From positions 868,001-932,000 of the forward strand of contig JABSSW010000005.1 in NCBI GenBank assembly GCA_018902385.1: 64,000 nt of DNA, given 5' to 3'. The first letter of the stretch is position 1, and each line of letters begins with the position of its first letter. This DNA is from Physcia stellaris. Taxonomy: Eukaryota; Ascomycota; Lecanoromycetes; Caliciales; Physciaceae. The translations under genes were made by a program, and so were the position numbers. The notes beneath the pieces are model-generated. The model was not told the origin of the DNA, did not search any database, and was given only the letters and a program-made list of their open reading frames with translations. Below are positions 1 through 64,000 of this stretch, in pieces.

Positions 1-3000
1 TTGAATGAACAAACATGAAATGATTTTCAATATGATCAACGACGAATGTTATTTCACGTCGAATCATTGTGATCACGTTGAAATTTCTTTTTTGTTATCA
101 CGTTCGTTTATATTTCAGAAATTATTTAATTCGAACAAGCACTCGAATAGAACGTTTTATTTGTCATTTTCGAAGCGATTTTTAACGTTTTTTCCGTCGA
201 CAAGCGTTCAGAAATATCAGATATTGCAAAGACGATCAGTTTCGACATTTTTTCGAATAATTTCTTCTCATTTTACTGTGGAAGACTCGAAGAAAAACGA
301 ACAATCAGTAAAGAAATTCTTGAATTCAGATTTCAAATATGTCATTGAAGAAATAGACAAAAAATATTCATCGAATAGATCGTTCAAAGAAAAACGAAAA
401 ACGAAAATCATACGTGAAGTTCAAAAATCGAGTTTAATTAACGTTTCGATAAGAAAATTTGACATTTTCAAGAAATTTGCACGTCGATTTAGTCGACGAT
501 TTAAAATCACGATTTCGAAAATTCAAAATGACGAACAAGATTTCGACTTTGATATATCATTGAACGTGACGTTTATCGACGCGACGACTTTTCAATCTTT
601 AACAAAGTTTAAGAGAAAAATAAAGAAAATCAAAATCTTTTCATTGATTATGAAGAAATTAGACGAAATTATTGACAACGTCAAAAAGAAATTGATCAAA
701 ATAAAGACTGATTTTGATTTGAATTTCAAGAAAGTTCTTAAGATTATGAAAACAGTCGTCGAGAAATTGAAACGTAAAATTTTTGAATTTCTTAAACGTT
801 TCGAAAGTGTATTCAATTCGAAAAAGACAAACAAGTTATTTTTTCATAAATTTTACGATCACAAAATCGAATTGATCGAAAATTCGAATCAATTGTTTCG
901 AAGTCGAGTTTATTTTCTATCGTCCAAAAAATTCGAAACTTTTCAAAAATATTTACACGATAATTTTCAAAAAAAAATTTATCAATTCAAGCAAAACGTT
1001 TTATGTTTCGTTTATTTTATTCGTCGTCAAGTCGAATGAACAGTTTCGTTTGTGCGTGAATTATCGAAAGCTGAACGTCATAATCAAACGTAATAGTTAT
1101 TTTATTTCGTTGATCGAAAAAATTTTGTTAAAATTATCGATTGTAAATTTTGTTCAAGTTGAATATTATATCGATTTTCAATAAATTTCGAATGAATTCA
1201 CAAAACGAAAATTTTATTATTTTTATATGTTCGTTAAACATTTACAAATATCATGTATTGTTTTTCGATTTTATCAAATGATTCGATCAATTGACAACAT
1301 TACATGAACGATTTGTTGTTTAAATATATTAATCATTTTTGTCAAATGTATTTGAATGATATTTTTATTTACAACAAAATTCGAAAACAACATGAACGAC
1401 ATTTCATTCAAATATTTCAAAAATTGAAAAAAATTGATTTCAAATCGATATCAAAAAATGCGAATTTTTTCAAACGAAAATTTCATTTTTAAAAATCATA
1501 TTATCGACAAAAATTTACGCATGAATTTCAAAAAAATGCAAAACATCGTCAATTGAATTCGTTCAATTTGCATTAAAAAAATGCAAACGTTTGTGAATTT
1601 TTGCAATTTTTATCGACGTTTCATCAAAACGTTTTCGAAATTCGTCAAGTTTTAATTCGAATAATCAAAAAAAAAAATTGATTTCGAATGAATCGATTTC
1701 GTTAACGAAACATTCGAAACTTTAAAAAACAAATAATCGAAATTTCAATTTTTCGACATTACGATCGCAATCGTAAAATTATTTTGAAAATCGATTTTTC
1801 AAATTGATGTTTAAATGAAGTTTTATCTCAATACGACGACGACGAAATTTTTCATTCGATAATTTTTTTCAGCAAAAAGATGATTTTTGTCGAATGCAAT
1901 TACGAAATATATGACAAAAAATTTTTGATCATTATTCGATGTCTGAAGCATTGAAGATTCGAATTCGAAAATATTGACGAATCAATCGAAATTTACATCG
2001 ATCACAAGAATCTGAAAATTTTTATGACAAACAAAAAATTCACTTTTCGTCAGATACGTTAAGTCGAGATTTTAGCGAATTACAACATCAAAATTCAGTA
2101 TCAATTCGGAATCAAAAACGTCAAAGCGAATGTTTTGACTAAAATGTCTGAATTTCGTTTCGTCGAAGACGACGAACGTGAACTTTATAGAAAACAAATT
2201 TTGTTGTCATTTTCTCGATTGCAATTATGTTCGATTGACGTTCAAAACGATTTATACGAACGCGAATAATGCAAATCAATCGAAAAAACGAAAATTGTAT
2301 TAATTATCGTCAAATTTTGATCGATGAACAAATCATCAACGAAAAATAAATTTGCAAAATTGTTCGATCGAAACGAAATTTTTTTAAAAACGAAAATTTA
2401 TGAATATCAAATCGTTTAAATTTGATGATTGAAATAATTCGCGACGTTCACGATCAGTTTTTTTTGTGCACATTCGAACATGAATCGTATTGAAAAATTC
2501 ATTAAACGTTATTATTATTGATTTAATATGCGAAATTTTATCAAACGTTATATTCGTAATTGTCACAAATGTCAACGATTTCGAAATTTTCACGATGATC
2601 GTCATGAATTATTAATTTCATTGTCGATTTTTAATCAACGATGAATTGATATATCGATAAATTTTATAATCGAATTATTTGATTTCAAAAAAATAATGTT
2701 ATTTGTATTATTATCGATCGTTTAATCAAAAACGTCATTACGTTTTTTGCGTGATCGAAAATGACGATGATTTAACAATTCAAATTTGTGTCAAAATATT
2801 GTTTCATTACGTATTTCGTACTCATGATTTATTTTTTTTATTATTTCAAATCGAAATGATCAGTTTGTAAATCGCGTTTGAAAGATTTTTTGTAAACGAT
2901 TAAAAATCAAATGTAAATTGTTCACGTTTTTCAATTTGAAATCGATAATCAAATCGAACGAATTAATCAAAATATCGAAATTCGTTTACGTTTATATTGC

Positions 3001-3960
3001 AATTATCGTCAAACGATTGAATTGATTGAATAAATATCATGAAATTCGTTGACAACAACGATGTTTCAACAATCATCAAATTTCATTTCATTTTTCATCA
3101 ATAAAAATTATCATTTTCGAATGATTTTGAATCAAATTAAATGATTACGAAATCACTAGAAAACGTTTATTGATTTAACAAAACGAATTCATTGTCGAAA
3201 AAATGAATCGTATTATCGAATACGTCAAAATCAATGTTGTCGACGCAAACAAAAAATAACGATTCGAATCAATAAATTTCGTTTTTCAATAAATTTTGAA
3301 ATAGAAAATTACGTTTGATTGAATCGTTGTCACATAAAAACAATTCGCTCGTCAAATAAACTGAACGACAAAAAACTGAATTCATACAAGATGATCAAGA
3401 GAAAAAGTTTCGTTTATGAATTGAAACTGCTCGACGATATGCACATTCATTCAGTTTTTCATTTCTGACTGTTAAAAAAGAATTTTAGAAATTCGTTGAA
3501 AAAACAACATAACGATTTTTCAAAATTAATTATCGCAGACGAAATGTCTGAATGAAAACTCGATGATGTATTATAATTTCGATATCATTATTATCGTTTT
3601 CAGTATCGTTGCAAATGATCGAGCTGAAATTTTCATGATCGAATCTGATATTATGTCGACGATGACGAATTTGAAAATGCTCAAAACATCGTGAATGTCT
3701 TTCACGAAACTAATTCAAAAACAACGAAATCTGTTTTGCGAAATGATTAAATCGTGAATTATATTGTTTATGATCGATCAGAAAATTGTCATCGAATTCG
3801 TTACAATTCATTTTCAAATTGATTTCAATAATTTTTTTTTTGTCATTCGTTTCGTTATCATTTCGCGTTGTTTACAATCAAAATTTACGTCGCATGAAAA
3901 ACTGAATCGTGTCAAAAACATTTTCAGAAATTGTCGTCAAATTTTATTGAACAATGAATA
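1..3960 (+). mobile_element. Fossil Ty3/Gypsy retrotransposon (chromovirus type), pol region
   Basis: Relics of a Gypsy polyprotein read on the + strand in the usual order. The end of the linker and start of reverse transcriptase lie near 780-1020 (DHKIEL stretch), and the palm region with its aspartate box near 1350. RNase H relics lie near 1800-2250, the integrase zinc-binding part near 2490-2600 (RNCHKCQRF), and the integrase core to about 3160. A chromodomain-like tail near 3590-3720 (DDDEFENAQ, FHETNSK) points to the chromovirus branch. The copy is broken throughout, with dozens of breaks, and looks old. No LTR of its own was recognised, and the left end is cut by the window edge. The part from 3780 to 3960 recurs near 12,770-12,980, so two copies of the family are present. 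Confidence 0.8.
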
Positions 3961-4049
3961 ATAATGTCAGATGTCATGCAATGAGATGAATAAACAGAAA
4001 ATTGTCAAAAAAGTTCGAACATTTACGAATTTCTCAACAAGATTCTCAA

Positions 4050-4560
4050 TTGCTTACTAATGACACGCGAAATTATCTGTAAGATTCGTTCAAAATACTT
4101 GTTTTCAAGAAAATTTAAAACATGCACATTTCGTTAAATGCAATGTACGAATCAAACGTCGTATATGCGATAACATCAACGCGTTAATCGTGATGATAAA
4201 GATTTTATCGATTTGTTCAAACTGCTCGTCTCGTGATATCAATTTGATGTTGCAAAGATTTTCAAAATTGCTGACGCGCTAAATCAAATTCACAATTTCT
4301 TACTTATTAATGTTCGTCGAAACTATTTTTTACGAAACGTATGAATTGATTATTTTTCAAAACATGCATTACATTCACGTTCTATCGCATGCAATGTACA
4401 CACGAACTCTCGCATACGCGAAAATATCAAAACGTTAAACATTATTACGATGATTTTATTAACATGATCAGATTGTTTATTTCAAAATCGTAAATCGATT
4501 TGATGTTTTCACGATTTTGACGAATCGATTTCGCGAACGAAATCGATTTCACAACGTTTC
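4050..4560. repeat. Degenerate two-copy tandem duplication, period about 242 bp
   Basis: The word AAAACATGC at 4117 recurs at 4359. The sequence after each copy stays recognisably similar (ATGCAATGTAC, then a GATGATTTTAT-like stretch, then TTTGATGTT). Both copies are heavily mutated. No coding sense was found between 3961 and 4950; apart from this duplication the stretch is plain AT-rich DNA. Confidence 0.45.
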
Positions 4561-4950
4561 GAATTTATTTTTTTCATTTCATCAATCATTCAACTCAACG
4601 TCATTTCAATAGCGCATTTAAATCGCGCAAAACGTTCATCATTAAAAAAAAAAAATTCAATTAATCGTTTCGAAACGAAATTAAAAAAAAAACGAAAAAT
4701 AATGTGACGAACGTGCATCGAATTCAACATTTGACAAAATTAACATCGAATTAATATCGTTATTTTATCACATCGAATGTTAAAGTCGAAATTCGATTTG
4801 ACGCATTCAAGAAATCAAATTTTCTACATATGTTTTTGCAAATTTCATGTATTTGTTTTTATTTCGATATTTTCGTGTAATTATTATAGTAGTAATATCA
4901 TTTCACATCTTTTTGCATAGCATTTCACACGAAAAAGATAAATTAATAAA

Positions 4951-6990
4951 AACAACAAAAAAAAAAAACGAACAAAACAAACAAACAAACAACATGTTTT
5001 AACTTTTTCAAAATAATGATTTTTTCGAGAAAAAATCAATATTTTTTCAAATTAAAATAAAAAAAAAACGAAACGTCAATAACGTTTTTTCATGAATATT
5101 TCATTGTTTTCAATTCTTGAAACATTTGACACGATTCAATCGATAAATCGATAAATGACAAAACGTTTTTGACAATGTTTGCAAACAGAAAACGAACGAA
5201 AAATTCTTGAAAATCGAAAAAAAAACGAAATAAATGAAATCGAATGAAAAATCGAAAATTGACGCGAAAAATTTTCGCGAACATATGTTGATTCAAATGT
5301 TTCGAATTTGATCGATTTGAAAACAAATAAAATTATCACATGAAAATATGACGTAATGCGATTTTGTATGAAATTACATTTGTTTTTGAAATTGTTGTCA
5401 CGATTGCATTTGTCAAAACTTTTCGAAAAAAACGAACGCATTTGATATCGTTGCAAATCAAATGAATTCGATTTTTCAACGAACATGCGATAAAAATCAT
5501 TCACGATCAAATAAAATTTCGATAATATAAACGTTCGAAACGAAATAAACGAACAAATAATGTTTGCATTTTTCAAAAATTTGCACATCAATTTGAATGT
5601 CGCAATCGAAAAACGAAAAAATTTCGACGCAACAAATCGTGAAATTATTTCTGTTCAAGATTTCGATTTGCTTGATGTTGCAATCAACGAAATATCTGAA
5701 AAAATATCGAAAAAAGTAAAAATAATTGATGATTCGATTATTAATTTCGATGACGTAAAAAATGACGATGAAAATAACGAAAAAACAAACGAAATAAAAA
5801 ATGAAATCGCATGTTCAACAAATTGTTAAACAAATTTCGATTTCGATTTCTTGACATGACGAGTACGAATATGTTCGTGTAATTTGATGTTGTTGTCAAA
5901 TTTGATCGTTTTGCAACGTTTGCACGTATATTTTTCTGCTCGTTTCTTGATTAAGCGAATTTTTTCTTGTTGTTTCATCAATTTTTTCGTTTTTTGTTTG
6001 ATTTTGTTTTTCATTTGCAATTCGTGCTTACGCAAATGATATGTTTTTTGTGTTTTTTTGATTTGCACGTATCAATTGCATTTTAAAGTCTTAACGTTTT
6101 CATTCAAATGCATGTTGTAAAACGTTTTGAAATTTTACGTCATGAAATGACTTTCAAAAACGTGATCGCAAAAAACAAACGAAAAAAATAAAAAATCAAA
6201 TTCGAAAATGAAAAATGCGAAATTCGCAAAAATTGTGAATTTCGCAAAAATAAAATTAAAAAAAAATGCATTTTTTGAATGTTTGCATACGATTTTTGAT
6301 GCACGAATCGAAAAAAACGCAAATTTTGATAACGAAAAAGTAAATTCGACTATTCGTAACGATGACGCAAAAAATAAAAAAAAAAACGCAATTTTCGAAT
6401 TTTTGCGTACAATTTCTGATACAAGATTCGAAAAAACTGATAATTTTGATGAAAATGACATAATCGTCAAATCGAATGTAAATGTTGAAATCGTCAATTT
6501 GACTGAATGATAAATAAACGAATTCGCGAAAAATTCGTAAAATGATTCGATAAATAAATGTTATTGTTGATGTAATTGAAAATGTATTGAATAATATTGA
6601 ATGTTATCAATGCAATTAAATCGATTTCTGATTTGACAAAATTGAATATTTTCAATAAAATTGATTATTGTTGAAATATTACAAATTGATTGTTGTATTG
6701 TTCGACGATTAAATATTATTGCGTTTCGTTTTTTGACATGTTGTAATTGATATTAAATGTAACGAAAAGTGTTAATTCGATTCTCATAATTTATTGAAAA
6801 AATCATGAATAATTATCATTTTATTATTTTGAATTTCGTTGTTTTAAATAAGTTACATGCAAATGAAAACACAAAAAATATGCGAATGTCAAGACATTAA
6901 TTTCAACAAAAACGCATTAATTTTTTTTTCGTCAAATTATATCAATTGAATTTTGATTGTAACACATTTGCGAAAATTGTATTTTCAACA
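4951..6990 (-). mobile_element. Fossil LTR-bounded C2H2-finger element, copy 1 (left-truncated)
   Basis: This copy is collinear with 19,600-21,443 and ends in an LTR-like repeat at 6770-6990. On the minus strand near 5830-6070 there is a basic stretch followed by a C2H2-type finger (CKRC, then HEHIRTRH). A downstream relic runs to about 5090. No reverse transcriptase, RNase H or integrase was seen inside, so it looks like a non-autonomous LTR element, or one whose only gene is gag-like. Its left LTR and about 1.2 kb of interior, present in copies 2 and 3, are missing. The copy is broken at many points. Confidence 0.6.
6770..6990 (-). repeat. LTR-like terminal repeat (TG...CA), copy 1
   Basis: A 221 bp segment running from TGTTAATTCG to ATTTTCAACA. 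It is nearly collinear with 21,224-21,443 and with 18,251-18,449, and inversely with 8358-8542 and 11,407-11,591. The TG/CA ends and the paired arrangement around copies 2 and 3 support LTR status. Confidence 0.7.
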
Positions 6991-8357
6991 ACAACAATGA
7001 TTTGTTTTCAAAAACGTATTCGAAATACAAAATTTTTTGAATTTGTGTAATTTCTATAAACGTTTCATTAAGAATTTCAATAAATTGACGTTATTTTTAA
7101 CATTTTTGCTAAAAAAATTCGCAAAATTTCATAAAAAAAATATCAAACGCAAACGTATTTCGAATCGAAATCGAAATCGAAATAAAAAACGATCGTCAAA
7201 CAATTTTTTAATTTTTGAAACATACGAAATTTTCAAACATTTGAAAAAAACGTTTTTGAAAACGTTTATTTTACAACATTTCGATTCGACAAAATTTATA
7301 CGTGTAAAAATTGATGTTTCGAACAAAATCATAAATGATATTTTCGATCAATCGAACGATAAAAATCATTGACATTTTGTAATTTATTTTTCGAAAAAGT
7401 TGATTTCGATCGAGTGCAATTACGAAATTCACGATAAAAAATTTTTGATTATAATATTCGCATTCAAACAATGACGTCATTATTTCGAAAAAATCAAAAA
7501 TCGAATTTTCGTTTTAACAAATTATCGAAATTTCAATCGCTTTATGTTGACAACAAAATTTATTTTTCGACAAATACGATGAATTCAAAAATTGTTTCGA
7601 TACAATTTCGTCATCGATTATCGTTCAAACAACAAAAATTTTGCAAACGATTTGTTCAAACGATTTAATCATATGACGATCATTGAAAAAAAAATTGAAC
7701 AAAATCGTCAAATTTTGACGCAATTGCAAAATTTTTTGCAAACAAATACGATTCAAATTTGCGTCGATGCGATGCGAACAACAATGCAAAAATCAAATCA
7801 TAAAAAAATTATAATTTAAATAGAAAATTCTTATCAACGAAATGATAATTTAATAAAAAATTTCGTTTTTTTTCGAAATTTTCGTTGCATCAAATGTGAT
7901 CATCGATAAATGAAAAATTTTTATGTTAAATAATGTATTCGTTTTGCAATCAATAAATGAAACGATTGCGCGAAAACATATTTAAAAACATGATACAATA
8001 TATGTTATCGACGAAATCATCGACAAAATTGTTGAACGAATTTGTTCATTATTGATAAAAAATTTATGTACGATACAAATTAAACAGAAATTAATCATTT
8101 TTGATTCGTCGCATTCGTTTTGAAAAAACGAAAACGAAATATTTTGACATAATGATTGTTTGTATATGTCGTCAAATTTTAAAAAAAACGTTATACATGC
8201 GAATCATGATGATTTTTTGATCGAACATTTCGAAATAAAACGCACGTTCGAATTAATACGTCGAAAATATTATTGATCAAATTAAAAACGAAATGATCAA
8301 CAAAATATTAAACACGATTTCAACATGCGAACACAAATCAAAAAATATTGCGAAACG

Positions 8358-8542
8358 TATTGAAAAATACAGTTTTCGCAAAAAAATGATCAAGAATTCA
8401 ATTAATATAATCTGACGAAAAAAAAACTAATGCGTTTTTATTGATTTTAATGTTTTGACATCGCACACATCAAAATTTTCGATTTGTTTGTATTTAAAAA
8501 TTACACGCAATTTATGCAATCATTGTTCATGTTTGTTTAACA
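8358..8542 (+). repeat. LTR-like repeat, left end of nested element copy 2
   Basis: 185 bp, same length and orientation as 11,407-11,591 and inverted relative to 21,224-21,443. It is preceded directly by AAACG. Confidence 0.7.
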
Positions 8543-8720
8543 AATTATGAATTCGAATTCAACGTATGTTGTGTTCGTGACAATGATGTTGCAATTGTTT
8601 GACAAACAATTCGATTTGACAAATCGTGAATGTGTGTTTTTAAAAATTTGAATTTTTTCGTACAACGAATTCGCATTCATTATCGTATCGTTCGATCACG
8701 ATACGAATCATGAAAATCAA

Positions 8721-8880
8721 CGATTGTGAAAAAAATTCATCGTTCGATCGCGTTAAAACAATAAAAAAAATTTACATCGATTCGATCATCAATTTTGTGA
8801 ATGAACAAACGATTGTGAAAAAAACTCATCGATCGATCGCGTTAAAACAATAAAAAAAATTTACACGATTTTGCGTTGAA
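8721..8880. repeat. Two-copy direct repeat, period 89 bp
   Basis: The block starting CGATTGTGAAAAAAA at 8721 recurs at 8810. Each copy contains a GATCGCGTTAAAACAATA-like stretch. It is a local tandem duplication inside the nested element. Confidence 0.6.
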
Positions 8881-10198
8881 AACAAAAAGATTGAAAAATG
8901 TCAATTCAACAATTTTACATTTATTCGACAATCGATCACGTTCAGTCAAATACGAAACGATTATTTGTGTGATTATCAATCAATCGTCATTTAATCATGT
9001 ACGACGATTATTTCAATGACATGTCAATCGTTATTGATCGAAATATTTGATCGATCGTCACGTGACATTTCAATTCATTTTTCGATTTTCGTTTTTTATT
9101 TTGTTCGATTGCACGTCAATGAAAAAACTAAAATAAAAACATAACAAGAAATAAAAACGATGAATTTCAACGTCAATCAATTAAATGCGAAACAGTTGTT
9201 TTATTAACATTTACGACTCAAAAGTCGAAATTTGTTAATGCAAAAAATGTCGATTGTTTGATTCATTTCATCATTTATTTTCAGATTTTCAATCAAAATT
9301 TTATTTGATCGTGAATAATTTACATCGCATATTTGTTGAAAATTTGAATTCATTTGATTTGCAATCACGTCAAATCAAATCGTTGTTTTCGCATATTTTC
9401 GACACATGCAATTTCAATTACGTTTTCAATTTTGAAATTTCATACAAATTCGCATTACGTCATGTTTCAATGCGACGATTTTATTTGTTTTCGAAACGAT
9501 CGAATTCGAAATCTGCAAATTTACACATGTTCGCGAAAACTTTTCGCGTCAATTCACGATTTTGATTCATTTTTCTATTCACGTTTTTCGATTTTCGAAA
9601 ATTTTTCATTCAATTTCAATTTGCAAACGTTGTCAAAAACGTTTCGTCATTTATTTATTTAGCAGATGATTTACATCGATCGTTTCAAAAATCGAAAACA
9701 GTAAAATATTTATGAAAATTTTTGCTTTGAGAAAGTTTTGATCTGAAAAAATCACAAAAATTATTTGTTTTCGAATTCAGAAATTCTAAATCGTGTTAAT
9801 TTGTTTTGTTTGTATTTTTTTCGCTCGTTTTATCATTCATTTAGAAAAAACATCATGATTTGAAAAAGTTTAACATGTTGTTGTTTTATTGTTTTGTTCG
9901 TTTTTTCGATTTTGCTATCGTTTATATCTGAAAGAAATTAAAAGTTTGTTTTGTTGATTTGTAAAAACATGATTGTTTTTCTTTGTTGTTGTTTCGTCTT
10001 GATTTAACACGATAATTCATTTATTTTTTATATTACATTTTGCGATTTCGTTATCGAACGATAAATACGAAAAAGAAAAAAACAGAAAATACGATCAAAC
10101 GTGACAATACAACTTCGAAAAAACGTATTGTACAGTCAGAAAAAAAACAAAATGCGTGACAATAAAGTTTCGAGAAAACGTATTGTACAATTACAACA

Positions 10199-10310
10199 TG
10201 AATTTGTCACAACGACGTATTTTTAATGAATTTGTTACAACGATGTATCTTTAATGAATTTGTTACAACGATGTATTTCTAGTGAATTTGCTACAATGAT
10301 GTACAATTTC
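10199..10310. repeat. 28 bp tandem repeat, four copies
   Basis: Units start with TGAATTTG at 10,199, 10,227, 10,255 and 10,283. Each continues with an ACAACGATGTAT-like core. The array lies in the interior of the nested LTR element. Confidence 0.8.
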
Positions 10311-11406
10311 GTGAAATATACAATCAATAATACGAGTTGAAATCAAATAATATCGTTTCGAAAAACGTATTATGCAATCACGAATACGTTTAGAAATCAA
10401 ATCAACAAAAACTTGATGTCAAATAATATCGTTTCGAAAAAACGTATTATGCAATTATTACATTTCGATTTCGCAAAGCAAAAATTCGATCAAAAAAAAC
10501 GAATAATTGCAAAAAATATTCGTTTTTTCGTCATACAAATCAATTTGATTTTTCGACAAAATTTTCTAAATTATATAAAAAGTCAATTCGTTCGAATTTG
10601 CAATCTTTACATCAATGTATGTTCGCGAAAACGATTCGCACGTTCGATGTTTTGCATATTTTTGTTTGATTATCGATTTCTCGATCGTTTTTCATTTTCT
10701 CATTTCGTTGACACATTTTGTGAATTTTTTACAATCAAATCACATAGATATTGCGTCAACGAAATCGCGATGTAAAATAAAAAATCTGAAACATTTGTAA
10801 AATCAATGAATCACAGCACGAATCGTCAATATGTTGCGATAACATTTTCGTTTCAACGACAATATTCAAACGAAAAATATTTGTTTCATGATGTATCGTT
10901 TATTCAATTCTAAATATCAATATCAACATCGATGTTTCATTTCATGAAAATGCATATTTAGAACGTTGCAATTTTTCAGATGTTCGATTGCGTGTTTTAC
11001 AAATCGACTTTACGTCATATTTGAAATCAATAAATTATCGAATTTCGATTCGTTCGAATTTGCAATTTTTACATCGATGTGTGATTTGATTCAGAATTTA
11101 TTACGTTAAAAAAACTTGTTCGAAAATTTCAAACAATGCATCGTTGAAAAAATTTCAAAAGTTATTTCGTTGAAAAAATTTGCAATAATGATAATCACTC
11201 GTTTCAATAAATCGAAAATTTATCGCGTTGAAAAAGTTTGTTCGAAAATTTCAAACAACGTATCGTTGAAAAAGTTTGCACGAAAATTTCAAAATACACA
11301 TCGTTGAAAAAATTTCAAAATTCGTCGTTGAAAAAGTTTGCACGAAAATTTCAAACATTATGATATTTGTTCTAAACAGAAAACACAAACGAATGTTGTG
11401 AAAAAA

Positions 11407-11591
11407 TGTTAAAAAATACAATTTTCGCAAAAAAATGATCAAGAATTCAATTGATATAATTTGACGAAAAAAAAATTAATGCGTTTTCATTAAGTTTAAT
11501 GTTTTGACATCGCACACATCAAAATTTTCGATCTGTTTGTATTTAGAAATTACACGCAATTTATGCAATTATTGTTCATGTTTGTTTAACA
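11407..11591 (+). repeat. LTR-like repeat, right end of nested element copy 2
   Basis: 185 bp partner of 8358-8542. It is followed directly by AAACG, the same five bases that precede the left repeat. Confidence 0.7.
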
Positions 11592-12999
11592 AAACGTGTA
11601 TTATTTGCAAACGAAACAAAACATCTCGTTATAAATCATATAAAAAGTTATTTTTTTTTTATATTCGAATTCAAATGAATTGATTTTACAATGAATTTCG
11701 TTACAAATTTGTTCGAAAATAAAACATGAAACGAAATTGTATATGATTCAATATTTGTGATAATAAATAAATTGACAAAAATGACACATTACATTTTTGT
11801 CACGAAAACAATAAATGCGAAAAATCTTGTCGAAATATTGATACGTGAAATTATAAAATTTCATGAATTTTTTTCATCGATAACAACAAATCGAAATTCG
11901 ATTTTCACGTTCAAATATAATGATATATTATGTCATGCATTTCGAATAAAATTGCGAATGTCAACAACATATCATTTTCAAACGAATGAACAAACAAAAC
12001 GACAAAATAATACAATGAAACAATATTTTCGAACGTTCGTCAATTTCGAACAAAACAATTGAATTGAATTGTTTTCGTTGACGAAATTTGCGTATAACAA
12101 TATTAAACATGTTTTAACGCAAATGTTTTCGTTCGAAATTATACAAAATTTTATTTCAAGAATGTCGTTCGAAAATTTTGCAAATTTCAAAATTAAATTC
12201 AAATTTGTTAATAAACATGTCAAAAAGTTGACGAAATTGATAAACGTGTTCAAAACGAATATAATTTATGTTCAGAAACAACAAATCAAATATAAAAACG
12301 TTAAAACAAAAATTCAAAAATTCAAAATCGACAATTATGTCAATATTAACGACAAAAATATTCGCATCAAACGAAATAAAAAATTCGAATGAAAATTTTT
12401 CGAATCATTCAAAATATTCAAAAAAATAAAAAATCAAATTTATCGCATAAATATATTCAAACGTTGACGAATTCATAACGTTTTTCATGTGTCATTTCTG
12501 AAAAAAATTAAAATTAAAAAAAAAAAAATTCGTTAAAATTCACATATCAATCTGATGACATTGACATTGAAAAAAACGAAACAACAAATGAAATATATGA
12601 CGTCGAAACAATAAAAAATAACAAAATTTTCAAAAAAAATCAAATTTCGAAAAAATCATACAACGAATCAAATTTTTACTATTTTATTCGTTGAAAAAAC
12701 TATGAAAAACGCATTTGAAAATCAATATCGATAATCAAACATTTGAAAAATATGTTACGAAACTTTTATACGAAAAATTCGAAAAAAAACGATGTCAACA
12801 AATTGACAAACAAACAACGTGTTCGACGTCAAATAAATGCAATTTTTTTGTTGAAACAATTGATTAAAAAACAAAATCATTAATTCGATATTGTTTATTG
12901 TCAAAAATTTACGACGCATGAAAAGTTGAATCGTGTCAAAATTATTTTCAAAAATTATTGTTTGATTCAATTGAACGTTAAATATTGTAAACGTGAAAA

Positions 13000-13800
13000 A
13001 AATTTCGAAATTTGATATATGCAATGCGATCGCGTTTAACGATTTCGATATACGAAACAAAAAAATAAAAAATAAAAAAATATAAATGAATTCAAATTCA
13101 AATTTCATTGTTATTCAATTAATTGTCAATCATCATATCGAAAATCGTGAATGATACGAAATTAAATTTTCGATATTGAAAACAACAAACAATTGAATTA
13201 TCAAATTATGTTTTTTTTGAATCATTCACGAAAATGATTTTCAGATTTTTAACGCAAATTGATTAAAAATCGAAAAAAATGACAAAATATTCGATACGAA
13301 AATCACGATCACAATGATTTTTCAAATCATAAAATTTCTGAATGCGAAAATCGCAATCACAACGATTTTTCAAATTTAATGAATACAATATATGCGCACA
13401 AATTTAATCATTTAACAATTAATTCAACAAATGATTTGATCGAATATTGTTATTTCAAAAAATTTCGATTTTTAGAAAAAAACGCGTGTAAAAAATTCAA
13501 AATTCAAAATTTGCAAAAAATGCAAATCGCATTTCGATTGTCAAAAATTCAAATTAAATCATGCAAATTCGAAACATCGAATCGTTTATATCACGAAACG
13601 ATCAATTTCATCATATCAACAACACAAATCGCATAATGATTAACGCATTAATATTCATGCGCAAAAATTCAAAAAATCGTACAATTGAATAAATCGAACG
13701 TTGATATAATGAAAAATCTAAAAAATAATTAATTTTGCAATTATTAATTTAATCATATTATTGTTTTTGTTATATATTTTTGATGTTCAAATGTTTTACA
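13000..13800. other. AT-rich stretch without recognisable gene
   Basis: It contains a short direct repeat: a block starting CGAAAATC at 13,297 recurs at 13,345 (period 48), each copy followed by a CAATGATTTTTCAAAT-like tail. Nothing else was recognised. It probably belongs to the flanking retroelement relics. Confidence 0.4.
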
Positions 13801-16800
13801 AATGAATAATTCGTTTTTACGATTTTTCAAAATTTTAATTTGTTGATATTCGTGACAATTACGTACGTATCGACGAATTGTTTTACGCATGTTGAATCAA
13901 TAATAATCACGACGTAAAAAATTTTTCATGCGATTAAATTCAAAATGATTCGATACGAAAAATTCATAAATTTTTTTGAAAAAATCAACGAACAAAAAAA
14001 CATCGACGAACATTCATAATCGATTTTTGTAATATAAAATATCGTTTTTTTGACAATCACGTAAATTGATTTCATTCACGAAAATAAAATTTTGATTGAA
14101 TGTTTCACAATATGTTCGACAATTGTCGTTTGTTTTGTTTGCGACGAAAATTCGTTCGTAAATTGATTCGTCAAATTCGACGACATAAATTTCGAATCGT
14201 TTTGAAATCAACAACATTTGTTTTTTATATTGATGTCGTTTATCGTTATCGTTTTTAAATCGTGAATTCGACATACGAATCAAAACGTTTGTTTTAACGT
14301 TTTGAATTTCTGATTGAAATTGAATGACGATATTGAATTTCGATAAAATTTCTGTTCAACGAATTTGACGAAAAATTAACTTTTTCGAAATTATGAAAAT
14401 TTTTAGATTTTTGTGATCGATGAAAATCTTGATCGATTCGTTAATGTTTTCGAATTTTGAACGTCAATGTTTTAAACAACGAATGATGATCAATAGTTTT
14501 TTGTTATAAATTTCGTAATTGCATTCGATTAAAATCATGTTTCGATTGTAAAAAATAACGAAATGTAAAATTTTTTCGTCATCGTATTGCGATAACATTT
14601 TTGCATTAACGTAATTTGAAAAATCGATTTTTAAAATAATTTGTTTGATTTTATCGTAATGACGAAATATGAAAATTTCGATTATCGTTTTTTTGAATAA
14701 ATTGAAAATTCTTTCGATTTTCGTAATTCATTCGAAATTTACGAATTTCTTGATTATACGAATGAAAATTTTGATTTTTTTCGAAAAATCGCGAATAAAA
14801 CGTCGATAGAAATTGACAAAATTCACGAAAATTTGAATTTTCTTGAAATTGATAAAACGTGTTCAATCAATTATGATTTGCATTTTTTTTGAATTCATGC
14901 GAAAATTATTTATCGAAAATATAACGTTCAAAAAAAAATTTTTTTTTTTAAAAATTCGCATTTTTCAATATTCATTTGTAAATCGATTTTTTTGAATTTT
15001 TTCAACATTGTTCGAACGTACACAATATGTTTTTTTTTGAATTTGTTGTAAATGAATATGTCATTCAAATAAACTTGACAAAATTCGTTCAGAAAATTGA
15101 ACAAAAAATTATTCATATAATGTTGTCAATTCGTGAAATTTTTGATTAATTCAAAAAATAATATTCGATATTTATACGATTTCATAAAAATGACGAACGT
15201 GATGAATTTTTCATTTTTTTCACTCATTCGAAATTTATTGAAAATTGATATAATATTCAATTTGATCAAATATTTGCAATTTTGAATTTTAATCAAAATT
15301 TTCTCAATCAAAAAAATGAAATTTCGATTGCGTTTCGTAATGTGATTGAATCGACGATAATTCACACACAAACGTAATTGATCGTTAAATTTGATCGCAA
15401 ATAAAACAAATAAAACATATGTCGTTTGATTAAATACGATAAATTTTTTTTTTGCAAATTTTTTTCAAATTTTTTTCAATTTTTTAAATTTGAATTCGAA
15501 TAAAAATACATTCGATTGCGAAACAAAAAATTGTTATCGTTCAACAATTCGATTTTATGATCGTATAATTTATAAAAAAACAATTTGATGATTTTTTGAA
15601 AATCAAATATTTTTGATAAATAACGAAAATATTTTAATATTTTTTTCATTATGCGTTCGAATATCGATTTGATTTGTTCGTGTTTTAAAATTTTTTTGAT
15701 TATGACGACGATTTTTAACGATTCAAAATTCGTTTATAATATTTTGAACGCGAAATCGATTTGATTGATCGTAATAAAAAAACATTAAACGTTTTGTTTT
15801 CGATTTTTGATATCGATCAACAAACAAAAAAAAATTACATCAATCATTGCGATATTCATCGAATCGTCAAAATTCAATTTTGAAAATAACGAAAATTTTG
15901 ATTGTTGTTTTTTCGTCTTTCATCGTTTATTACGTTAATTTTTTAATTTTTTTTTGACGAATGTCGTTTTTATAACAATCGTAATATCAATTTTTGAATT
16001 ATTTGATTCGATTGTTGACGACTCGTCGTCGATATCGATTTTTGAATGAATTGAACATTCGAAACATTTCGAATCGATTATATTTGATTCGTTTTCAACA
16101 ATAAAAAATAAAAATTTGATTTTGAAACGAAACAAAATAATATATCGAAATTTCATCGTCGTTATGTGTTTTGTATCATTTTTTTGCGATAATGTTGTAT
16201 CGTGACGTTAATTAAACACGTTTTATCGACGATTTGATTTGAAAATTTTCAATCGACGAATTTGAATCGTTTGATTGAATATATTGTCGTGATGATTACA
16301 TTTGAATAATTTAAAAATCAATTTATCGTAAATCATGTTCAATATGATTTTATGTTTGTTTATTTATGATTTTTTTAAAATTATCGAATGATTATCAAAA
16401 TCAATGATTAACAAAAAAACGATCAATTCGAAATGTAATTTTATCGTCAATTTGAAATATATCGCGTGAATTATAAAAAAAATATAACGATCGTTGAATT
16501 CAATTAATAATTTCGATTTCAATAAAGATACGAATTTTATGTTCAACATATTGCATACAAATTGCGCGATTTTTTTATCAATGAACGCATAATCAATTGC
16601 ATCAATATTTATTAAAATTTTTAATTTATTTTTATTATCGTTGAATAATAACGTACAAATAATGATTAAAAATCGTTTGATGAAAAAATCAAACATATTA
16701 TTATCGTGAATAAATTTTTTTTTAAACATTCATCAATCGCGTTTTTGACGTGAATCGTCAATTTTTCGAATCAAATTCGTTCGAATCAATATCGAAATTC

Positions 16801-18250
16801 AATTAATGCATTTGTAATTTATGTCATTGACATTTCTGAAATTTATTGACATTAAAACAAAATTTTCAAATGTGATCGAATTTTTCACACGTGAAACATT
16901 TGTTCGTGACAATTAATTAATCGATGATCGAATCATGTTTATAATCGTTTTTGAATTTGACAAAAAACGTCGATATAATTGATTTGACAAACGATGTTGC
17001 AATCGAAACAACAAAAATCGATTTGAAATACATAAAATTTAATTTTTGAATTCGAATTCGAATTTTTTTTTTTCGAATGTTGATTAAATCGTTATACATT
17101 TGTTGAATATCATTTTTTTACGCGAACAAAATGAAATAATGACGAAACGAATTGTTCAAAATTTGTTTCAACGACATGATAAATTTGTCAATTAAATTTT
17201 TTATCAATGTGAATTGATCGAAATTGATTTGAATATTCAAACGATGAAAATTCGAATAAAAAAATTGAAAATTTTGAATATCGAACATGATCAAATTTCG
17301 ATATTTTCGACGTACGTTGCGTTGATAATTTGAATTTTCATAAACGTTTTCGAAAAAATTGATTATCATTATTTCATTTTCGAAATAATTCAAATTGTTA
17401 TATCGACGAGATTGAATATGTTTGATTGTTTTTTTTTCAATTCAGTCAATTATTGTCGTGATTATAAATCGAACAATTTCGTATCAATCGTTGTTAATCG
17501 TAAATTTATCGTGAACGTTGATTTTTCACGTCAATCAATCAAAATTTATATCGTTCGTGAATTTATCGAAATTCGAATGTTTGTTCGTACGTTTTTTTTT
17601 TGAAAATTTGACGAAATTTGTAACGATCGAATCGTTATGAACAGATTTTTTTTCGTTATCGTCGATATTGTTTGAATTTTCATTTGAATCGAAATTGAAA
17701 ACGCGTTCGAAACGACGAATTTTTTTCGAATTTATCAAATCGTCGTATTCGACACGTTTGTTAATGAATTGAATTATGATTCGTTTTTTTTTCATTTTTT
17801 GACGTTTTAAATTTCTCGCGTATTTTTTCGAAAATGTTGTCGATTTCGAATAGATTTTGTTTTTGAATTTTGTAAATTTTAACGAATTGATGAAAATTTT
17901 CTAAAACGATTACGTATTTGTTTCGATCGAAACGTAAATCGTTAAACACGTTCAAAAAATCGTTGAAATGATGTTAAATTCAATATTTCAATTGACGAAC
18001 GATTTTTATGTTCAAAAAAAACGTGATATCGTCGTTTTGATTCGACACAACGTTTGACGTAAAAAAAAATTGACGAAACTTGTAACGAATCGTAAATTTT
18101 TCGTCGATTTTTTGAAATTTCGTCAACATTTGTTCAACGTTTTGTTGCATTGCGTCGATATTCAAATTCTGACGCAAAAAATTGAATTGAATTGTATTAT
18201 AATGATTTCGAATCATTTCGAAAAATAAAAATAAAAATAAAAAATCGTCG

Positions 18251-18449
18251 TTATTGAAAGAATCATGAATGATTATCATTTTATTGCTTTGAATTTCGTT
18301 GTTCTAATAAGTTACATGCAAATGAAAACACAAAAAATGTGCGAATATTAAAGCATTAATTTCAACAAAAACGCATTAATTTTTCATTCGTCAAATTATA
18401 TCAATTGAATTCTGACTGCAACACATCTGCGAAAACTGTATTTTCAACA
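18251..18449 (-). repeat. LTR-like repeat, left end of element copy 3 (shortened)
   Basis: Matches 21,224-21,443 except that the outer part is missing. It ends in TTTTCAACA like the other copies. Confidence 0.65.
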
Positions 18450-21223
18450 CTTTTTCACAACAATCGTTTGTGTCATCTGCTTTGTATTTTAACGAGTTCA
18501 ATTTGAAATTTTCGTGCAAACTTTTTCAACGATATGATTCTTTTAGCGATGCGTATTTTAGAATTCTTTCAACGACGTATTGTTTGAAATTTTCGAACAA
18601 ACTTTCTCGACGTGATGAAATCATGCATCGATGTGAAAATTGCAAAAACGAACGAATCGAAATTCGATAAACTATTGATTTCAAATATGACGTAAAGATC
18701 GAATTGTAAAACGTGCGATCGAACATCTGAAAAATTGCGATCGTGTTCTGAATCTTCATGAAATGAAACATCGATGCGAGAATTGATATTTAAAATTGAA
18801 TAAAAAATACATCAAAAAGCAAATATTCTATGTCTGAATTCTGCGATGACGAACGAAAATGCGAATCACATCATGTAACATCATTGTGTCTCAGAATTTT
18901 CAGATATTTCTTGCGACATCAATGAATCGATATCTATGCAATTTGATTGTAAAAAATTCATAAAATATGTCGACGAAATGCGCAACGCTGAAAACGATCA
19001 AAAAATCGATACGAAAAACATGCATCGATGCAAAAAATGCAAATTCGAATTTTTCTGATTTGACTAAGATTTGTCAAAGAATCAAATCGATTAATATGCG
19101 AAAAAATCAAATATTTTCAACATTATTTGTTTTTCTTGATCGAGTTTCTGCTTTGCAAAATCGAATATGTAATGATTGCATAATACGTTTCTTCGAAACG
19201 ATATTATGTGATTTCATCGAATTTCGAGTGTGTAATCGTTCTTTTTTAACAATTGTGCGTACAGTATGTCAATACGTTTTTTCGAAACTGTATTGTCAAA
19301 ACTGTACGTTTATTCTGACGACTGTACGCTTTCTCGAGTTGTATTGTCATTTTTTTTTTCTCGTATTTATCGGACGACTAAGTCTCAAGAATAATAAAAA
19401 AAGAAACGACGATTAATCGTGTTAAATCAAGACGAAACAAACAACAAAAATAAATTTCTACACATTAATGAAACAAAACAAACAAACAAAACATACAACA
19501 ACTTTTGAATTTTTCCAAATCGAAATAGAACGAAAAAGACGAAACATCGAATTCATTAAAACAACAACTTTTATGTTTCTTCAGATCGATCAACGATTAA
19601 TAAAAAAGACGAACGAACAAAACAACAAACAAACAACATGTTAATTTCTTCAAAGTAATGATTTTCTCGAGCAAAAATCAATACTCTTTCAAAATAAAAC
19701 GAAAAAAAACGAAATTTCAATAACGTTGCTTCATGAATATTTCATTGTTCTCAACTTTTGAAACAATTCGCATGATTCAATCAATAAATCAATAATTGAC
19801 GAAACGTTTTTGACAATGTTTGCAAACAAAAAATGAACGCGAAAATGTCGAAAAAAAAATGCGCATCGAAGAAAAAAATCGAAAAATTCGCGAAAATGAT
19901 ATGCGAATCGACTGTTTGATCGATACGTACATTGTTGAAAATGTTTCGAATTTGATCGTTTTGAAAGCAAATGAAATCGTCGCATTGAAATATGACGTAA
20001 TGCGCGTTTGTATGAAATCGAATTTGCAATTGTTTTTAAAATTGCATTTGTCAAGATCGCGCGAAGAAAACGAGCGCGTTTGATGTCGTTGCAAATCAAA
20101 TGAATTCGATTTCTCAACGAACATGCGAAACAGATCGTTCACAATAAAATAAAATCTCGATGATATAAACGTTCGAAACGAAATAGACGAACAAACATTG
20201 TTTGCATTCTTCAACGATTTGTACATCGATTTGAATGTCGCAATTGAAAAACGAGAAAACTTCGATGCAATGACGAATCGTGAGACAATTTTTGTTCAGA
20301 ATATCGATTTTCGTGATGTTGCAATCGACGAGAAATCGGAAAAAATATTCGAAAAAATAGCGAATGACTCGATTACTAGTTTCGATGACGCGAAAGATGA
20401 CGAAAAAAATGACGAAAAAAATGACGAAACAGAAAAAATAAATGATTTCGATTCGAAAACAGATGAAACAACAAATTGTTGAACAAATTTCGACTTTTTC
20501 GCATGTCGAATGCGAATATGTTCGTGTAACTTGATGTTGTTGTCAAATTTGATCGTTTTGCAACGTCTGCACGTATATTTTTCAATTCGTTTCTTGATCA
20601 AACGAACTTTTTTCTGTTGTTTCAACAACTTTTTCGTTTTTTGTTTGATTTTGCTTTTCATTTGCAATTCGTGTTTTCGCATCAGATAATTTTCTTGTGT
20701 TTTTTTTGCTTGAATGAATCAATTGCATCGCGAAACATTAATAAAACTTGAATTCGTGTGCTCGTGATATAGAATTCGAAAATTTTGCGTTTTCGAATCA
20801 TTTGCGTCGAAACAAATGCAAAAAAAAATAATCAAAAAAAAATAACGAAAACGAATTCGAAAATGAACGATGCGAAATTCGCAAAAATTGAAATACGAAT
20901 CGTCATTCTGACTGAATGATAAATGAGCGAATTTACGAAATAAATTCGATATCGTAAAATAAATAAATGACGAATTCGTGAAAAACTCGTAAAAAATAAA
21001 TAAATAGATGTTATCGACGTAATTGAAAATACTGAATGTACTGATCGTGTGTATCAAAGTATTGAGTATTGCGATATGCAATTGAATCGTTCTGATTTGA
21101 TTTGATTGAATATTCTCAACGAAATTGATTATTGTTGAAATATTGCAAATCGATTGTTGTATTGCTCGACGACTAGATATTACGTGCTCATGCTATAATT
21201 GATTCTGATGATATAGCGAAAGC

Positions 21224-21443
21224 TGTTAATTCGATTTTCATAATTTATTGAAAGAATCATGAATGATTATCATTCTATTGTTCTGAATTTCGTTGTTTTA
21301 ATAAATTACATGCAAATGAAAGCACAAGAAATGTGCGAATGTCAAAACATTAATTTCAACAAAAACGCACTAATTTTTCATTCGTCAAATTATATCAACT
21401 GAATTCTGATTGCAACACATTTGCGAAGATTGTATTTTCAACA
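21224..21443 (-). repeat. LTR-like repeat, right end of element copy 3
   Basis: 220 bp from TGTTAATTCG to TATTTTCAACA. It is the clearest copy of this terminal repeat in the window. Confidence 0.7.
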
Positions 21444-22106
21444 GTCGTCGTTTTTTGTCGTTTTTTATCGTCAAAAATTTCGTCGTTTGCGTGTAAATTC
21501 GATTTGTAATTACACGATTTTCGTCGTTTGTTTCGTCAAAAAAATTTCGTCGTTTGTTTTTACGAAAAGTTTGATCGATTTGAAATTTTATTTTTGAACG
21601 TTCGCGTATCACGACGAGCGATAAAAATTGAAAATTTATTGTAATATCATAAATCGTGTTTGTATGACTGTATTGATTAATTAATTAAACGAAAACAATA
21701 ATTTTGCAAAAATAAATAAATACAAAATGTTGAAATTGCAAACAATGTGCGACGTTAAATTTCAAATCACGTTAATTTCGACGTAAAATTAAAACATAAT
21801 TCGTTGTTCGATTATATTATATCAATTATCTATTTATCAAATCTATATGTCAAACATGTTCGTAACAAATCAATGAATTCGTTTATTGATCAATATTTGT
21901 TTATTAACGAACAAACAACGTTGATTGATCAATATTCGTCATTGATCAATCAACGACACAAATTTTTTGAATAAAATTTATCTTTTCATTGTTACAATAC
22001 ATCGAATCGAAATCGTAACGAATACGCAATTAATTAACAACATGCATCATCAACAACTATTTCTCTAAATAATGATGCATTTTTTTCGCTCATTTTTTTA
22101 TTTTTA

Positions 22107-22959
22107 TTAACAAGACAAGCGTTTGCAAATTGCAATAACGTTTTATTTTAAAATTAAAATTATCAAATATCGTGATTTTCGTCATTTAACATTAACGTTT
22201 TGTTATCATCATCATTGTTTTGTTGTACGAAACATCACATTATTGACAATTCACGATTATACGTTGAAACGTTGATGATTTTGCGATCGAACATACACAT
22301 GTTTACGTTCAAATCGCAAAAATCGAACGTTTGTTCAAACAATTGACAGTTGATTTTTGATTAAATTTTTTTATTGCAATTGCAATTGCAACATTGTTGC
22401 AATTTCTATTGCAATTTCTATTGCAATTGCAATATATATACAAAAATTTTTCTAACGTGCATTTCACATTAACGTTGTTGTTGAACGTTATTAACGTTGT
22501 TGTTGAACGTTGATCGTCAATTAATTCGATTATCGCATATCGTTAATACATCAATGCGTGCATGATTTCGAATCGTTGTATTAAATTCTAACAAGTTTTC
22601 ATGTCATTTTCATATTAATTTGTATTGTAAAGTATTTTCACAGTTGTTCAACAACGACATCAACAGTAAAAATGAATGATGTGCAATAATTTCATGTTTT
22701 GACATGAATTCATGTCAGAACATGAAATAACTGTAATTGTCAATGAGAAACATACGCAATATTGAGCAATATTTTCAATTCAGTTGTTCAATTTGTATGA
22801 TAAATTGTATGATAATCAGACAGATGATTTGAAGATTTTTTCAAAATTTTCGTCTTGTTTCAGAATTCTTAGCCTGAATACGAAATAGATTGTTTCGAAA
22901 TCAGGTTTATCCGAAAGCCGTGCACCTCACGCTAGGAAACAATTCTTGTACTGGGTTAA
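22107..22959 (-). repeat. TTAA-bounded 0.85 kb non-coding repeat, copy A
   Basis: The segment starts TTAACAAGACAAGCG and ends CTGGGTTAA. Its reverse complement is collinear over its whole length with 27,772-28,630 (copy B2), and at both ends with 26,556-27,775 (copy B1). Shared landmarks are the CAGTACAAGAAT-like end, an ATTGCA-rich tract (22,374-22,440 here), and the GCAAATTGCAA-like block near the other end. TTAA at both boundaries suggests a piggyBac-like target site and hence a non-autonomous DNA element. I saw no convincing terminal inverted repeats and no reading frame. The copy is moderately mutated and lies 47 bp upstream of the permease start codon. Confidence 0.7.
22691..22726. repeat. 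36 bp near-perfect palindrome centred on GAATTC
   Basis: Two 18-base arms match at 17 positions around GAATTC at 22,706-22,711. The one mismatch is a C/T difference in a CpT context. The palindrome lies inside repeat copy A and is not obvious in copy B2. Confidence 0.8.
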
Positions 22960-23006
22960 CTACTCGTACCGTGAGAAAGAATTAAACAGTATTGTCACAC
23001 TGCAAC

Positions 23007-24909
23007 ATGAGTTCTCCAAAGGGCAAGTCCGAACACAGCATCCATGACGCGCCCAGCCCCCCAGCATCAGACGTCGAGGATGCCACCTACAAAGACAACG
23101 TGCCAACGCAGAGTCACGGTGACCATGCCATCATCGCTGACAGACTGGCGCGAAAGCTGTCCGCTCGCCAGGTCCAGATGATTGCTATCGGCGGCACGAT
23201 CGGTACTGGTCTCTTCCTGGGGACTGGCAAATCGCTTGCCACTGGCGGACCTGCGTCCATGCTTATAGGGTATGCGATCGTGGGAGTTATCGTGTTTATC
23301 ACCATGCTGTCGCTCGGGGAGATGGCTGCCTTCGTGCCCATTGCGGGTTCTTTCTGTACTTTTGCAGGGTAAGCCATTGTTGGGCAGCGTGTTCGTGGGC
23401 GGTTACCTGATGTGAGTCTAGACGCTTCGTTGATGACGCATTTGGGTTCGCGTTGACCTGGAATTATTGGTTCAATGATGCTGTGTCTATGGCCTCCGAC
23501 TTGGTGGCGTTGCAATTAATTTTGCAGTACTGGACGACGGAGATGCCGGGTTGGGCCTTGAGTTTGATCTTCTGGGTGTTGCTTATTTTGGCGAATATCG
23601 TGACGGTTAGGATCTATGGCGAAGTAAGTAAAAATTGTGCGAGGGTAGGGACCTATAATAACCGTGCTAGCTCGAATATTGGCTCAGCTTACTTAAGGTT
23701 ATAACCATCATCGTGAGTCGTGTCCTTTGTTCTTGGTCTCGCAGAGATTCTCATGGTCGTAGATATTTATCATCCTTGGTATTGCCGTCAATTGTGGCGC
23801 AAATACAGAGCATCGGTACATTGGCGGTCATAATTGGTTTATCGGCGACGCTCCCTTTGTTGGTGGTATTGGAGGCTTTGCTTCTGTTTTTGTGACAGCC
23901 GCATTTGCGTGTAAGTATAAACTCAATCTCTCCATTTTGTACCGTAGCTGAAGATTTTTAGATGGAGGAACCGAATCCATCGCGATCACCGCAGGCGAAA
24001 CCAAAGACCCAGCAAGAACAATCCCAACAGTCGTGCGCAACGTCTTCTGGCGAATCCTGTTGTTCTATATTCTTTCCGTCCTTATTCTGGGTCTCAATGT
24101 CCCGTACACTACTGATGGGCTGGATAGTAAAGAGACTAGGACTTCTCCGTTCACCATCGTATTCCAAATGGCTGGTTCTGCAGCGGCTGGCAGCTTTATT
24201 AATGCTGTCATCATGACAAGCGTAATTTCCGCAGGAAACCATGCTTTATTTGCGGGCACTCGGTTGCTTTACACCCTAGCTGTCGATAATCATGCTCCAA
24301 GGGTTTTCTCGTCCCTCACTAGGCACCAGGTTCCATGGATTGCAGTACTCGCTACATCTGTCATCAGTATACTTTGCTTTGGTGCAAGCTTTATTGGTGC
24401 TGGTCAACTTTGGACTTGGTTACAGAAGTGAGTCAAGGCCTATCTCTACGCAACCTTCCTACCTTGGTCTGCCGTCACTAACAGACTGCAGTATCGTGGG
24501 AGTATCAAATCAGCTATCTTGGATTGCGATTGGAATTGCCTCCCTTCGCTTTCGATCTGCAATTAGAGTCCAGAACAAAGAACATCTCCTACCTTTCAAG
24601 AATTGGACTTATCCCTGGGGTCCGTGGTTCTGCATCATCCTAAATTCCTTTCTAGTTTTAGTGCAGGGTTGGAGCAGCTTCAGTCCGTCATTCGACGTTG
24701 TGACGTTTTTCAGTCTGTACATTGAATTGCCCATCATGCTGGTCATGTATGTGGGGTGGAAGCTACTCAAGCGCACTAAGATCGTCAAGCTACGCGAAAT
24801 GGACCTTGAGACTGACACGCATACAGCTGATGAGATTGATCAGAATACGGTTCCTGGGAAAGGCAAGTGGAAACAGAGAGCGTATACAACGTGGAGGTGG
24901 CTGTTGTGA
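23007..24909 (+). CDS. Amino-acid permease (YAT/AAP family, APC superfamily)
   Basis: This is a plasma-membrane amino-acid/H+ symporter of the yeast amino-acid transporter family. I read six exons: 23007-23368, 23422-23623, 23671-23712, 23763-23910, 23962-24427 and 24492-24909, with introns of 47-64 nt. They give 545 aa, the family norm. A hydrophilic N-terminus of about 60 residues is followed by the TM1 hallmark GGTIGTGLFLGTG, then WNYWFNDAVS, the EYWLSLLKV linker, the GGTESIAITAGE motif and a hydrophilic tail rich in charged residues. About 12 membrane segments fit. The start is the ATG at 23,007; an earlier TTG in frame is unlikely. Phases close exactly at all five introns and no break is seen. 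Substrate range cannot be told from sequence. The promoter must overlap, or lie just beside, repeat copy A. Confidence 0.93.
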
Positions 24910-25576
24910 GAGATGAAAGATCGATGTAATGGTCTATATCATTCAATTCTATGAACTTACTATTGTATTACTCGCCTCAGTCAGGGATGGATACCCATAC
25001 TAAGATTGCTAGTCCCCGGGATCAAATTGATAATATGCACACAAACGCAAAGGGATCCAAGTTCTCTCCATATCGGTTTGCTTGTTCATTCGATATGGTT
25101 TGTCGGCATTCATCTATATCCAGGGCGAGTGTCTTAGACAGTAATCAGCTACCGGTTCCGCGATTCTCCTGAGGGTGCGACACAAAGGAGGCTCCATCTC
25201 TGGACTCCTTCTCGGGTCTGGTAAATGCAGATCTGAAAAGGGTGAAAATGAGAAGTCGCAGCACTTATTACCAGTGCTGGCGACGGACGGCGAAAATATA
25301 CGGGAACGCTACAGGTGGAATCGTTAGATATCAGCATTGATCTCAAGTCTAGCCCAACAACGTTCCAACCAGGCTTCAGAGTTCTAGCCTAAAGGACATC
25401 TAACAATGACCATCTTCTCTTAAAAGCGCAAGAATTTTCGCTTGGGCTCCCACACCATACAGCCTTCAGACTGTAATTCGCTTGTGCTCCCACACCATAC
25501 AGCCTTCAGACTGTACAGGCTAAGAACTGTAGTCAATACTGCGGCTCTACCAATAACCACTCCTCGATAGCGACAC
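24910..25576. other. Intergenic stretch
   Basis: No gene was recognised between the permease and the next minus-strand frame. The only structure seen is the 40 bp tandem duplication listed separately. Confidence 0.6.
25440..25518. repeat. 40 bp tandem duplication
   Basis: A block starting GCTTGGGCTCCCACACC at 25,440 recurs at 25,480 with one base changed near its start. Both copies contain ATACAGCCTTCAGACTGTA. It lies in the 3' intergenic region shared by two convergent genes. Confidence 0.9.
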
Positions 25577-26326
25577 TCACATATATAGAACATCACTCTC
25601 CCCAGCAGCCATCTCGAATCGGTCCCTGCCCTCTACGCGCTGCAGCCTTTGCAGTTCGCCTCGACAGTCAATGGCTACCTCCAACGCCGATATCGCTTTC
25701 AAAGGCGGCACGGCGCCCCTTTGGCGAGCACGTCGCGCAAGCTCTACCAGCCGGGAGATGGGCTCTGTTATGCTTCCTGGGCTACCGAGACCTTCCCATG
25801 CAAGCCAGCCGTAGACGATCTTCATGGCCGTTCCGTATAACTCCTGGAGATTGGTTGTGTGGTAGAGATTGACGATGGAAGATATGGATAGATGGTATTC
25901 TGCCGCCGCTGATGATGAACAGAGCGAAGAGACTGAAATTGGCTGATCTGCGAGACTCCCTTCCTCGGTGAGACTGCAAAGTTTAAAGATTTCGGAATCC
26001 ATAATCCCAGCAGGTTGATCAAGAGTGTTTTCGAGGGTCTTCTTATGCTCTCTAAATTTGGACAGAGAAGGATAGGGTGCTTTCGGTATCAATGGACTTC
26101 TCTGGCCAGTGATTTCAAGGCTTCTTATCAGTACTTCAGCGTAAGTGCCACGATCCAAAGGATATGGGACTTCTGGTAGGGTTTGCAGCATCTTTTGTTT
26201 TCTCCAGTGTTTGCTGGAGGGATATTCCCCTTTGTTACAGATGCTGCAATGACAGGGTTGATGACAAAGGCCCAAATCACACGCCAACAATGTTTCAAAA
26301 GCACGGGACCCTTCATGTTTGCTCAT
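25577..26326 (-). CDS. Hypothetical protein, 249 aa
   Basis: I do not recognise this family. An uninterrupted minus-strand frame of 249 aa starts at the ATG at 26,326 (MSKHEGS); the frame is open about 16 codons further up with only a TTG. The N-terminal 40 residues contain a cysteine/histidine-rich stretch (CDLGLCHQPCHCSICNK) that could bind metal but matches no zinc-finger spacing I know. The middle and C-terminal parts look helical, with a charged region near residues 185-235 (VELARRARQRG, GELQRLQRVEGRDRF). No signal peptide or membrane segment is visible. It may be a C-terminal piece of a fungal regulatory protein or a lineage-specific gene. It converges with the permease and lies 230 bp from repeat copy B1. 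Confidence 0.5.
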   Translation of the reverse strand: MSKHEGSRAFETLLACDLGLCHQPCHCSICNKGEYPSSKHWRKQKMLQTLPEVPYPLDRGTYAEVLIRSLEITGQRSPLIPKAPYPSLSKFREHKKTLENTLDQPAGIMDSEIFKLCSLTEEGSLADQPISVSSLCSSSAAAEYHLSISSIVNLYHTTNLQELYGTAMKIVYGWLAWEGLGSPGSITEPISRLVELARRARQRGAVPPLKAISALEVAIDCRGELQRLQRVEGRDRFEMAAGESDVLYM

Positions 26327-26794
26327 GAAACATCGCTTAGTACTGTGGCTATTGAATTTAAATAGTGACGGCAATGATAAGCATCATCGGTGATGCTTCG
26401 CTCGTGATTCTATGATCGCTAGCGGAGGAAGTTTTCATTGATGCGCAGATGACTGACTGACTGGTTGACAGAGATGTGATATGGCCTTCTCCAATCATCC
26501 CCAGCTTCATCTTCAGCAGTAAACGCTTCCTAGGCTCTACCATGGAAAATCCAAATTAACCCAGTACAAGAATGATTTCTTAGCGTGAGGAGCACGGCCT
26601 GCGGATAAACTTTATTCCGAAACAGTCTATTCCGTATTCAGGCTAAGAATCCTGAGACACGACGAAAATCTTGAAAGGATCTCCAAATCAACTGCCTGAT
26701 TATCATACAATTTACCATACAAATTGAGCAGCTGAATCAGAGACTGCTCAAGATTTGATAACGCTTTCACGTTGATCTCGTAACACGCTGTTCC

Positions 26795-27341
26795 GTTGAA
26801 TTGCAAGCCTCGTAATTGATTTCGTAACACGCTGTCCCGTTGAATTGCAAGCCTCGTAGTATATACGCTGTTTCGTTGAATTGCAAGCCTCGTAACACGC
26901 TGTTCCGTTGAATTGCAAGCCTCGTAGTATATACGCTGTTCCGTTGAATTGCAAGCCTCGTAACACGCTGTCCCGTTGAATTGCAAGTCTCGTAGTACGC
27001 TGTCCCGTTGAATTGCAAGCTTCGTAGTATATACGCTGTTCCGTTGAATTGCAAACCTCGTAATATATACGCTGTCTCGTTGAAATGCAAGTCTCGTAGT
27101 ATATACGCTGTCCCGTTGAATTGCAAGCCTCGTAGTATATACGTTGTTTCGTTGAATTGCAAGTCTCGTAACACGCTGTCTCGTTGAATTGCAAGCCTCG
27201 TAGTATATACGCTGTTCCGTTGAATTGCAAGTCTCGTAGTACGCTGTCTCGTTGAATTGCAAGCCTCGTAATATATACGCTGTCCCGTTGAATTGCAAGT
27301 CTCGTAATACATACGATGTCCCGTTGAATTGCAAGTCTCAT
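26795..27341 (-). repeat. Minisatellite, about 16 units of 32 or 36 bp
   Basis: The core GTTGAATTGCAAGCCTCGTA is repeated about 16 times. Two alternating spacers separate the units: a short one (ACACGCTGTCC-like) and a longer one (GTATATACGCTGTCC-like). All three minus-strand frames stay open through the array for 205-235 codons because no unit carries a stop in any frame. Each frame would give a repetitive peptide (for example CNSTGQRIYYEA). I treat this as a property of the repeat, not as evidence for a gene. Confidence 0.9.
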
Positions 27342-27430
27342 AGTGAAAACAACGATATGCGACATGCGACATGCGACGAGCTAAAAACGACGCTAAAAGA
27401 GAAAGCGCTAAAAAGAATTCTTGTAAAAAA

Positions 27431-27516
27431 TATACAATATATTGTATATCATGACATGCCATGTCATGTCATGTCATGACATGATATATCATATCATATC
27501 ATACTATGATATGAAA
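27431..27516. repeat. CATGT/CATAT microsatellite with palindromic character
   Basis: Runs of ATGTC and ATATC pentamers follow an AT-rich palindrome (ATACAATATATTGTAT). It lies inside repeat copy B1, between the minisatellite and the conserved right end. Confidence 0.85.
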
Positions 27517-27771
27517 AGTGTTGATTTCATCAAGAGTCAATTGAGTCGTATTGCAACGAAACGCTCGATTTTTGCGATTTGAACGTAATTATGTGTATAT
27601 TCGAACGCAAAAGCATCAACGTCTCAACGTATAATCGTGTTGTCAATGTTTTTCAAGCGATGCACAATAGAACGATTGTTGACAAATCGTGAGATGATGA
27701 CGAAAACTGTGATAATTGATAATTCTAATTTTATCATAAAACGCTGTTGCAATTTGCAGACGTTTATCTTG

Positions 27772-28630
27772 TTAATTCAGTACAAAAATTATTTTCTAGC
27801 GTGAAATGCACGACTTTCGAATAAATCTGATTTCGAAACAGTCTATTTCGTATTTCGCTTAAGAATTCCTGAGATAAAACGAAAATTCAGAAAGATTTTC
27901 GAGTTAATTGTCAAATTATCATACAATTTATCATACAAAGTGAACAATTCAATCGCAAATATTGCTCAATATTGTGTATGTTTTTCATTGACAATTACAG
28001 CTATTTCACGTTTTGTCACATTGAGCACAGTTTGAACAAGATTATTGCAAACGCATCATTCATTTTTATTATTGATGTCGTTGTTGAGCAACTGTGAAAG
28101 TATTCTGCAATACAAATTAATATGAAAAGTGACATGAAAATTGTCAAAAATCAATGCAAATCGTAAAAACTCGTGCGAGTTTAACGCATTGATGTATTAG
28201 CGATATGCGATAATCGTGCTAATTGACGCTCAACGCTCAACAACAACGCTAATGTGAAGTGCACGTTAAAAAGAGTTTTTGTATATATATTTCATTAATG
28301 AAAATGAAACAATATTGCAACATTGTTGCAACATTATTGCAATTGCAATTGCAATTGCAATAGACAAATTGAATCAAGAGTCAATTGTCATTTGCTTGAA
28401 CAAACGCTCGATTTTTGCGATTTGAACGTAATCATGTGTATGTTCGAACGCAACATCATCAACGCTTCAACGTATAATCGTGAATTGTCAATAATGTGGT
28501 GTTTCTGTTGTACGGGTGGTGGTGGTGGTGGTGACAGGGCGATAATGCCAGGTGGCGAAAGCCACGATATTTGATAACCCCAACCCTAAAATAAAGCGCT
28601 GTTGCAATTTGCAGGCGTTTGCCTTGTTGT
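27772..28630 (+). repeat. TTAA-bounded repeat, copy B2 (strongly mutated)
   Basis: Starts TTAATTCAGTACAAAAAT and runs collinear with the reverse complement of copy A to CTTGTT at 28,623-28,628, where the final TTAA is not preserved. An ATTGCA-rich tract sits at 28,336-28,362. Relative to copy A, most differences near the start are C-to-T at CpC or G-to-A at ApG/GpG. No reading frame is supported. Confidence 0.7.
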
Positions 28631-28919
28631 CTGTCGAACGAGCGCTTCATCTAGCCAGATTACAAGCAGCGATGATGGCCTCATGCTAACAGCGTAAGCG
28701 GCTAGGAACATCTAAAACGTGCTTAGAATTTTTCTTGATCTAGTCAAGAAATATCGCGAGCTTATTGCCAACGCTGCGCTGAAAAGAAGTGTGACAGTCC
28801 TCAAGAGTCTCGACAAAACTGCTCCCGCTTGACTTCCGAAAGCTCATCCCTTGCACAGATCAACCTAAACAGCAAACGTCAACCACACTATCCCTCTCAA
28901 AGCCCTCAAAACAGCGAAC
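28631..28919. other. Intergenic stretch
   Basis: Nothing recognised. Base composition returns to that of the gene-bearing region. Confidence 0.5.
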
Positions 28920-29384
28920 TCACTGATCCATAAAATACTGATTCGCAGCACCCTCATCCGCCTTCCCGTCCACACTATGCTCATAATCATCCCGCAACCG
29001 CTTCCGAACCCGGATACACCCCACCAAAAGCCCATCGATGTCTTTCCATTCATCCAACCGCTTGTTCTGGACTCGCATCTCTCGAAGACGTACTCGCATC
29101 TCTCTAAGCCGTCCGATTATGTCGGTGTTTGGCGGTTCTGAAGGATTGGGCTCCTCTTTCTCCTCGAATCGGTCGTCGAATAATTGTAGCATGCGCACGG
29201 TATCGACTAGAGCGCGGAGGGCTAGGCTGTCTAGTTCTGCTGGTGTGGGCTCTTTGTATGGGTTGTTAGCTGGAGAAGAGTGTACGTTATCCGTGAAGCT
29301 GTGAAAGGGAAGTGAGGCCTTACCTGGGGGACTTTCTTGAGGTAAGTTGGTTGACGCCATATCTTTACCATTGGTTATCTCCAT
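28920..29384 (-). CDS. Hypothetical small charged protein, up to 154 aa
   Basis: The frame starts at the ATG at 29,384 and encodes 154 aa as read. A 54 nt GT-AG segment (29,270-29,323) has good splice signals and length divisible by three. If spliced, the protein is 136 aa and joins ESPP directly to ANNPYKEPTPAELD. The central and C-terminal parts are helical and highly charged, with a duplicated RLREMRV motif and probable coiled coil around residues 85-125. The protein ends NQYFMDQ. No signal peptide or membrane segment is visible. The C-terminal third resembles the protein at 31,161-31,547 in length and ending, so the two may be distant paralogues. Function unknown. Confidence 0.55.
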   Translation of the reverse strand: MEITNGKDMASTNLPQESPPGKASLPFHSFTDNVHSSPANNPYKEPTPAELDSLALRALVDTVRMLQLFDDRFEEKEEPNPSEPPNTDIIGRLREMRVRLREMRVQNKRLDEWKDIDGLLVGCIRVRKRLRDDYEHSVDGKADEGAANQYFMDQ

Positions 29385-31160
29385 TCTGCAGTATGTGGAT
29401 GCGATGTGAGGTTTGATGAGGATTGAAATAGGCTATGGGAATGGGGGTGCGGGCCTTGAATAGTATTGGCAGGAACAGCGACGATGGTTATATGATGACG
29501 TTGGCCTCAAAACGACTTCGTTGGCGTACACGTCATTGTGTGCATCAGCGCTATCATTTGACGCTTGCACTCATACCGATCTGTCTAGAGACGATGAGTG
29601 AAAGGTGTAGGAAGCTTGATTGCTAATTCTATGGGAAAGCTCCAGGTTTATGATGACGAAGGGCCTGTTTCCGAACGGCAGGTACGCCTCCACCTCAGTG
29701 CCTGCCACTGGCAGGTGCCATGCAGGTCTCGTCGTTGGCCTCCGTCTTGTAGCGGGTAGGCTCCTAATATAATCTGGGGGACACCGATCTCGCTCTTCAA
29801 CTGCGCGTCGCAACCGAAACTGACGCCGTCATCGCGCACTTCCTGCAAGCTTTATATCATCTCTGCATGCCTGTTTCTTCGACCAATACAAATTTGGTGG
29901 AGCTTGCGTTTAAGTTGAAACAAGCGAGGAAATCTAGGAATTTGAAGGGGAAGAGGGTACTGTGTATGGCGCTAGAGCATGCAATGGTGGGTAGGGAGAT
30001 TTTGGCGGCGTATGATCGCCTGGCGATGCCGTAGAGGGATATGGGGAGGGATTTGGGGGAGAAGGTTTTAAGTGGGTATCGTTTAAGCCAGTAAGTGCTG
30101 TAGAGTGCTGATGGAAGAGGTGAGGATAGGCTGATATGGGGGATTAGGATAGAGAAAGTTTATTTGTTTGCAAGTTTAGTGAGGATGGGGAAGCATGGGT
30201 TGTCTTCAAAGCACTGGCTCGATATATGTCTGGCTTTAGTACTGTCGCGATGGTCGAGTATTCGCGGGAACTTTGAGTGTATCAGTATTAGGCTGGCAGT
30301 AGACGCACATCCCATTGCGGTACCTGCACACCCCATTCCGATGCACGCACAGCCTGTGCTCTATACGTTCACACCACATATCTTATACACGTACATTTCG
30401 TGTTCCAAACAGGATCATATCCTGCTCTACTTTCGCACCCTTTTTGCTTTTTACACGCATATTTAATTAAGTAGAAAGCATCAATCGATCTATCTGCTAC
30501 ACGACTTAGTCAGTCCATTTTTTCGGCACTTCTCTGACTTTATCAACGTCTGCAATCGCATTCGCATGTATTCGCGTTTATTGATAGAGAGCCGAAAAAC
30601 TGAAATTCGAAGACTCTCAAATAGCACATGCCTTCGAAATCGATACGATTTTGTCCCTGCTCTGCTCGAAACTTCGATCGATTTTTCATACACATAATCA
30701 GATACTTCCCGCATCCGAGGAAGGCAAAATACCCATCAAACTCTGCATATTCAGTGATCTATCAAAGCATCTAGTCTTAGACAAAGAAGCTGATCGCAAT
30801 GCCAATCGATAGAAGAAGTGAGATAGTGATTTCGAGACGAGGCTTGCATGTTCATTTTTGAATCTAATGCCGAAGATTAATATCATGTGACTGCCCCTTC
30901 AGCTGCACAACACCAGCAGCAATATGTATAACGCCAGTAACGATCGTACCCCTCATACCCACCTCACAATTTTCTTACAGGACCAATATGCAAATCTCAC
31001 GAAACAAGCCATTTGAAAACACTTCTCCCGTTCGAATTCCTTCCACTTACTAGTTGATCAATGTCTCGTGCGCCTTTGGAGGATCCATGAAAATCTGATA
31101 GGCCCAGTCTAATCTAGCCTGCAAGTCAGGCTCATTCGTAGTGTCAGTAGATTCAAGAAC
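29385..31160. other. Intergenic, with a possible gene remnant at 29,771-30,034
   Basis: A + strand frame of 87 codons (29,771-30,034) has a gene-like amino-acid make-up (ETDAVIAHFLQALYHLC, KGKRVLCMALEHAMVGREI) but no start codon or upstream exon that I can support. It may be the 3' exon of a gene or a relic. The rest holds only short chance frames and a low-complexity stretch near 30,300-30,470. Confidence 0.3.
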
Positions 31161-31547
31161 CTACTGTTCTAAAAAGTATTCATGCCACATTATTTTCCCT
31201 GATGCTGCAGCTTGCTCCTCGCGTCCAGTCGTTTTGTAATATTCCAATAACCTGCGATGACCTCCAATACTGCTTAGGAATAGGAGATTCATTTCTTCTG
31301 TACATTCGGTCTTTCCCAGTTCTCGAAGGTTATTCGCGAGCCAAACAAAGGCGAATCTGCGTGGTGCCTCTTTGCACTTTTTGGGCCCTAGATTGTCTTC
31401 TAGGATCTTGACAAGAGCTCGACTTCCATTCACAGCTTGTGATTCCAAGTCATATCTCTCCTTCAATGTGAGTGCAGTGGAAGAGTGATGATTCAGAGAG
31501 CTTATAGCTGTGCTGGACGATTGAGCCCCAATTGACTGACTATCCAT
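31161..31547 (-). CDS. Hypothetical protein, 128 aa
   Basis: A single-exon frame from the ATG at 31,547. A Ser/Thr-rich N-terminus (residues 1-28) is followed by a helical domain with conserved-looking hydrophobic spacing (LKERYDLESQAV, FAFVWLANNLREL, MNLLFLSSIGGHRRLLEYY). The protein ends WHEYFLEQ. No secretion or membrane signal is seen. Its ending and layout resemble the neighbour at 28,920-29,384 on the same strand (LRE start, RRL/KRL plus Y motif, Y-F-x-x-Q end). Paralogy is an inference from a short, weak alignment. Function unknown. Confidence 0.5.
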   Translation of the reverse strand: MDSQSIGAQSSSTAISSLNHHSSTALTLKERYDLESQAVNGSRALVKILEDNLGPKKCKEAPRRFAFVWLANNLRELGKTECTEEMNLLFLSSIGGHRRLLEYYKTTGREEQAAASGKIMWHEYFLEQ

Positions 31548-34083
31548 AACTACCGTCTTGATTGATCTTCAAGTCTTTCTACTTTCAGCACGAGTGTCTG
31601 GGAGGTTCTATCTTAGGAACAGATAACACATGTGTTTGCGGGGAGAATACCTAAGTTAATTTCTATCATTAACTGAAGGGTGTCTCTTTTATATATTCTT
31701 GGAAGCTAGCCATGATACGTGGAGAAGTGCGCTGGCACCGAATACCTTGTGCCAGCACGAAAATCATGATTGCTCCATAAGCTTAGATATGTGAGCGTGG
31801 TCGGTAGCCACCTTTGCCACGTCGGCTTCAGCGATGGGTAAACTGAATCTTAGTGGACAAACAAGGGTGTAACGGTCGGACGACGTTCAAAAACTCGCCT
31901 TGGAAATCGTAGTAGAAACGGTTGCGCTTATTCTATGTTTGAGCTTAGATCTCATCGAAGCAACGAGCTGATGCATAGAGTCCCAAGAGTGGTAAGAAAT
32001 TGATTTGTCTTTTCAAGACTCTGATGAATTAAGTGGTTCACGATGAGCGACTTCAAGCTTGGTCACAGTCATAGCCATCAGCTTAGTTCTCATTGTCTCA
32101 CAATATTACAGCCCCTACTAGTCGACATAATAACGGAAGTTCCTCAGTCATAGGGCGCTTTTAGGTCTTGCCGAACACTTTCTGGACGCCAGTAGCTTCC
32201 CAGTAGTTTCGAGTGAGCAAATGCTGCTCCTTGAAACTCTTGTGCAATCGAATTGATTGACAATTGCTTTTGTGTTAAGTCAGGTCGAGAATTGTTGAAT
32301 CTTCGTCTCTACCCTAAGAAATCCACATTCTGTGAATCTGCTTCTTCCATATTCCTCTTAGGCGCAATCTAATGCCTCAAAAGGCACTTTTCGGGCATGT
32401 AGAATCTAGTGCATTCTCCAAAGATTGCAGTGAGCGAATTCTTACATTTGATGACGATGTGCTTGTATTGATGATGATGATGAGATCAACGATCAGAAAA
32501 ATATCTTCAAGCAATGTCTCTTGTTTTATCAGCGTCATAGACACTGGGATCAGGTATCCGTAAACGCCGAGTGGACGTCCGAGCCACCTATAGACGACAT
32601 ATTCGACGTGCCCTAACGATTTATACAGTAATGAGTTACTCGGTATCCATTGCACCGACACTCTTTTCAAATTTTCAGATCTAGCCTAGAGCAGCCCAGA
32701 AGCTCCCAGCCGGGATCCCTAGCTAATACCCAGTGGGCGGGCAGCGAGTCAGAATCTCTTCACCACAGGCTTCCGGGGCTACTTCCGGGCTTGACGCACC
32801 CTAATGCTTACCTAATGCAGCAGAAAAGTCCTATGGCAAGACATGAGCACCCCCCAGGTCTAAGGCGGATAGAATACTGGGATCGACAGTAGCCTGGATA
32901 TTATACATATTAACGAGCTCATCGGTAAGATAAATTCGCGCCACGACGGTCGTCATACTGTAAATCAGCTGCAGCGTGACACAATGGGGATAGTATGAAA
33001 GGCGACAGGTCGTATAGCTGTGTTCCAGATACTCTCAGGGCTTTCCGAGTTTCGACATGCGTCAAAAGTAAAAGGCTGGCTATGCTTGACGTTAACCACT
33101 GTTTATACGCCACTGAACACGGAGGGATGACGAAGTATCAAATAGATCAACTTTTAGCTTTTCTCAAACGTGCTTGAAGGCGTGCGGAGGTTTTCGTTGG
33201 CGCATATGCTCTTGGCGGTGGTCAACATCAATCATAGTTCCCAACCTCATTCGCGCTTCTCTAATAAGTCTTTGATGGCCGTGAAGTACTGTCCTGCCGT
33301 CAAAAGTCCGATGCGTCATCCTTCCCGCATGAGGGGCGCTGGTTGACGACGGAAGAAAGCATCATGCTTATTCTTCGTTGAGGTAAGGACCGGAAGACGG
33401 CATAGAAATTCCGGTGCTGGGGGAAACCTTCCTGTCTTTTATGCCGTTCCACGGGATTTTCAATATAACCGTCCCGTGAGTGAGCACAGCGGGCAACGGC
33501 AGCCGCGAGCGGGTAGCAGCTCGTGGAACGAATTCGTTTGACTCGGTGTGACGAACTTGGTCGACTACATCGATAAGGTGGTTTAAGAGCCTATTCGCTG
33601 GCTCAATTTTCAATGGTTGTCATGGAACGTGGCACTTGGACGGGATTTTTGAACCATATCTCCTGTACACGCGCATCGTCACACGACAGTACTAGAAGAA
33701 CTAGCGATGGTGTCAGCGATCTGTGAAATAAGATATAATTAGGTGGGCATCTGTGTAAGACTCTATACTGAGATCTGCTAGTCAATTATTGGGATGGATG
33801 AAGAACAAAGATGGAGTATACGAGGAGAATCAATCACGCTTAGAGTAATCTGAAAGGGGGCTTGGTCGGATTAGGCTACCAATCGATAGACTCTGTCACC
33901 GTTCGTAAAAAGAAGAAATGAAAGTAGGCTCTCCACTGCGAGACTTATAGAATGAGACTAAATAAAGAAGCGTCAAATGTGCTCCATGTGAAACGATTGT
34001 CCCATTCCTCTTGTTAGTATGTCGAGTATAAGCATTGCTGTGGTCTAATAAGTCGCATTCATAACGCGGATTTACCTCCCCGA
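31548..34083. other. Long gene-poor stretch
   Basis: No complete gene was supported over 2.5 kb. The best frame is a minus-strand run at 33,368-33,613 of 81 codons with a gene-like make-up (HLIDVVDQVRHTESNEFV) but only a TTG start. It could be the last exon of a lost or poorly resolved gene. Base composition is balanced and there is no sign of the AT-rich mutation pattern. Confidence 0.4.
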
Positions 34084-35181
34084 TTACTGGATGCCCTGGA
34101 AAGCTTTAGCCTTGGAGAAGGATTCTTTCAGCGACGTTGGCTTCTCATCGAGGATCTAGGACACAAGAGTCAGTTTCGTTAAGACAGCCACAATAATGGT
34201 GGATTACTCCTCACCGCAAGACTCTCGTCCAGACTGGCCTTTCCATAGTATCCGAATTCATACATAAAAACCATATTCTCGTACAGCTCCTCTGCCCCCT
34301 TCTCCGGCATACCAGTACCAGCCAAAGCGCCTATGTAGTCGTCCTTAGAAACTTGCACATACTTGGCCTTCTTTCCAGCTTCAGGGTAAAGCTCGGCGAA
34401 AGTAGCCACTATCTCCTTGGGTGTGTAATAAGCAGCCGAGGCATACAGTTGTTTGCCCAACAGTCTATCTCTGTGGGTAAGGATTCCCTTGACAAATTTG
34501 CCAGTGTCAGCAGCAACGTCGATACAGGGAATTGGTGTCTCAGGATTCATAGGTAAAGCCAAAGTCCAGTCATTGTCAGGCGGGAGCTGGCGCAGCATGC
34601 CCTCGGGAAAATTGGACATGAAGAAGCCCGGCAGGAAAAAGGTCGCTGGAACGCCGATATCGCGAATATAACGCTCAACCGCAGCTTTCGAGTCGAAGTG
34701 TTCGACTTTTCCGAACTTGCCGTTGGACAACTTGGTAATGTCCAGGAGGGAAGACCAGATGAGGTGTTGGACACCGGATTCCTGACCTGGTCAGCATGTA
34801 CCCGTTGACAACGCTACTACGCCTTGACCAGCCAAGCCAACTATTAAGAACTGGAGAGGGTACCTTTGCCAAGTCAGCAATGTTCCTGCCCTGTTGCATT
34901 TCCAGCTCAGCATCCATCTTCTCCCAGTAATTGGTCATAGCGAAGACGGCATAAGCGCCTTGGAAAGCCGACTTTATCTGCTCCGTATTGTTGATGTCTG
35001 CGGCAACGCATTCGACCCCACGGGCCTCAAGAGCTTTGGCGTTGGGCTTGGATGGATCGCGGGTAATGCCACGAATCTGGAACTCGCTCGCAGTCTTGGA
35101 GTCACCCAGGACTGCATTGATGACTGAACCGCCCTGGTTGCCAGTGGCGCCAAATACAACGAAGATCTTTTTGTCTGTCAT
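34084..35181 (-). CDS. NmrA-like family protein (atypical SDR)
   Basis: An NAD(P)-binding Rossmann protein of the NmrA/HSCARG type. Such proteins sense redox state or repress nitrogen-responsive GATA factors rather than catalyse a known reaction. Three exons on the minus strand (35181-34864, 34781-34215, 34155-34084) with introns of 82 and 59 nt give 318 aa, normal for the family. The nucleotide-binding motif GATGNQGG is at residues 11-18, RGITRDPSKP follows the second strand, and FFLPGFFMSNF marks the NmrA substrate-side region. The start is the ATG at 35,181 (MTDKKIFVVFGATG); an upstream in-frame TTG is ignored. The C-terminal exon (ILDEKPTSLKESF) is supported by a clean GTGAGG...CTAG intron. 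The active-site Tyr-x3-Lys of classical SDRs is not expected and was not seen. Confidence 0.92.
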
Positions 35182-35940
35182 TTTCAAAGAAGAAGAAGAA
35201 GATGATGATGAGGCGGAGGCAGCTTTCGTCGGAGGTGCTGCTTCTTATATAAAGCGCAAGCAGGAGGACGCGATGGTGGTGCAAACATACTTTGGCTATG
35301 CGGCTAATCACAGATAGTTCAGTCCAGGCTAGGGAGGGAGCTGTGTGTGTCCGTCCATGAACGGGCTCTTGCTTTGGGACCATCCTGTTGGAGTGATAGT
35401 CCCGTACGAGAGCTACCCCGCCAGGCTAAGCGATGGCCCCACATAGTTTTGCTCGCTTACTCTTGCCTTTTAAAGGAAGACCTTATCCAATGCTGTCTTC
35501 GATGATTGGGAGGACTCGTGCATTGGTTTTTCTTAATCAGCACTGATTGAGATATCTCCAGGCTGAGTGCAAGTCCAGTCAATGACCATTCCATCTTCGA
35601 CTAGCGTCAGGCCACCCTCGGGAACCTCGGCCCGGGCGCCGTCATCCCAGCCTCGCATGCGCCACTTAAGTAGAGAGTATGAAGTTACTTTAGATACGGA
35701 GGCATGGGAATTCATCGACCACATGATGAAGAGGCTTCGTTGATCGCCCAGGCGAAAGCCCTTCAGCCTGCCCAATGAATCCACAGACAGAAGTGCTCAA
35801 GAAGAGAAGTGCGCATGGTCATAAAAGTAGGCAGCGTGGAAGGAGAAAAGTAGAGTTTCATTATTGTCAGTCCATTCTATCTAGACATCCCACAAGCCTA
35901 CACCACTCTAACTCACGATACACGAATCGACCCATCGACT
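35182..35940. other. Intergenic, with a doubtful minus-strand frame
   Basis: A minus-strand frame at 35,533-35,784 (83 codons, GTG start) has a gene-like make-up (LKWRMRGWDDGARAEVP) and may be a terminal exon or relic, but I cannot attach it to a gene. The TATATAA-like sequence near 35,246 could serve the NmrA-like gene. Confidence 0.3.
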
Positions 35941-36630
35941 TTACCCTCTTCCGATTACCGTCCGTAGCGCACCACTCAGATTAGAGCCCATCGAACCAAT
36001 CTCCCGTCGCAAGGCAGCTCTCCCACCATAAAGCCGAGTTCGCAAAAGAATAGCAAATAGGACCAGCAGATGCACCGGTATCGAGATTTCGAGAAAATCC
36101 AGCAGAAGCTGATCGCCACCACCCCAAAAGCACACCAATCTGCTTATAATGTCCGGATCCATTAACACGACTACCGTGACTTCCAAATACAGTACCAATC
36201 CGCTAACGTCCTCTATCGTATCGCGTTCATTTTCAGGGAAGAATTGCTCCATACTCCAGGCAGCCACGACAGTGCCGACAAAAATGGATAGCAGTGATGT
36301 CAGGCGCCAAAACAGTCCACCCGCTGTTGCGTCCTCGGGGCTGATAAAAGCGCTGTGAGGATTGGCGCAGACACGGCCAAGGTTGATTCTTGACGAGACG
36401 AACAGACTGGAGGAAATGAGACGGAGCCACATAACCATCAGAGGTATGGCGAGGAGAGCGATAGTACTTCTGAGACTGGGTTCGTTGCTGCGCTGAAAAT
36501 CATCTTCGGAGGAGATGTTGGTTAATTGTTTTGGTGCTTTGTCACTGACTTTGTTATTGGCTTTGTCGACATCGAGCTCGCCCTTCTCCCCGAGCGACAT
36601 CGCGGCTGTGAAAGGATACTGGACAGACAT
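35941..36630 (-). CDS. Hypothetical membrane protein with about four TM segments, 229 aa
   Basis: A single-exon frame from the ATG at 36,630. The N-terminal 50 residues are hydrophilic and probably cytosolic. Hydrophobic segments lie near residues 55-78 (TIALLAIPLMVMWLRLISSS), 105-126 (LTSLLSIFVGTVVAAW), 143-160 (GLVLYLEVTVVVLM) and 180-200 (ISIPVHLLVLFAILL). The tail is short and basic. I do not recognise the family. The layout fits small fungal integral membrane proteins of unknown role. It is divergent from the acireductone dioxygenase gene, with 867 bp between the two start codons. Confidence 0.65.
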   Translation of the reverse strand: MSVQYPFTAAMSLGEKGELDVDKANNKVSDKAPKQLTNISSEDDFQRSNEPSLRSTIALLAIPLMVMWLRLISSSLFVSSRINLGRVCANPHSAFISPEDATAGGLFWRLTSLLSIFVGTVVAAWSMEQFFPENERDTIEDVSGLVLYLEVTVVVLMDPDIISRLVCFWGGGDQLLLDFLEISIPVHLLVLFAILLRTRLYGGRAALRREIGSMGSNLSGALRTVIGRG

Positions 36631-37497
36631 GCTGACTTTGGATATGATGTTCCGTGAGAAATTTTGTTTCCGAAACGAAAAGCTTCACAGTGTGTATGCG
36701 TTGATGAAATTCATTTGGAGGTGAGACCATTTCAATTGGAGATGATCGCTTTTATATCGCCATTGGAAACATGGACAGATAAACCTTTTGATCCTAGTGC
36801 TCCAAATAATCGATATGACTCATTGTCAGAGTCAACGCTGCCTATCTCGGTCTATTACTCTGTTGCAGGCCGAGATCGGTTGAGCGAATTAGAGAACGAC
36901 GATTCTGGTTGAACAAGCCTCTCCCGACCGCCTCGAAACTCTAGTTCCTCTCTCTTATGAATAGCGAATTAGCTTATGTAACCTTCACGGTCGGGCAGCA
37001 TAAGTGGTCCCTTTCCTTACGACAAAACTTGGCAGCAGCTTGCTTCCGTATCGCCACGAAGAATGATGGTCTCGTCAATGATACGTACAGATTCGAGATC
37101 CACCAAACTGAACGACGCCAGTTTTCCCTCATTGTGAACACCACAGGCATTTCCGAACACTATTGGTAACTAGTCAAAGCAAAGAAGCATTTTATTAATA
37201 CTTTTTTATTGTGTCTAGAACAACAACCATTTAAAGCTTGGCAAAATAATTATCAAGAATCCATTTCTGCCTTCACATTTGAAAGAATCACTGCACTAGC
37301 GTAGCACTAGTCGAAGCACAAAATGTGATACCTTCGTGTCATTCACGGGTGATGTGAACACGGCATGGTTTCCTACTACTCTCTTACCTTATCTGCCTTC
37401 AAGACAAATTATCGGTCTTAAGACTCTCATCAATTCTTAAACGTGAATTCCTGATCACGAAACGAAAATCACAGTTCTAACGCTATTGAATATCAAA
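36631..37497. other. Divergent intergenic region
   Basis: Lies between the 4-TM gene (minus) and the dioxygenase gene (plus). Only short frames (at most 82 codons) without family features were seen. Confidence 0.5.
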
Positions 37498-38294
37498 ATG
37501 AAGATATACTACCACGATGGCAAAGATGTATCCCTCTTCAATCGAAACCCCGTCACAATCTCTGCTGACCTTTCTTACCAGGACGACCCCCGCCTCCCTC
37601 ACCAGGATGAGCCCCCCCTCCCTAAGATTCCTGGTGTTCAAACTCAATTCGCAGTCCATTTGATGAAGCTCGAACATGAAAAGCAAAAAGTCGCAGCCCA
37701 GCTCTCACCAGACTACCTCACCACTCTTGGCATCATCCATCACCACTGGTCGCCATTCGACGACATTGTCTCTAACGAGGAAGTGGATAATCTGGCCAAG
37801 GAGCGCAACTACATACATCGCGACACCATCGACATCTCCCGCATGGCTCTCGGCACTTTCTATGATGACAAAATCGCAACCTTCTACGAAGAGCACATGC
37901 ACGAGGACGAAGAGGTCCGCTGGATCAGGAGTGGCAGTGGGTACTTCGATGTCCGCGACGCGCAGGATCGATGGGTAAGGATTAGCCTTGAGGAGGGTGA
38001 TTTGCTGGTTCTGCCGGCGGGATTATATCATCGATTTACGGTCGATATGGATGAGGTAAGTTACTCACCCTGCACTGTGATTTCCCAGATAACCTTTCTT
38101 TTCAAGGCGTTTACGCATATTGTGGGAAAGTATATTTAAACGGCGAACCGAGCTAACTGATGTAGGGTATCATCGCTGAGCGCTTCTTCCAAACGCGGAC
38201 CGGGTGGACTGCGCTTAAGAGGAGTGAGGAGACGGAGAAAAATTCGGTTCGGATTGAGTATTTGAGAAAGAGAGCTAAGGGGTTCTCGGAGTGA
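37498..38294 (+). CDS. ADI1: Acireductone dioxygenase (methionine salvage)
   Basis: A cupin-fold enzyme that oxidises acireductone to 2-keto-4-methylthiobutyrate and formate with Fe2+ in the methionine salvage pathway (cytosol/nucleus). Two exons (37498-38055, 38166-38294) with a 110 nt intron give 228 aa. The metal-binding set is present: H133, H135 and E139 in EEHMHEDEEVR, plus H178 in LPAGLYHRF. GSGYFDVRD precedes the second cupin motif. An HHHW stretch around residues 81-84 is also seen. The C-terminus after the intron (RFFQTRTGWTALKRSEE) follows the family pattern ending in an R-x-x-YL-like stretch. The ATG at 37,498 is preferred over an upstream TTG. No other salvage gene is nearby, as is usual in fungi. 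Confidence 0.93.
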
Positions 38295-39124
38295 AGGCTC
38301 TCGACTAAAGCGTCTGTCTGACACAGGCACTTTTCAAAAGGGAACAATGGCGTAACAAAATCTCCTTTGCAGTATCATTATAAACGCCGGGTTCGACAGT
38401 GATGGATAAACCATAGCCGAAGATAGATACACTGTCCCTTGGGTGACGAGGCATGCTCAGCTACTATCTACAAGGCCTACTACAAGAATGAAGAAATGAT
38501 GACGAGACTGGGCTATTTTGAATATACTGATAAAACATCAAATACAAGAGCCTCGGAGAAGTCGACTGTAGCTGCTCTAGCTCGTAGACACTCAAAGAAT
38601 CGACATCTCATTGGCAAGAGATTGAGAGCCAGAAAGCTGATTTGAGCTCCCGTACAGATCTTTCCGGTCTTTGCTAGGTGCAGTTTTGACAAATGATCCC
38701 AACGGTCGTGAACCGATAGAGTTGCAGGTTAAAGCTAATGTCTGAGTTGCTAGATAGGTGGTCTCTCGAAGAACAAGGAGATCTGGTATATGGCTGACTC
38801 ACAGACTAGAAAGTCACCACAGAGATCCCATTATCCCATAGTCCACGCCTTGTGAGCACGAAACGACCTGCGAAACTCAAGATGTTTATCTCACCAGCGC
38901 GCTCGAGAGACACAGCGCGCCAATAGGTCTAAGACATACTTATCTACAGCGGCTATGGCATATCTCAACCCCGTCGCGTCTGCCTATCAAGCACCAACAC
39001 CAGCGCAAGAACGCCTAAGCACCTACCCGCCCAGCCCGCTCGCAGAATCTCCACCTAAAAGTATAAAACCCATGCCCACCCCCACGTCACACAACCTCAA
39101 CCGACCAACATCCCCCACCGCACC
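38295..39124. other. Intergenic stretch
   Basis: No supported gene. A 68-codon frame at 38,439-38,645 has no recognisable feature. The last 200 bp are strongly C-rich and lead into the next gene. Confidence 0.5.
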
Positions 39125-39735
39125 ATGCCGACCCATACCACCATCATCCACCTCCTCCTCCTCTTTTCCAACCTCTTCTCCCTCCCCCTCACAACAGCCC
39201 TAACATGCAACCCCACCCCCCCCTCAACCCCCCTCCCCCTCTCCGCGGACTGCCTCGAGCTAATCGACGGCCTCATCGCCTCCTCCCGCTTCCCAAGCCA
39301 CTCGATCCCCAAAGCCTGGGGCCGCGACCTGCCCTCCACGGCGCTAACCGAGCACCTGCCCAAACTGTACTGGATCGTGCGCAACCCGGCGCTGTTCGAC
39401 GCGCCCACGACGTGCGGCGTGCATCTCGATGTCGAGGCCACTGAACCCTGGGCTGTGGAGACGTTTGGGTTGCTCGATGTCGGCCAGGCGGCGGAGGCGG
39501 TGGTGGAGAGGTGTTTGTTGAGGAGGGAGTTGGTCGGGTGGGTCGCTGTGGGGGTGGGAAGAGGGTGCAGGTTCGGTTGGTTAGGGTTGATAAGGGGTGG
39601 GTTGGCGGTGGTGGTGGGAGAGGGGGGTTTGAGGGGGTGGAGAGGGTGGGCGTTGGGATTGGGAGGGGGAGGGTGCTGATGGGTTCAGGGTTAAATGTTA
39701 CGGGGATACGGAGGAGCGCGTCGTGGATATCTTGA
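39125..39735 (+). CDS. Small secreted cysteine-containing protein; probable frameshift in the 3' part
   Basis: A signal peptide is clear: a hydrophobic run at residues 8-24 with a cleavage-like site near TALT. The mature part has four cysteines (C28, C43, C97, C130) and the stretch CLELIDGLIASSRFP, typical of fungal small secreted proteins of unknown role. The frame from the ATG at 39,125 stays open to 39,679 (184 aa), but after about residue 137 it becomes Gly/Trp-rich and unlike protein. A second frame at 39,511-39,735 looks more natural there (GGGKRVQVRLVRVDKG, then GLNVTGIRRSASWIS). A shift between frames near 39,535 would explain both. It could be a sequencing slip in a G-rich run, an unseen intron or a decaying gene. 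The locus is unusually GC-rich. Confidence 0.55.
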
Positions 39736-41183
39736 TTAGGGGGTACTTTGCGTTGTCGGCTCGTGAGTAGTGCTTGGGTGGCCTGGTTCGAGGTATTGAC
39801 GCATGGCAGGTTGGGTGAATCGTGCTCAAATCTTCTCTTCTGGTTCTGGATCGGAGCTGGACTCGATATATTATACCGAGCAATTTTCAAACGTACCAGT
39901 TCCCTCTGTCGAGTACAGGATACCCAGTCCTCAAATCTTCAATCATCTTCAGGGCTTGTCATCTTCACCGCCCGCTCCTACTCATGTAGCGCGTTAGGCT
40001 ACTCGAGCCAGCTTCAATATCAGAAACACAAAAAGCCATCCTAAACCATAACCAAACCAGAAACGGCACCAATAAAATATAAATCCAGCAAAGCCTCTCC
40101 CCTTAACAAAACACCCCCTCCCCAACCTACAACCCCCAAAGCATACCCACCGCCCCAACAACCCCAACACCAACCCACATCTCCATCCTCCCCGTCACCA
40201 TAGGGTAAGGGTGGCGAGGACTGATAGGAGGATGGCAATGGGTTTGTGATCATGCATAGCTTAGACTGAGGAAGGGGATAGTAGTTTAGGTAGAGGTATG
40301 TCCTTTGCAACTTTCTTGACTGCGGAAAGTGAAGGCGTTGCTTGGATGTCCGATGGCCTGATTCCATAAGCTTGAATTTCGTCATCTCTTAGCCGTTGGA
40401 GGCTTAAACAACATCGCGTTTCTAATGCCCGTTCTTTGTCATCGCTGCCTTCAAGATCAGCCAGTGGAGAGCTTATGACATGGATGGTGCGCTGGATTGT
40501 TTGCTTCACCAATTGCGCTGTGCAACGACAAATTTCTTCGCCTCATTTCTCGGTGGTTCCGAAACTACGACAGCTCTTTCAATCGTCGTTAGAGATGAAT
40601 TTTGCTGATTCGGACTCGGGAAACCCCTTAGACTCTACAGGAGCTTGGCAACCCTATTTACTCTTTCACCTATCTGTGCTTTATCTCTCTGGTATAGATG
40701 CGGGTTCTTCATTGTCTTCAGAAACGATCTGTCTACTGTTGAGAGTCATTGTGGCACGCACAAGGTTTGTTAGAGTGACCGTAGTGAGGATACAAAAAGG
40801 TCGGAATTTGGGGAAAAATCAAGCCTCGTATCGTCGTTTCGAAGGTTAAGCAATAACACGATGACGGAAGAGTTCTAAAGAAAGTCAGAAGCTCGAGATC
40901 TACTTATACAAGTCTGACTCACAATGATATCACCATCGAGGTTCGTCATCCTCGTGAAACTGCATCCGACCTGTCAAAGTGCTGGTCTATCAGAATGAGG
41001 ACTTCATGAAGGGTATCAATGATATTAGGTAGTCCCAAGTATGGTAAAGATCTCTGTTCCAATTCTTTGTGCTTCTAAGGTCTAATGCCCCTGCTCGGAC
41101 GCGTCTGATTAGCTTATCAATTGTCGTCAGTGGGTTTGTATAATAGTAGAGAGCACTATACTCGAGTCAGTCCACGTCTACAC
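39736..41183. other. Gene-poor stretch with competing open frames at 40,261-40,850
   Basis: A + strand frame (40,436-40,849, 137 codons) and a minus-strand frame (40,261-40,512, 83 codons, no ATG at its start) overlap. The minus-strand one has the more gene-like composition (SLQRLRDDEIQAYGIRPSD) and could be a terminal exon, but I could not extend it. The stretch 40,041-40,200 is C-rich on the + strand. Confidence 0.3.
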
Positions 41184-42345
41184 TCATGCAGCATCTCGGC
41201 TCTCTGGCTCGTCCCTATACGAAGCCTCCGGGGCTTCCCCACTCGGCCCAGCTTCGCTCTCGGCCTCGTTCTCAGCCTCTCCCAGAAGCGCTTCCTCTTC
41301 TTCTCCACCCGCATGATCCTTCCCCTTTCCTTTCCCATGCCCCTGCTCACAATCATGACACGCAGCTCGTTTGGGCCTCACGTTCCTTACGCCCTGCGCG
41401 TAAGCCTGAATTGCTAGGATCGCATTAAGGAGACTGGACAATAGATTAGCACATTTCTTTATACCACCTTCCCCTAGTTTCCCTCCGCAAACCCCGCGCT
41501 ACTACCGAACCGCTAAATAGAAAACAAGCGAGGGGAAGAGGTAGAAAAAGGACTCACCAGCAAACGATCCAAGCGCCAGAATCATACGCCACCATCATCG
41601 CATCCATCACCCCGATCGGAGAGTAACTGTACCTCGTCGATTCATCAACAGCGAGAATCTCCAATACGGTCATAGTCAAGAAGCCACCAAATCCTACGGT
41701 CTCAACCACCGCGATGAGCCAATTAGGGATCTGTCGGCCATGGAAAAGACGCACGGCCTCTAGATTCAGTAACTGCCAGAGCAAGCCCCCGATCAACTGT
41801 ACGATTTGATTCTCTTAGCATAAGTACTCGAGCGGTGCGCATTGGGGGCAGAAGAGGATTCGAATGTGGGAGAGGCGTACGAATACAAAAGCCCCACTCG
41901 CAACATCATTCACCCGATACGACCAGATGTTGTTCACGGCTATGCTGTTAAGCACCAGGCCAATGACGCATGCGATGAAATACAGTAGGCGAAGATTGTA
42001 TTGCGGGTGCTGGCGCGCGGTCTGTACCCAGCTTTTGAAGCCTTTCTTTGGCTCAGCACCATCTTGACCGTTGATTTGGGACGAGGGAGGTGGGGGGCGA
42101 GAGGGTTGGGCTGATTGTGACGAGGAGGTGGAGGGGGAAATGAGAGGCTTAGATCGATGTTGAAGCGGAAGGACATGTTGGTCCTGTGGTCGGTAAGGCG
42201 GCCGGGTCGGTCGATGTTTGACTGGGGGAACTGAAGGGAAGAACTTTTTTGAAGCGATTGGAAGAGTAAGCTGGAGTGGGAGATGAAGATGGAAATGGAG
42301 ATGGTTTTGTTGCGGTAGGACGATGGTTGAGGCGCAGCCTAACAC
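41184..42345 (-). CDS. Four-TM membrane protein, MARVEL-like layout; 5' end unresolved
   Basis: Three minus-strand exons are well supported. One ends at 41,881 (upstream limit at or before 42,345), then 41796-41558 and 41433-41184. Introns are 84 nt and 124 nt with phases that match. Hydrophobic segments are LLYFIACVIGLVLNSIAV, a second around the first junction (LIGGLLWQLLNLE), WLIAVVETVGFGGFLTMTV, and one across the second junction (SGAWIVCCLLNAILAIQAYA). The N-terminal part is Pro/Ser-rich. The C-terminal tail is acidic and Glu-rich (KDHAGGEEEEALLGEAENEAESE with flanking residues). The layout, with cytosolic ends and four helices, is typical of fungal MARVEL-type proteins, but family membership is not proven. 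No in-frame ATG lies upstream of the first helix, so another 5' exon probably exists beyond 42,345. Confidence 0.7.
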
Positions 42346-42777
42346 CTAATCCTGCCGCTCCTAGTCTGGACTCAGGCAGCACTCTTTTGAGCCGCAGCAG
42401 ACTTAGTATCAACGTGAAACAAGTCCATCGAGGTAGGTTCTATGTGGAGATGAAATCTGCCATTTTTGCATTGACTGTATTCTCGGTTGATATGCTAAGT
42501 GAGACCCAATTGGCCATGAATCTGGCGCAGCCTATATCTCTAAAATCAGATCCGTGGATGGTAGAACGTCAACGGAAAAGCTCCATGTCCAACCAGGAGA
42601 CACTGGCAGCACCAATGGGTTGCCGGAGCTGCAACCTCTTGATGGAGAGGATGACACGTATGCCTTGGGAAAGAGAACTTTGAACGTTGTATATCTACCT
42701 GCGCTTACGTGAGGTTTATAACTGACATTAACGGGCCTCTATAAATTATTACATCTCTAACCTTTATGTGACCCATA

Positions 42778-44473
42778 TCACTCCTCCTTCGATTCAGCCT
42801 CCTTCTTTTTCTGTCGCTGCATCTGCCACCGCAGGAAGTAGCAACAAGGGACGAAAACAATCGAGTTGATCGCACACCAAGCAAAGAGTACACCAAAATT
42901 CAAACCGATGCGAGAATGTGTGTTGAAGATGATGGTCCTGCTTGCTTCCACGACTACAAGTCCACATTAGCTACCGGCCGAGAGATGCGCATGATCCTCA
43001 TTGTGGCGAACTCACTATTATGCAATGGCCACGCATATCCCCAGTAGTAGAACCTTGGCTCCAACGCAATCTCGTAGAAAGAGGTGGACACGTTCGAAAT
43101 TACCCAGAAGATCAGCCACATGGCTGTCCAAGGCTGCCCGACGATCATCGAAACATTTTCAGAAGCCATTCCCAGAGCAATCATGCCGACATAATTTACC
43201 ATCCAGTACACCACAAAGGATGCTTTTCCGTATTCATTCGCGTTATTGGCCACCTCTGTTGCCGGAGCTGGCGGATTGGAGAACGGTATTTGGAAGGCGA
43301 GAGATAGCAGGGAGTAGGACAATGAGATGAACAAGTATGCGACCATCGTGGCACACCATCGCCAGGCTATCTCTTGCCAGTAGATCAGCGGGGGGTGTCC
43401 TTCGGGTTTGACAAATTTCATGTGTATGGGAAGGTAAAAGGGATAGGAGAAGAAGGAGATAATGATGAGATCTGAAGGGATGCGTTAGCGACTCATCGAG
43501 CAAACAAGGTAACATACTTACAGATCAATCCAATTGTCACGGCTGGTGTTGCTGTCGCGGGTGTGAAAGGCCGTAAGTTAAAGATGGAAAATCCAATAGC
43601 CGGACTAAGCGCCTGGGGAACTTTTTGTATATTTGCCAAAACCGTGGGATCCGAGGCATTCTGAAGCACCATTTGGGCCCACATCTCACCGAACATGCTC
43701 GTGATGGTGGTTTGAAAAGCGTTCAATGTGGGCACGATGTAGTTGTTGAGCGTCGTCTCGTCTCTTGCTTGAACATAGATAACCTGCGCGGCGCCCAGCG
43801 GGTCGTATGTGCTATTCCCAGTCGCGATTGCTGCACGCAAGAGAGCGGTCGCATTCGAATTGATGATGATAGCAGCCCAAGCGTCCTGATTATACACAGC
43901 CTGGCGTACCTGCATAGGATCATTATTGAACATAGACGGCGGTCTGACTTCGTAACCCAGGTGAGGAGGTGGATCGGTAAGCTTGATATGGTTGCTTGGT
44001 TCAGCCAGCATGTTCTGAGCATCCAGTTGCTTGATCACCATAGGTCCAAGAAGAGGCGGTCCACTCGTGTCGTACGGGGCCATGCCGTCGAAGTCGACGA
44101 TGTAGACTCCCAGGGCATTGTAATTGTGATATACGCGATGCAGGTCGGCCCAGTCTAGGAGAGTCAGCAGAAACACGGCAATAGGTAGAGATACTGAGCT
44201 TACACAGCGAAAGGACTGCTAGTATGAAGACGGAGAGAATCAAGGCTGGGATTTCATGGTCAGCTTCACCGTATCGTCAAAGATGGTCCATGTGTTCATG
44301 AGCTTACTAGTCCTCGCCCACATGAGAAAGACTTGCTTTCGTACCTTGTTCAAGGCAGGGTGGAAGAAGCCGACGGGTTTCGGCGGGCCCTGCTGTTCGT
44401 CCTCGCCCTTCTCGAGTTTGGACTCATCTGCAGGCGACTCCTCGGAAGATGTTCGCTCATGGGTTGAGGCCAT
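42778..44473 (-). CDS. SNG1-like membrane protein (DUF3533 family)
   Basis: Belongs to the fungal family of the yeast nitrosoguanidine-resistance protein SNG1, linked to drug tolerance and plasma-membrane lipid asymmetry. Five exons on the minus strand (44473-44308, 44245-44204, 44154-43522, 43471-43016, 42953-42778) with introns of 49-62 nt give 490 aa with exact phase agreement. A cytosolic, Glu/Lys-rich N-terminus of about 50 residues is followed by one TM helix (VFILAVLSLYW). A large outside domain of about 200 residues follows, with NYNALGVYIVDFDG, GYEVRPPSMFNNDP, DAWAAIIINSNATALL and LSPAIGFSIFNLRPFTP. Then come about five TM helices with IHMKFVKPEGHPPL, NVSTSFY and LEPRFYYWGYAWPLH. It ends in a basic/acidic tail. 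Intact, with no anomalies. Head-to-head with the secreted-protein gene at 45,291. Confidence 0.93.
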
Positions 44474-45290
44474 GTCGCAGTGGGATTAAGGTACAGAGGT
44501 GATGCAATAGTTTCTGGAGGCGAAAAGGATGGGGAGGGAGAGAGAGAGAGAGAAGTGGAGTCCCGAGTAATAGAACTCCAAAGAGGAGAGAGGAGAAGAG
44601 AGGCGGCCATGATGGCAGAGGAGAGTAAAGTAAAAGTAATCGGGATGCAATCTTCCGTGCATCTTGCTGATGTCACTTCAACGTCCGACCATCGCGCTAC
44701 TCATCCGATTCCGGCTCGCAGAGCCGCATCCGAGATTATTCCCGTCCGGGTTTATCGTGATTCGTGAGCCAAGACCGGAAGTCATCGGGTGCCTCACCCA
44801 GTTCTAGGCCATCTCGGAGCAGGCAACTTCTAGGGACAATGCAAGAGTGCCACCTTGAAAGACTTAAACCACTCCAAAACGACACCTTAATCAACCTGAT
44901 CATACTTCAATGGCTTCATGCTCCGTATATGAGATTAATTTGCCTAGGTCGCGTTTGTGTTGCATAAAGGGGCGGCCTGGAGAATGAAAAGAGATGGAAT
45001 CATGGAAGGATGCATCGATGGCTTTGGATGTATTATTAGGGCAGTATTTGATAATAGCGTTCACCTTCTCTCGGCAATGCTGAAACAAAACATCCCTGGG
45101 ATCTTTTAAACTCTCTATGGATAATAATGCGGCTTGTAACATCTGGAAAAGGTACCGCCCGCGTATCGCATGCCTACGAAGCGCCTACTTTCCCGGTGCG
45201 GCTCAAAGGAGCTTAAATGCAATCTGCATCCCATAAGGTAAGCCACCCTCAAGATCTCTGCCATCACCCTGTATCATCAAGCGATCCAAG
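44474..45290. other. Divergent intergenic region
   Basis: Shared upstream region of two divergent genes. Contains a GA-rich tract (44,530-44,605). A minus-strand 80-codon frame at 44,900-45,142 starts with ATG (MLQAALLSIESLKDPRDVLF) and could be a small gene, but nothing else supports it. Confidence 0.4.
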
Positions 45291-46515
45291 ATGCGCCTAT
45301 CAGTTACCTTCTTCACCATCTCCTCGATTTTCGTCACAGTACTGTCTTCGGTGTTACAGTCGAACCCTTCACTGAATCGGGCAAGCTCCCTCTCGAATCT
45401 GACACTTCCCGCAAACCTCTCGACAGTCGCTGTGTTGAATGAGACAACAATACACTGTAATGGCGACATCTATCGCCGCCATCTCTTTGAAAGCAGTTGC
45501 ATGAATGCGCTGATGACGATCCCGACGGATAGACAGCCTGCATCCTTTGGCACGAGAGGGATGGGGCAGTTTTATATCGATTTGCCGTTTCGTTGGATTA
45601 GTGGTATGTTTCTTGATGCCTCCTTATATCTTTCCTCTTCCGCGGACAAGATTAGGGGGCAATATTGCAATAGTGGTTGAACCATACATAGATGACGGCC
45701 GCTGCGTCTTCGATATCTACACGAGGGGCGACACCGTAGTCGACATAGCCAGCATGAACGACTTCCACGACGCAGCCGAGGACTTGGTGCGCGAATGCGT
45801 AACTGGTCGTGGGGACTTTAAGAAGGGCGGGATAGCGACTGGAATAGGTAAGCTATGCAATCCCTCTGGAGTCTCCATATCTCCCCAGCAAGACAGTATA
45901 GCCTTAAAATGATGTTGAAATCCGATGTTTAACTCAGGTCGCCAGGGCCGGCTTGGCCTCATAATGACTTCCTACAATCCCTCGGTGCGCTGCTTCGAAC
46001 CTCCAGGCGGGCGCGAAGGGCCAGAAGACTGCCACGACATCCTATCTTTTATGCCTGCGACGAAGGGTTACCAGCGGTTCGGAGAGGGTGACTCGGCTAT
46101 ACGTCTACCGCTCGAGCTCCACAACGGTGAGTGAATGATTCATCATCTTGACTCCTGCCCAAATCCTTGATGATTTGATCGCAGGCCTGAACCATTTTCT
46201 GTAAATTTGACGGGCTGACGGTTCTTGATATAGATGACTGGAGCTGCGTCGCGAAGGTCGATATCAGAGGCGCACCGGCTGTTGAAAGCTGGTACCATAT
46301 CTGGGAGGAGCTGGTTGCTGTTGAAGGAATGTGTACGAGCTTCGGGCGTGATGGAACGGCGTATGCGCTTGGTAAGTTGAATCAAGGTTCTTTGGCCTTT
46401 CGATACCGAGGATAGCACATGTAGAGAGCAAGTAGCTAACGATATTCTAGGATCGAGACGTAATATCCTTGTAGATGTGACACGGGGAGCGCCTAGGAAT
46501 GTAGCTACGTCGTAA
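45291..46515 (+). CDS. Secreted protein of unknown function, 292 aa
   Basis: Five exons (45291-45603, 45674-45847, 45938-46126, 46234-46371, 46451-46515) with introns of 70-107 nt. All junctions are phase 1 and consistent. The ATG at 45,291 opens a signal peptide (LSVTFFTISSIFVTVLSS). Three potential N-glycosylation sites follow (N36-L-T, N42-L-S, N50-E-T). About eight cysteines are spread over the mature chain, including CNGD, ESSCMN, CFEPPGG, EDCHDI, DDWSCV and GMCTSFG. No catalytic motif was recognised. The identical phase of all four introns and even cysteine spacing suggest a stable extracellular fold. It is a candidate wall-associated or host-interaction protein, by location and secretion only. 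Confidence 0.8.
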
Positions 46516-47255
46516 TCATTCTTGATAAACTATCTAAGCTGTGCACCAAAAGGCATAGGCTGACCAAATGCTCCCGTACCTAGTCGGCTCTCGCCTGATG
46601 TGCTAGAAGCCAACTAATTCTTCTGTTTTATTGTGAAATTTGAGCTACCGAACTGATCTGTATGCTGTGACGCGCGGTAGGTAATGTGAGAGGCACCAAT
46701 TCTCCCACTTTGGAGCTTTTTGCGTACCAATCTGTCAGCGTAGGCTTTGCATCTTGAAAGGATGTCTATTGAGTCCAGACACTCATCGCTAATTCACTGC
46801 GCGTTAAGGCAGAAGTATCGTAAGATGCACTACAACAGCACATCCAGGGAACGTTGGCATCAGCTTGCCCTTGTGACTTTTCGAAAGCAAGTCCAGACTC
46901 CCATCTCTTCAATGTTGCCTCAGACAGCATTTGTCGTGTCACTGTTTTCTTTTCGGGCAACCCATTCGAGCCATATCGCTGTGGAGAATTCACGCAACTC
47001 CGACACTAGTACCGGGGACAATATGTACGCGTAGACTTCTAGCAGCCACACTTACTGGAGCCCGTGTCCGCGTAGGCAAGACCTGGGCCTTATTTCATTA
47101 AGTAATATTTTGCTTTTCCACCTTTCGAACCATAACAATCGTATAAGTAGGTAGACTGTCTCCTCTTCCATTTGAATTTGTTTCTCGTTATAAGGCCTGC
47201 CGGAATCGATGAAACAAACTGCCTTCTAAGTATTGTAAACTGTTGAGACCCAATC
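46516..47255. other. Intergenic stretch
   Basis: Only short frames; nothing recognised. Confidence 0.5.
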
Positions 47256-48562
47256 ATGCATTTCAGCATCGTCCTTGTCGCGGCAGCTTCTGCTATCAGC
47301 GGCGTTCATACTTCCCCAGGGCAAGAGCTCAATGGCCGTAATCTTAGCTCAGCAGAGTGTTCTAAGGTGACGAAAATTGTCGATGTCCTGAAGTTGAACA
47401 AGGCAACCCCTTTCTGTTCGTCTTTCCTTTCTATAAAGCCTGCAACGGCTACGTCTGTTATCAAAGTCACCTCCACGGTGTACGTACTCGAAGACCGACT
47501 TGCTGTGAGCTGATCTTAATGACCAGTAGGATGAAGACGAGTATCTCCACGATCACTTCTGGCACTGCGTCGTAAGTATCCATCAAACATCATTCGTTGG
47601 CCGGCCACAGCGGACTCTATGTCCAAAACATTAGGCTGTATCTGTTAGCCGCTAACCTATGATGGGATGGCAAGCGCAAGCCAAAGCTGACTAGATGAAG
47701 GACTTCTGTCATTTTCAAGCCTGGTAATCCCTCTCCAAAAGTCCGCAGAGCAGCTGTGCCCGCCCAATCAAACGAAGAAGTTGCGAACATAGCTCCCGCA
47801 GCTGTGGAGAGACGTGACGAGGGTCTTAGTGTCCCAGCCTATATCACGGCCTATGAGGCAGCGGCCATATCCAGCGCATGCTCCTGCTTGAGCATCCCAA
47901 CGCCGACCACTACAGTAAGTATGCCGAAGGCTTTTGTCTCTTTCTTTCTTGGGTTCGTTACTATATCTAGTACTGGGCGACGTTGAGCGTGAGCAGTGCA
48001 TCACGATTTCCTAAAATTTTAGTCTTACTCAAGAACGGAAAATGCTGACGTGAGAAATAATGGCAGGCGATCACTTCAAGCATAAAAACTACAACCAGCA
48101 CGGTCGTCACATCCAAGACGGTCAAGCCGCCCGTAATTACCTCGACAGAATACCGTGAGTTACTTGTCATTGAACGAGCTCTTCCCGTCTAACTCTCTGT
48201 TAGCTTGTGCAACTCCCATCCCCTCTGTAATTCCAACCATACCTTATGGCATGGCGAACCAGGCTGGTGTGATCGAATCGAGCAACAGCCTTTATGGATC
48301 GGGGACCTCGGGCACATCTCTTGAAGGCTGCTGCAATCTCTGTTACTTCAGTGTTCTCAACTGCATTCAAGCCTACTATTTCTTCTATGAAGGTTGCGTT
48401 GTCCAACAAGGCACAAATGTGACTGGCACTAGTGAAGGCATCGGCAGCATTTGCCCCAATGGGAAGATTAGTGGGCTAACATATAACCCTGACACCGCGC
48501 CTCCTTTCAGGAGCACTGGGACCATTGCAGGTCCTTGTGGGCAGACTTACAACAACTTATAA
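47256..48562 (+). CDS. Secreted Ser/Thr-rich protein with cysteine-containing C-terminal domain, 308 aa
   Basis: Five exons (47256-47479, 47530-47571, 47701-47914, 48067-48154, 48204-48562). Introns are 50, 129, 152 and 49 nt; the second uses an AAG acceptor. A signal peptide (FSIVLVAAASAISGVHTS) is followed by a CSKVTKIVDVLK stretch and a Ser/Thr/Val-rich linker (VIKVTSTV, KTSISTITSGTA). A basic VRR processing-like site and a CSCLSIP motif come next. A second Thr-rich linker (KTTTSTVVTSKTV) leads to a C-terminal domain of about 115 residues with GCCNLCYFSVLNCIQAYYF and further cysteines (GCVVQQG, SICPNG, GPCGQTY). Such layouts are common in Dothideomycete and Eurotiomycete secreted proteins of unknown function. 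All junction phases agree. Confidence 0.8.
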
Positions 48563-49247
48563 ACGTCTTATCACAACGATGAACAGGAAAAGACAGTACG
48601 TCATGCTCCAAATCATACTTTTGATGCAACGACTATTACAGCAACGCGGGAATGATCGACTTTCTTTCACAGTTTGCTCCTCGTAAGCTAGGGATATTTC
48701 CCTAAGAGAATCGATTACAAACTACTCTTACCAAACATGAGCAGCGGCCCATGCTCGACACCTTGGAGGTTTCACAGGTCTCCAAGGCCGGTGATACGTG
48801 ATCAAGAAGAAGACATATCTTCGCGACAACGAAATACCAACTTGTAGAGATGCTGGCATCGTACTCACAATGAGCACGGACTCGCAGACTCGATACATGA
48901 AATCTTCACGCTTCTAGAGAGTATTGTGTGATGAATCTTTGTCAGTCACTGATATGACAGTGAAACTTGACCTGTTCTCTTTGTCTCCCCCCTCCCAAAG
49001 GCTTCCCAACCTCTTGTTCTCCCCTCAACACAATGTCTTTGTCTCCTTAGTTGCTTTGTCGCTTGTTTCGGTTTCCTTAAGTATTTCGCTACACTTCGTG
49101 GGTCGCAGGACGACTCGCTCTCTACGCTTTGCTCCACCAACTTGCATCTATCAATCCAAGTCTCGATCAAGGTCAAGACCACCACAATCCCGCAACTTGC
49201 CACACAGCGCAATTAAAGGGACCGTATTCACAACACTTCGCAGCGCG
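48563..49247. other. Upstream region of a cell-surface protein gene
   Basis: The frame of the next gene stays open upstream to 48,924, but the extra 108 residues are Ser/Arg-rich and contain no signal peptide. I therefore read this part as leader, with C/T-rich tracts near 48,985-49,060 as in many fungal promoters. Confidence 0.5.
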
Positions 49248-50105
49248 ATGCCAAAAACCAGCTTCACCCTCGTCCTCTTCACCCTACTCTCGCTCCTCCT
49301 TCCCGCTTGTTTAGCTGGCGATAATACTACCTGTTTCCCAGGCCTTGAAGATCTCCCTGTGCCTCTATCACCGGGAAGCAACCTTCGAGACGGCAATTAC
49401 ATTCGCCCTCAGCGCGGCATCACGATCCTCGGCGACAAATGCATGGTCTTCTGTGGGGATACCACTAATACCGAAGTATCCACTCTCGCAACACCTCACC
49501 CAGCGGTGCGTCCTACCTCCTCCATCACAGTAACTAAAGAAGTCACCGTTCCCGAAAGCACCAGCACAAGCTCAATGACACACCCTCGCTCCACAGCCAC
49601 ACTGCACGAGACCAAGGTCGTGAATCCCTCCTACACGATGTACATCGTCGGTGACGCCAAGCAATCTACGAAATATGTCGTGGGAGGCGCCCACCCTACC
49701 ACTCTACCTCCAGGCGCCAGCCCAACCTTTCCCGTCCGCAAACGTGAGCCGGAGCTTGCGAGAGCAACGCCGCCGATTATCCCAGACGACCTCGCTGCAG
49801 TGAGCATACCGAAAGGAGTTTGCGTCACTATATGTCCCAATGCGGTGCTGAGCGGGATGGTCGCACCTACAGCTACTACCACTGTTACGGTTGATCCTTT
49901 GAGAGTTGAAAAGGGCGATGGAATAAGAAAACTTCCGCCGGCATTCATTGCGTTGGCGATTGTGCTGCCGATTTTGAGCACATTGGCAGCTCTGGTAGCT
50001 GGGGCGATGGTGCTGAAGCACAGACGGACCATCAAGGTTTTGAGGAATGAGCGGAACAAGGGGATCGAGATGATTCCAGACGCATTTTTCAGGACGCAGA
50101 AATGA
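49248..50105 (+). CDS. Single-pass cell-surface protein with Ser/Thr-rich ectodomain, 285 aa
   Basis: The ATG at 49,248 is chosen because it opens a clean signal peptide (FTLVLFTLLSLLLPACLAG). The ectodomain (about residues 24-230) has cysteine pairs (CFPG; CMVFCG; CVTICP) around a Ser/Thr/Pro-rich middle (SSITVTKEVTVPESTSTSS). A dibasic Kex2-like site (RKRE) is at residues 164-167. One strong TM helix lies at about residues 232-257 (FIALAIVLPILSTLAALVAG). A basic cytosolic tail of about 28 residues follows. The topology resembles fungal wall-stress sensors (WSC/Mid2 type), but no WSC domain is present, so the role is inference. Single exon, intact. Confidence 0.75.
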   Translation: MPKTSFTLVLFTLLSLLLPACLAGDNTTCFPGLEDLPVPLSPGSNLRDGNYIRPQRGITILGDKCMVFCGDTTNTEVSTLATPHPAVRPTSSITVTKEVTVPESTSTSSMTHPRSTATLHETKVVNPSYTMYIVGDAKQSTKYVVGGAHPTTLPPGASPTFPVRKREPELARATPPIIPDDLAAVSIPKGVCVTICPNAVLSGMVAPTATTTVTVDPLRVEKGDGIRKLPPAFIALAIVLPILSTLAALVAGAMVLKHRRTIKVLRNERNKGIEMIPDAFFRTQK

Positions 50106-51167
50106 GCGTATAATTTCTGAAAATTTTGAGAAGAAAAAAGCATGCGTATCTGGATAGAAGGAGATAGATCGTAGATACTGGGTGGGTAACGGACGTAATA
50201 AAAATTGGTGTAATACTCTCTACTTTGTTACGGCATGGCATTTAATAAATGGGACGTGTTGCAAGAAACCGCTTGACTTCGCCAACAAAGACACCACGCC
50301 TTTTCCTGCTGCCATGACGCATGCCCTCTGACCGTTTTCTTAGACGGCTCACAACCTGTCGGCTTCATTCTTCGATCTAGGAAGTCCTCGATATGGGCAC
50401 AGAGCTCCACTTTTCAAAGCCAGTCTTGAAGGATCGAGGCTGAACACCAATTTCGGATAGGATTCCGCAGCTTTCTGCACCCGAGTGATGCAGCCAAGCG
50501 CCCCCACACGGTGCCCCAGTAGTGCGTCTCACTGCTTCATACAGCGGCCAATGGAATCGAATGACCATATCCATTCCGAATCTGAGGGCACTGAATGTTG
50601 AAATAGGAATAGTTCATTGATTATATCGATGATAATACTAAGTGTACAGAATTTGAAGTTGAGATTTTGACCAGGCTTCCTGCAGCCCTAACCCTAGGTG
50701 AGCTAACTGCAACACTGAATTACGCAAAGAGCCCCCACAAAGCTCAAGCTATAATTTCCCTAATCTTCAGGGTGCAGTAAGCGCTAGCTATTGGCGAGTC
50801 TTACAAAGTCGGTTGGTCTGCGGTTGGTTTCACAATGCCTTACTCATTACACCCTGAAGAGCACAAGGCCTCTTCTGCTCTCAAGAAAACGGGGAAAGAA
50901 AGTCCCCAACGCGGGGTGGTAAAATTGGTGCCTCACCGCGCCAGCCAAAATTTTATTGAATATGCCTATAGTGCTACAGAGGTGGAACCAAGCAGAAAGA
51001 GGGAAGTGGTCAGATCCCGAAGCGTCCTGCATGTGTCAGCTCCCACCGCGAATGCGCCTCAAGGCTGAGTCCATGCGCCAAAAGCTCCGTGCAGCGGTCC
51101 AATTACTTCAAATATCGACTGAACTCTCCGTGGGCTCCCAAACATAGTTGACCTGATATCGTACATA
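50106..51167. other. Intergenic stretch
   Basis: No supported gene. It contains CCCTAACCCTA at 50,686-50,696, two units of the common fungal telomere repeat, most likely by chance. It also contains a short inverted pair, CTTCAGGGTG near 50,765 and CACCCTGAAG near 50,858. Confidence 0.5.
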
Positions 51168-51597
51168 ATGGATCAATTCCATGGGTACTCACAGACATCT
51201 TTACCACCATCATATGCTACTCTTGAATATGACAGCGCAGCGCTGGCTCCACAGCGCGACCATCCTCTCGTAGCTCCAGAACTTAATAAAGATCGAGAAG
51301 CGTTTGAGGTTCTCTAGTCTTCCTTGAATTACGAAATTTGACTTACAATTGCTCTAGGTGGCTCTAGGACTTAGCCCGGAGACGTTCTACAACAAAGCTC
51401 GGCTAGAAGCAATGGTCTCCGAAGAGGAAGTGCATAGTCTCGCGGAGACCGAAAAATTGACTGTGCGGAAACATCGCCATTTATCACATCATACGAAAAA
51501 GGTGCTGATTACCATTGCTGTTGCTGTCGTTATCACGGTAGCTGTTGGCGTCGGCGTAGGGGTTGGGTTCGACCATTACAATGAGAAGCATAGATGA
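51168..51597 (+). CDS. Small single-TM protein, 126 aa
   Basis: Two exons (51168-51308, 51358-51597) with a 49 nt intron that has a weak GTTCTC donor. An N-terminal hydrophilic part (MDQFHGYSQTSLPPSY, APELNKDREAFEVALGLSPE) is followed by a basic stop-transfer (RKHRHLSHHTKK). One TM helix (VLITIAVAVVITVAVGVGVG) follows, then only about ten residues. Such N-terminal halves usually precede a longer extracellular domain in related fungal proteins (inference). Here the chain ends right after the helix. An open stretch just downstream (51,590-51,709, in another frame) reads IEKVSLVASTGGSVFRLLEK and might be a lost or spliced C-terminal part. Coding status is probable, not certain. Confidence 0.5.
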
Positions 51598-52041
51598 CTC
51601 TCGAGTCTCGATTGAAAAGGTGTCATTGGTGGCCTCTACGGGTGGAAGTGTGTTTCGGTTACTAGAAAAGTACAAAGTTAATGGCAAACTGGAACCTGTC
51701 AACCAGTAAGCTATGGCTATCTCTGCATCTTGAACTTGCGTCTCTCATGGTACATCACGCCTTCCGATCTCGGACAATGCAGAACAGAGATATCTTATCA
51801 TTGGCTAAAATCTACATTCTCATTTCTCACCATTTAAAGGAATACAAGCAGTCTTGGGGCATTTTCTCTTTTCGTCATATGTACTGTGCCGTACTGATAT
51901 TTGAATCTTGAGTGCCGCAAATAATCGTGCGCTGTTCAGGAATCGTTTTGTGGGCAACTGGGGCTGCTGAACGGATAGGGCGCCGCAATCCTAGTGACTG
52001 TCAGTTGCCCAATTAGTCCATGCAATTTCGAAAGAACATCC
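51598..52041. other. Convergent intergenic stretch
   Basis: The first 110 bp contain the possible C-terminal reading noted for the preceding gene. A further minus-strand open stretch at 51,900-51,990 could be a last exon of the next gene. Nothing else was seen. Confidence 0.4.
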
Positions 52042-52602
52042 TTACCCTTGCAGAACAAAGCTTGGATAGTTGGCAGCTACAGCTTGGCCATCGGTTTTGG
52101 TGTATCCATCCCCATTAGAATGCGGGAAACCAGCGGAACTAGCAATGTTGATACTGACACGATTTGGAAAGTTTGGGTCGGGTACCAACGACTCTCTATT
52201 GAGGTCATACAGATGCCGTTCCATCGCTACGAAGTTGGCAATACAGCAGGTCCGCGAGTAATTGGCAAACACAGGCTGATATATCCCAGCTTGGCACGTT
52301 TCCCCCGAGTCAAGGATGTACCAGCTCCAAATCCAATCGCCGTTGCCAGTCCCTTGACCTACACCACCGCACGCTGATACGTAAGCCTTGGCGCAGCTGC
52401 CGACGAACCAGTTGGGGCTGATGAATTTTTGCTCTGTCGATGTACATTGCGAGCTATCGTAGACGAAAGAAGGGTCGTTATCCGTGACGACTGATAGCGC
52501 CCCCGGGACGTTGGTAGTATAAGTCGCTGCAAAGGTCCTGTTGCAACTCTGAGCTCGTACTCCAGCAAGAACCGTAGCTGTGACCAAGAGCTGTAACAGC
52601 AT
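52042..52602 (-). CDS. Small secreted cysteine-rich protein, 186 aa
   Basis: A frame from the ATG at 52,602 with a signal peptide (LLQLLVTATVLAGVRA, cleavage near AQS). Seven cysteines lie at C20, C53, C70, C78, C103, C119 and C120. There are N-glycosylation sites at N21-R-T and N114-Y-S. Aromatic-rich patches (GDWIWSWYILD) and NGDGYTKTDG are present. The frame ends at CAAGGGTAA, which overlaps a good donor (GTAAGG). An acceptor CACTAG lies about 60 nt further on, so a short 3' exon extending to about 51,900 is possible. No enzyme motif was recognised. Candidate apoplastic or wall protein. Confidence 0.72.
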   Translation of the reverse strand: MLLQLLVTATVLAGVRAQSCNRTFAATYTTNVPGALSVVTDNDPSFVYDSSQCTSTEQKFISPNWFVGSCAKAYVSACGGVGQGTGNGDWIWSWYILDSGETCQAGIYQPVFANYSRTCCIANFVAMERHLYDLNRESLVPDPNFPNRVSINIASSAGFPHSNGDGYTKTDGQAVAANYPSFVLQG

Positions 52603-55600
52603 GCTAGCAGACCAACAAGGCGGTAACCTTAAAGATTAAGTTGTACAAGGGTGAAATTGCAAGAGTCGAGAGTCAGAAATTGATCCTTGGTTACTGAGAG
52701 CAGAGTGACCGGATGTTCGGATTCTTAAGCTCCTTTTATACATTCCTGCCACTCACCTCCATTCACCTGCATCCGTGGCCTAGTTCTTCCAAACCGTAAG
52801 GAATATTCCGCCGCGGCTATACGTTACGAGGCTGTACAAAGTCCACTAGACTGGTCCTGAAATACAAAGACGGGCTATCCTATAACGCGCACGAATCTCA
52901 TTTCGCAGGATTACTTTATGCGATCGCGCTTCTCAATCGCTCCTTCTTCCTGTGCCTGGCGGCCACAAGGCTTGTAGCGGAAAGACGCATAGGTACGCCT
53001 AAAATTCTACTCGAGGGTTCTAATTCTGGTCTGGGTATATATCGGGTCTCGGATGGCGCCTTTTCGCTGTTGCTTGCTTCAAACGGCAATTGAGAGTTAC
53101 TTCCTATCAGATTCTGGCTCTACTGGTTGGGCTGAAGTACACAGTCACATCGCTGGAGTAATTAGGATTTTACAAATGGGTTGCTGACTACCCATCCCCA
53201 GAAGCCGAGCCGGCATAGGTAGAAGGGTAACCTACAGGAACTAGGCCTCTGCTCTTCGACTTTATGCCTAGCTCTCTGTTCCGGGACCCTCTATGTCTTT
53301 GTGGTTCGCATTTAGACGTTCTCATGACTCATAGTCAATCTGCTCGACTTTTGTTCGTCAGCAGTCAGACCGAGCAGCCTACGAATATGTCATTAGTTCG
53401 AGTTTGGAGACATCGAGTGAGTAAAGCACATCTGACGATGATAGTGGTCGTCAAGAGCGAGTGTGCCTTTCAAGCTTTCAACATGCCTAATGAGGAGTTC
53501 GGAGCCAGCACATCGTTACCGGTCAAGCCATGAGATGCAACACCAGTCCTGAGTAGCTCAATTTGCTCTTGAGATTAGTAGTAAGTCATCATAGGCCTTC
53601 CCTAGATGCAATCTTCAGAGCTAGCCATCAGCAAAATGAATAGCAAAGTCTGCACCATCATTTCCTTCATCGACCCTTGAACGCCAGAGAGCCGGGGGCT
53701 TCTGCTATTTGTGATTGTTGCAATAACTGATTCAAAGATAGGTCTCAGTCAGTACAGCACTCCTTGATCTTTCGTACGGTGCAAGGTGGTTGAATTTTGT
53801 CACCCCAATAGCTCCAAGGGTAAAGGGAAGCCGAAAGGATACCACAAGGCTTGTGCAATTACTGATCCATTTCGATGAAAGTCCACATGTTCATCGCCAC
53901 GACCAGTAAATGCAGTCGTTTGGCGGCGGCGTTTAGACCTCCTCTGCCTGTGGCGATACGCCTTCGATCCCAATACGGGTCTAGGTATATTTCCCAAAAT
54001 TGACGTTCCCCCAGAAGCACGGCAGTAGCCATGTTAAGTGACTACTTTCGATGTAAGCCTCGTTCTCCGGAAGTAGGGGGCCTGGCTCATCTTGTACGTG
54101 GAAGCATGACCTTGGAACGATTTGTAGGTGGGAGAGATCAAGTGTGAAAGAGAGCACTCTTATTAGGCGAGGGGTTCGTAGTCTTCAATGGATCGGATCC
54201 ATCTTTCTGGTTGGCCCTGCCATTTGCCAAGACCGCAGTAGATCAAGGTCTGGAAGCGACCACTCCTAACACACATGTGAGATGTGAACATACTAAAGGT
54301 GAAACCTTTGGCCATTATACTGATAAGGAAAGCCGCTGTTAGTCATCAGGGTTGTCGCAGTCTGCATCGTCTGATCTTCAAGCATCATGAGTATTGTAAG
54401 ATCCAAGTCAATTACATCTTATGAGATCAGGTGAGGCTGGATTGCAGTAGAGCTCTCACGCTACCAGCACGAGCCTCCACAGTGATACTCATCCCAGCAA
54501 AGCCTGAGAAGGACGAGAGTACGGTCAAAGTGTGGTTGCACCGTTGCAGGAACGCGGTGGCCAATCAGCAAGCATCGTACACATTTGGCGCTGAACGAGC
54601 GCATGACCGGGACCCTTTCCAAGTTTGGTCACCGAGCACCCGTACGGCCGTACTCATGGAGAAGGTACTGACAATTGAACAGTCATGAATAGCGATGACG
54701 CGCCGATGATGGGCGTCATAGCGTTTGTACCGTGGGAATTAGGGAGCCGTTACAGATCTAGTATTTTACCTCGGGGCTAGCTTACCCTGACCACTTAGAG
54801 AAGGTAGGCTCAACTTAGCCAGCCGAAGCTGGCCTGGTCGCTCACCCTTGGGAAGATCGCTTCACTGATGGCGAAACACCGTAACCGGAAGTAATCTAGG
54901 AGTGTAGTCGTGTGTACCGTTGTTTCAGGTCTCTATGATGTCGCTACGCGGGGGCGTTTTTCGGGAGTTCTCAAAACTAGGCTCATGTAGGCAAAGCTTG
55001 AGAAATCCGGAAAAACGCTCCTAAGTACTAGAAGAAGGGTTTCTGGAGTGGCTATAACCCTGGATGAGAGGTGTGTACGTAGTAGGTCGTGGATTGATCT
55101 GCATGCGTGACGGAATGAGGGACTGGAGACTGCAGTGTATCCTACAAGAACAAACGAACATCGGTTGAGAATTAATGTCGATACTAGATTTGGCGTTAGA
55201 ACACTTCACCCTCATGTGGCTTGAAAACAGTTGGGACCGGTCAAGGCCCGTCCAACGCGGCCCCCAAAGACCACCGTTTCACGACCCGTTGGCCTCCAAA
55301 TTCGACGTCACGAGCTTGATTTCGAGCGTCAACCTCATGATATGACGACGGAAATGTCGTTGTTAAGAGGGACCTCATTGGATTTCTGCTCCGAACGATC
55401 TCCTCACAAGTATACTAGTGATTCCCGGGCTTGATAGAGCACCGTGGCACGCGTGGGTAATGCTGCGATTGAGGTTATCCGGTGCGGCGCGGTCTGTGGG
55501 CACTATGACTGCGTGAAGAAAAGAGGACGTCAAAACTGACCCATGATTGCTACGTGCGTTGTCAAAGATTGTTAAGAAGGGCGTTCCCATCGGTGCAAGG

Positions 55601-55655
55601 CATCTTCAACCACATCCACATATCCAAATCCCAAAGAATTTGGCCGACCAAGTTC
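52603..55655. other. Gene-poor stretch of 3 kb
   Basis: Read on both strands; only frames of 90 codons or fewer without signal peptide, family motif or splice-compatible neighbours. Composition is balanced, without the AT-rich mutation pattern and without visible tandem repeats. It could hold non-coding transcripts, but nothing in the sequence shows this. Confidence 0.5.
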
Positions 55656-56425
55656 ATGATGCAGTTTTCTACTATCGCCTTTTCATTGGCACTCTGCTCC
55701 ACCATAGGAGCAGTACCAATGCCTTCGCCAGAGTCAATAGGAGCTGGTGGCGAGTGCTTCGAACCAGTCATAACCGTTAGCAGCGTTGAGAAGGTCAAGC
55801 AAGGCCCCTTCCTGGTCACCGGTGCCCGAGCTGATGCCAATCCTGGTGGAGGTGAGTTGGACACTCGGTATCTGTTATCACAACATTACTAATACCAGGA
55901 GGTAGGCTCAGCCTCGTTTTCGAAGACATACACGGTCTCGACAACCACAACTGGAGGCCTAGGTCTCGACTTGTCCGCGTACGTACAAAGTCTACCGCTA
56001 CAAGTGCAATTCTAACATGGCCGCCGTTCAGTGACCGCGACTTCACCAAAATCCTCACCCTTGGGCTCGGCCTCAACCCCTCCTTTTCAATAAGCAAAAC
56101 AACCGGTACCGCGGTCGCAGCTATCGCCGCCTGCCCTGCCAACAAAGACTATAATTACACCATCACATGGGGCCTGCAAGACTACCAATACAAATGGCAC
56201 GTCGTCGGCACGAAGACGTACGGGGGCTGGGATCCTTTGATGCGTATGTGCGATGCCGATCAGTTGGCGCACAAGGATGGGGGCACATTTCCATTTGAGA
56301 TGTATTATCCTGCGAAACAGGATGGGGCGGAGGATGACAGCAGTGCGGAGGTGGAGTTCCAGTGCTGTACGGATAGTATGAGCGGTACTATGCCAAACAA
56401 TCCAGTTTGTCCGCCTGCTACATAG
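55656..56425 (+). CDS. Secreted protein of unknown function, 220 aa
   Basis: Three exons (55656-55851, 55906-55978, 56032-56425) with introns of 54 and 53 nt and matching phases. The first of two adjacent ATGs (MMQFSTIAFSLALCSTIGA) opens a signal peptide. The mature part begins near VPMPSPES. A beta-rich Gly/Thr/Leu region spans the first intron junctions (SKTYTVSTTTTGGLGLDLSA) and continues as KILTLGLGLNPSFSISKTTG. The C-terminal half carries cysteines (AACPAN, MRMCDAD, FQCCTDS, PVCPP) and an N-glycosylation site (NYT). A repeated beta pattern followed by a disulphide domain is seen in several fungal effector-like or pore-former-like families, but I cannot assign one. Confidence 0.78.
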
Positions 56426-56587
56426 GTAGGTGGAACGTAGCTGAGTGGATGATGCGTAAGCTTGTATATAACGATGTCCGAGAAATGAAACGATCTGATG
56501 CAGTCCAATCTGTTAACTTCTTCGTGGGATATAGTGCCAGTCCACCTTGGCGTACATCCTGTCGCGGGTCAGGTGAGATCGATAACA

Positions 56588-57028
56588 TCATGCTTGAGAT
56601 TGCGTTTCAGTACTTTCCAACAGGCTTCGCTCCATCCCATCGCTTTCAGCGCATAGCTGGGCCATGTCTTCATGCTCCTGCCACAAAAGCTCCTTAAGTG
56701 GTTCCTTAAGTGGCTCTTGATCAAGGGCACCACTCCTCTCTTGCGCTGCCGGAAATCTCTGCCTCCACCTCTCATGCTTCTTCTCAGCGGTGCCGATGCG
56801 TTGAGTCACAACCAAGGTTTCCACGTGCCCGCACCTAGTCTAGTGCTTGTACCCTGTATTATTCAGCATTGGATGGAGATGGTGCCTACGATTACTTGAG
56901 ACTTGGAAGAGCTTGGTATGAGAGAAAGTTATCCAGGCTCTCGCAATCATGACAAGAGCGTCCACAGCGTTCGGGTCCACGAGCCTAGGTGCTCGCTGAT
57001 GGCTCGACTTGGACGTAGCGCTTGACAT
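56588..57028 (-). CDS. Doubtful two-exon gene
   Basis: Two adjacent minus-strand frames have gene-like composition. 57,028-56,840 starts with ATG (SSATSKSSHQRAPRLVD, AVDALVMIARAWITF). 56,824-56,588 is strongly charged and helical (RWRQRFPAAQERSG, KEPLKELLWQEHEDM). A GTCTCA donor after the first and an ACTAG or CAG acceptor before the second could join them, but no junction is clearly best. It may equally be chance. The tail end lies 160 bp from the secreted-protein gene, convergent with it. Confidence 0.25.
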
Positions 57029-57856
57029 ACAGTGATAAAACTCATCGGAAAAATGGTCTGTAAATATGCCAAGGCCGGTCTGTCTGGTGACCAGTGCTGA
57101 GAGTAGGAGGGAATAGAAGACATCGAAGGCCAGAAGGTCGCATCCGCTTGCCTCATGTAATAGCTTGGCCTAAACGGACATGTATTGGGCAGTAGAGCCT
57201 ACTACCCGAAGCATCTTAGAGCAAACCTAATCTGCCACAGCTGCGAATATATTGCCCCTTTCTGTTGCAGTCAGAAGGATGATGGTGAACGGTACGAGAA
57301 GAGAAGGGGGGCGAAAGGGATGTGGAGTATGTCACTTAGCAACTGCAAGGTCAGTGAATGATTCTACACGCATAATGTGCCGTGTTTCCTTACTCATCTG
57401 TCGAAAATCCCCTTGCTGATAAAAAGCTAGCTTTGCAAGACATAATCCAATGTTCCTGACTACAGACCCGATGATGGTCAGAACGTCCTTAGATCGAGTT
57501 GACGCCCAACTCAGGATTTCGGGTTGTTCCCTCTACTGAGCCTTCAGCAATAGCTGCTCGTTCGAAGCCAATCATGATGTATCTTGTGATTAAGAACTGT
57601 CCATAGAAGATGCTAAAGCTCCTTAGTAGTTGGTTGACATTATTCCTATCATCAACAATTCATCCGAGAACATGCCTACAGAAATATGTTACAACGATGG
57701 ATGATGATCCCCAGAAGAAACATAGCATTTCCAACATCTTCGTAGACTCGTCGAACGTTTTCCATAGAGGCTTCTCATGGCTTCTTTGGAGAGCTGGCGA
57801 TGCCCAAGCGAAATGCTTGCTTTGATTGGTAGTGATGGGCTGGGCGAAGGAAAGCG
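57029..57856. other. Intergenic stretch
   Basis: Nothing recognised. Confidence 0.5.
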
Positions 57857-58114
57857 CTATGTAGCAGATCGTCGACGAGGCAAAGCGCCGCGAGTGGCTA
57901 ATGATCCTGCTGTTCTATCCATGGCAGAACATGGAGGCTCGTAAAGATCGGCTTCTGCAAAGCTGTTTGCGGGTTTTCGCTCAACGTTTTGGATCGTATC
58001 TCGGATGCAAGTGTCAGAATCTACATGGCCATCGATCGAGGCTTGTGCAAGCAAATTCCGACGTCGATAGAGGGACATGAGCACATTGACCTGCTCCGTG
58101 CCAGCAAAGTCCAT
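57857..58114 (-). CDS. Doubtful small protein, 85 aa
   Basis: An ATG-started frame (MDFAGTEQVNVLMSLYRRR) with balanced composition and a basic end (LPRRRSAT). The early part resembles ankyrin-repeat endings (ALMDFAGTEQVN-like), but one repeat cannot be proven. No partner exon was identified. Confidence 0.22.
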   Translation of the reverse strand: MDFAGTEQVNVLMSLYRRRNLLAQASIDGHVDSDTCIRDTIQNVERKPANSFAEADLYEPPCSAMDRTAGSLATRGALPRRRSAT

Positions 58115-58258
58115 GAGTGGGTTTAATGTGATTCACTAACTGTATCATGACACAATTCAGTAGCAGACGGCCTAGCGTTCCTAGCGTTCCCATTGTATCC
58201 CTCATAGTGTTCTATATCTGGGTTTCTCTCTTAAGGGTCGTCTTGTATGATTGCTTCC

Positions 58259-58441
58259 TCATACCCCGTTGAGAGGACTGTCTTGCGCTAGCAAATGACC
58301 TTCGGTGTCAACCACTCGCTTGAGCGAGCCATTCTCTTCGCGTACATATTCGAGTACATGATGGCTACCGGGGCCGCCGCCACTGCCAGGCTCATCGTCG
58401 CTTTCATCAGAATCGCCATAGCGCTCACGACCATGAGACAT
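58259..58441 (-). CDS. Doubtful small acidic protein, 60 aa
   Basis: An ATG-started frame with an Asp/Ser/Gly-rich start (RYGDSDESDDEPGSGGG) and a more ordered end (HHVLEYVREENGSLKRV, DTEGHLLAQD). Too short to assign. Composition favours coding over chance. Confidence 0.3.
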   Translation of the reverse strand: MSHGRERYGDSDESDDEPGSGGGPGSHHVLEYVREENGSLKRVVDTEGHLLAQDSPLNGV

Positions 58442-58891
58442 CGTAACCTGTCTCTTCTACATCTCCTGACTACTGTACTCAGAAGAGCAAGTTGTAGACA
58501 AACGTTAGTTTGATCACAGGTCCTGTGTAATTACTCTCCTTTGAGGCCCTTCAGCGCACCAGAAATCATGTTGGTATCGGTGTACTGGTGATCAAATTGA
58601 TATAGCAATATATCAGGAGATTGAAGATCGTCTCTCTTAGTAGCGTTATCCCACGACTTAGGATTCCGACGAAGCTCTTGCCGATTTCTACGAGAAACAT
58701 TAGCCAAATTCTGGACCAACACAAGTCGATAGCCGACGTATTAGATTTGACTTCATGAATCACATCTGCGTACCTGCCAATTTAGTGTTAGTCTATTATA
58801 GGCTCGCTGCTCGGAGAGCGCAGGTTGCACTCACTTGGAAACGTAAGCATGAAAGAAAGTCGGCGAACTATATTCAACAACTTTGGACTGT

Positions 58892-59642
58892 TTACTGTGA
58901 GAAGTAAACGACAGCGCAACCAGTGAACTCGGATGGCTGGCAAATTATAAGAGTCGCCAACATGCCAGGCTCTTTCTCGGTGTTTCTGTGAGCTTCGAAC
59001 ATTGCGCCTTCCACGCAGAGCAGCGTCTTATAGATACTAGCCTTGAACGAAGTCTCCGGTGAACGATCGAGCTCTTGTGCCATGTTCTTGGTGACCCTGT
59101 TGATCACTGAAGGTCAGGATGGGCCAAGCAAGTCAAATCGATCAGCATTCAACTTTCACGTTTTTCAGACTGACTTGTGCTACCTTTTCCAAAGAGAGCG
59201 TGATAGCACACGCTTATGATTTCCTGCTTTTGATTCTCGATGCGTGGGAAAGGGATCCGCCGGACAGTGCGTACATATAACCAGTTATCACATCGCCAGG
59301 CTGTATGCCTGAAGTGGCAAAGGAGCCAAGAGTCCCTACGTCGGCAAATAATTCCGTTGGAGTCTGAATCGTATTGCATTGATGTAGGTGTGCGTATCTA
59401 CTCCAGGTGTGGATGTTCTATTTACATGCGAGGGGGTTGTAGCCCTACATATGCTGCCAAGGCCTTGGGGCATACCAATTTCCAACAAATTCATTCAAGG
59501 GGGATTTGATGGACTCTGCGTCCGCGTCACTACCGTACTCTTCATATCCCTTAGCCAAATCTGTGTTAAATATTTGGTTGGTTGATGGACTACATTGAGA
59601 AGAACCGCTGCTGCTTAACCGGTCAACGACGTGTAGACGCAT
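58892..59642 (-). CDS. Hypothetical protein, about 184 aa, four exons
   Basis: A four-exon minus-strand model (59642-59449, 59397-59292, 59223-59184, 59106-58892) has consistent phases and introns of 51, 68 and 77 nt. It starts at an ATG (MRLHVVDRLSSSGSS) and passes through KGYEEYGSDADAESIK, NEFVGNWYAPRPWQH, LFADVGTLGSFATSGIQPGD, SVCYHALFGKVINRV and KTLLCVEGAMFEAHRNTEKE. No signal peptide or TM helix is seen. I do not recognise the family. Alternative frames are open in exon 2, so junctions are not certain. Downstream at 58,531-58,800 there are further gene-like minus-strand stretches (RRNRQELRRNPKSWDNATK, and upstream of it SSPTFFHAYVSKYADVIHE) that do not join in one frame. The gene may be longer or partly decayed. 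Confidence 0.4.
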
Positions 59643-59830
59643 TGTCAGTAAGATTTATACAGCTTTCAAGGGCACACGGCCTCTTCGTGATGTCAATGGA
59701 GTGGAAGACGCGTTGTTGTGAGAGTACCTTAGCGGAAGGCTATGCTCTATTTTTACCGTAACTATACCATACATACACAGTTGTTATATAGAAACGTAAC
59801 CAATTTGCTTGACTGCCTAAAGACGAAAAC
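59643..59830. other. Boundary between gene-bearing and AT-rich DNA
   Basis: Composition changes from balanced to AT-rich within about 150 bp near 59,730-59,830. No gene was seen. Confidence 0.6.
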
Positions 59831-59964
59831 AAAAAAATAACGTTGTTCAGGCGAAACCGTACAGAAATTAATAACGTTTTATCGTGAAAACGTGATTAAA
59901 ATACACGTTGCTGAACAATAACGTTCGCGTCATATACGTTGCAAAATACGTTGCTGAACAGTAA

Positions 59965-60224
59965 CGTTATCGCAATTTGTCACGTCAGCAATAACGTTGC
60001 TGTAAATTGTCACGTAATCGAAAATTTAAATAGTCGACATTTGACGTTGTTACGATTCGTCACGTCATCAAATATATACGTAGTCAATCGATGACGTTAT
60101 CGCAACTCGTTACGTCAACAATAACGTTGCTGCAATCTGTCACGTAATCGAACATTTACGTAATCAACATTTGACGTTGTCGCAAATAATCACGTTCACA
60201 AAATTTTACGTGAATTTGATTTAA
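59965..60224. repeat. 130 bp tandem repeat, two copies, rich in ACGT
   Basis: The block starting CGTTATCGCAA at 59,965 recurs at 60,095. The following ATAACGTTGCTG, GTCACGTAATCGAA and ACATTTGACGTTGT landmarks recur at the same 130 bp offset. Similarity fades in the second copy after about 95 bp. Looser relatives of the same words continue on both sides (59,860-60,345). ACGT and AACGTT are far more frequent here than elsewhere in the window. Confidence 0.8.
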
Positions 60225-60345
60225 CGTGTAAATTTTTGATTACGTAATCAGCATATACGTGATCAAATCGTAACGTTGATGATTGCAACAACGTTTTATG
60301 TAAACAACGTTATCGCAAATTTACTGTGATGTTATCGCAATGACA

Positions 60346-61630
60346 TCGAATTTCGCGAACAATCGTTAATTTACAACTATTTTGTTTTTTCTATCAGTTT
60401 TTTCATTTGTCATCGTTTTTCATTTTTTTCATTCACGTTTCATTCACGTTTCATTCACTTTTCATTCATTTTTCATCTATTTTTCATTTTCGTTCATCAA
60501 ATTTTCATTTTTCGTGATCATTTTCTCATTTTATGTCGCATTTTTCGTATTTCGATGTTGATATTGCGATAACATTGCGTTGAATAAATGATCAACATTC
60601 TTGACGAACAAAAAAAACGCGATTTTCGATCAAATCACATCAAATCACATCAAATCACAAAAATTGAACATTTCATGATATCATCAAAAGATTTCGCGTT
60701 TTTTTCAATTTTTCATCAAAATCAATTTTCTTTTGTCGTAATTGCAATTTGTTGTCAATTATGACGACAAATAGCAAATACGATCGTTGCGTTTGAACGT
60801 CGAAAAATTCAACAATAAATCGTTTTTGCGACAATTGAAATTTCGAAATTTCAAAAATAAAATTTAATTTCGAAATGTCTATAATTATCGTAACAACAAA
60901 AACAAGCGAAAATTTATGCTGTTTGAAAATTTGACGATGAACAAATTATCGATTTGATCAATCGAATGATCGTGAAATTTGATGAAATCGTTTATGAAAA
61001 ATGAAAATCGTTGTTTCGCAAAATTGATGTTGATAATTAAAAAACATAAAAATAATTATCGTAATCGCACGCATTTAAAAATAAAAATTATTTTTTTGCA
61101 TCATTGAAACGATTGCATTTCGAAAATCACAACATTCGTCATGTTGTAATTTTTGACGAAAATTTTTTTTAACTGAAATTTGAAAATTGCTGTCATGAAA
61201 AAATTCGAAACGCGAATTGACATTCGCAAAACTTTTTTACAATATTTGTTTTTCAAACGATCGATTGCGATAACATGCTTGTGATTTTCGTCGACTTCAA
61301 ACAGTATTTGATTTTTTTTTTTTCATTTTGTGCTGTCGTCAACGAAAAGCGCATCGAATTTTGCTCGAATCGAAATAATAATGTGTCAAATAACGTCGAA
61401 CATTTGAAATATAAATTTTTCATCAAAATTGTAATTTCAAATTTTTCATTTTTTCATGCATTCATCAGAAAAAAACGCACGCTTTGACGAAAATTCTCGT
61501 GCTGAAAAAGTAATTTCTTTACATTTGCATGATTAGTTTGATAAACAATTAACTTGAATCATTTGTGTTGCGATAACAAACAATTAGCAAATCGTTGTAA
61601 CGAATATTTTTCATTGAAAATCGAGTTGAT
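60346..61630. other. AT-rich DNA with small simple repeats
   Basis: Contains a TTTCATTCAC-like run (about 60,411-60,490) and three tandem copies of ATCAAATCAC (60,629-60,658). The decamer TTGCGATAAC occurs at 60,564, 61,265 and 61,568. No coding relic was recognised, though some of it may be the 3' part of the transposase relic on the minus strand. Confidence 0.5.
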
Positions 61631-63632
61631 TTATCTATGTTTATTCTCATTCATAAGAACATTACAATTACAAAACAAATCAAACTTTGTCATGAAAATC
61701 TCGTAATGAATAACGATATGTACGTTTGATTTTTTGCGATCATTCATGAATTTTTGATATTTTTTTGTCATGTTGATGAACTGAATCATCATCGAATTCT
61801 CAATTTCATTTGATTGTAAAATTGAAATTGTCGATCGAAATTTTGAATTGATGTTTGTCGCAAATGCAACGATTTGTAATAACACTTGAAAATCATTTTT
61901 AATCTCTTTGACAATTTTTGAAAATTTCATTTTATTTATTGAAATATTCGTCATGAGCATAGACGTGTTACGAACAATGATAACAAAGATTCGTATTATG
62001 ATTTCTGTTGCGATAAAATCGTTTGAATAATTAAACAAATGACGTTGCATTGCGATCAAATAATATAATTAAAAATGACGATTTTTCAATCAACATCGAA
62101 AAAGTGCGAAAACAATCACAATTCATTTCGCGTGCTTCGATAAACTATAACTTTTGAAATGATAAATTGAAAAATGAAATCGTGCGAATTTTGACGCGAA
62201 AAATCAATGTCGAATTGCGATAACATAAATTTGCGTTGCTGTTGTTGTGAATATGACGTTCAAAAATAAATGATGAAATTGTTTGCACAAATCGTCATAT
62301 TCGAAATGCGCGAAATCGTTTGATTTAATAACAATTATATCAAGAACTGAAAACAATTGAATCAAAATAAATTGCTCAACGAACAAATTTTATCTCGAAA
62401 CAAAAATCTTTTTTCTTGCGATAAAGCGCAATTTGTTTATTTCGTTTCTCTGTTTTATGATTTGATGATGAAATTTATCGTTTTGAATGATGTCGTATTT
62501 TAAATTATCGCGATGATCATTTGATATCAAACAAAAACGACAATTTAAATTCGCGTTTTGAAATTTGAATTTCGCATTAATTTGTTGTTGCGACATATTT
62601 TCAGTTGTGATTAAAAGAAAATGCAAATTTTGATTGATTGCGATAAATCGAAAATCACGAATTCTTGATTCAAATTATGCAAAAAATTCAAAATGTTGAA
62701 AACATTATTGAAATTGCTTTCATGCGATTCGAAAGTCAAAAAAACATTGACTCGTCGCATTCGCTCATTGAAATTAAAAGCGACAAATATCATGTAAATA
62801 TTCATAAAATTTCGATAACTGTTTCGATAAAAATCGAAATCATTCAAAAATAAAAAGTATGACAGAAAAAAAATCTTGATATTGCTATTGTTAGCATCGA
62901 ATTGTTTTTCGTAAAATGTGCGAAAATAAATTTTCAGTTTCAATTCTTCTCTTAAGAAAAACGAATAAAACAAGAATTGAAATCAATTTTTCGCGTTCAA
63001 AAAAATCGACAAATTAAAAAAATATTTTTCGAATGAAATTGCGATAACATCGAATTGTCGTAATGCATATTTATATTTGATTGTCGACGAATTACGTTGC
63101 GTTCAATAAAAAAAAAATATTCATGACATAACATGATTTCGTGCTCGTCGAATACTTGTGAAAAAAATGAAAATGAAAAAATTTCATGATTTCAGAAAAC
63201 GTATTGTATTTTGAACTTGATTATTTTTTGTTTCGAAAAAGAAATTTCGTTACGATAATCAAAATCTATTTCGATTACGCGATTCAAATGTTGCAAATTG
63301 CAATTAATGATCACACAATCATAAACAATTCAATCGAATGAAAAAATGAATTTGTCGTTGCGATAACGAGCAAATTGCTCATTCGTGATTTTCACAAATG
63401 TCGTTCAGACAAAAAATTGTCAAAGTTCGATCGAATGAATTTTAAATTTCTCAAAATCGAAATGCATTTTATTCTTGAACTGAGATTGTAAAATGCGACG
63501 AAATAGAACAAAAAAGTCAAAAAAATAAAAATATTCTCGAAACACATGAATTGTTTTTTTGAATTTTTGCTTTTTCGTTATCGATGACAGTTTCGCAACA
63601 TTCAAAAATAGCAGTGTTCGTCGCATCGACAA
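61631..63632 (-). mobile_element. Decayed transposase-like gene of a fungal DNA element
   Basis: Minus-strand frames share the word order of a repeated fungal gene family that I associate with DNA transposons (KDZ/Plavaka-like; assignment uncertain). FKNKMHFDFEKF is near 63,450. FNERMRRVNVF is near 62,740. MSQQQINAKF with NLNCRFCLISND (a CxxC pair), YDIIQNDKFHHQ and an ARKKIF stretch lie at 62,390-62,600. AHFEYDDLCKQFHHLF is near 62,310. KKYQKFMNDRKKSNVHIVIHY with NCNVLMNENKHR lies at 61,640-61,790. The pieces lie in several frames over about 2 kb with stops between them, so the gene is inactive. Composition shows the same loss of CpC/CpT as the other AT-rich block. No terminal inverted repeats were identified. 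Confidence 0.5.
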
Positions 63633-64000
63633 TTGCGATAATCATTTTTTTGTTCGTCGACGTAAAAAAACGTAATTGTTTGATAAACGACTTATCGTTG
63701 AGTGAAATTTCAACATTTTCAAAATCTTTTTTAAATTCGTGTACTGTTTACGAAAAATGTCACATTTTTTACATCATAATTCGAGAACTAACATGAATGA
63801 ATCGAGATTTTCGTTCATCACACGTTGTTGCGATAACGACTCAAAAAAATCTTGTGAAAAACGATGAAATTGTATCGAAAAAGAAAACATGAAATTGAAA
63901 ATTTCGTTTGAAAATACGAATGATGTTGCGATGATTGTAAATTTCTCAATAAAAATCTTTTCGTTAACAATATTTTCAAATTCAATAATGAATTGAATGT
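63633..64000. other. AT-rich DNA at the window end
   Basis: Continuation of the AT-rich block. It contains one more exact TTGCGATAAC (63,828-63,837). No gene was recognised. Confidence 0.5.

Follow-up and report, generated by a model that had tools for sequence, protein, structure and literature searches.

Composition of the AT-rich blocks

The analysed window is a 64-kb stretch of the genome of the lichen fungus Physcia stellaris in which AT-rich, repeat-bearing DNA alternates with sequence of ordinary composition. Its features are as follows.

1..22860, no strand: AT-rich block (GC 0.262) made up of degraded repeats, with CpC/GpG near zero, CpT/ApG strongly depleted and summed CpA/TpG plus CpG as in genes
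5..1039, plus strand: open frame of 344 aa within the mutated block (0 Gly, 0 Trp, 0.3% Pro), without a Pfam hit of its own
832..2206, plus strand: repeat copy, 73% identical to an inverted copy at 14209-15587
4954..6235, plus strand: repeat family A, one of 53 matching stretches listed for the genome, with a second window copy at 19599-20890
22109..22960, plus strand: repeat family B copy, one of 80 matching stretches listed for the genome
26829..27344, plus strand: 36-bp minisatellite with variant units at one site
27345..28628, minus strand: weaker mutated pocket, affected over about 27345-28500 (CpC+GpG 2.6 and CpT+ApG 58.0 per kb)
27771-28628: second family B copy, within the pocket
28640..59780, no strand: sequence free of the skew (GC 0.49; CpC+GpG 113.7 per kb, CpT+ApG 134.0 per kb)
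59900..64000, no strand: the other large AT-rich block, bearing this signature too (CpC+GpG 0.0 and CpT+ApG 30.5 per kb)

Nothing in the window was matched by Rfam or by a tRNA search, and none of eight frames from the mutated block had a Pfam hit above a cut-off. For two relatives of the 344-aa frame, P0256 and P0264, a PF00078 (RVT_1) domain is precomputed. No frames related to those of the mutated block were found in the viral contigs scanned.

A sequence-only reading of this DNA had described the loss of CpC and CpT alongside retention of CpA and CpG at 11761-12060, and a recount reproduced its numbers exactly (CA 27, CG 16, CT 1, CC 0; viewed from the opposite strand, TG 15, CG 16, AG 0, GG 0). 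The skew that it extended to the AT-rich blocks at 1-22 kb and about 59.8-64 kb is real and stronger than was stated. Raw counts for 1-22106 are CC 3, GG 4, CT 244, AG 231, CA 1339, TG 1336 and CG 1313. Relative to 200 mononucleotide shuffles, CC+GG amounts to 7 against a mean of 757 (sd 22) and CT+AG to 475 against 2133 (sd 37), with CA+TG (2675; mean 2137) and CG (mean 378) above expectation and TA below it (1314; mean 3012; TpA o/e 0.44). Comparison with genes gives the same result. The density of CpC+CpT is 21.8 per kb in the block and 247.9 per kb in genes, while that of CpA+CpG is unchanged (239.8 versus 241.9 per kb) and there is no loss of CpG (2xCpG 118.8 versus 105.4 per kb). The most frequent contexts of C within the block are T[C]AA and T[C]GA. 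Classic CpA-directed repeat-induced point mutation (RIP) prefers CpA and raises TpA, and standard RIP indices are negative for this signature in the block (TpA/ApT 0.446; (CpA+TpG)/(ApC+GpT) 1.337; difference -0.89). Given that CpA, the main target in Neurospora, is left alone, standard RIP tests would miss the mutation here.

The right end of the affected block lies at about 22860, beyond 22106 and inside the first family B copy, where depletion of CpC and CpT (CpY) fades over the final ~150 bases as ordinary sequence starts. At one site of the 36-bp minisatellite the unit variants are CTGTCCCG (5), CTGTTCCG (5), CTGTCTCG (3) and CTGTTTCG (1), so that CpY positions are occupied by C or T and C before G is retained. 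The CG at this site is kept in 15 of 15 anchored units, and the other CG is lost in 1 of 15. The pocket at 27345-28500 is a further affected segment, absent from the list given by the sequence-only reading.

Recurrence and direction of mutation in genomic repeats

Matches to the window repeats were fetched from across the genome (30 of 53 for family A, 30 of 80 for family B), together with 7 of 40 matches of a retroelement, two of them little mutated and five mutated. The pattern is present to varying degree in the 60 matches of families A and B. CpC o/e ranges from 0 to 0.12 in family A and from 0 to 0.64 in family B, where L040, L043 and L053 are little depleted (CpC 0.56-0.64, CpT 0.84-0.91). 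The flanks of family B copies L037, L039 and L043 are normal, and other B copies sit in affected DNA. The skew had been described as missing from genes, and this holds for the window's genic part as well as for 24 of 25 sampled genome stretches, so that CpY depletion of unique genes, sought in both, was not found. In what was sampled, single-copy DNA is thus spared and borders follow repeats, with one affected stretch of the 25 (L083) whose repeat status is not established. By this sample the AT-rich share of the genome would be one stretch in 25, as against roughly a quarter when it is worked out from the published genome GC of 43.32% (PMC7513301) and the GC of the two kinds of sequence found here.

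The polarity of change was established using the little-mutated retroelement copy L090 as reference for the five mutated copies. C-to-T changes affect 475 of 534 CpC and 438 of 710 CpT sites, compared with 22 of 624 CpA and 3 of 515 CpG sites. Per copy, C>T/G>A changes number 146-216, whereas there are 4-9 transitions in the reverse direction and 3-6 transversions (for L092: 146, 7 and 4), and swapping the reference to L091 gives the same picture. C:G-to-T:A transitions therefore dominate in the repeats and fall on both strands. The base 5' of the cytosine has little influence, and trinucleotides such as TCA (3/233), TCG (1/222), ACA (5/114) and GCA (8/133) are spared. No consistent strand-coordinated runs were found among the five copies; a weak signal is confined to L092, whose same-strand concordance of 0.614 lies 2.3 sd above shuffles (0.524, sd 0.039).

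Pairwise BLAST alignments at 94-97% identity likewise set CpC and CpT apart from CpA and CpG, with 11 of 37 CpC, 115 of 266 CpT, 114 of 2330 CpA and 37 of 1241 CpG sites changed, these counts being non-independent as copies recur in many pairs. The set comprised 56 loci and 3 window pieces, leaving out L005, L026, L035 and L042 (inside the window), nine pairs of 100% identity that are presumably overlapping fetches, and alignments under 200 bases or below 80% identity. Multiple alignments of families A and B had also been tried. They gave the right direction with a CpA/CpG background of 0.18-0.27, probably due to misaligned mosaic copies and subfamily divergence, and were replaced by the BLAST and L090-based spectra. 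The repeat alignments support the earlier proposal that repeats are acted on by a CpY-specific C-to-T mutator or by some other process: the main change is at CpC and CpT, and CpA-to-TpA as the main transition was sought and not found.

L090 and L091, a pair of duplicates 96.4% identical across 991 bases, are little mutated (GC 0.49 and 0.50). Their 38 further matches in the genome are 73-84% identical, and the five of these that were fetched are all mutated. The process may therefore be incomplete or quiescent, or the two copies may be recent arrivals.

A candidate methyltransferase and alternative processes

The genome search for cytosine methyltransferases that the earlier reading had called for identified three PF00145 genes, two of RID class (C5 and C6) and one (C3) that is presumably DIM-2-like. 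Both RID-class genes extend to the last motif. Relatives of the C6 protein carry the database name DmtA, presumably a RID-class designation, and C5 and C6 share one tree with them. Of the columns that are conserved in 90% or more of relatives, the C5 protein deviates at just one. C6 falls in a divergent clade whose named members here are only Physcia and Heterodermia (Physciaceae).

Our results suggest that the AT-rich blocks are probably transposon repeats ruined by RIP-like, CpY-directed C:G-to-T:A hypermutation, best explained by a candidate RID-class enzyme whose specificity has changed. On both strands the base that follows the cytosine decides the target, with CpC first, CpT next and CpA and CpG nearly spared. 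A candidate RID-class methyltransferase, most plausibly the divergent C6 paralogue and otherwise C5, may make the change around the sexual cycle; its preference would then have moved away from CpA and towards CpY along this lineage. More tentatively, the duplicated and diverged paralogue of the Physcia/Heterodermia clade could be a dedicated CpY mutator, constituting a second RIP system with a preference contrary to that of CpA-directed RIP.

It is unlikely that the DIM-2-like or another methyltransferase instead places 5-methylcytosine at CpY in silenced repeats, which then decays by slow spontaneous deamination. A DIM-2-like gene exists and a methyltransferase would fit the 3'-base rule; however, CpG, the usual site of 5-methylcytosine loss, is neither depleted nor appreciably mutated, and the excess of C>T/G>A over transversions in each copy looks like bursts rather than a clock. 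Editing of transposon DNA by an APOBEC/AID-type cytidine deaminase is very improbable, despite the restriction of C-to-T changes to transposon-like repeats and the presence of deaminase-fold genes (8 PF00383 matches). APOBEC and AID read the 5' base and leave strand-coordinated clusters, whereas here the 5' base matters little, both strands are affected without consistent runs, and the sparing of TCA and TCG argues against such an enzyme. An APOBEC_N search found no match, but as it found none in the controls either, this negative carries no weight.

A sequencing or assembly artefact, such as nanopore miscalls at methylated C, has very little to commend it. The assembly derives from R9.4.1 nanopore reads but was polished twice with Illumina reads (PMC7513301), and copies 75-85% identical should map uniquely. 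In ENA-sourced predictions of unspecified species and sequencing technology, 28 of 33 relatives of the 344-aa frame lack both Pro and Gly, although a query that itself has next to none of these residues favours such hits. The remaining five hold 1-25 Pro/Gly residues, most in P0249 (24 Pro). UV damage in a sun-exposed lichen can be set aside almost entirely, for although CpC and CpT are dipyrimidines, UV also mutates TpC; here TCA and TCG escape, C in the block stands most often within T[C]AA or T[C]GA, and the window's genic part is unaffected.

Relation to known RIP and consequences for transposons

The process in Physcia shares with N. crassa RIP its C:G-to-T:A changes on both strands, its confinement to repeats, the scarcity of other changes and the presence of RID-class and DIM-2-like genes. 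The order of targets differs: CpA>CpT>CpG>CpC as reported for N. crassa (PMC5496416) becomes CpC>CpT>>CpA>CpG, so that CpC moves from last to first and CpA from first to nearly spared, with CpT in second place each time. TpA is depleted rather than enriched. RIP with a CpT signature is described in Magnaporthe oryzae, Botrytis cinerea and Sclerotinia, which share with Physcia both CpT as a major target and a class I Dnmt1 (RID/Masc1); there CpT accompanies CpA and the main text does not bring in CpC (PMC4352252), whereas Physcia repeats are hit most at CpC and hardly at all at CpA. Trichoderma reesei likewise departs from the Neurospora preference, but towards CpA and CpG with CpC least (PMC5496416). 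The lichen-forming ascomycete Cladonia rangiformis also has sharp borders between genes and mutated transposons and RID and DIM-2 homologues, with mutated DNA peaking near 16% GC compared with 26% in Physcia; its main text makes no mention of CpA, CpT or CpC (PMC12542154). In the basidiomycete Rhizoctonia solani AG8, heterozygous CpN changes are most closely spaced at CpC (301 bp in repeats, versus 490 for CpA, 583 for CpG and 539 for CpT). Unlike in Physcia, they span genes and repeats alike and do not spare CpA, CpG or CpT, and the paper stresses CpG (PMC4014442). Our literature search found no published RIP with CpC>CpT, CpA-sparing specificity, which is new as far as that search shows; CpT as a target was already known.

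Coding frames carry the predicted mark of CpY mutation. The best 150 of 527 reverse-transcriptase candidates contain 250 TGA, 33 TAA and 3 TAG stops, with 10 of these 150 lacking an internal stop and 2 having TAA only, and relative to L090 TGG has become TGA in 14 of 15 cases. As only TGG can be converted to a stop, long open frames nearly without Gly and Pro would be expected to survive and enter protein databases, the absence of Pro and Gly being a protein-level mark of the loss of CC and GG.

To our knowledge, how RID picks its cytosines is not understood, and a naturally occurring case with CpC favoured and CpA spared provides the comparison needed for mapping RID specificity. A different mode of transposon killing is predicted, in which stops arise from TGG only and long Gly- and Pro-poor frames survive. 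Were a CpY-specific paralogue responsible, it would make stops only from tryptophan codons and would work mainly by replacing Gly and Pro codons.

Direction and context of the mutations

Across the AT-rich mutated block (1-22106), CC+GG occurs 7 times against a shuffle mean of 757 (s.d. 22) and CT+AG 475 times against 2133 (s.d. 37). CA+TG (2675 versus 2137) and CG (1313 versus 378) lie above the shuffle and TA below it (1314 versus 3012). The sequence-only reading had described removal of CpC and CpT with sparing of CpA and CpG from dinucleotide counts in 11761-12060, and our recount there was identical. Set against 29001-59700, where CpC+GpG+CpT+ApG together reach 247.9 per kb, the block has only 21.8 per kb. 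The combined density of CpA+TpG+2CpG nearly matches between the two (block 239.8, comparison stretch 241.9 per kb), with CpA+TpG alone slightly lower in the block (121.0 versus 136.4 per kb) and 2CpG slightly higher (118.8 versus 105.4 per kb). The G+C missing from the block relative to the genes is essentially all CpY (CpC or CpT, with GpG or ApG on the other strand).

Two little-mutated copies of a retroelement served as references, L090 (C5:1166301-1167300; GC 0.49) and L091 (C12:60101-61100; GC 0.50), which are 96.4% identical across 991 bases. The culture was derived from ascospores (PMC7513301), and in it 38 other matches stand at 73-84% identity. Forty of 211 candidate L090 matches were scored, and five mutated ones were used for the spectrum. 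Against L090, pooled C-to-T change affects 475 of 534 CpC (0.89) and 438 of 710 CpT sites (0.62), versus 22 of 624 CpA (0.035) and 3 of 515 CpG (0.006). Each copy carries 146-216 C>T/G>A changes, 4-9 reverse transitions and 3-6 transversions; the result with L091 as reference is similar (151-225, 2-7 and 2-10, respectively). The effect of the 5' base is modest (CpC 0.87-0.91, CpT 0.52-0.73), and mutations fall on both strands, with no consistent strand runs found in the L090-referenced copies.

The pairwise spectrum of two genomic repeat families, A and B, agrees with the L090-based one, copies recurring across pairs so that pairs are not independent: rates at CpC, CpT, CpA and CpG are 0.58, 0.59, 0.09 and 0.08 at 80-85% identity, and 0.30, 0.43, 0.05 and 0.03 at 94-97%. 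A 36-bp minisatellite (26829-27344) adjoining a less strongly mutated pocket with a family B copy lacks GG and shows C/T variation at CpY positions, its units reading CCCG, TCCG, CTCG or TTCG. The C before G at the variable site is kept in 15/15 anchored units, and another CG of the unit is CA in 1/15.

Repeat confinement and coding consequences

Family copies and mutated stretches in the window are as follows.
4954-6235: family A copy, at least 53 genomic matches
22109-22960: family B copy, at least 80 genomic matches
~27345-28500: weaker mutated pocket

The block borders coincide with repeat ends, one at ~22860-22960 at the family B copy and the other at ~59900. Observed/expected CpC is 0.00-0.12 across 30 family A matches and 0.00-0.64 across 30 family B matches, the latter spanning heavy to light mutation; the 60 include four window loci. 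A further 25 stretches were taken at round positions; L083 carries the signature, and the remaining 24 are normal, with GC of 0.45-0.58. Within the block, a 64-base stretch occurs twice nearby (8719-8782 and 8808-8870; 95% identical), perhaps a duplication younger than its surroundings.

By codon derivation, CpY mutation can create a stop (TGA) from TGG only, and CpA mutation can create stops from CAA, CAG and TGG. Internal stops are present in 140 of 150 reverse-transcriptase matches scored from 527 candidates, comprising 250 TGA, 33 TAA and 3 TAG. Relative to L090, TGG became TGA in 14 of 15 codons, the remaining one being gapped, and no CAA, CAG or CGA codon of L090 became a stop in the mutated copies. 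CpY mutation must also eliminate CCN and GGN codons. A 344-aa frame (5-1039) lacks Gly and Trp and contains 0.3% Pro, and 28 of its 33 protein-database relatives lack both Pro and Gly (exceptions P0248, P0249 with 24 Pro in 423 residues, P0254, P0255 and P0258), versus 9-14% Pro+Gly in 29 ordinary control proteins. These relatives are ENA-sourced predictions, and searching with a sequence free of Pro and Gly favours matches of the same kind, so they are evidence of the pattern in further records rather than of its spread among species. Nine relatives keep Trp without Gly or Pro, with up to six Trp (P0264, P0270), which may reflect a gene caller reading TGA as Trp. The long predicted database proteins P0239-P0271, in which Gly and Pro are mostly absent, resemble mutated transposon relics.

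Methyltransferase and deaminase genes

The genome holds three cytosine methyltransferase (PF00145) genes, on contigs C3, C5 and C6. The long C3 product is presumably DIM-2-like. The C5 gene corresponds to database protein P0003, which has relatives labelled Heterodermia, Dirinaria or Usnea; Physcia and Heterodermia belong to Physciaceae and Dirinaria to Caliciaceae, all three within Caliciales. The C6 gene (C6:790057-794028), with two short introns, encodes a second RID-class protein, complete from first to last catalytic motif, whose named relatives include DmtA proteins. In a midpoint-rooted tree of 52 catalytic domains, hand-chosen among matches and mostly without organism names, it belongs to a 13-row clade that also holds Heterodermia; this clade sits on a long stem (0.62; support 100/100), and both the C5 protein's clade and the Eurotiomycete DmtA-type proteins lie outside it. 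Comparison of the 34 best C6-type sequences with 190 other relatives shows five differences at positions that are at least 90% conserved in the 190, one being Lys (88%) for Asn at P0003 residue 721, which lies 19 residues beyond the first residue of PPCQ; the C5 protein departs at one such position. As a correlation only, these features make the C6 paralogue a more suggestive candidate enzyme than the C5 gene. The cytidine/deoxycytidylate deaminase family (PF00383) has eight matches in the whole genome.

A RIP-like process with an unusual context

CpA, CpT and CpG signatures are known in RIP; all genomes bearing a CpA or CpT signature have a RID/Masc1 gene, and a RID motif is suggested for CpT targeting (PMC4352252). 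The order is CpA>CpT>CpG>CpC in N. crassa, whereas T. reesei favours CpA and CpG, with CpC last (PMC5496416). In the Tad1 family of Neurospora CpT exceeds CpA, and CpT is also frequent in some Stagonospora repeats (PMC2621366); it is described as a dominant form among fungi capable of RIP (PMC7882544) and accompanies CpA in Anisogramma (PMC10998396). Monilinia shows CpC-to-TpT double mutation alongside classical CpA RIP (PMC8959702), and heterozygous CpN changes in Rhizoctonia solani, which affect genes as well as repeats, are densest at CpC (PMC4014442). Mutated DNA of Cladonia rangiformis is ~16% GC (PMC12542154). CpT is therefore well known as a target in these sources, and CpC changes are already tabulated. 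Repeat-confined targeting of CpC best, with CpA and CpG nearly spared, was not found in the open-access literature searched. Clutterbuck 2011, reportedly a survey of contexts, could contain a similar case.

The published P. stellaris assembly (46.57 Mb, 184 scaffolds, N50 594.86 kb) was polished twice with Illumina reads (PMC7513301); that analysed here has 43.97 Mb in 147 contigs. The genome paper does not contain 'repeat-induced' or 'AT-rich', words beginning with 'rip' occur there three times, including fungal-RiPP, and the paper was not among the results when RIP, as a whole word, was searched together with the species name (PMC7513301).

The 3'-base rule, the involvement of both strands, the confinement to repeats and the near absence of other changes are together consistent with RIP. 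Slow deamination of CpY methylation is a minor rival. That TCA and TCG are spared contradicts both UV damage and APOBEC/AID editing, and the intact CpG contradicts CpG deamination. We conclude that the hypermutation in P. stellaris is real, confined to repeats and RIP-like, and that its CpC/CpT context is unusual. As L090 and L091 are little mutated, the mutation process misses some copies; these two may have entered the last cross through separate parents, or may be recent.
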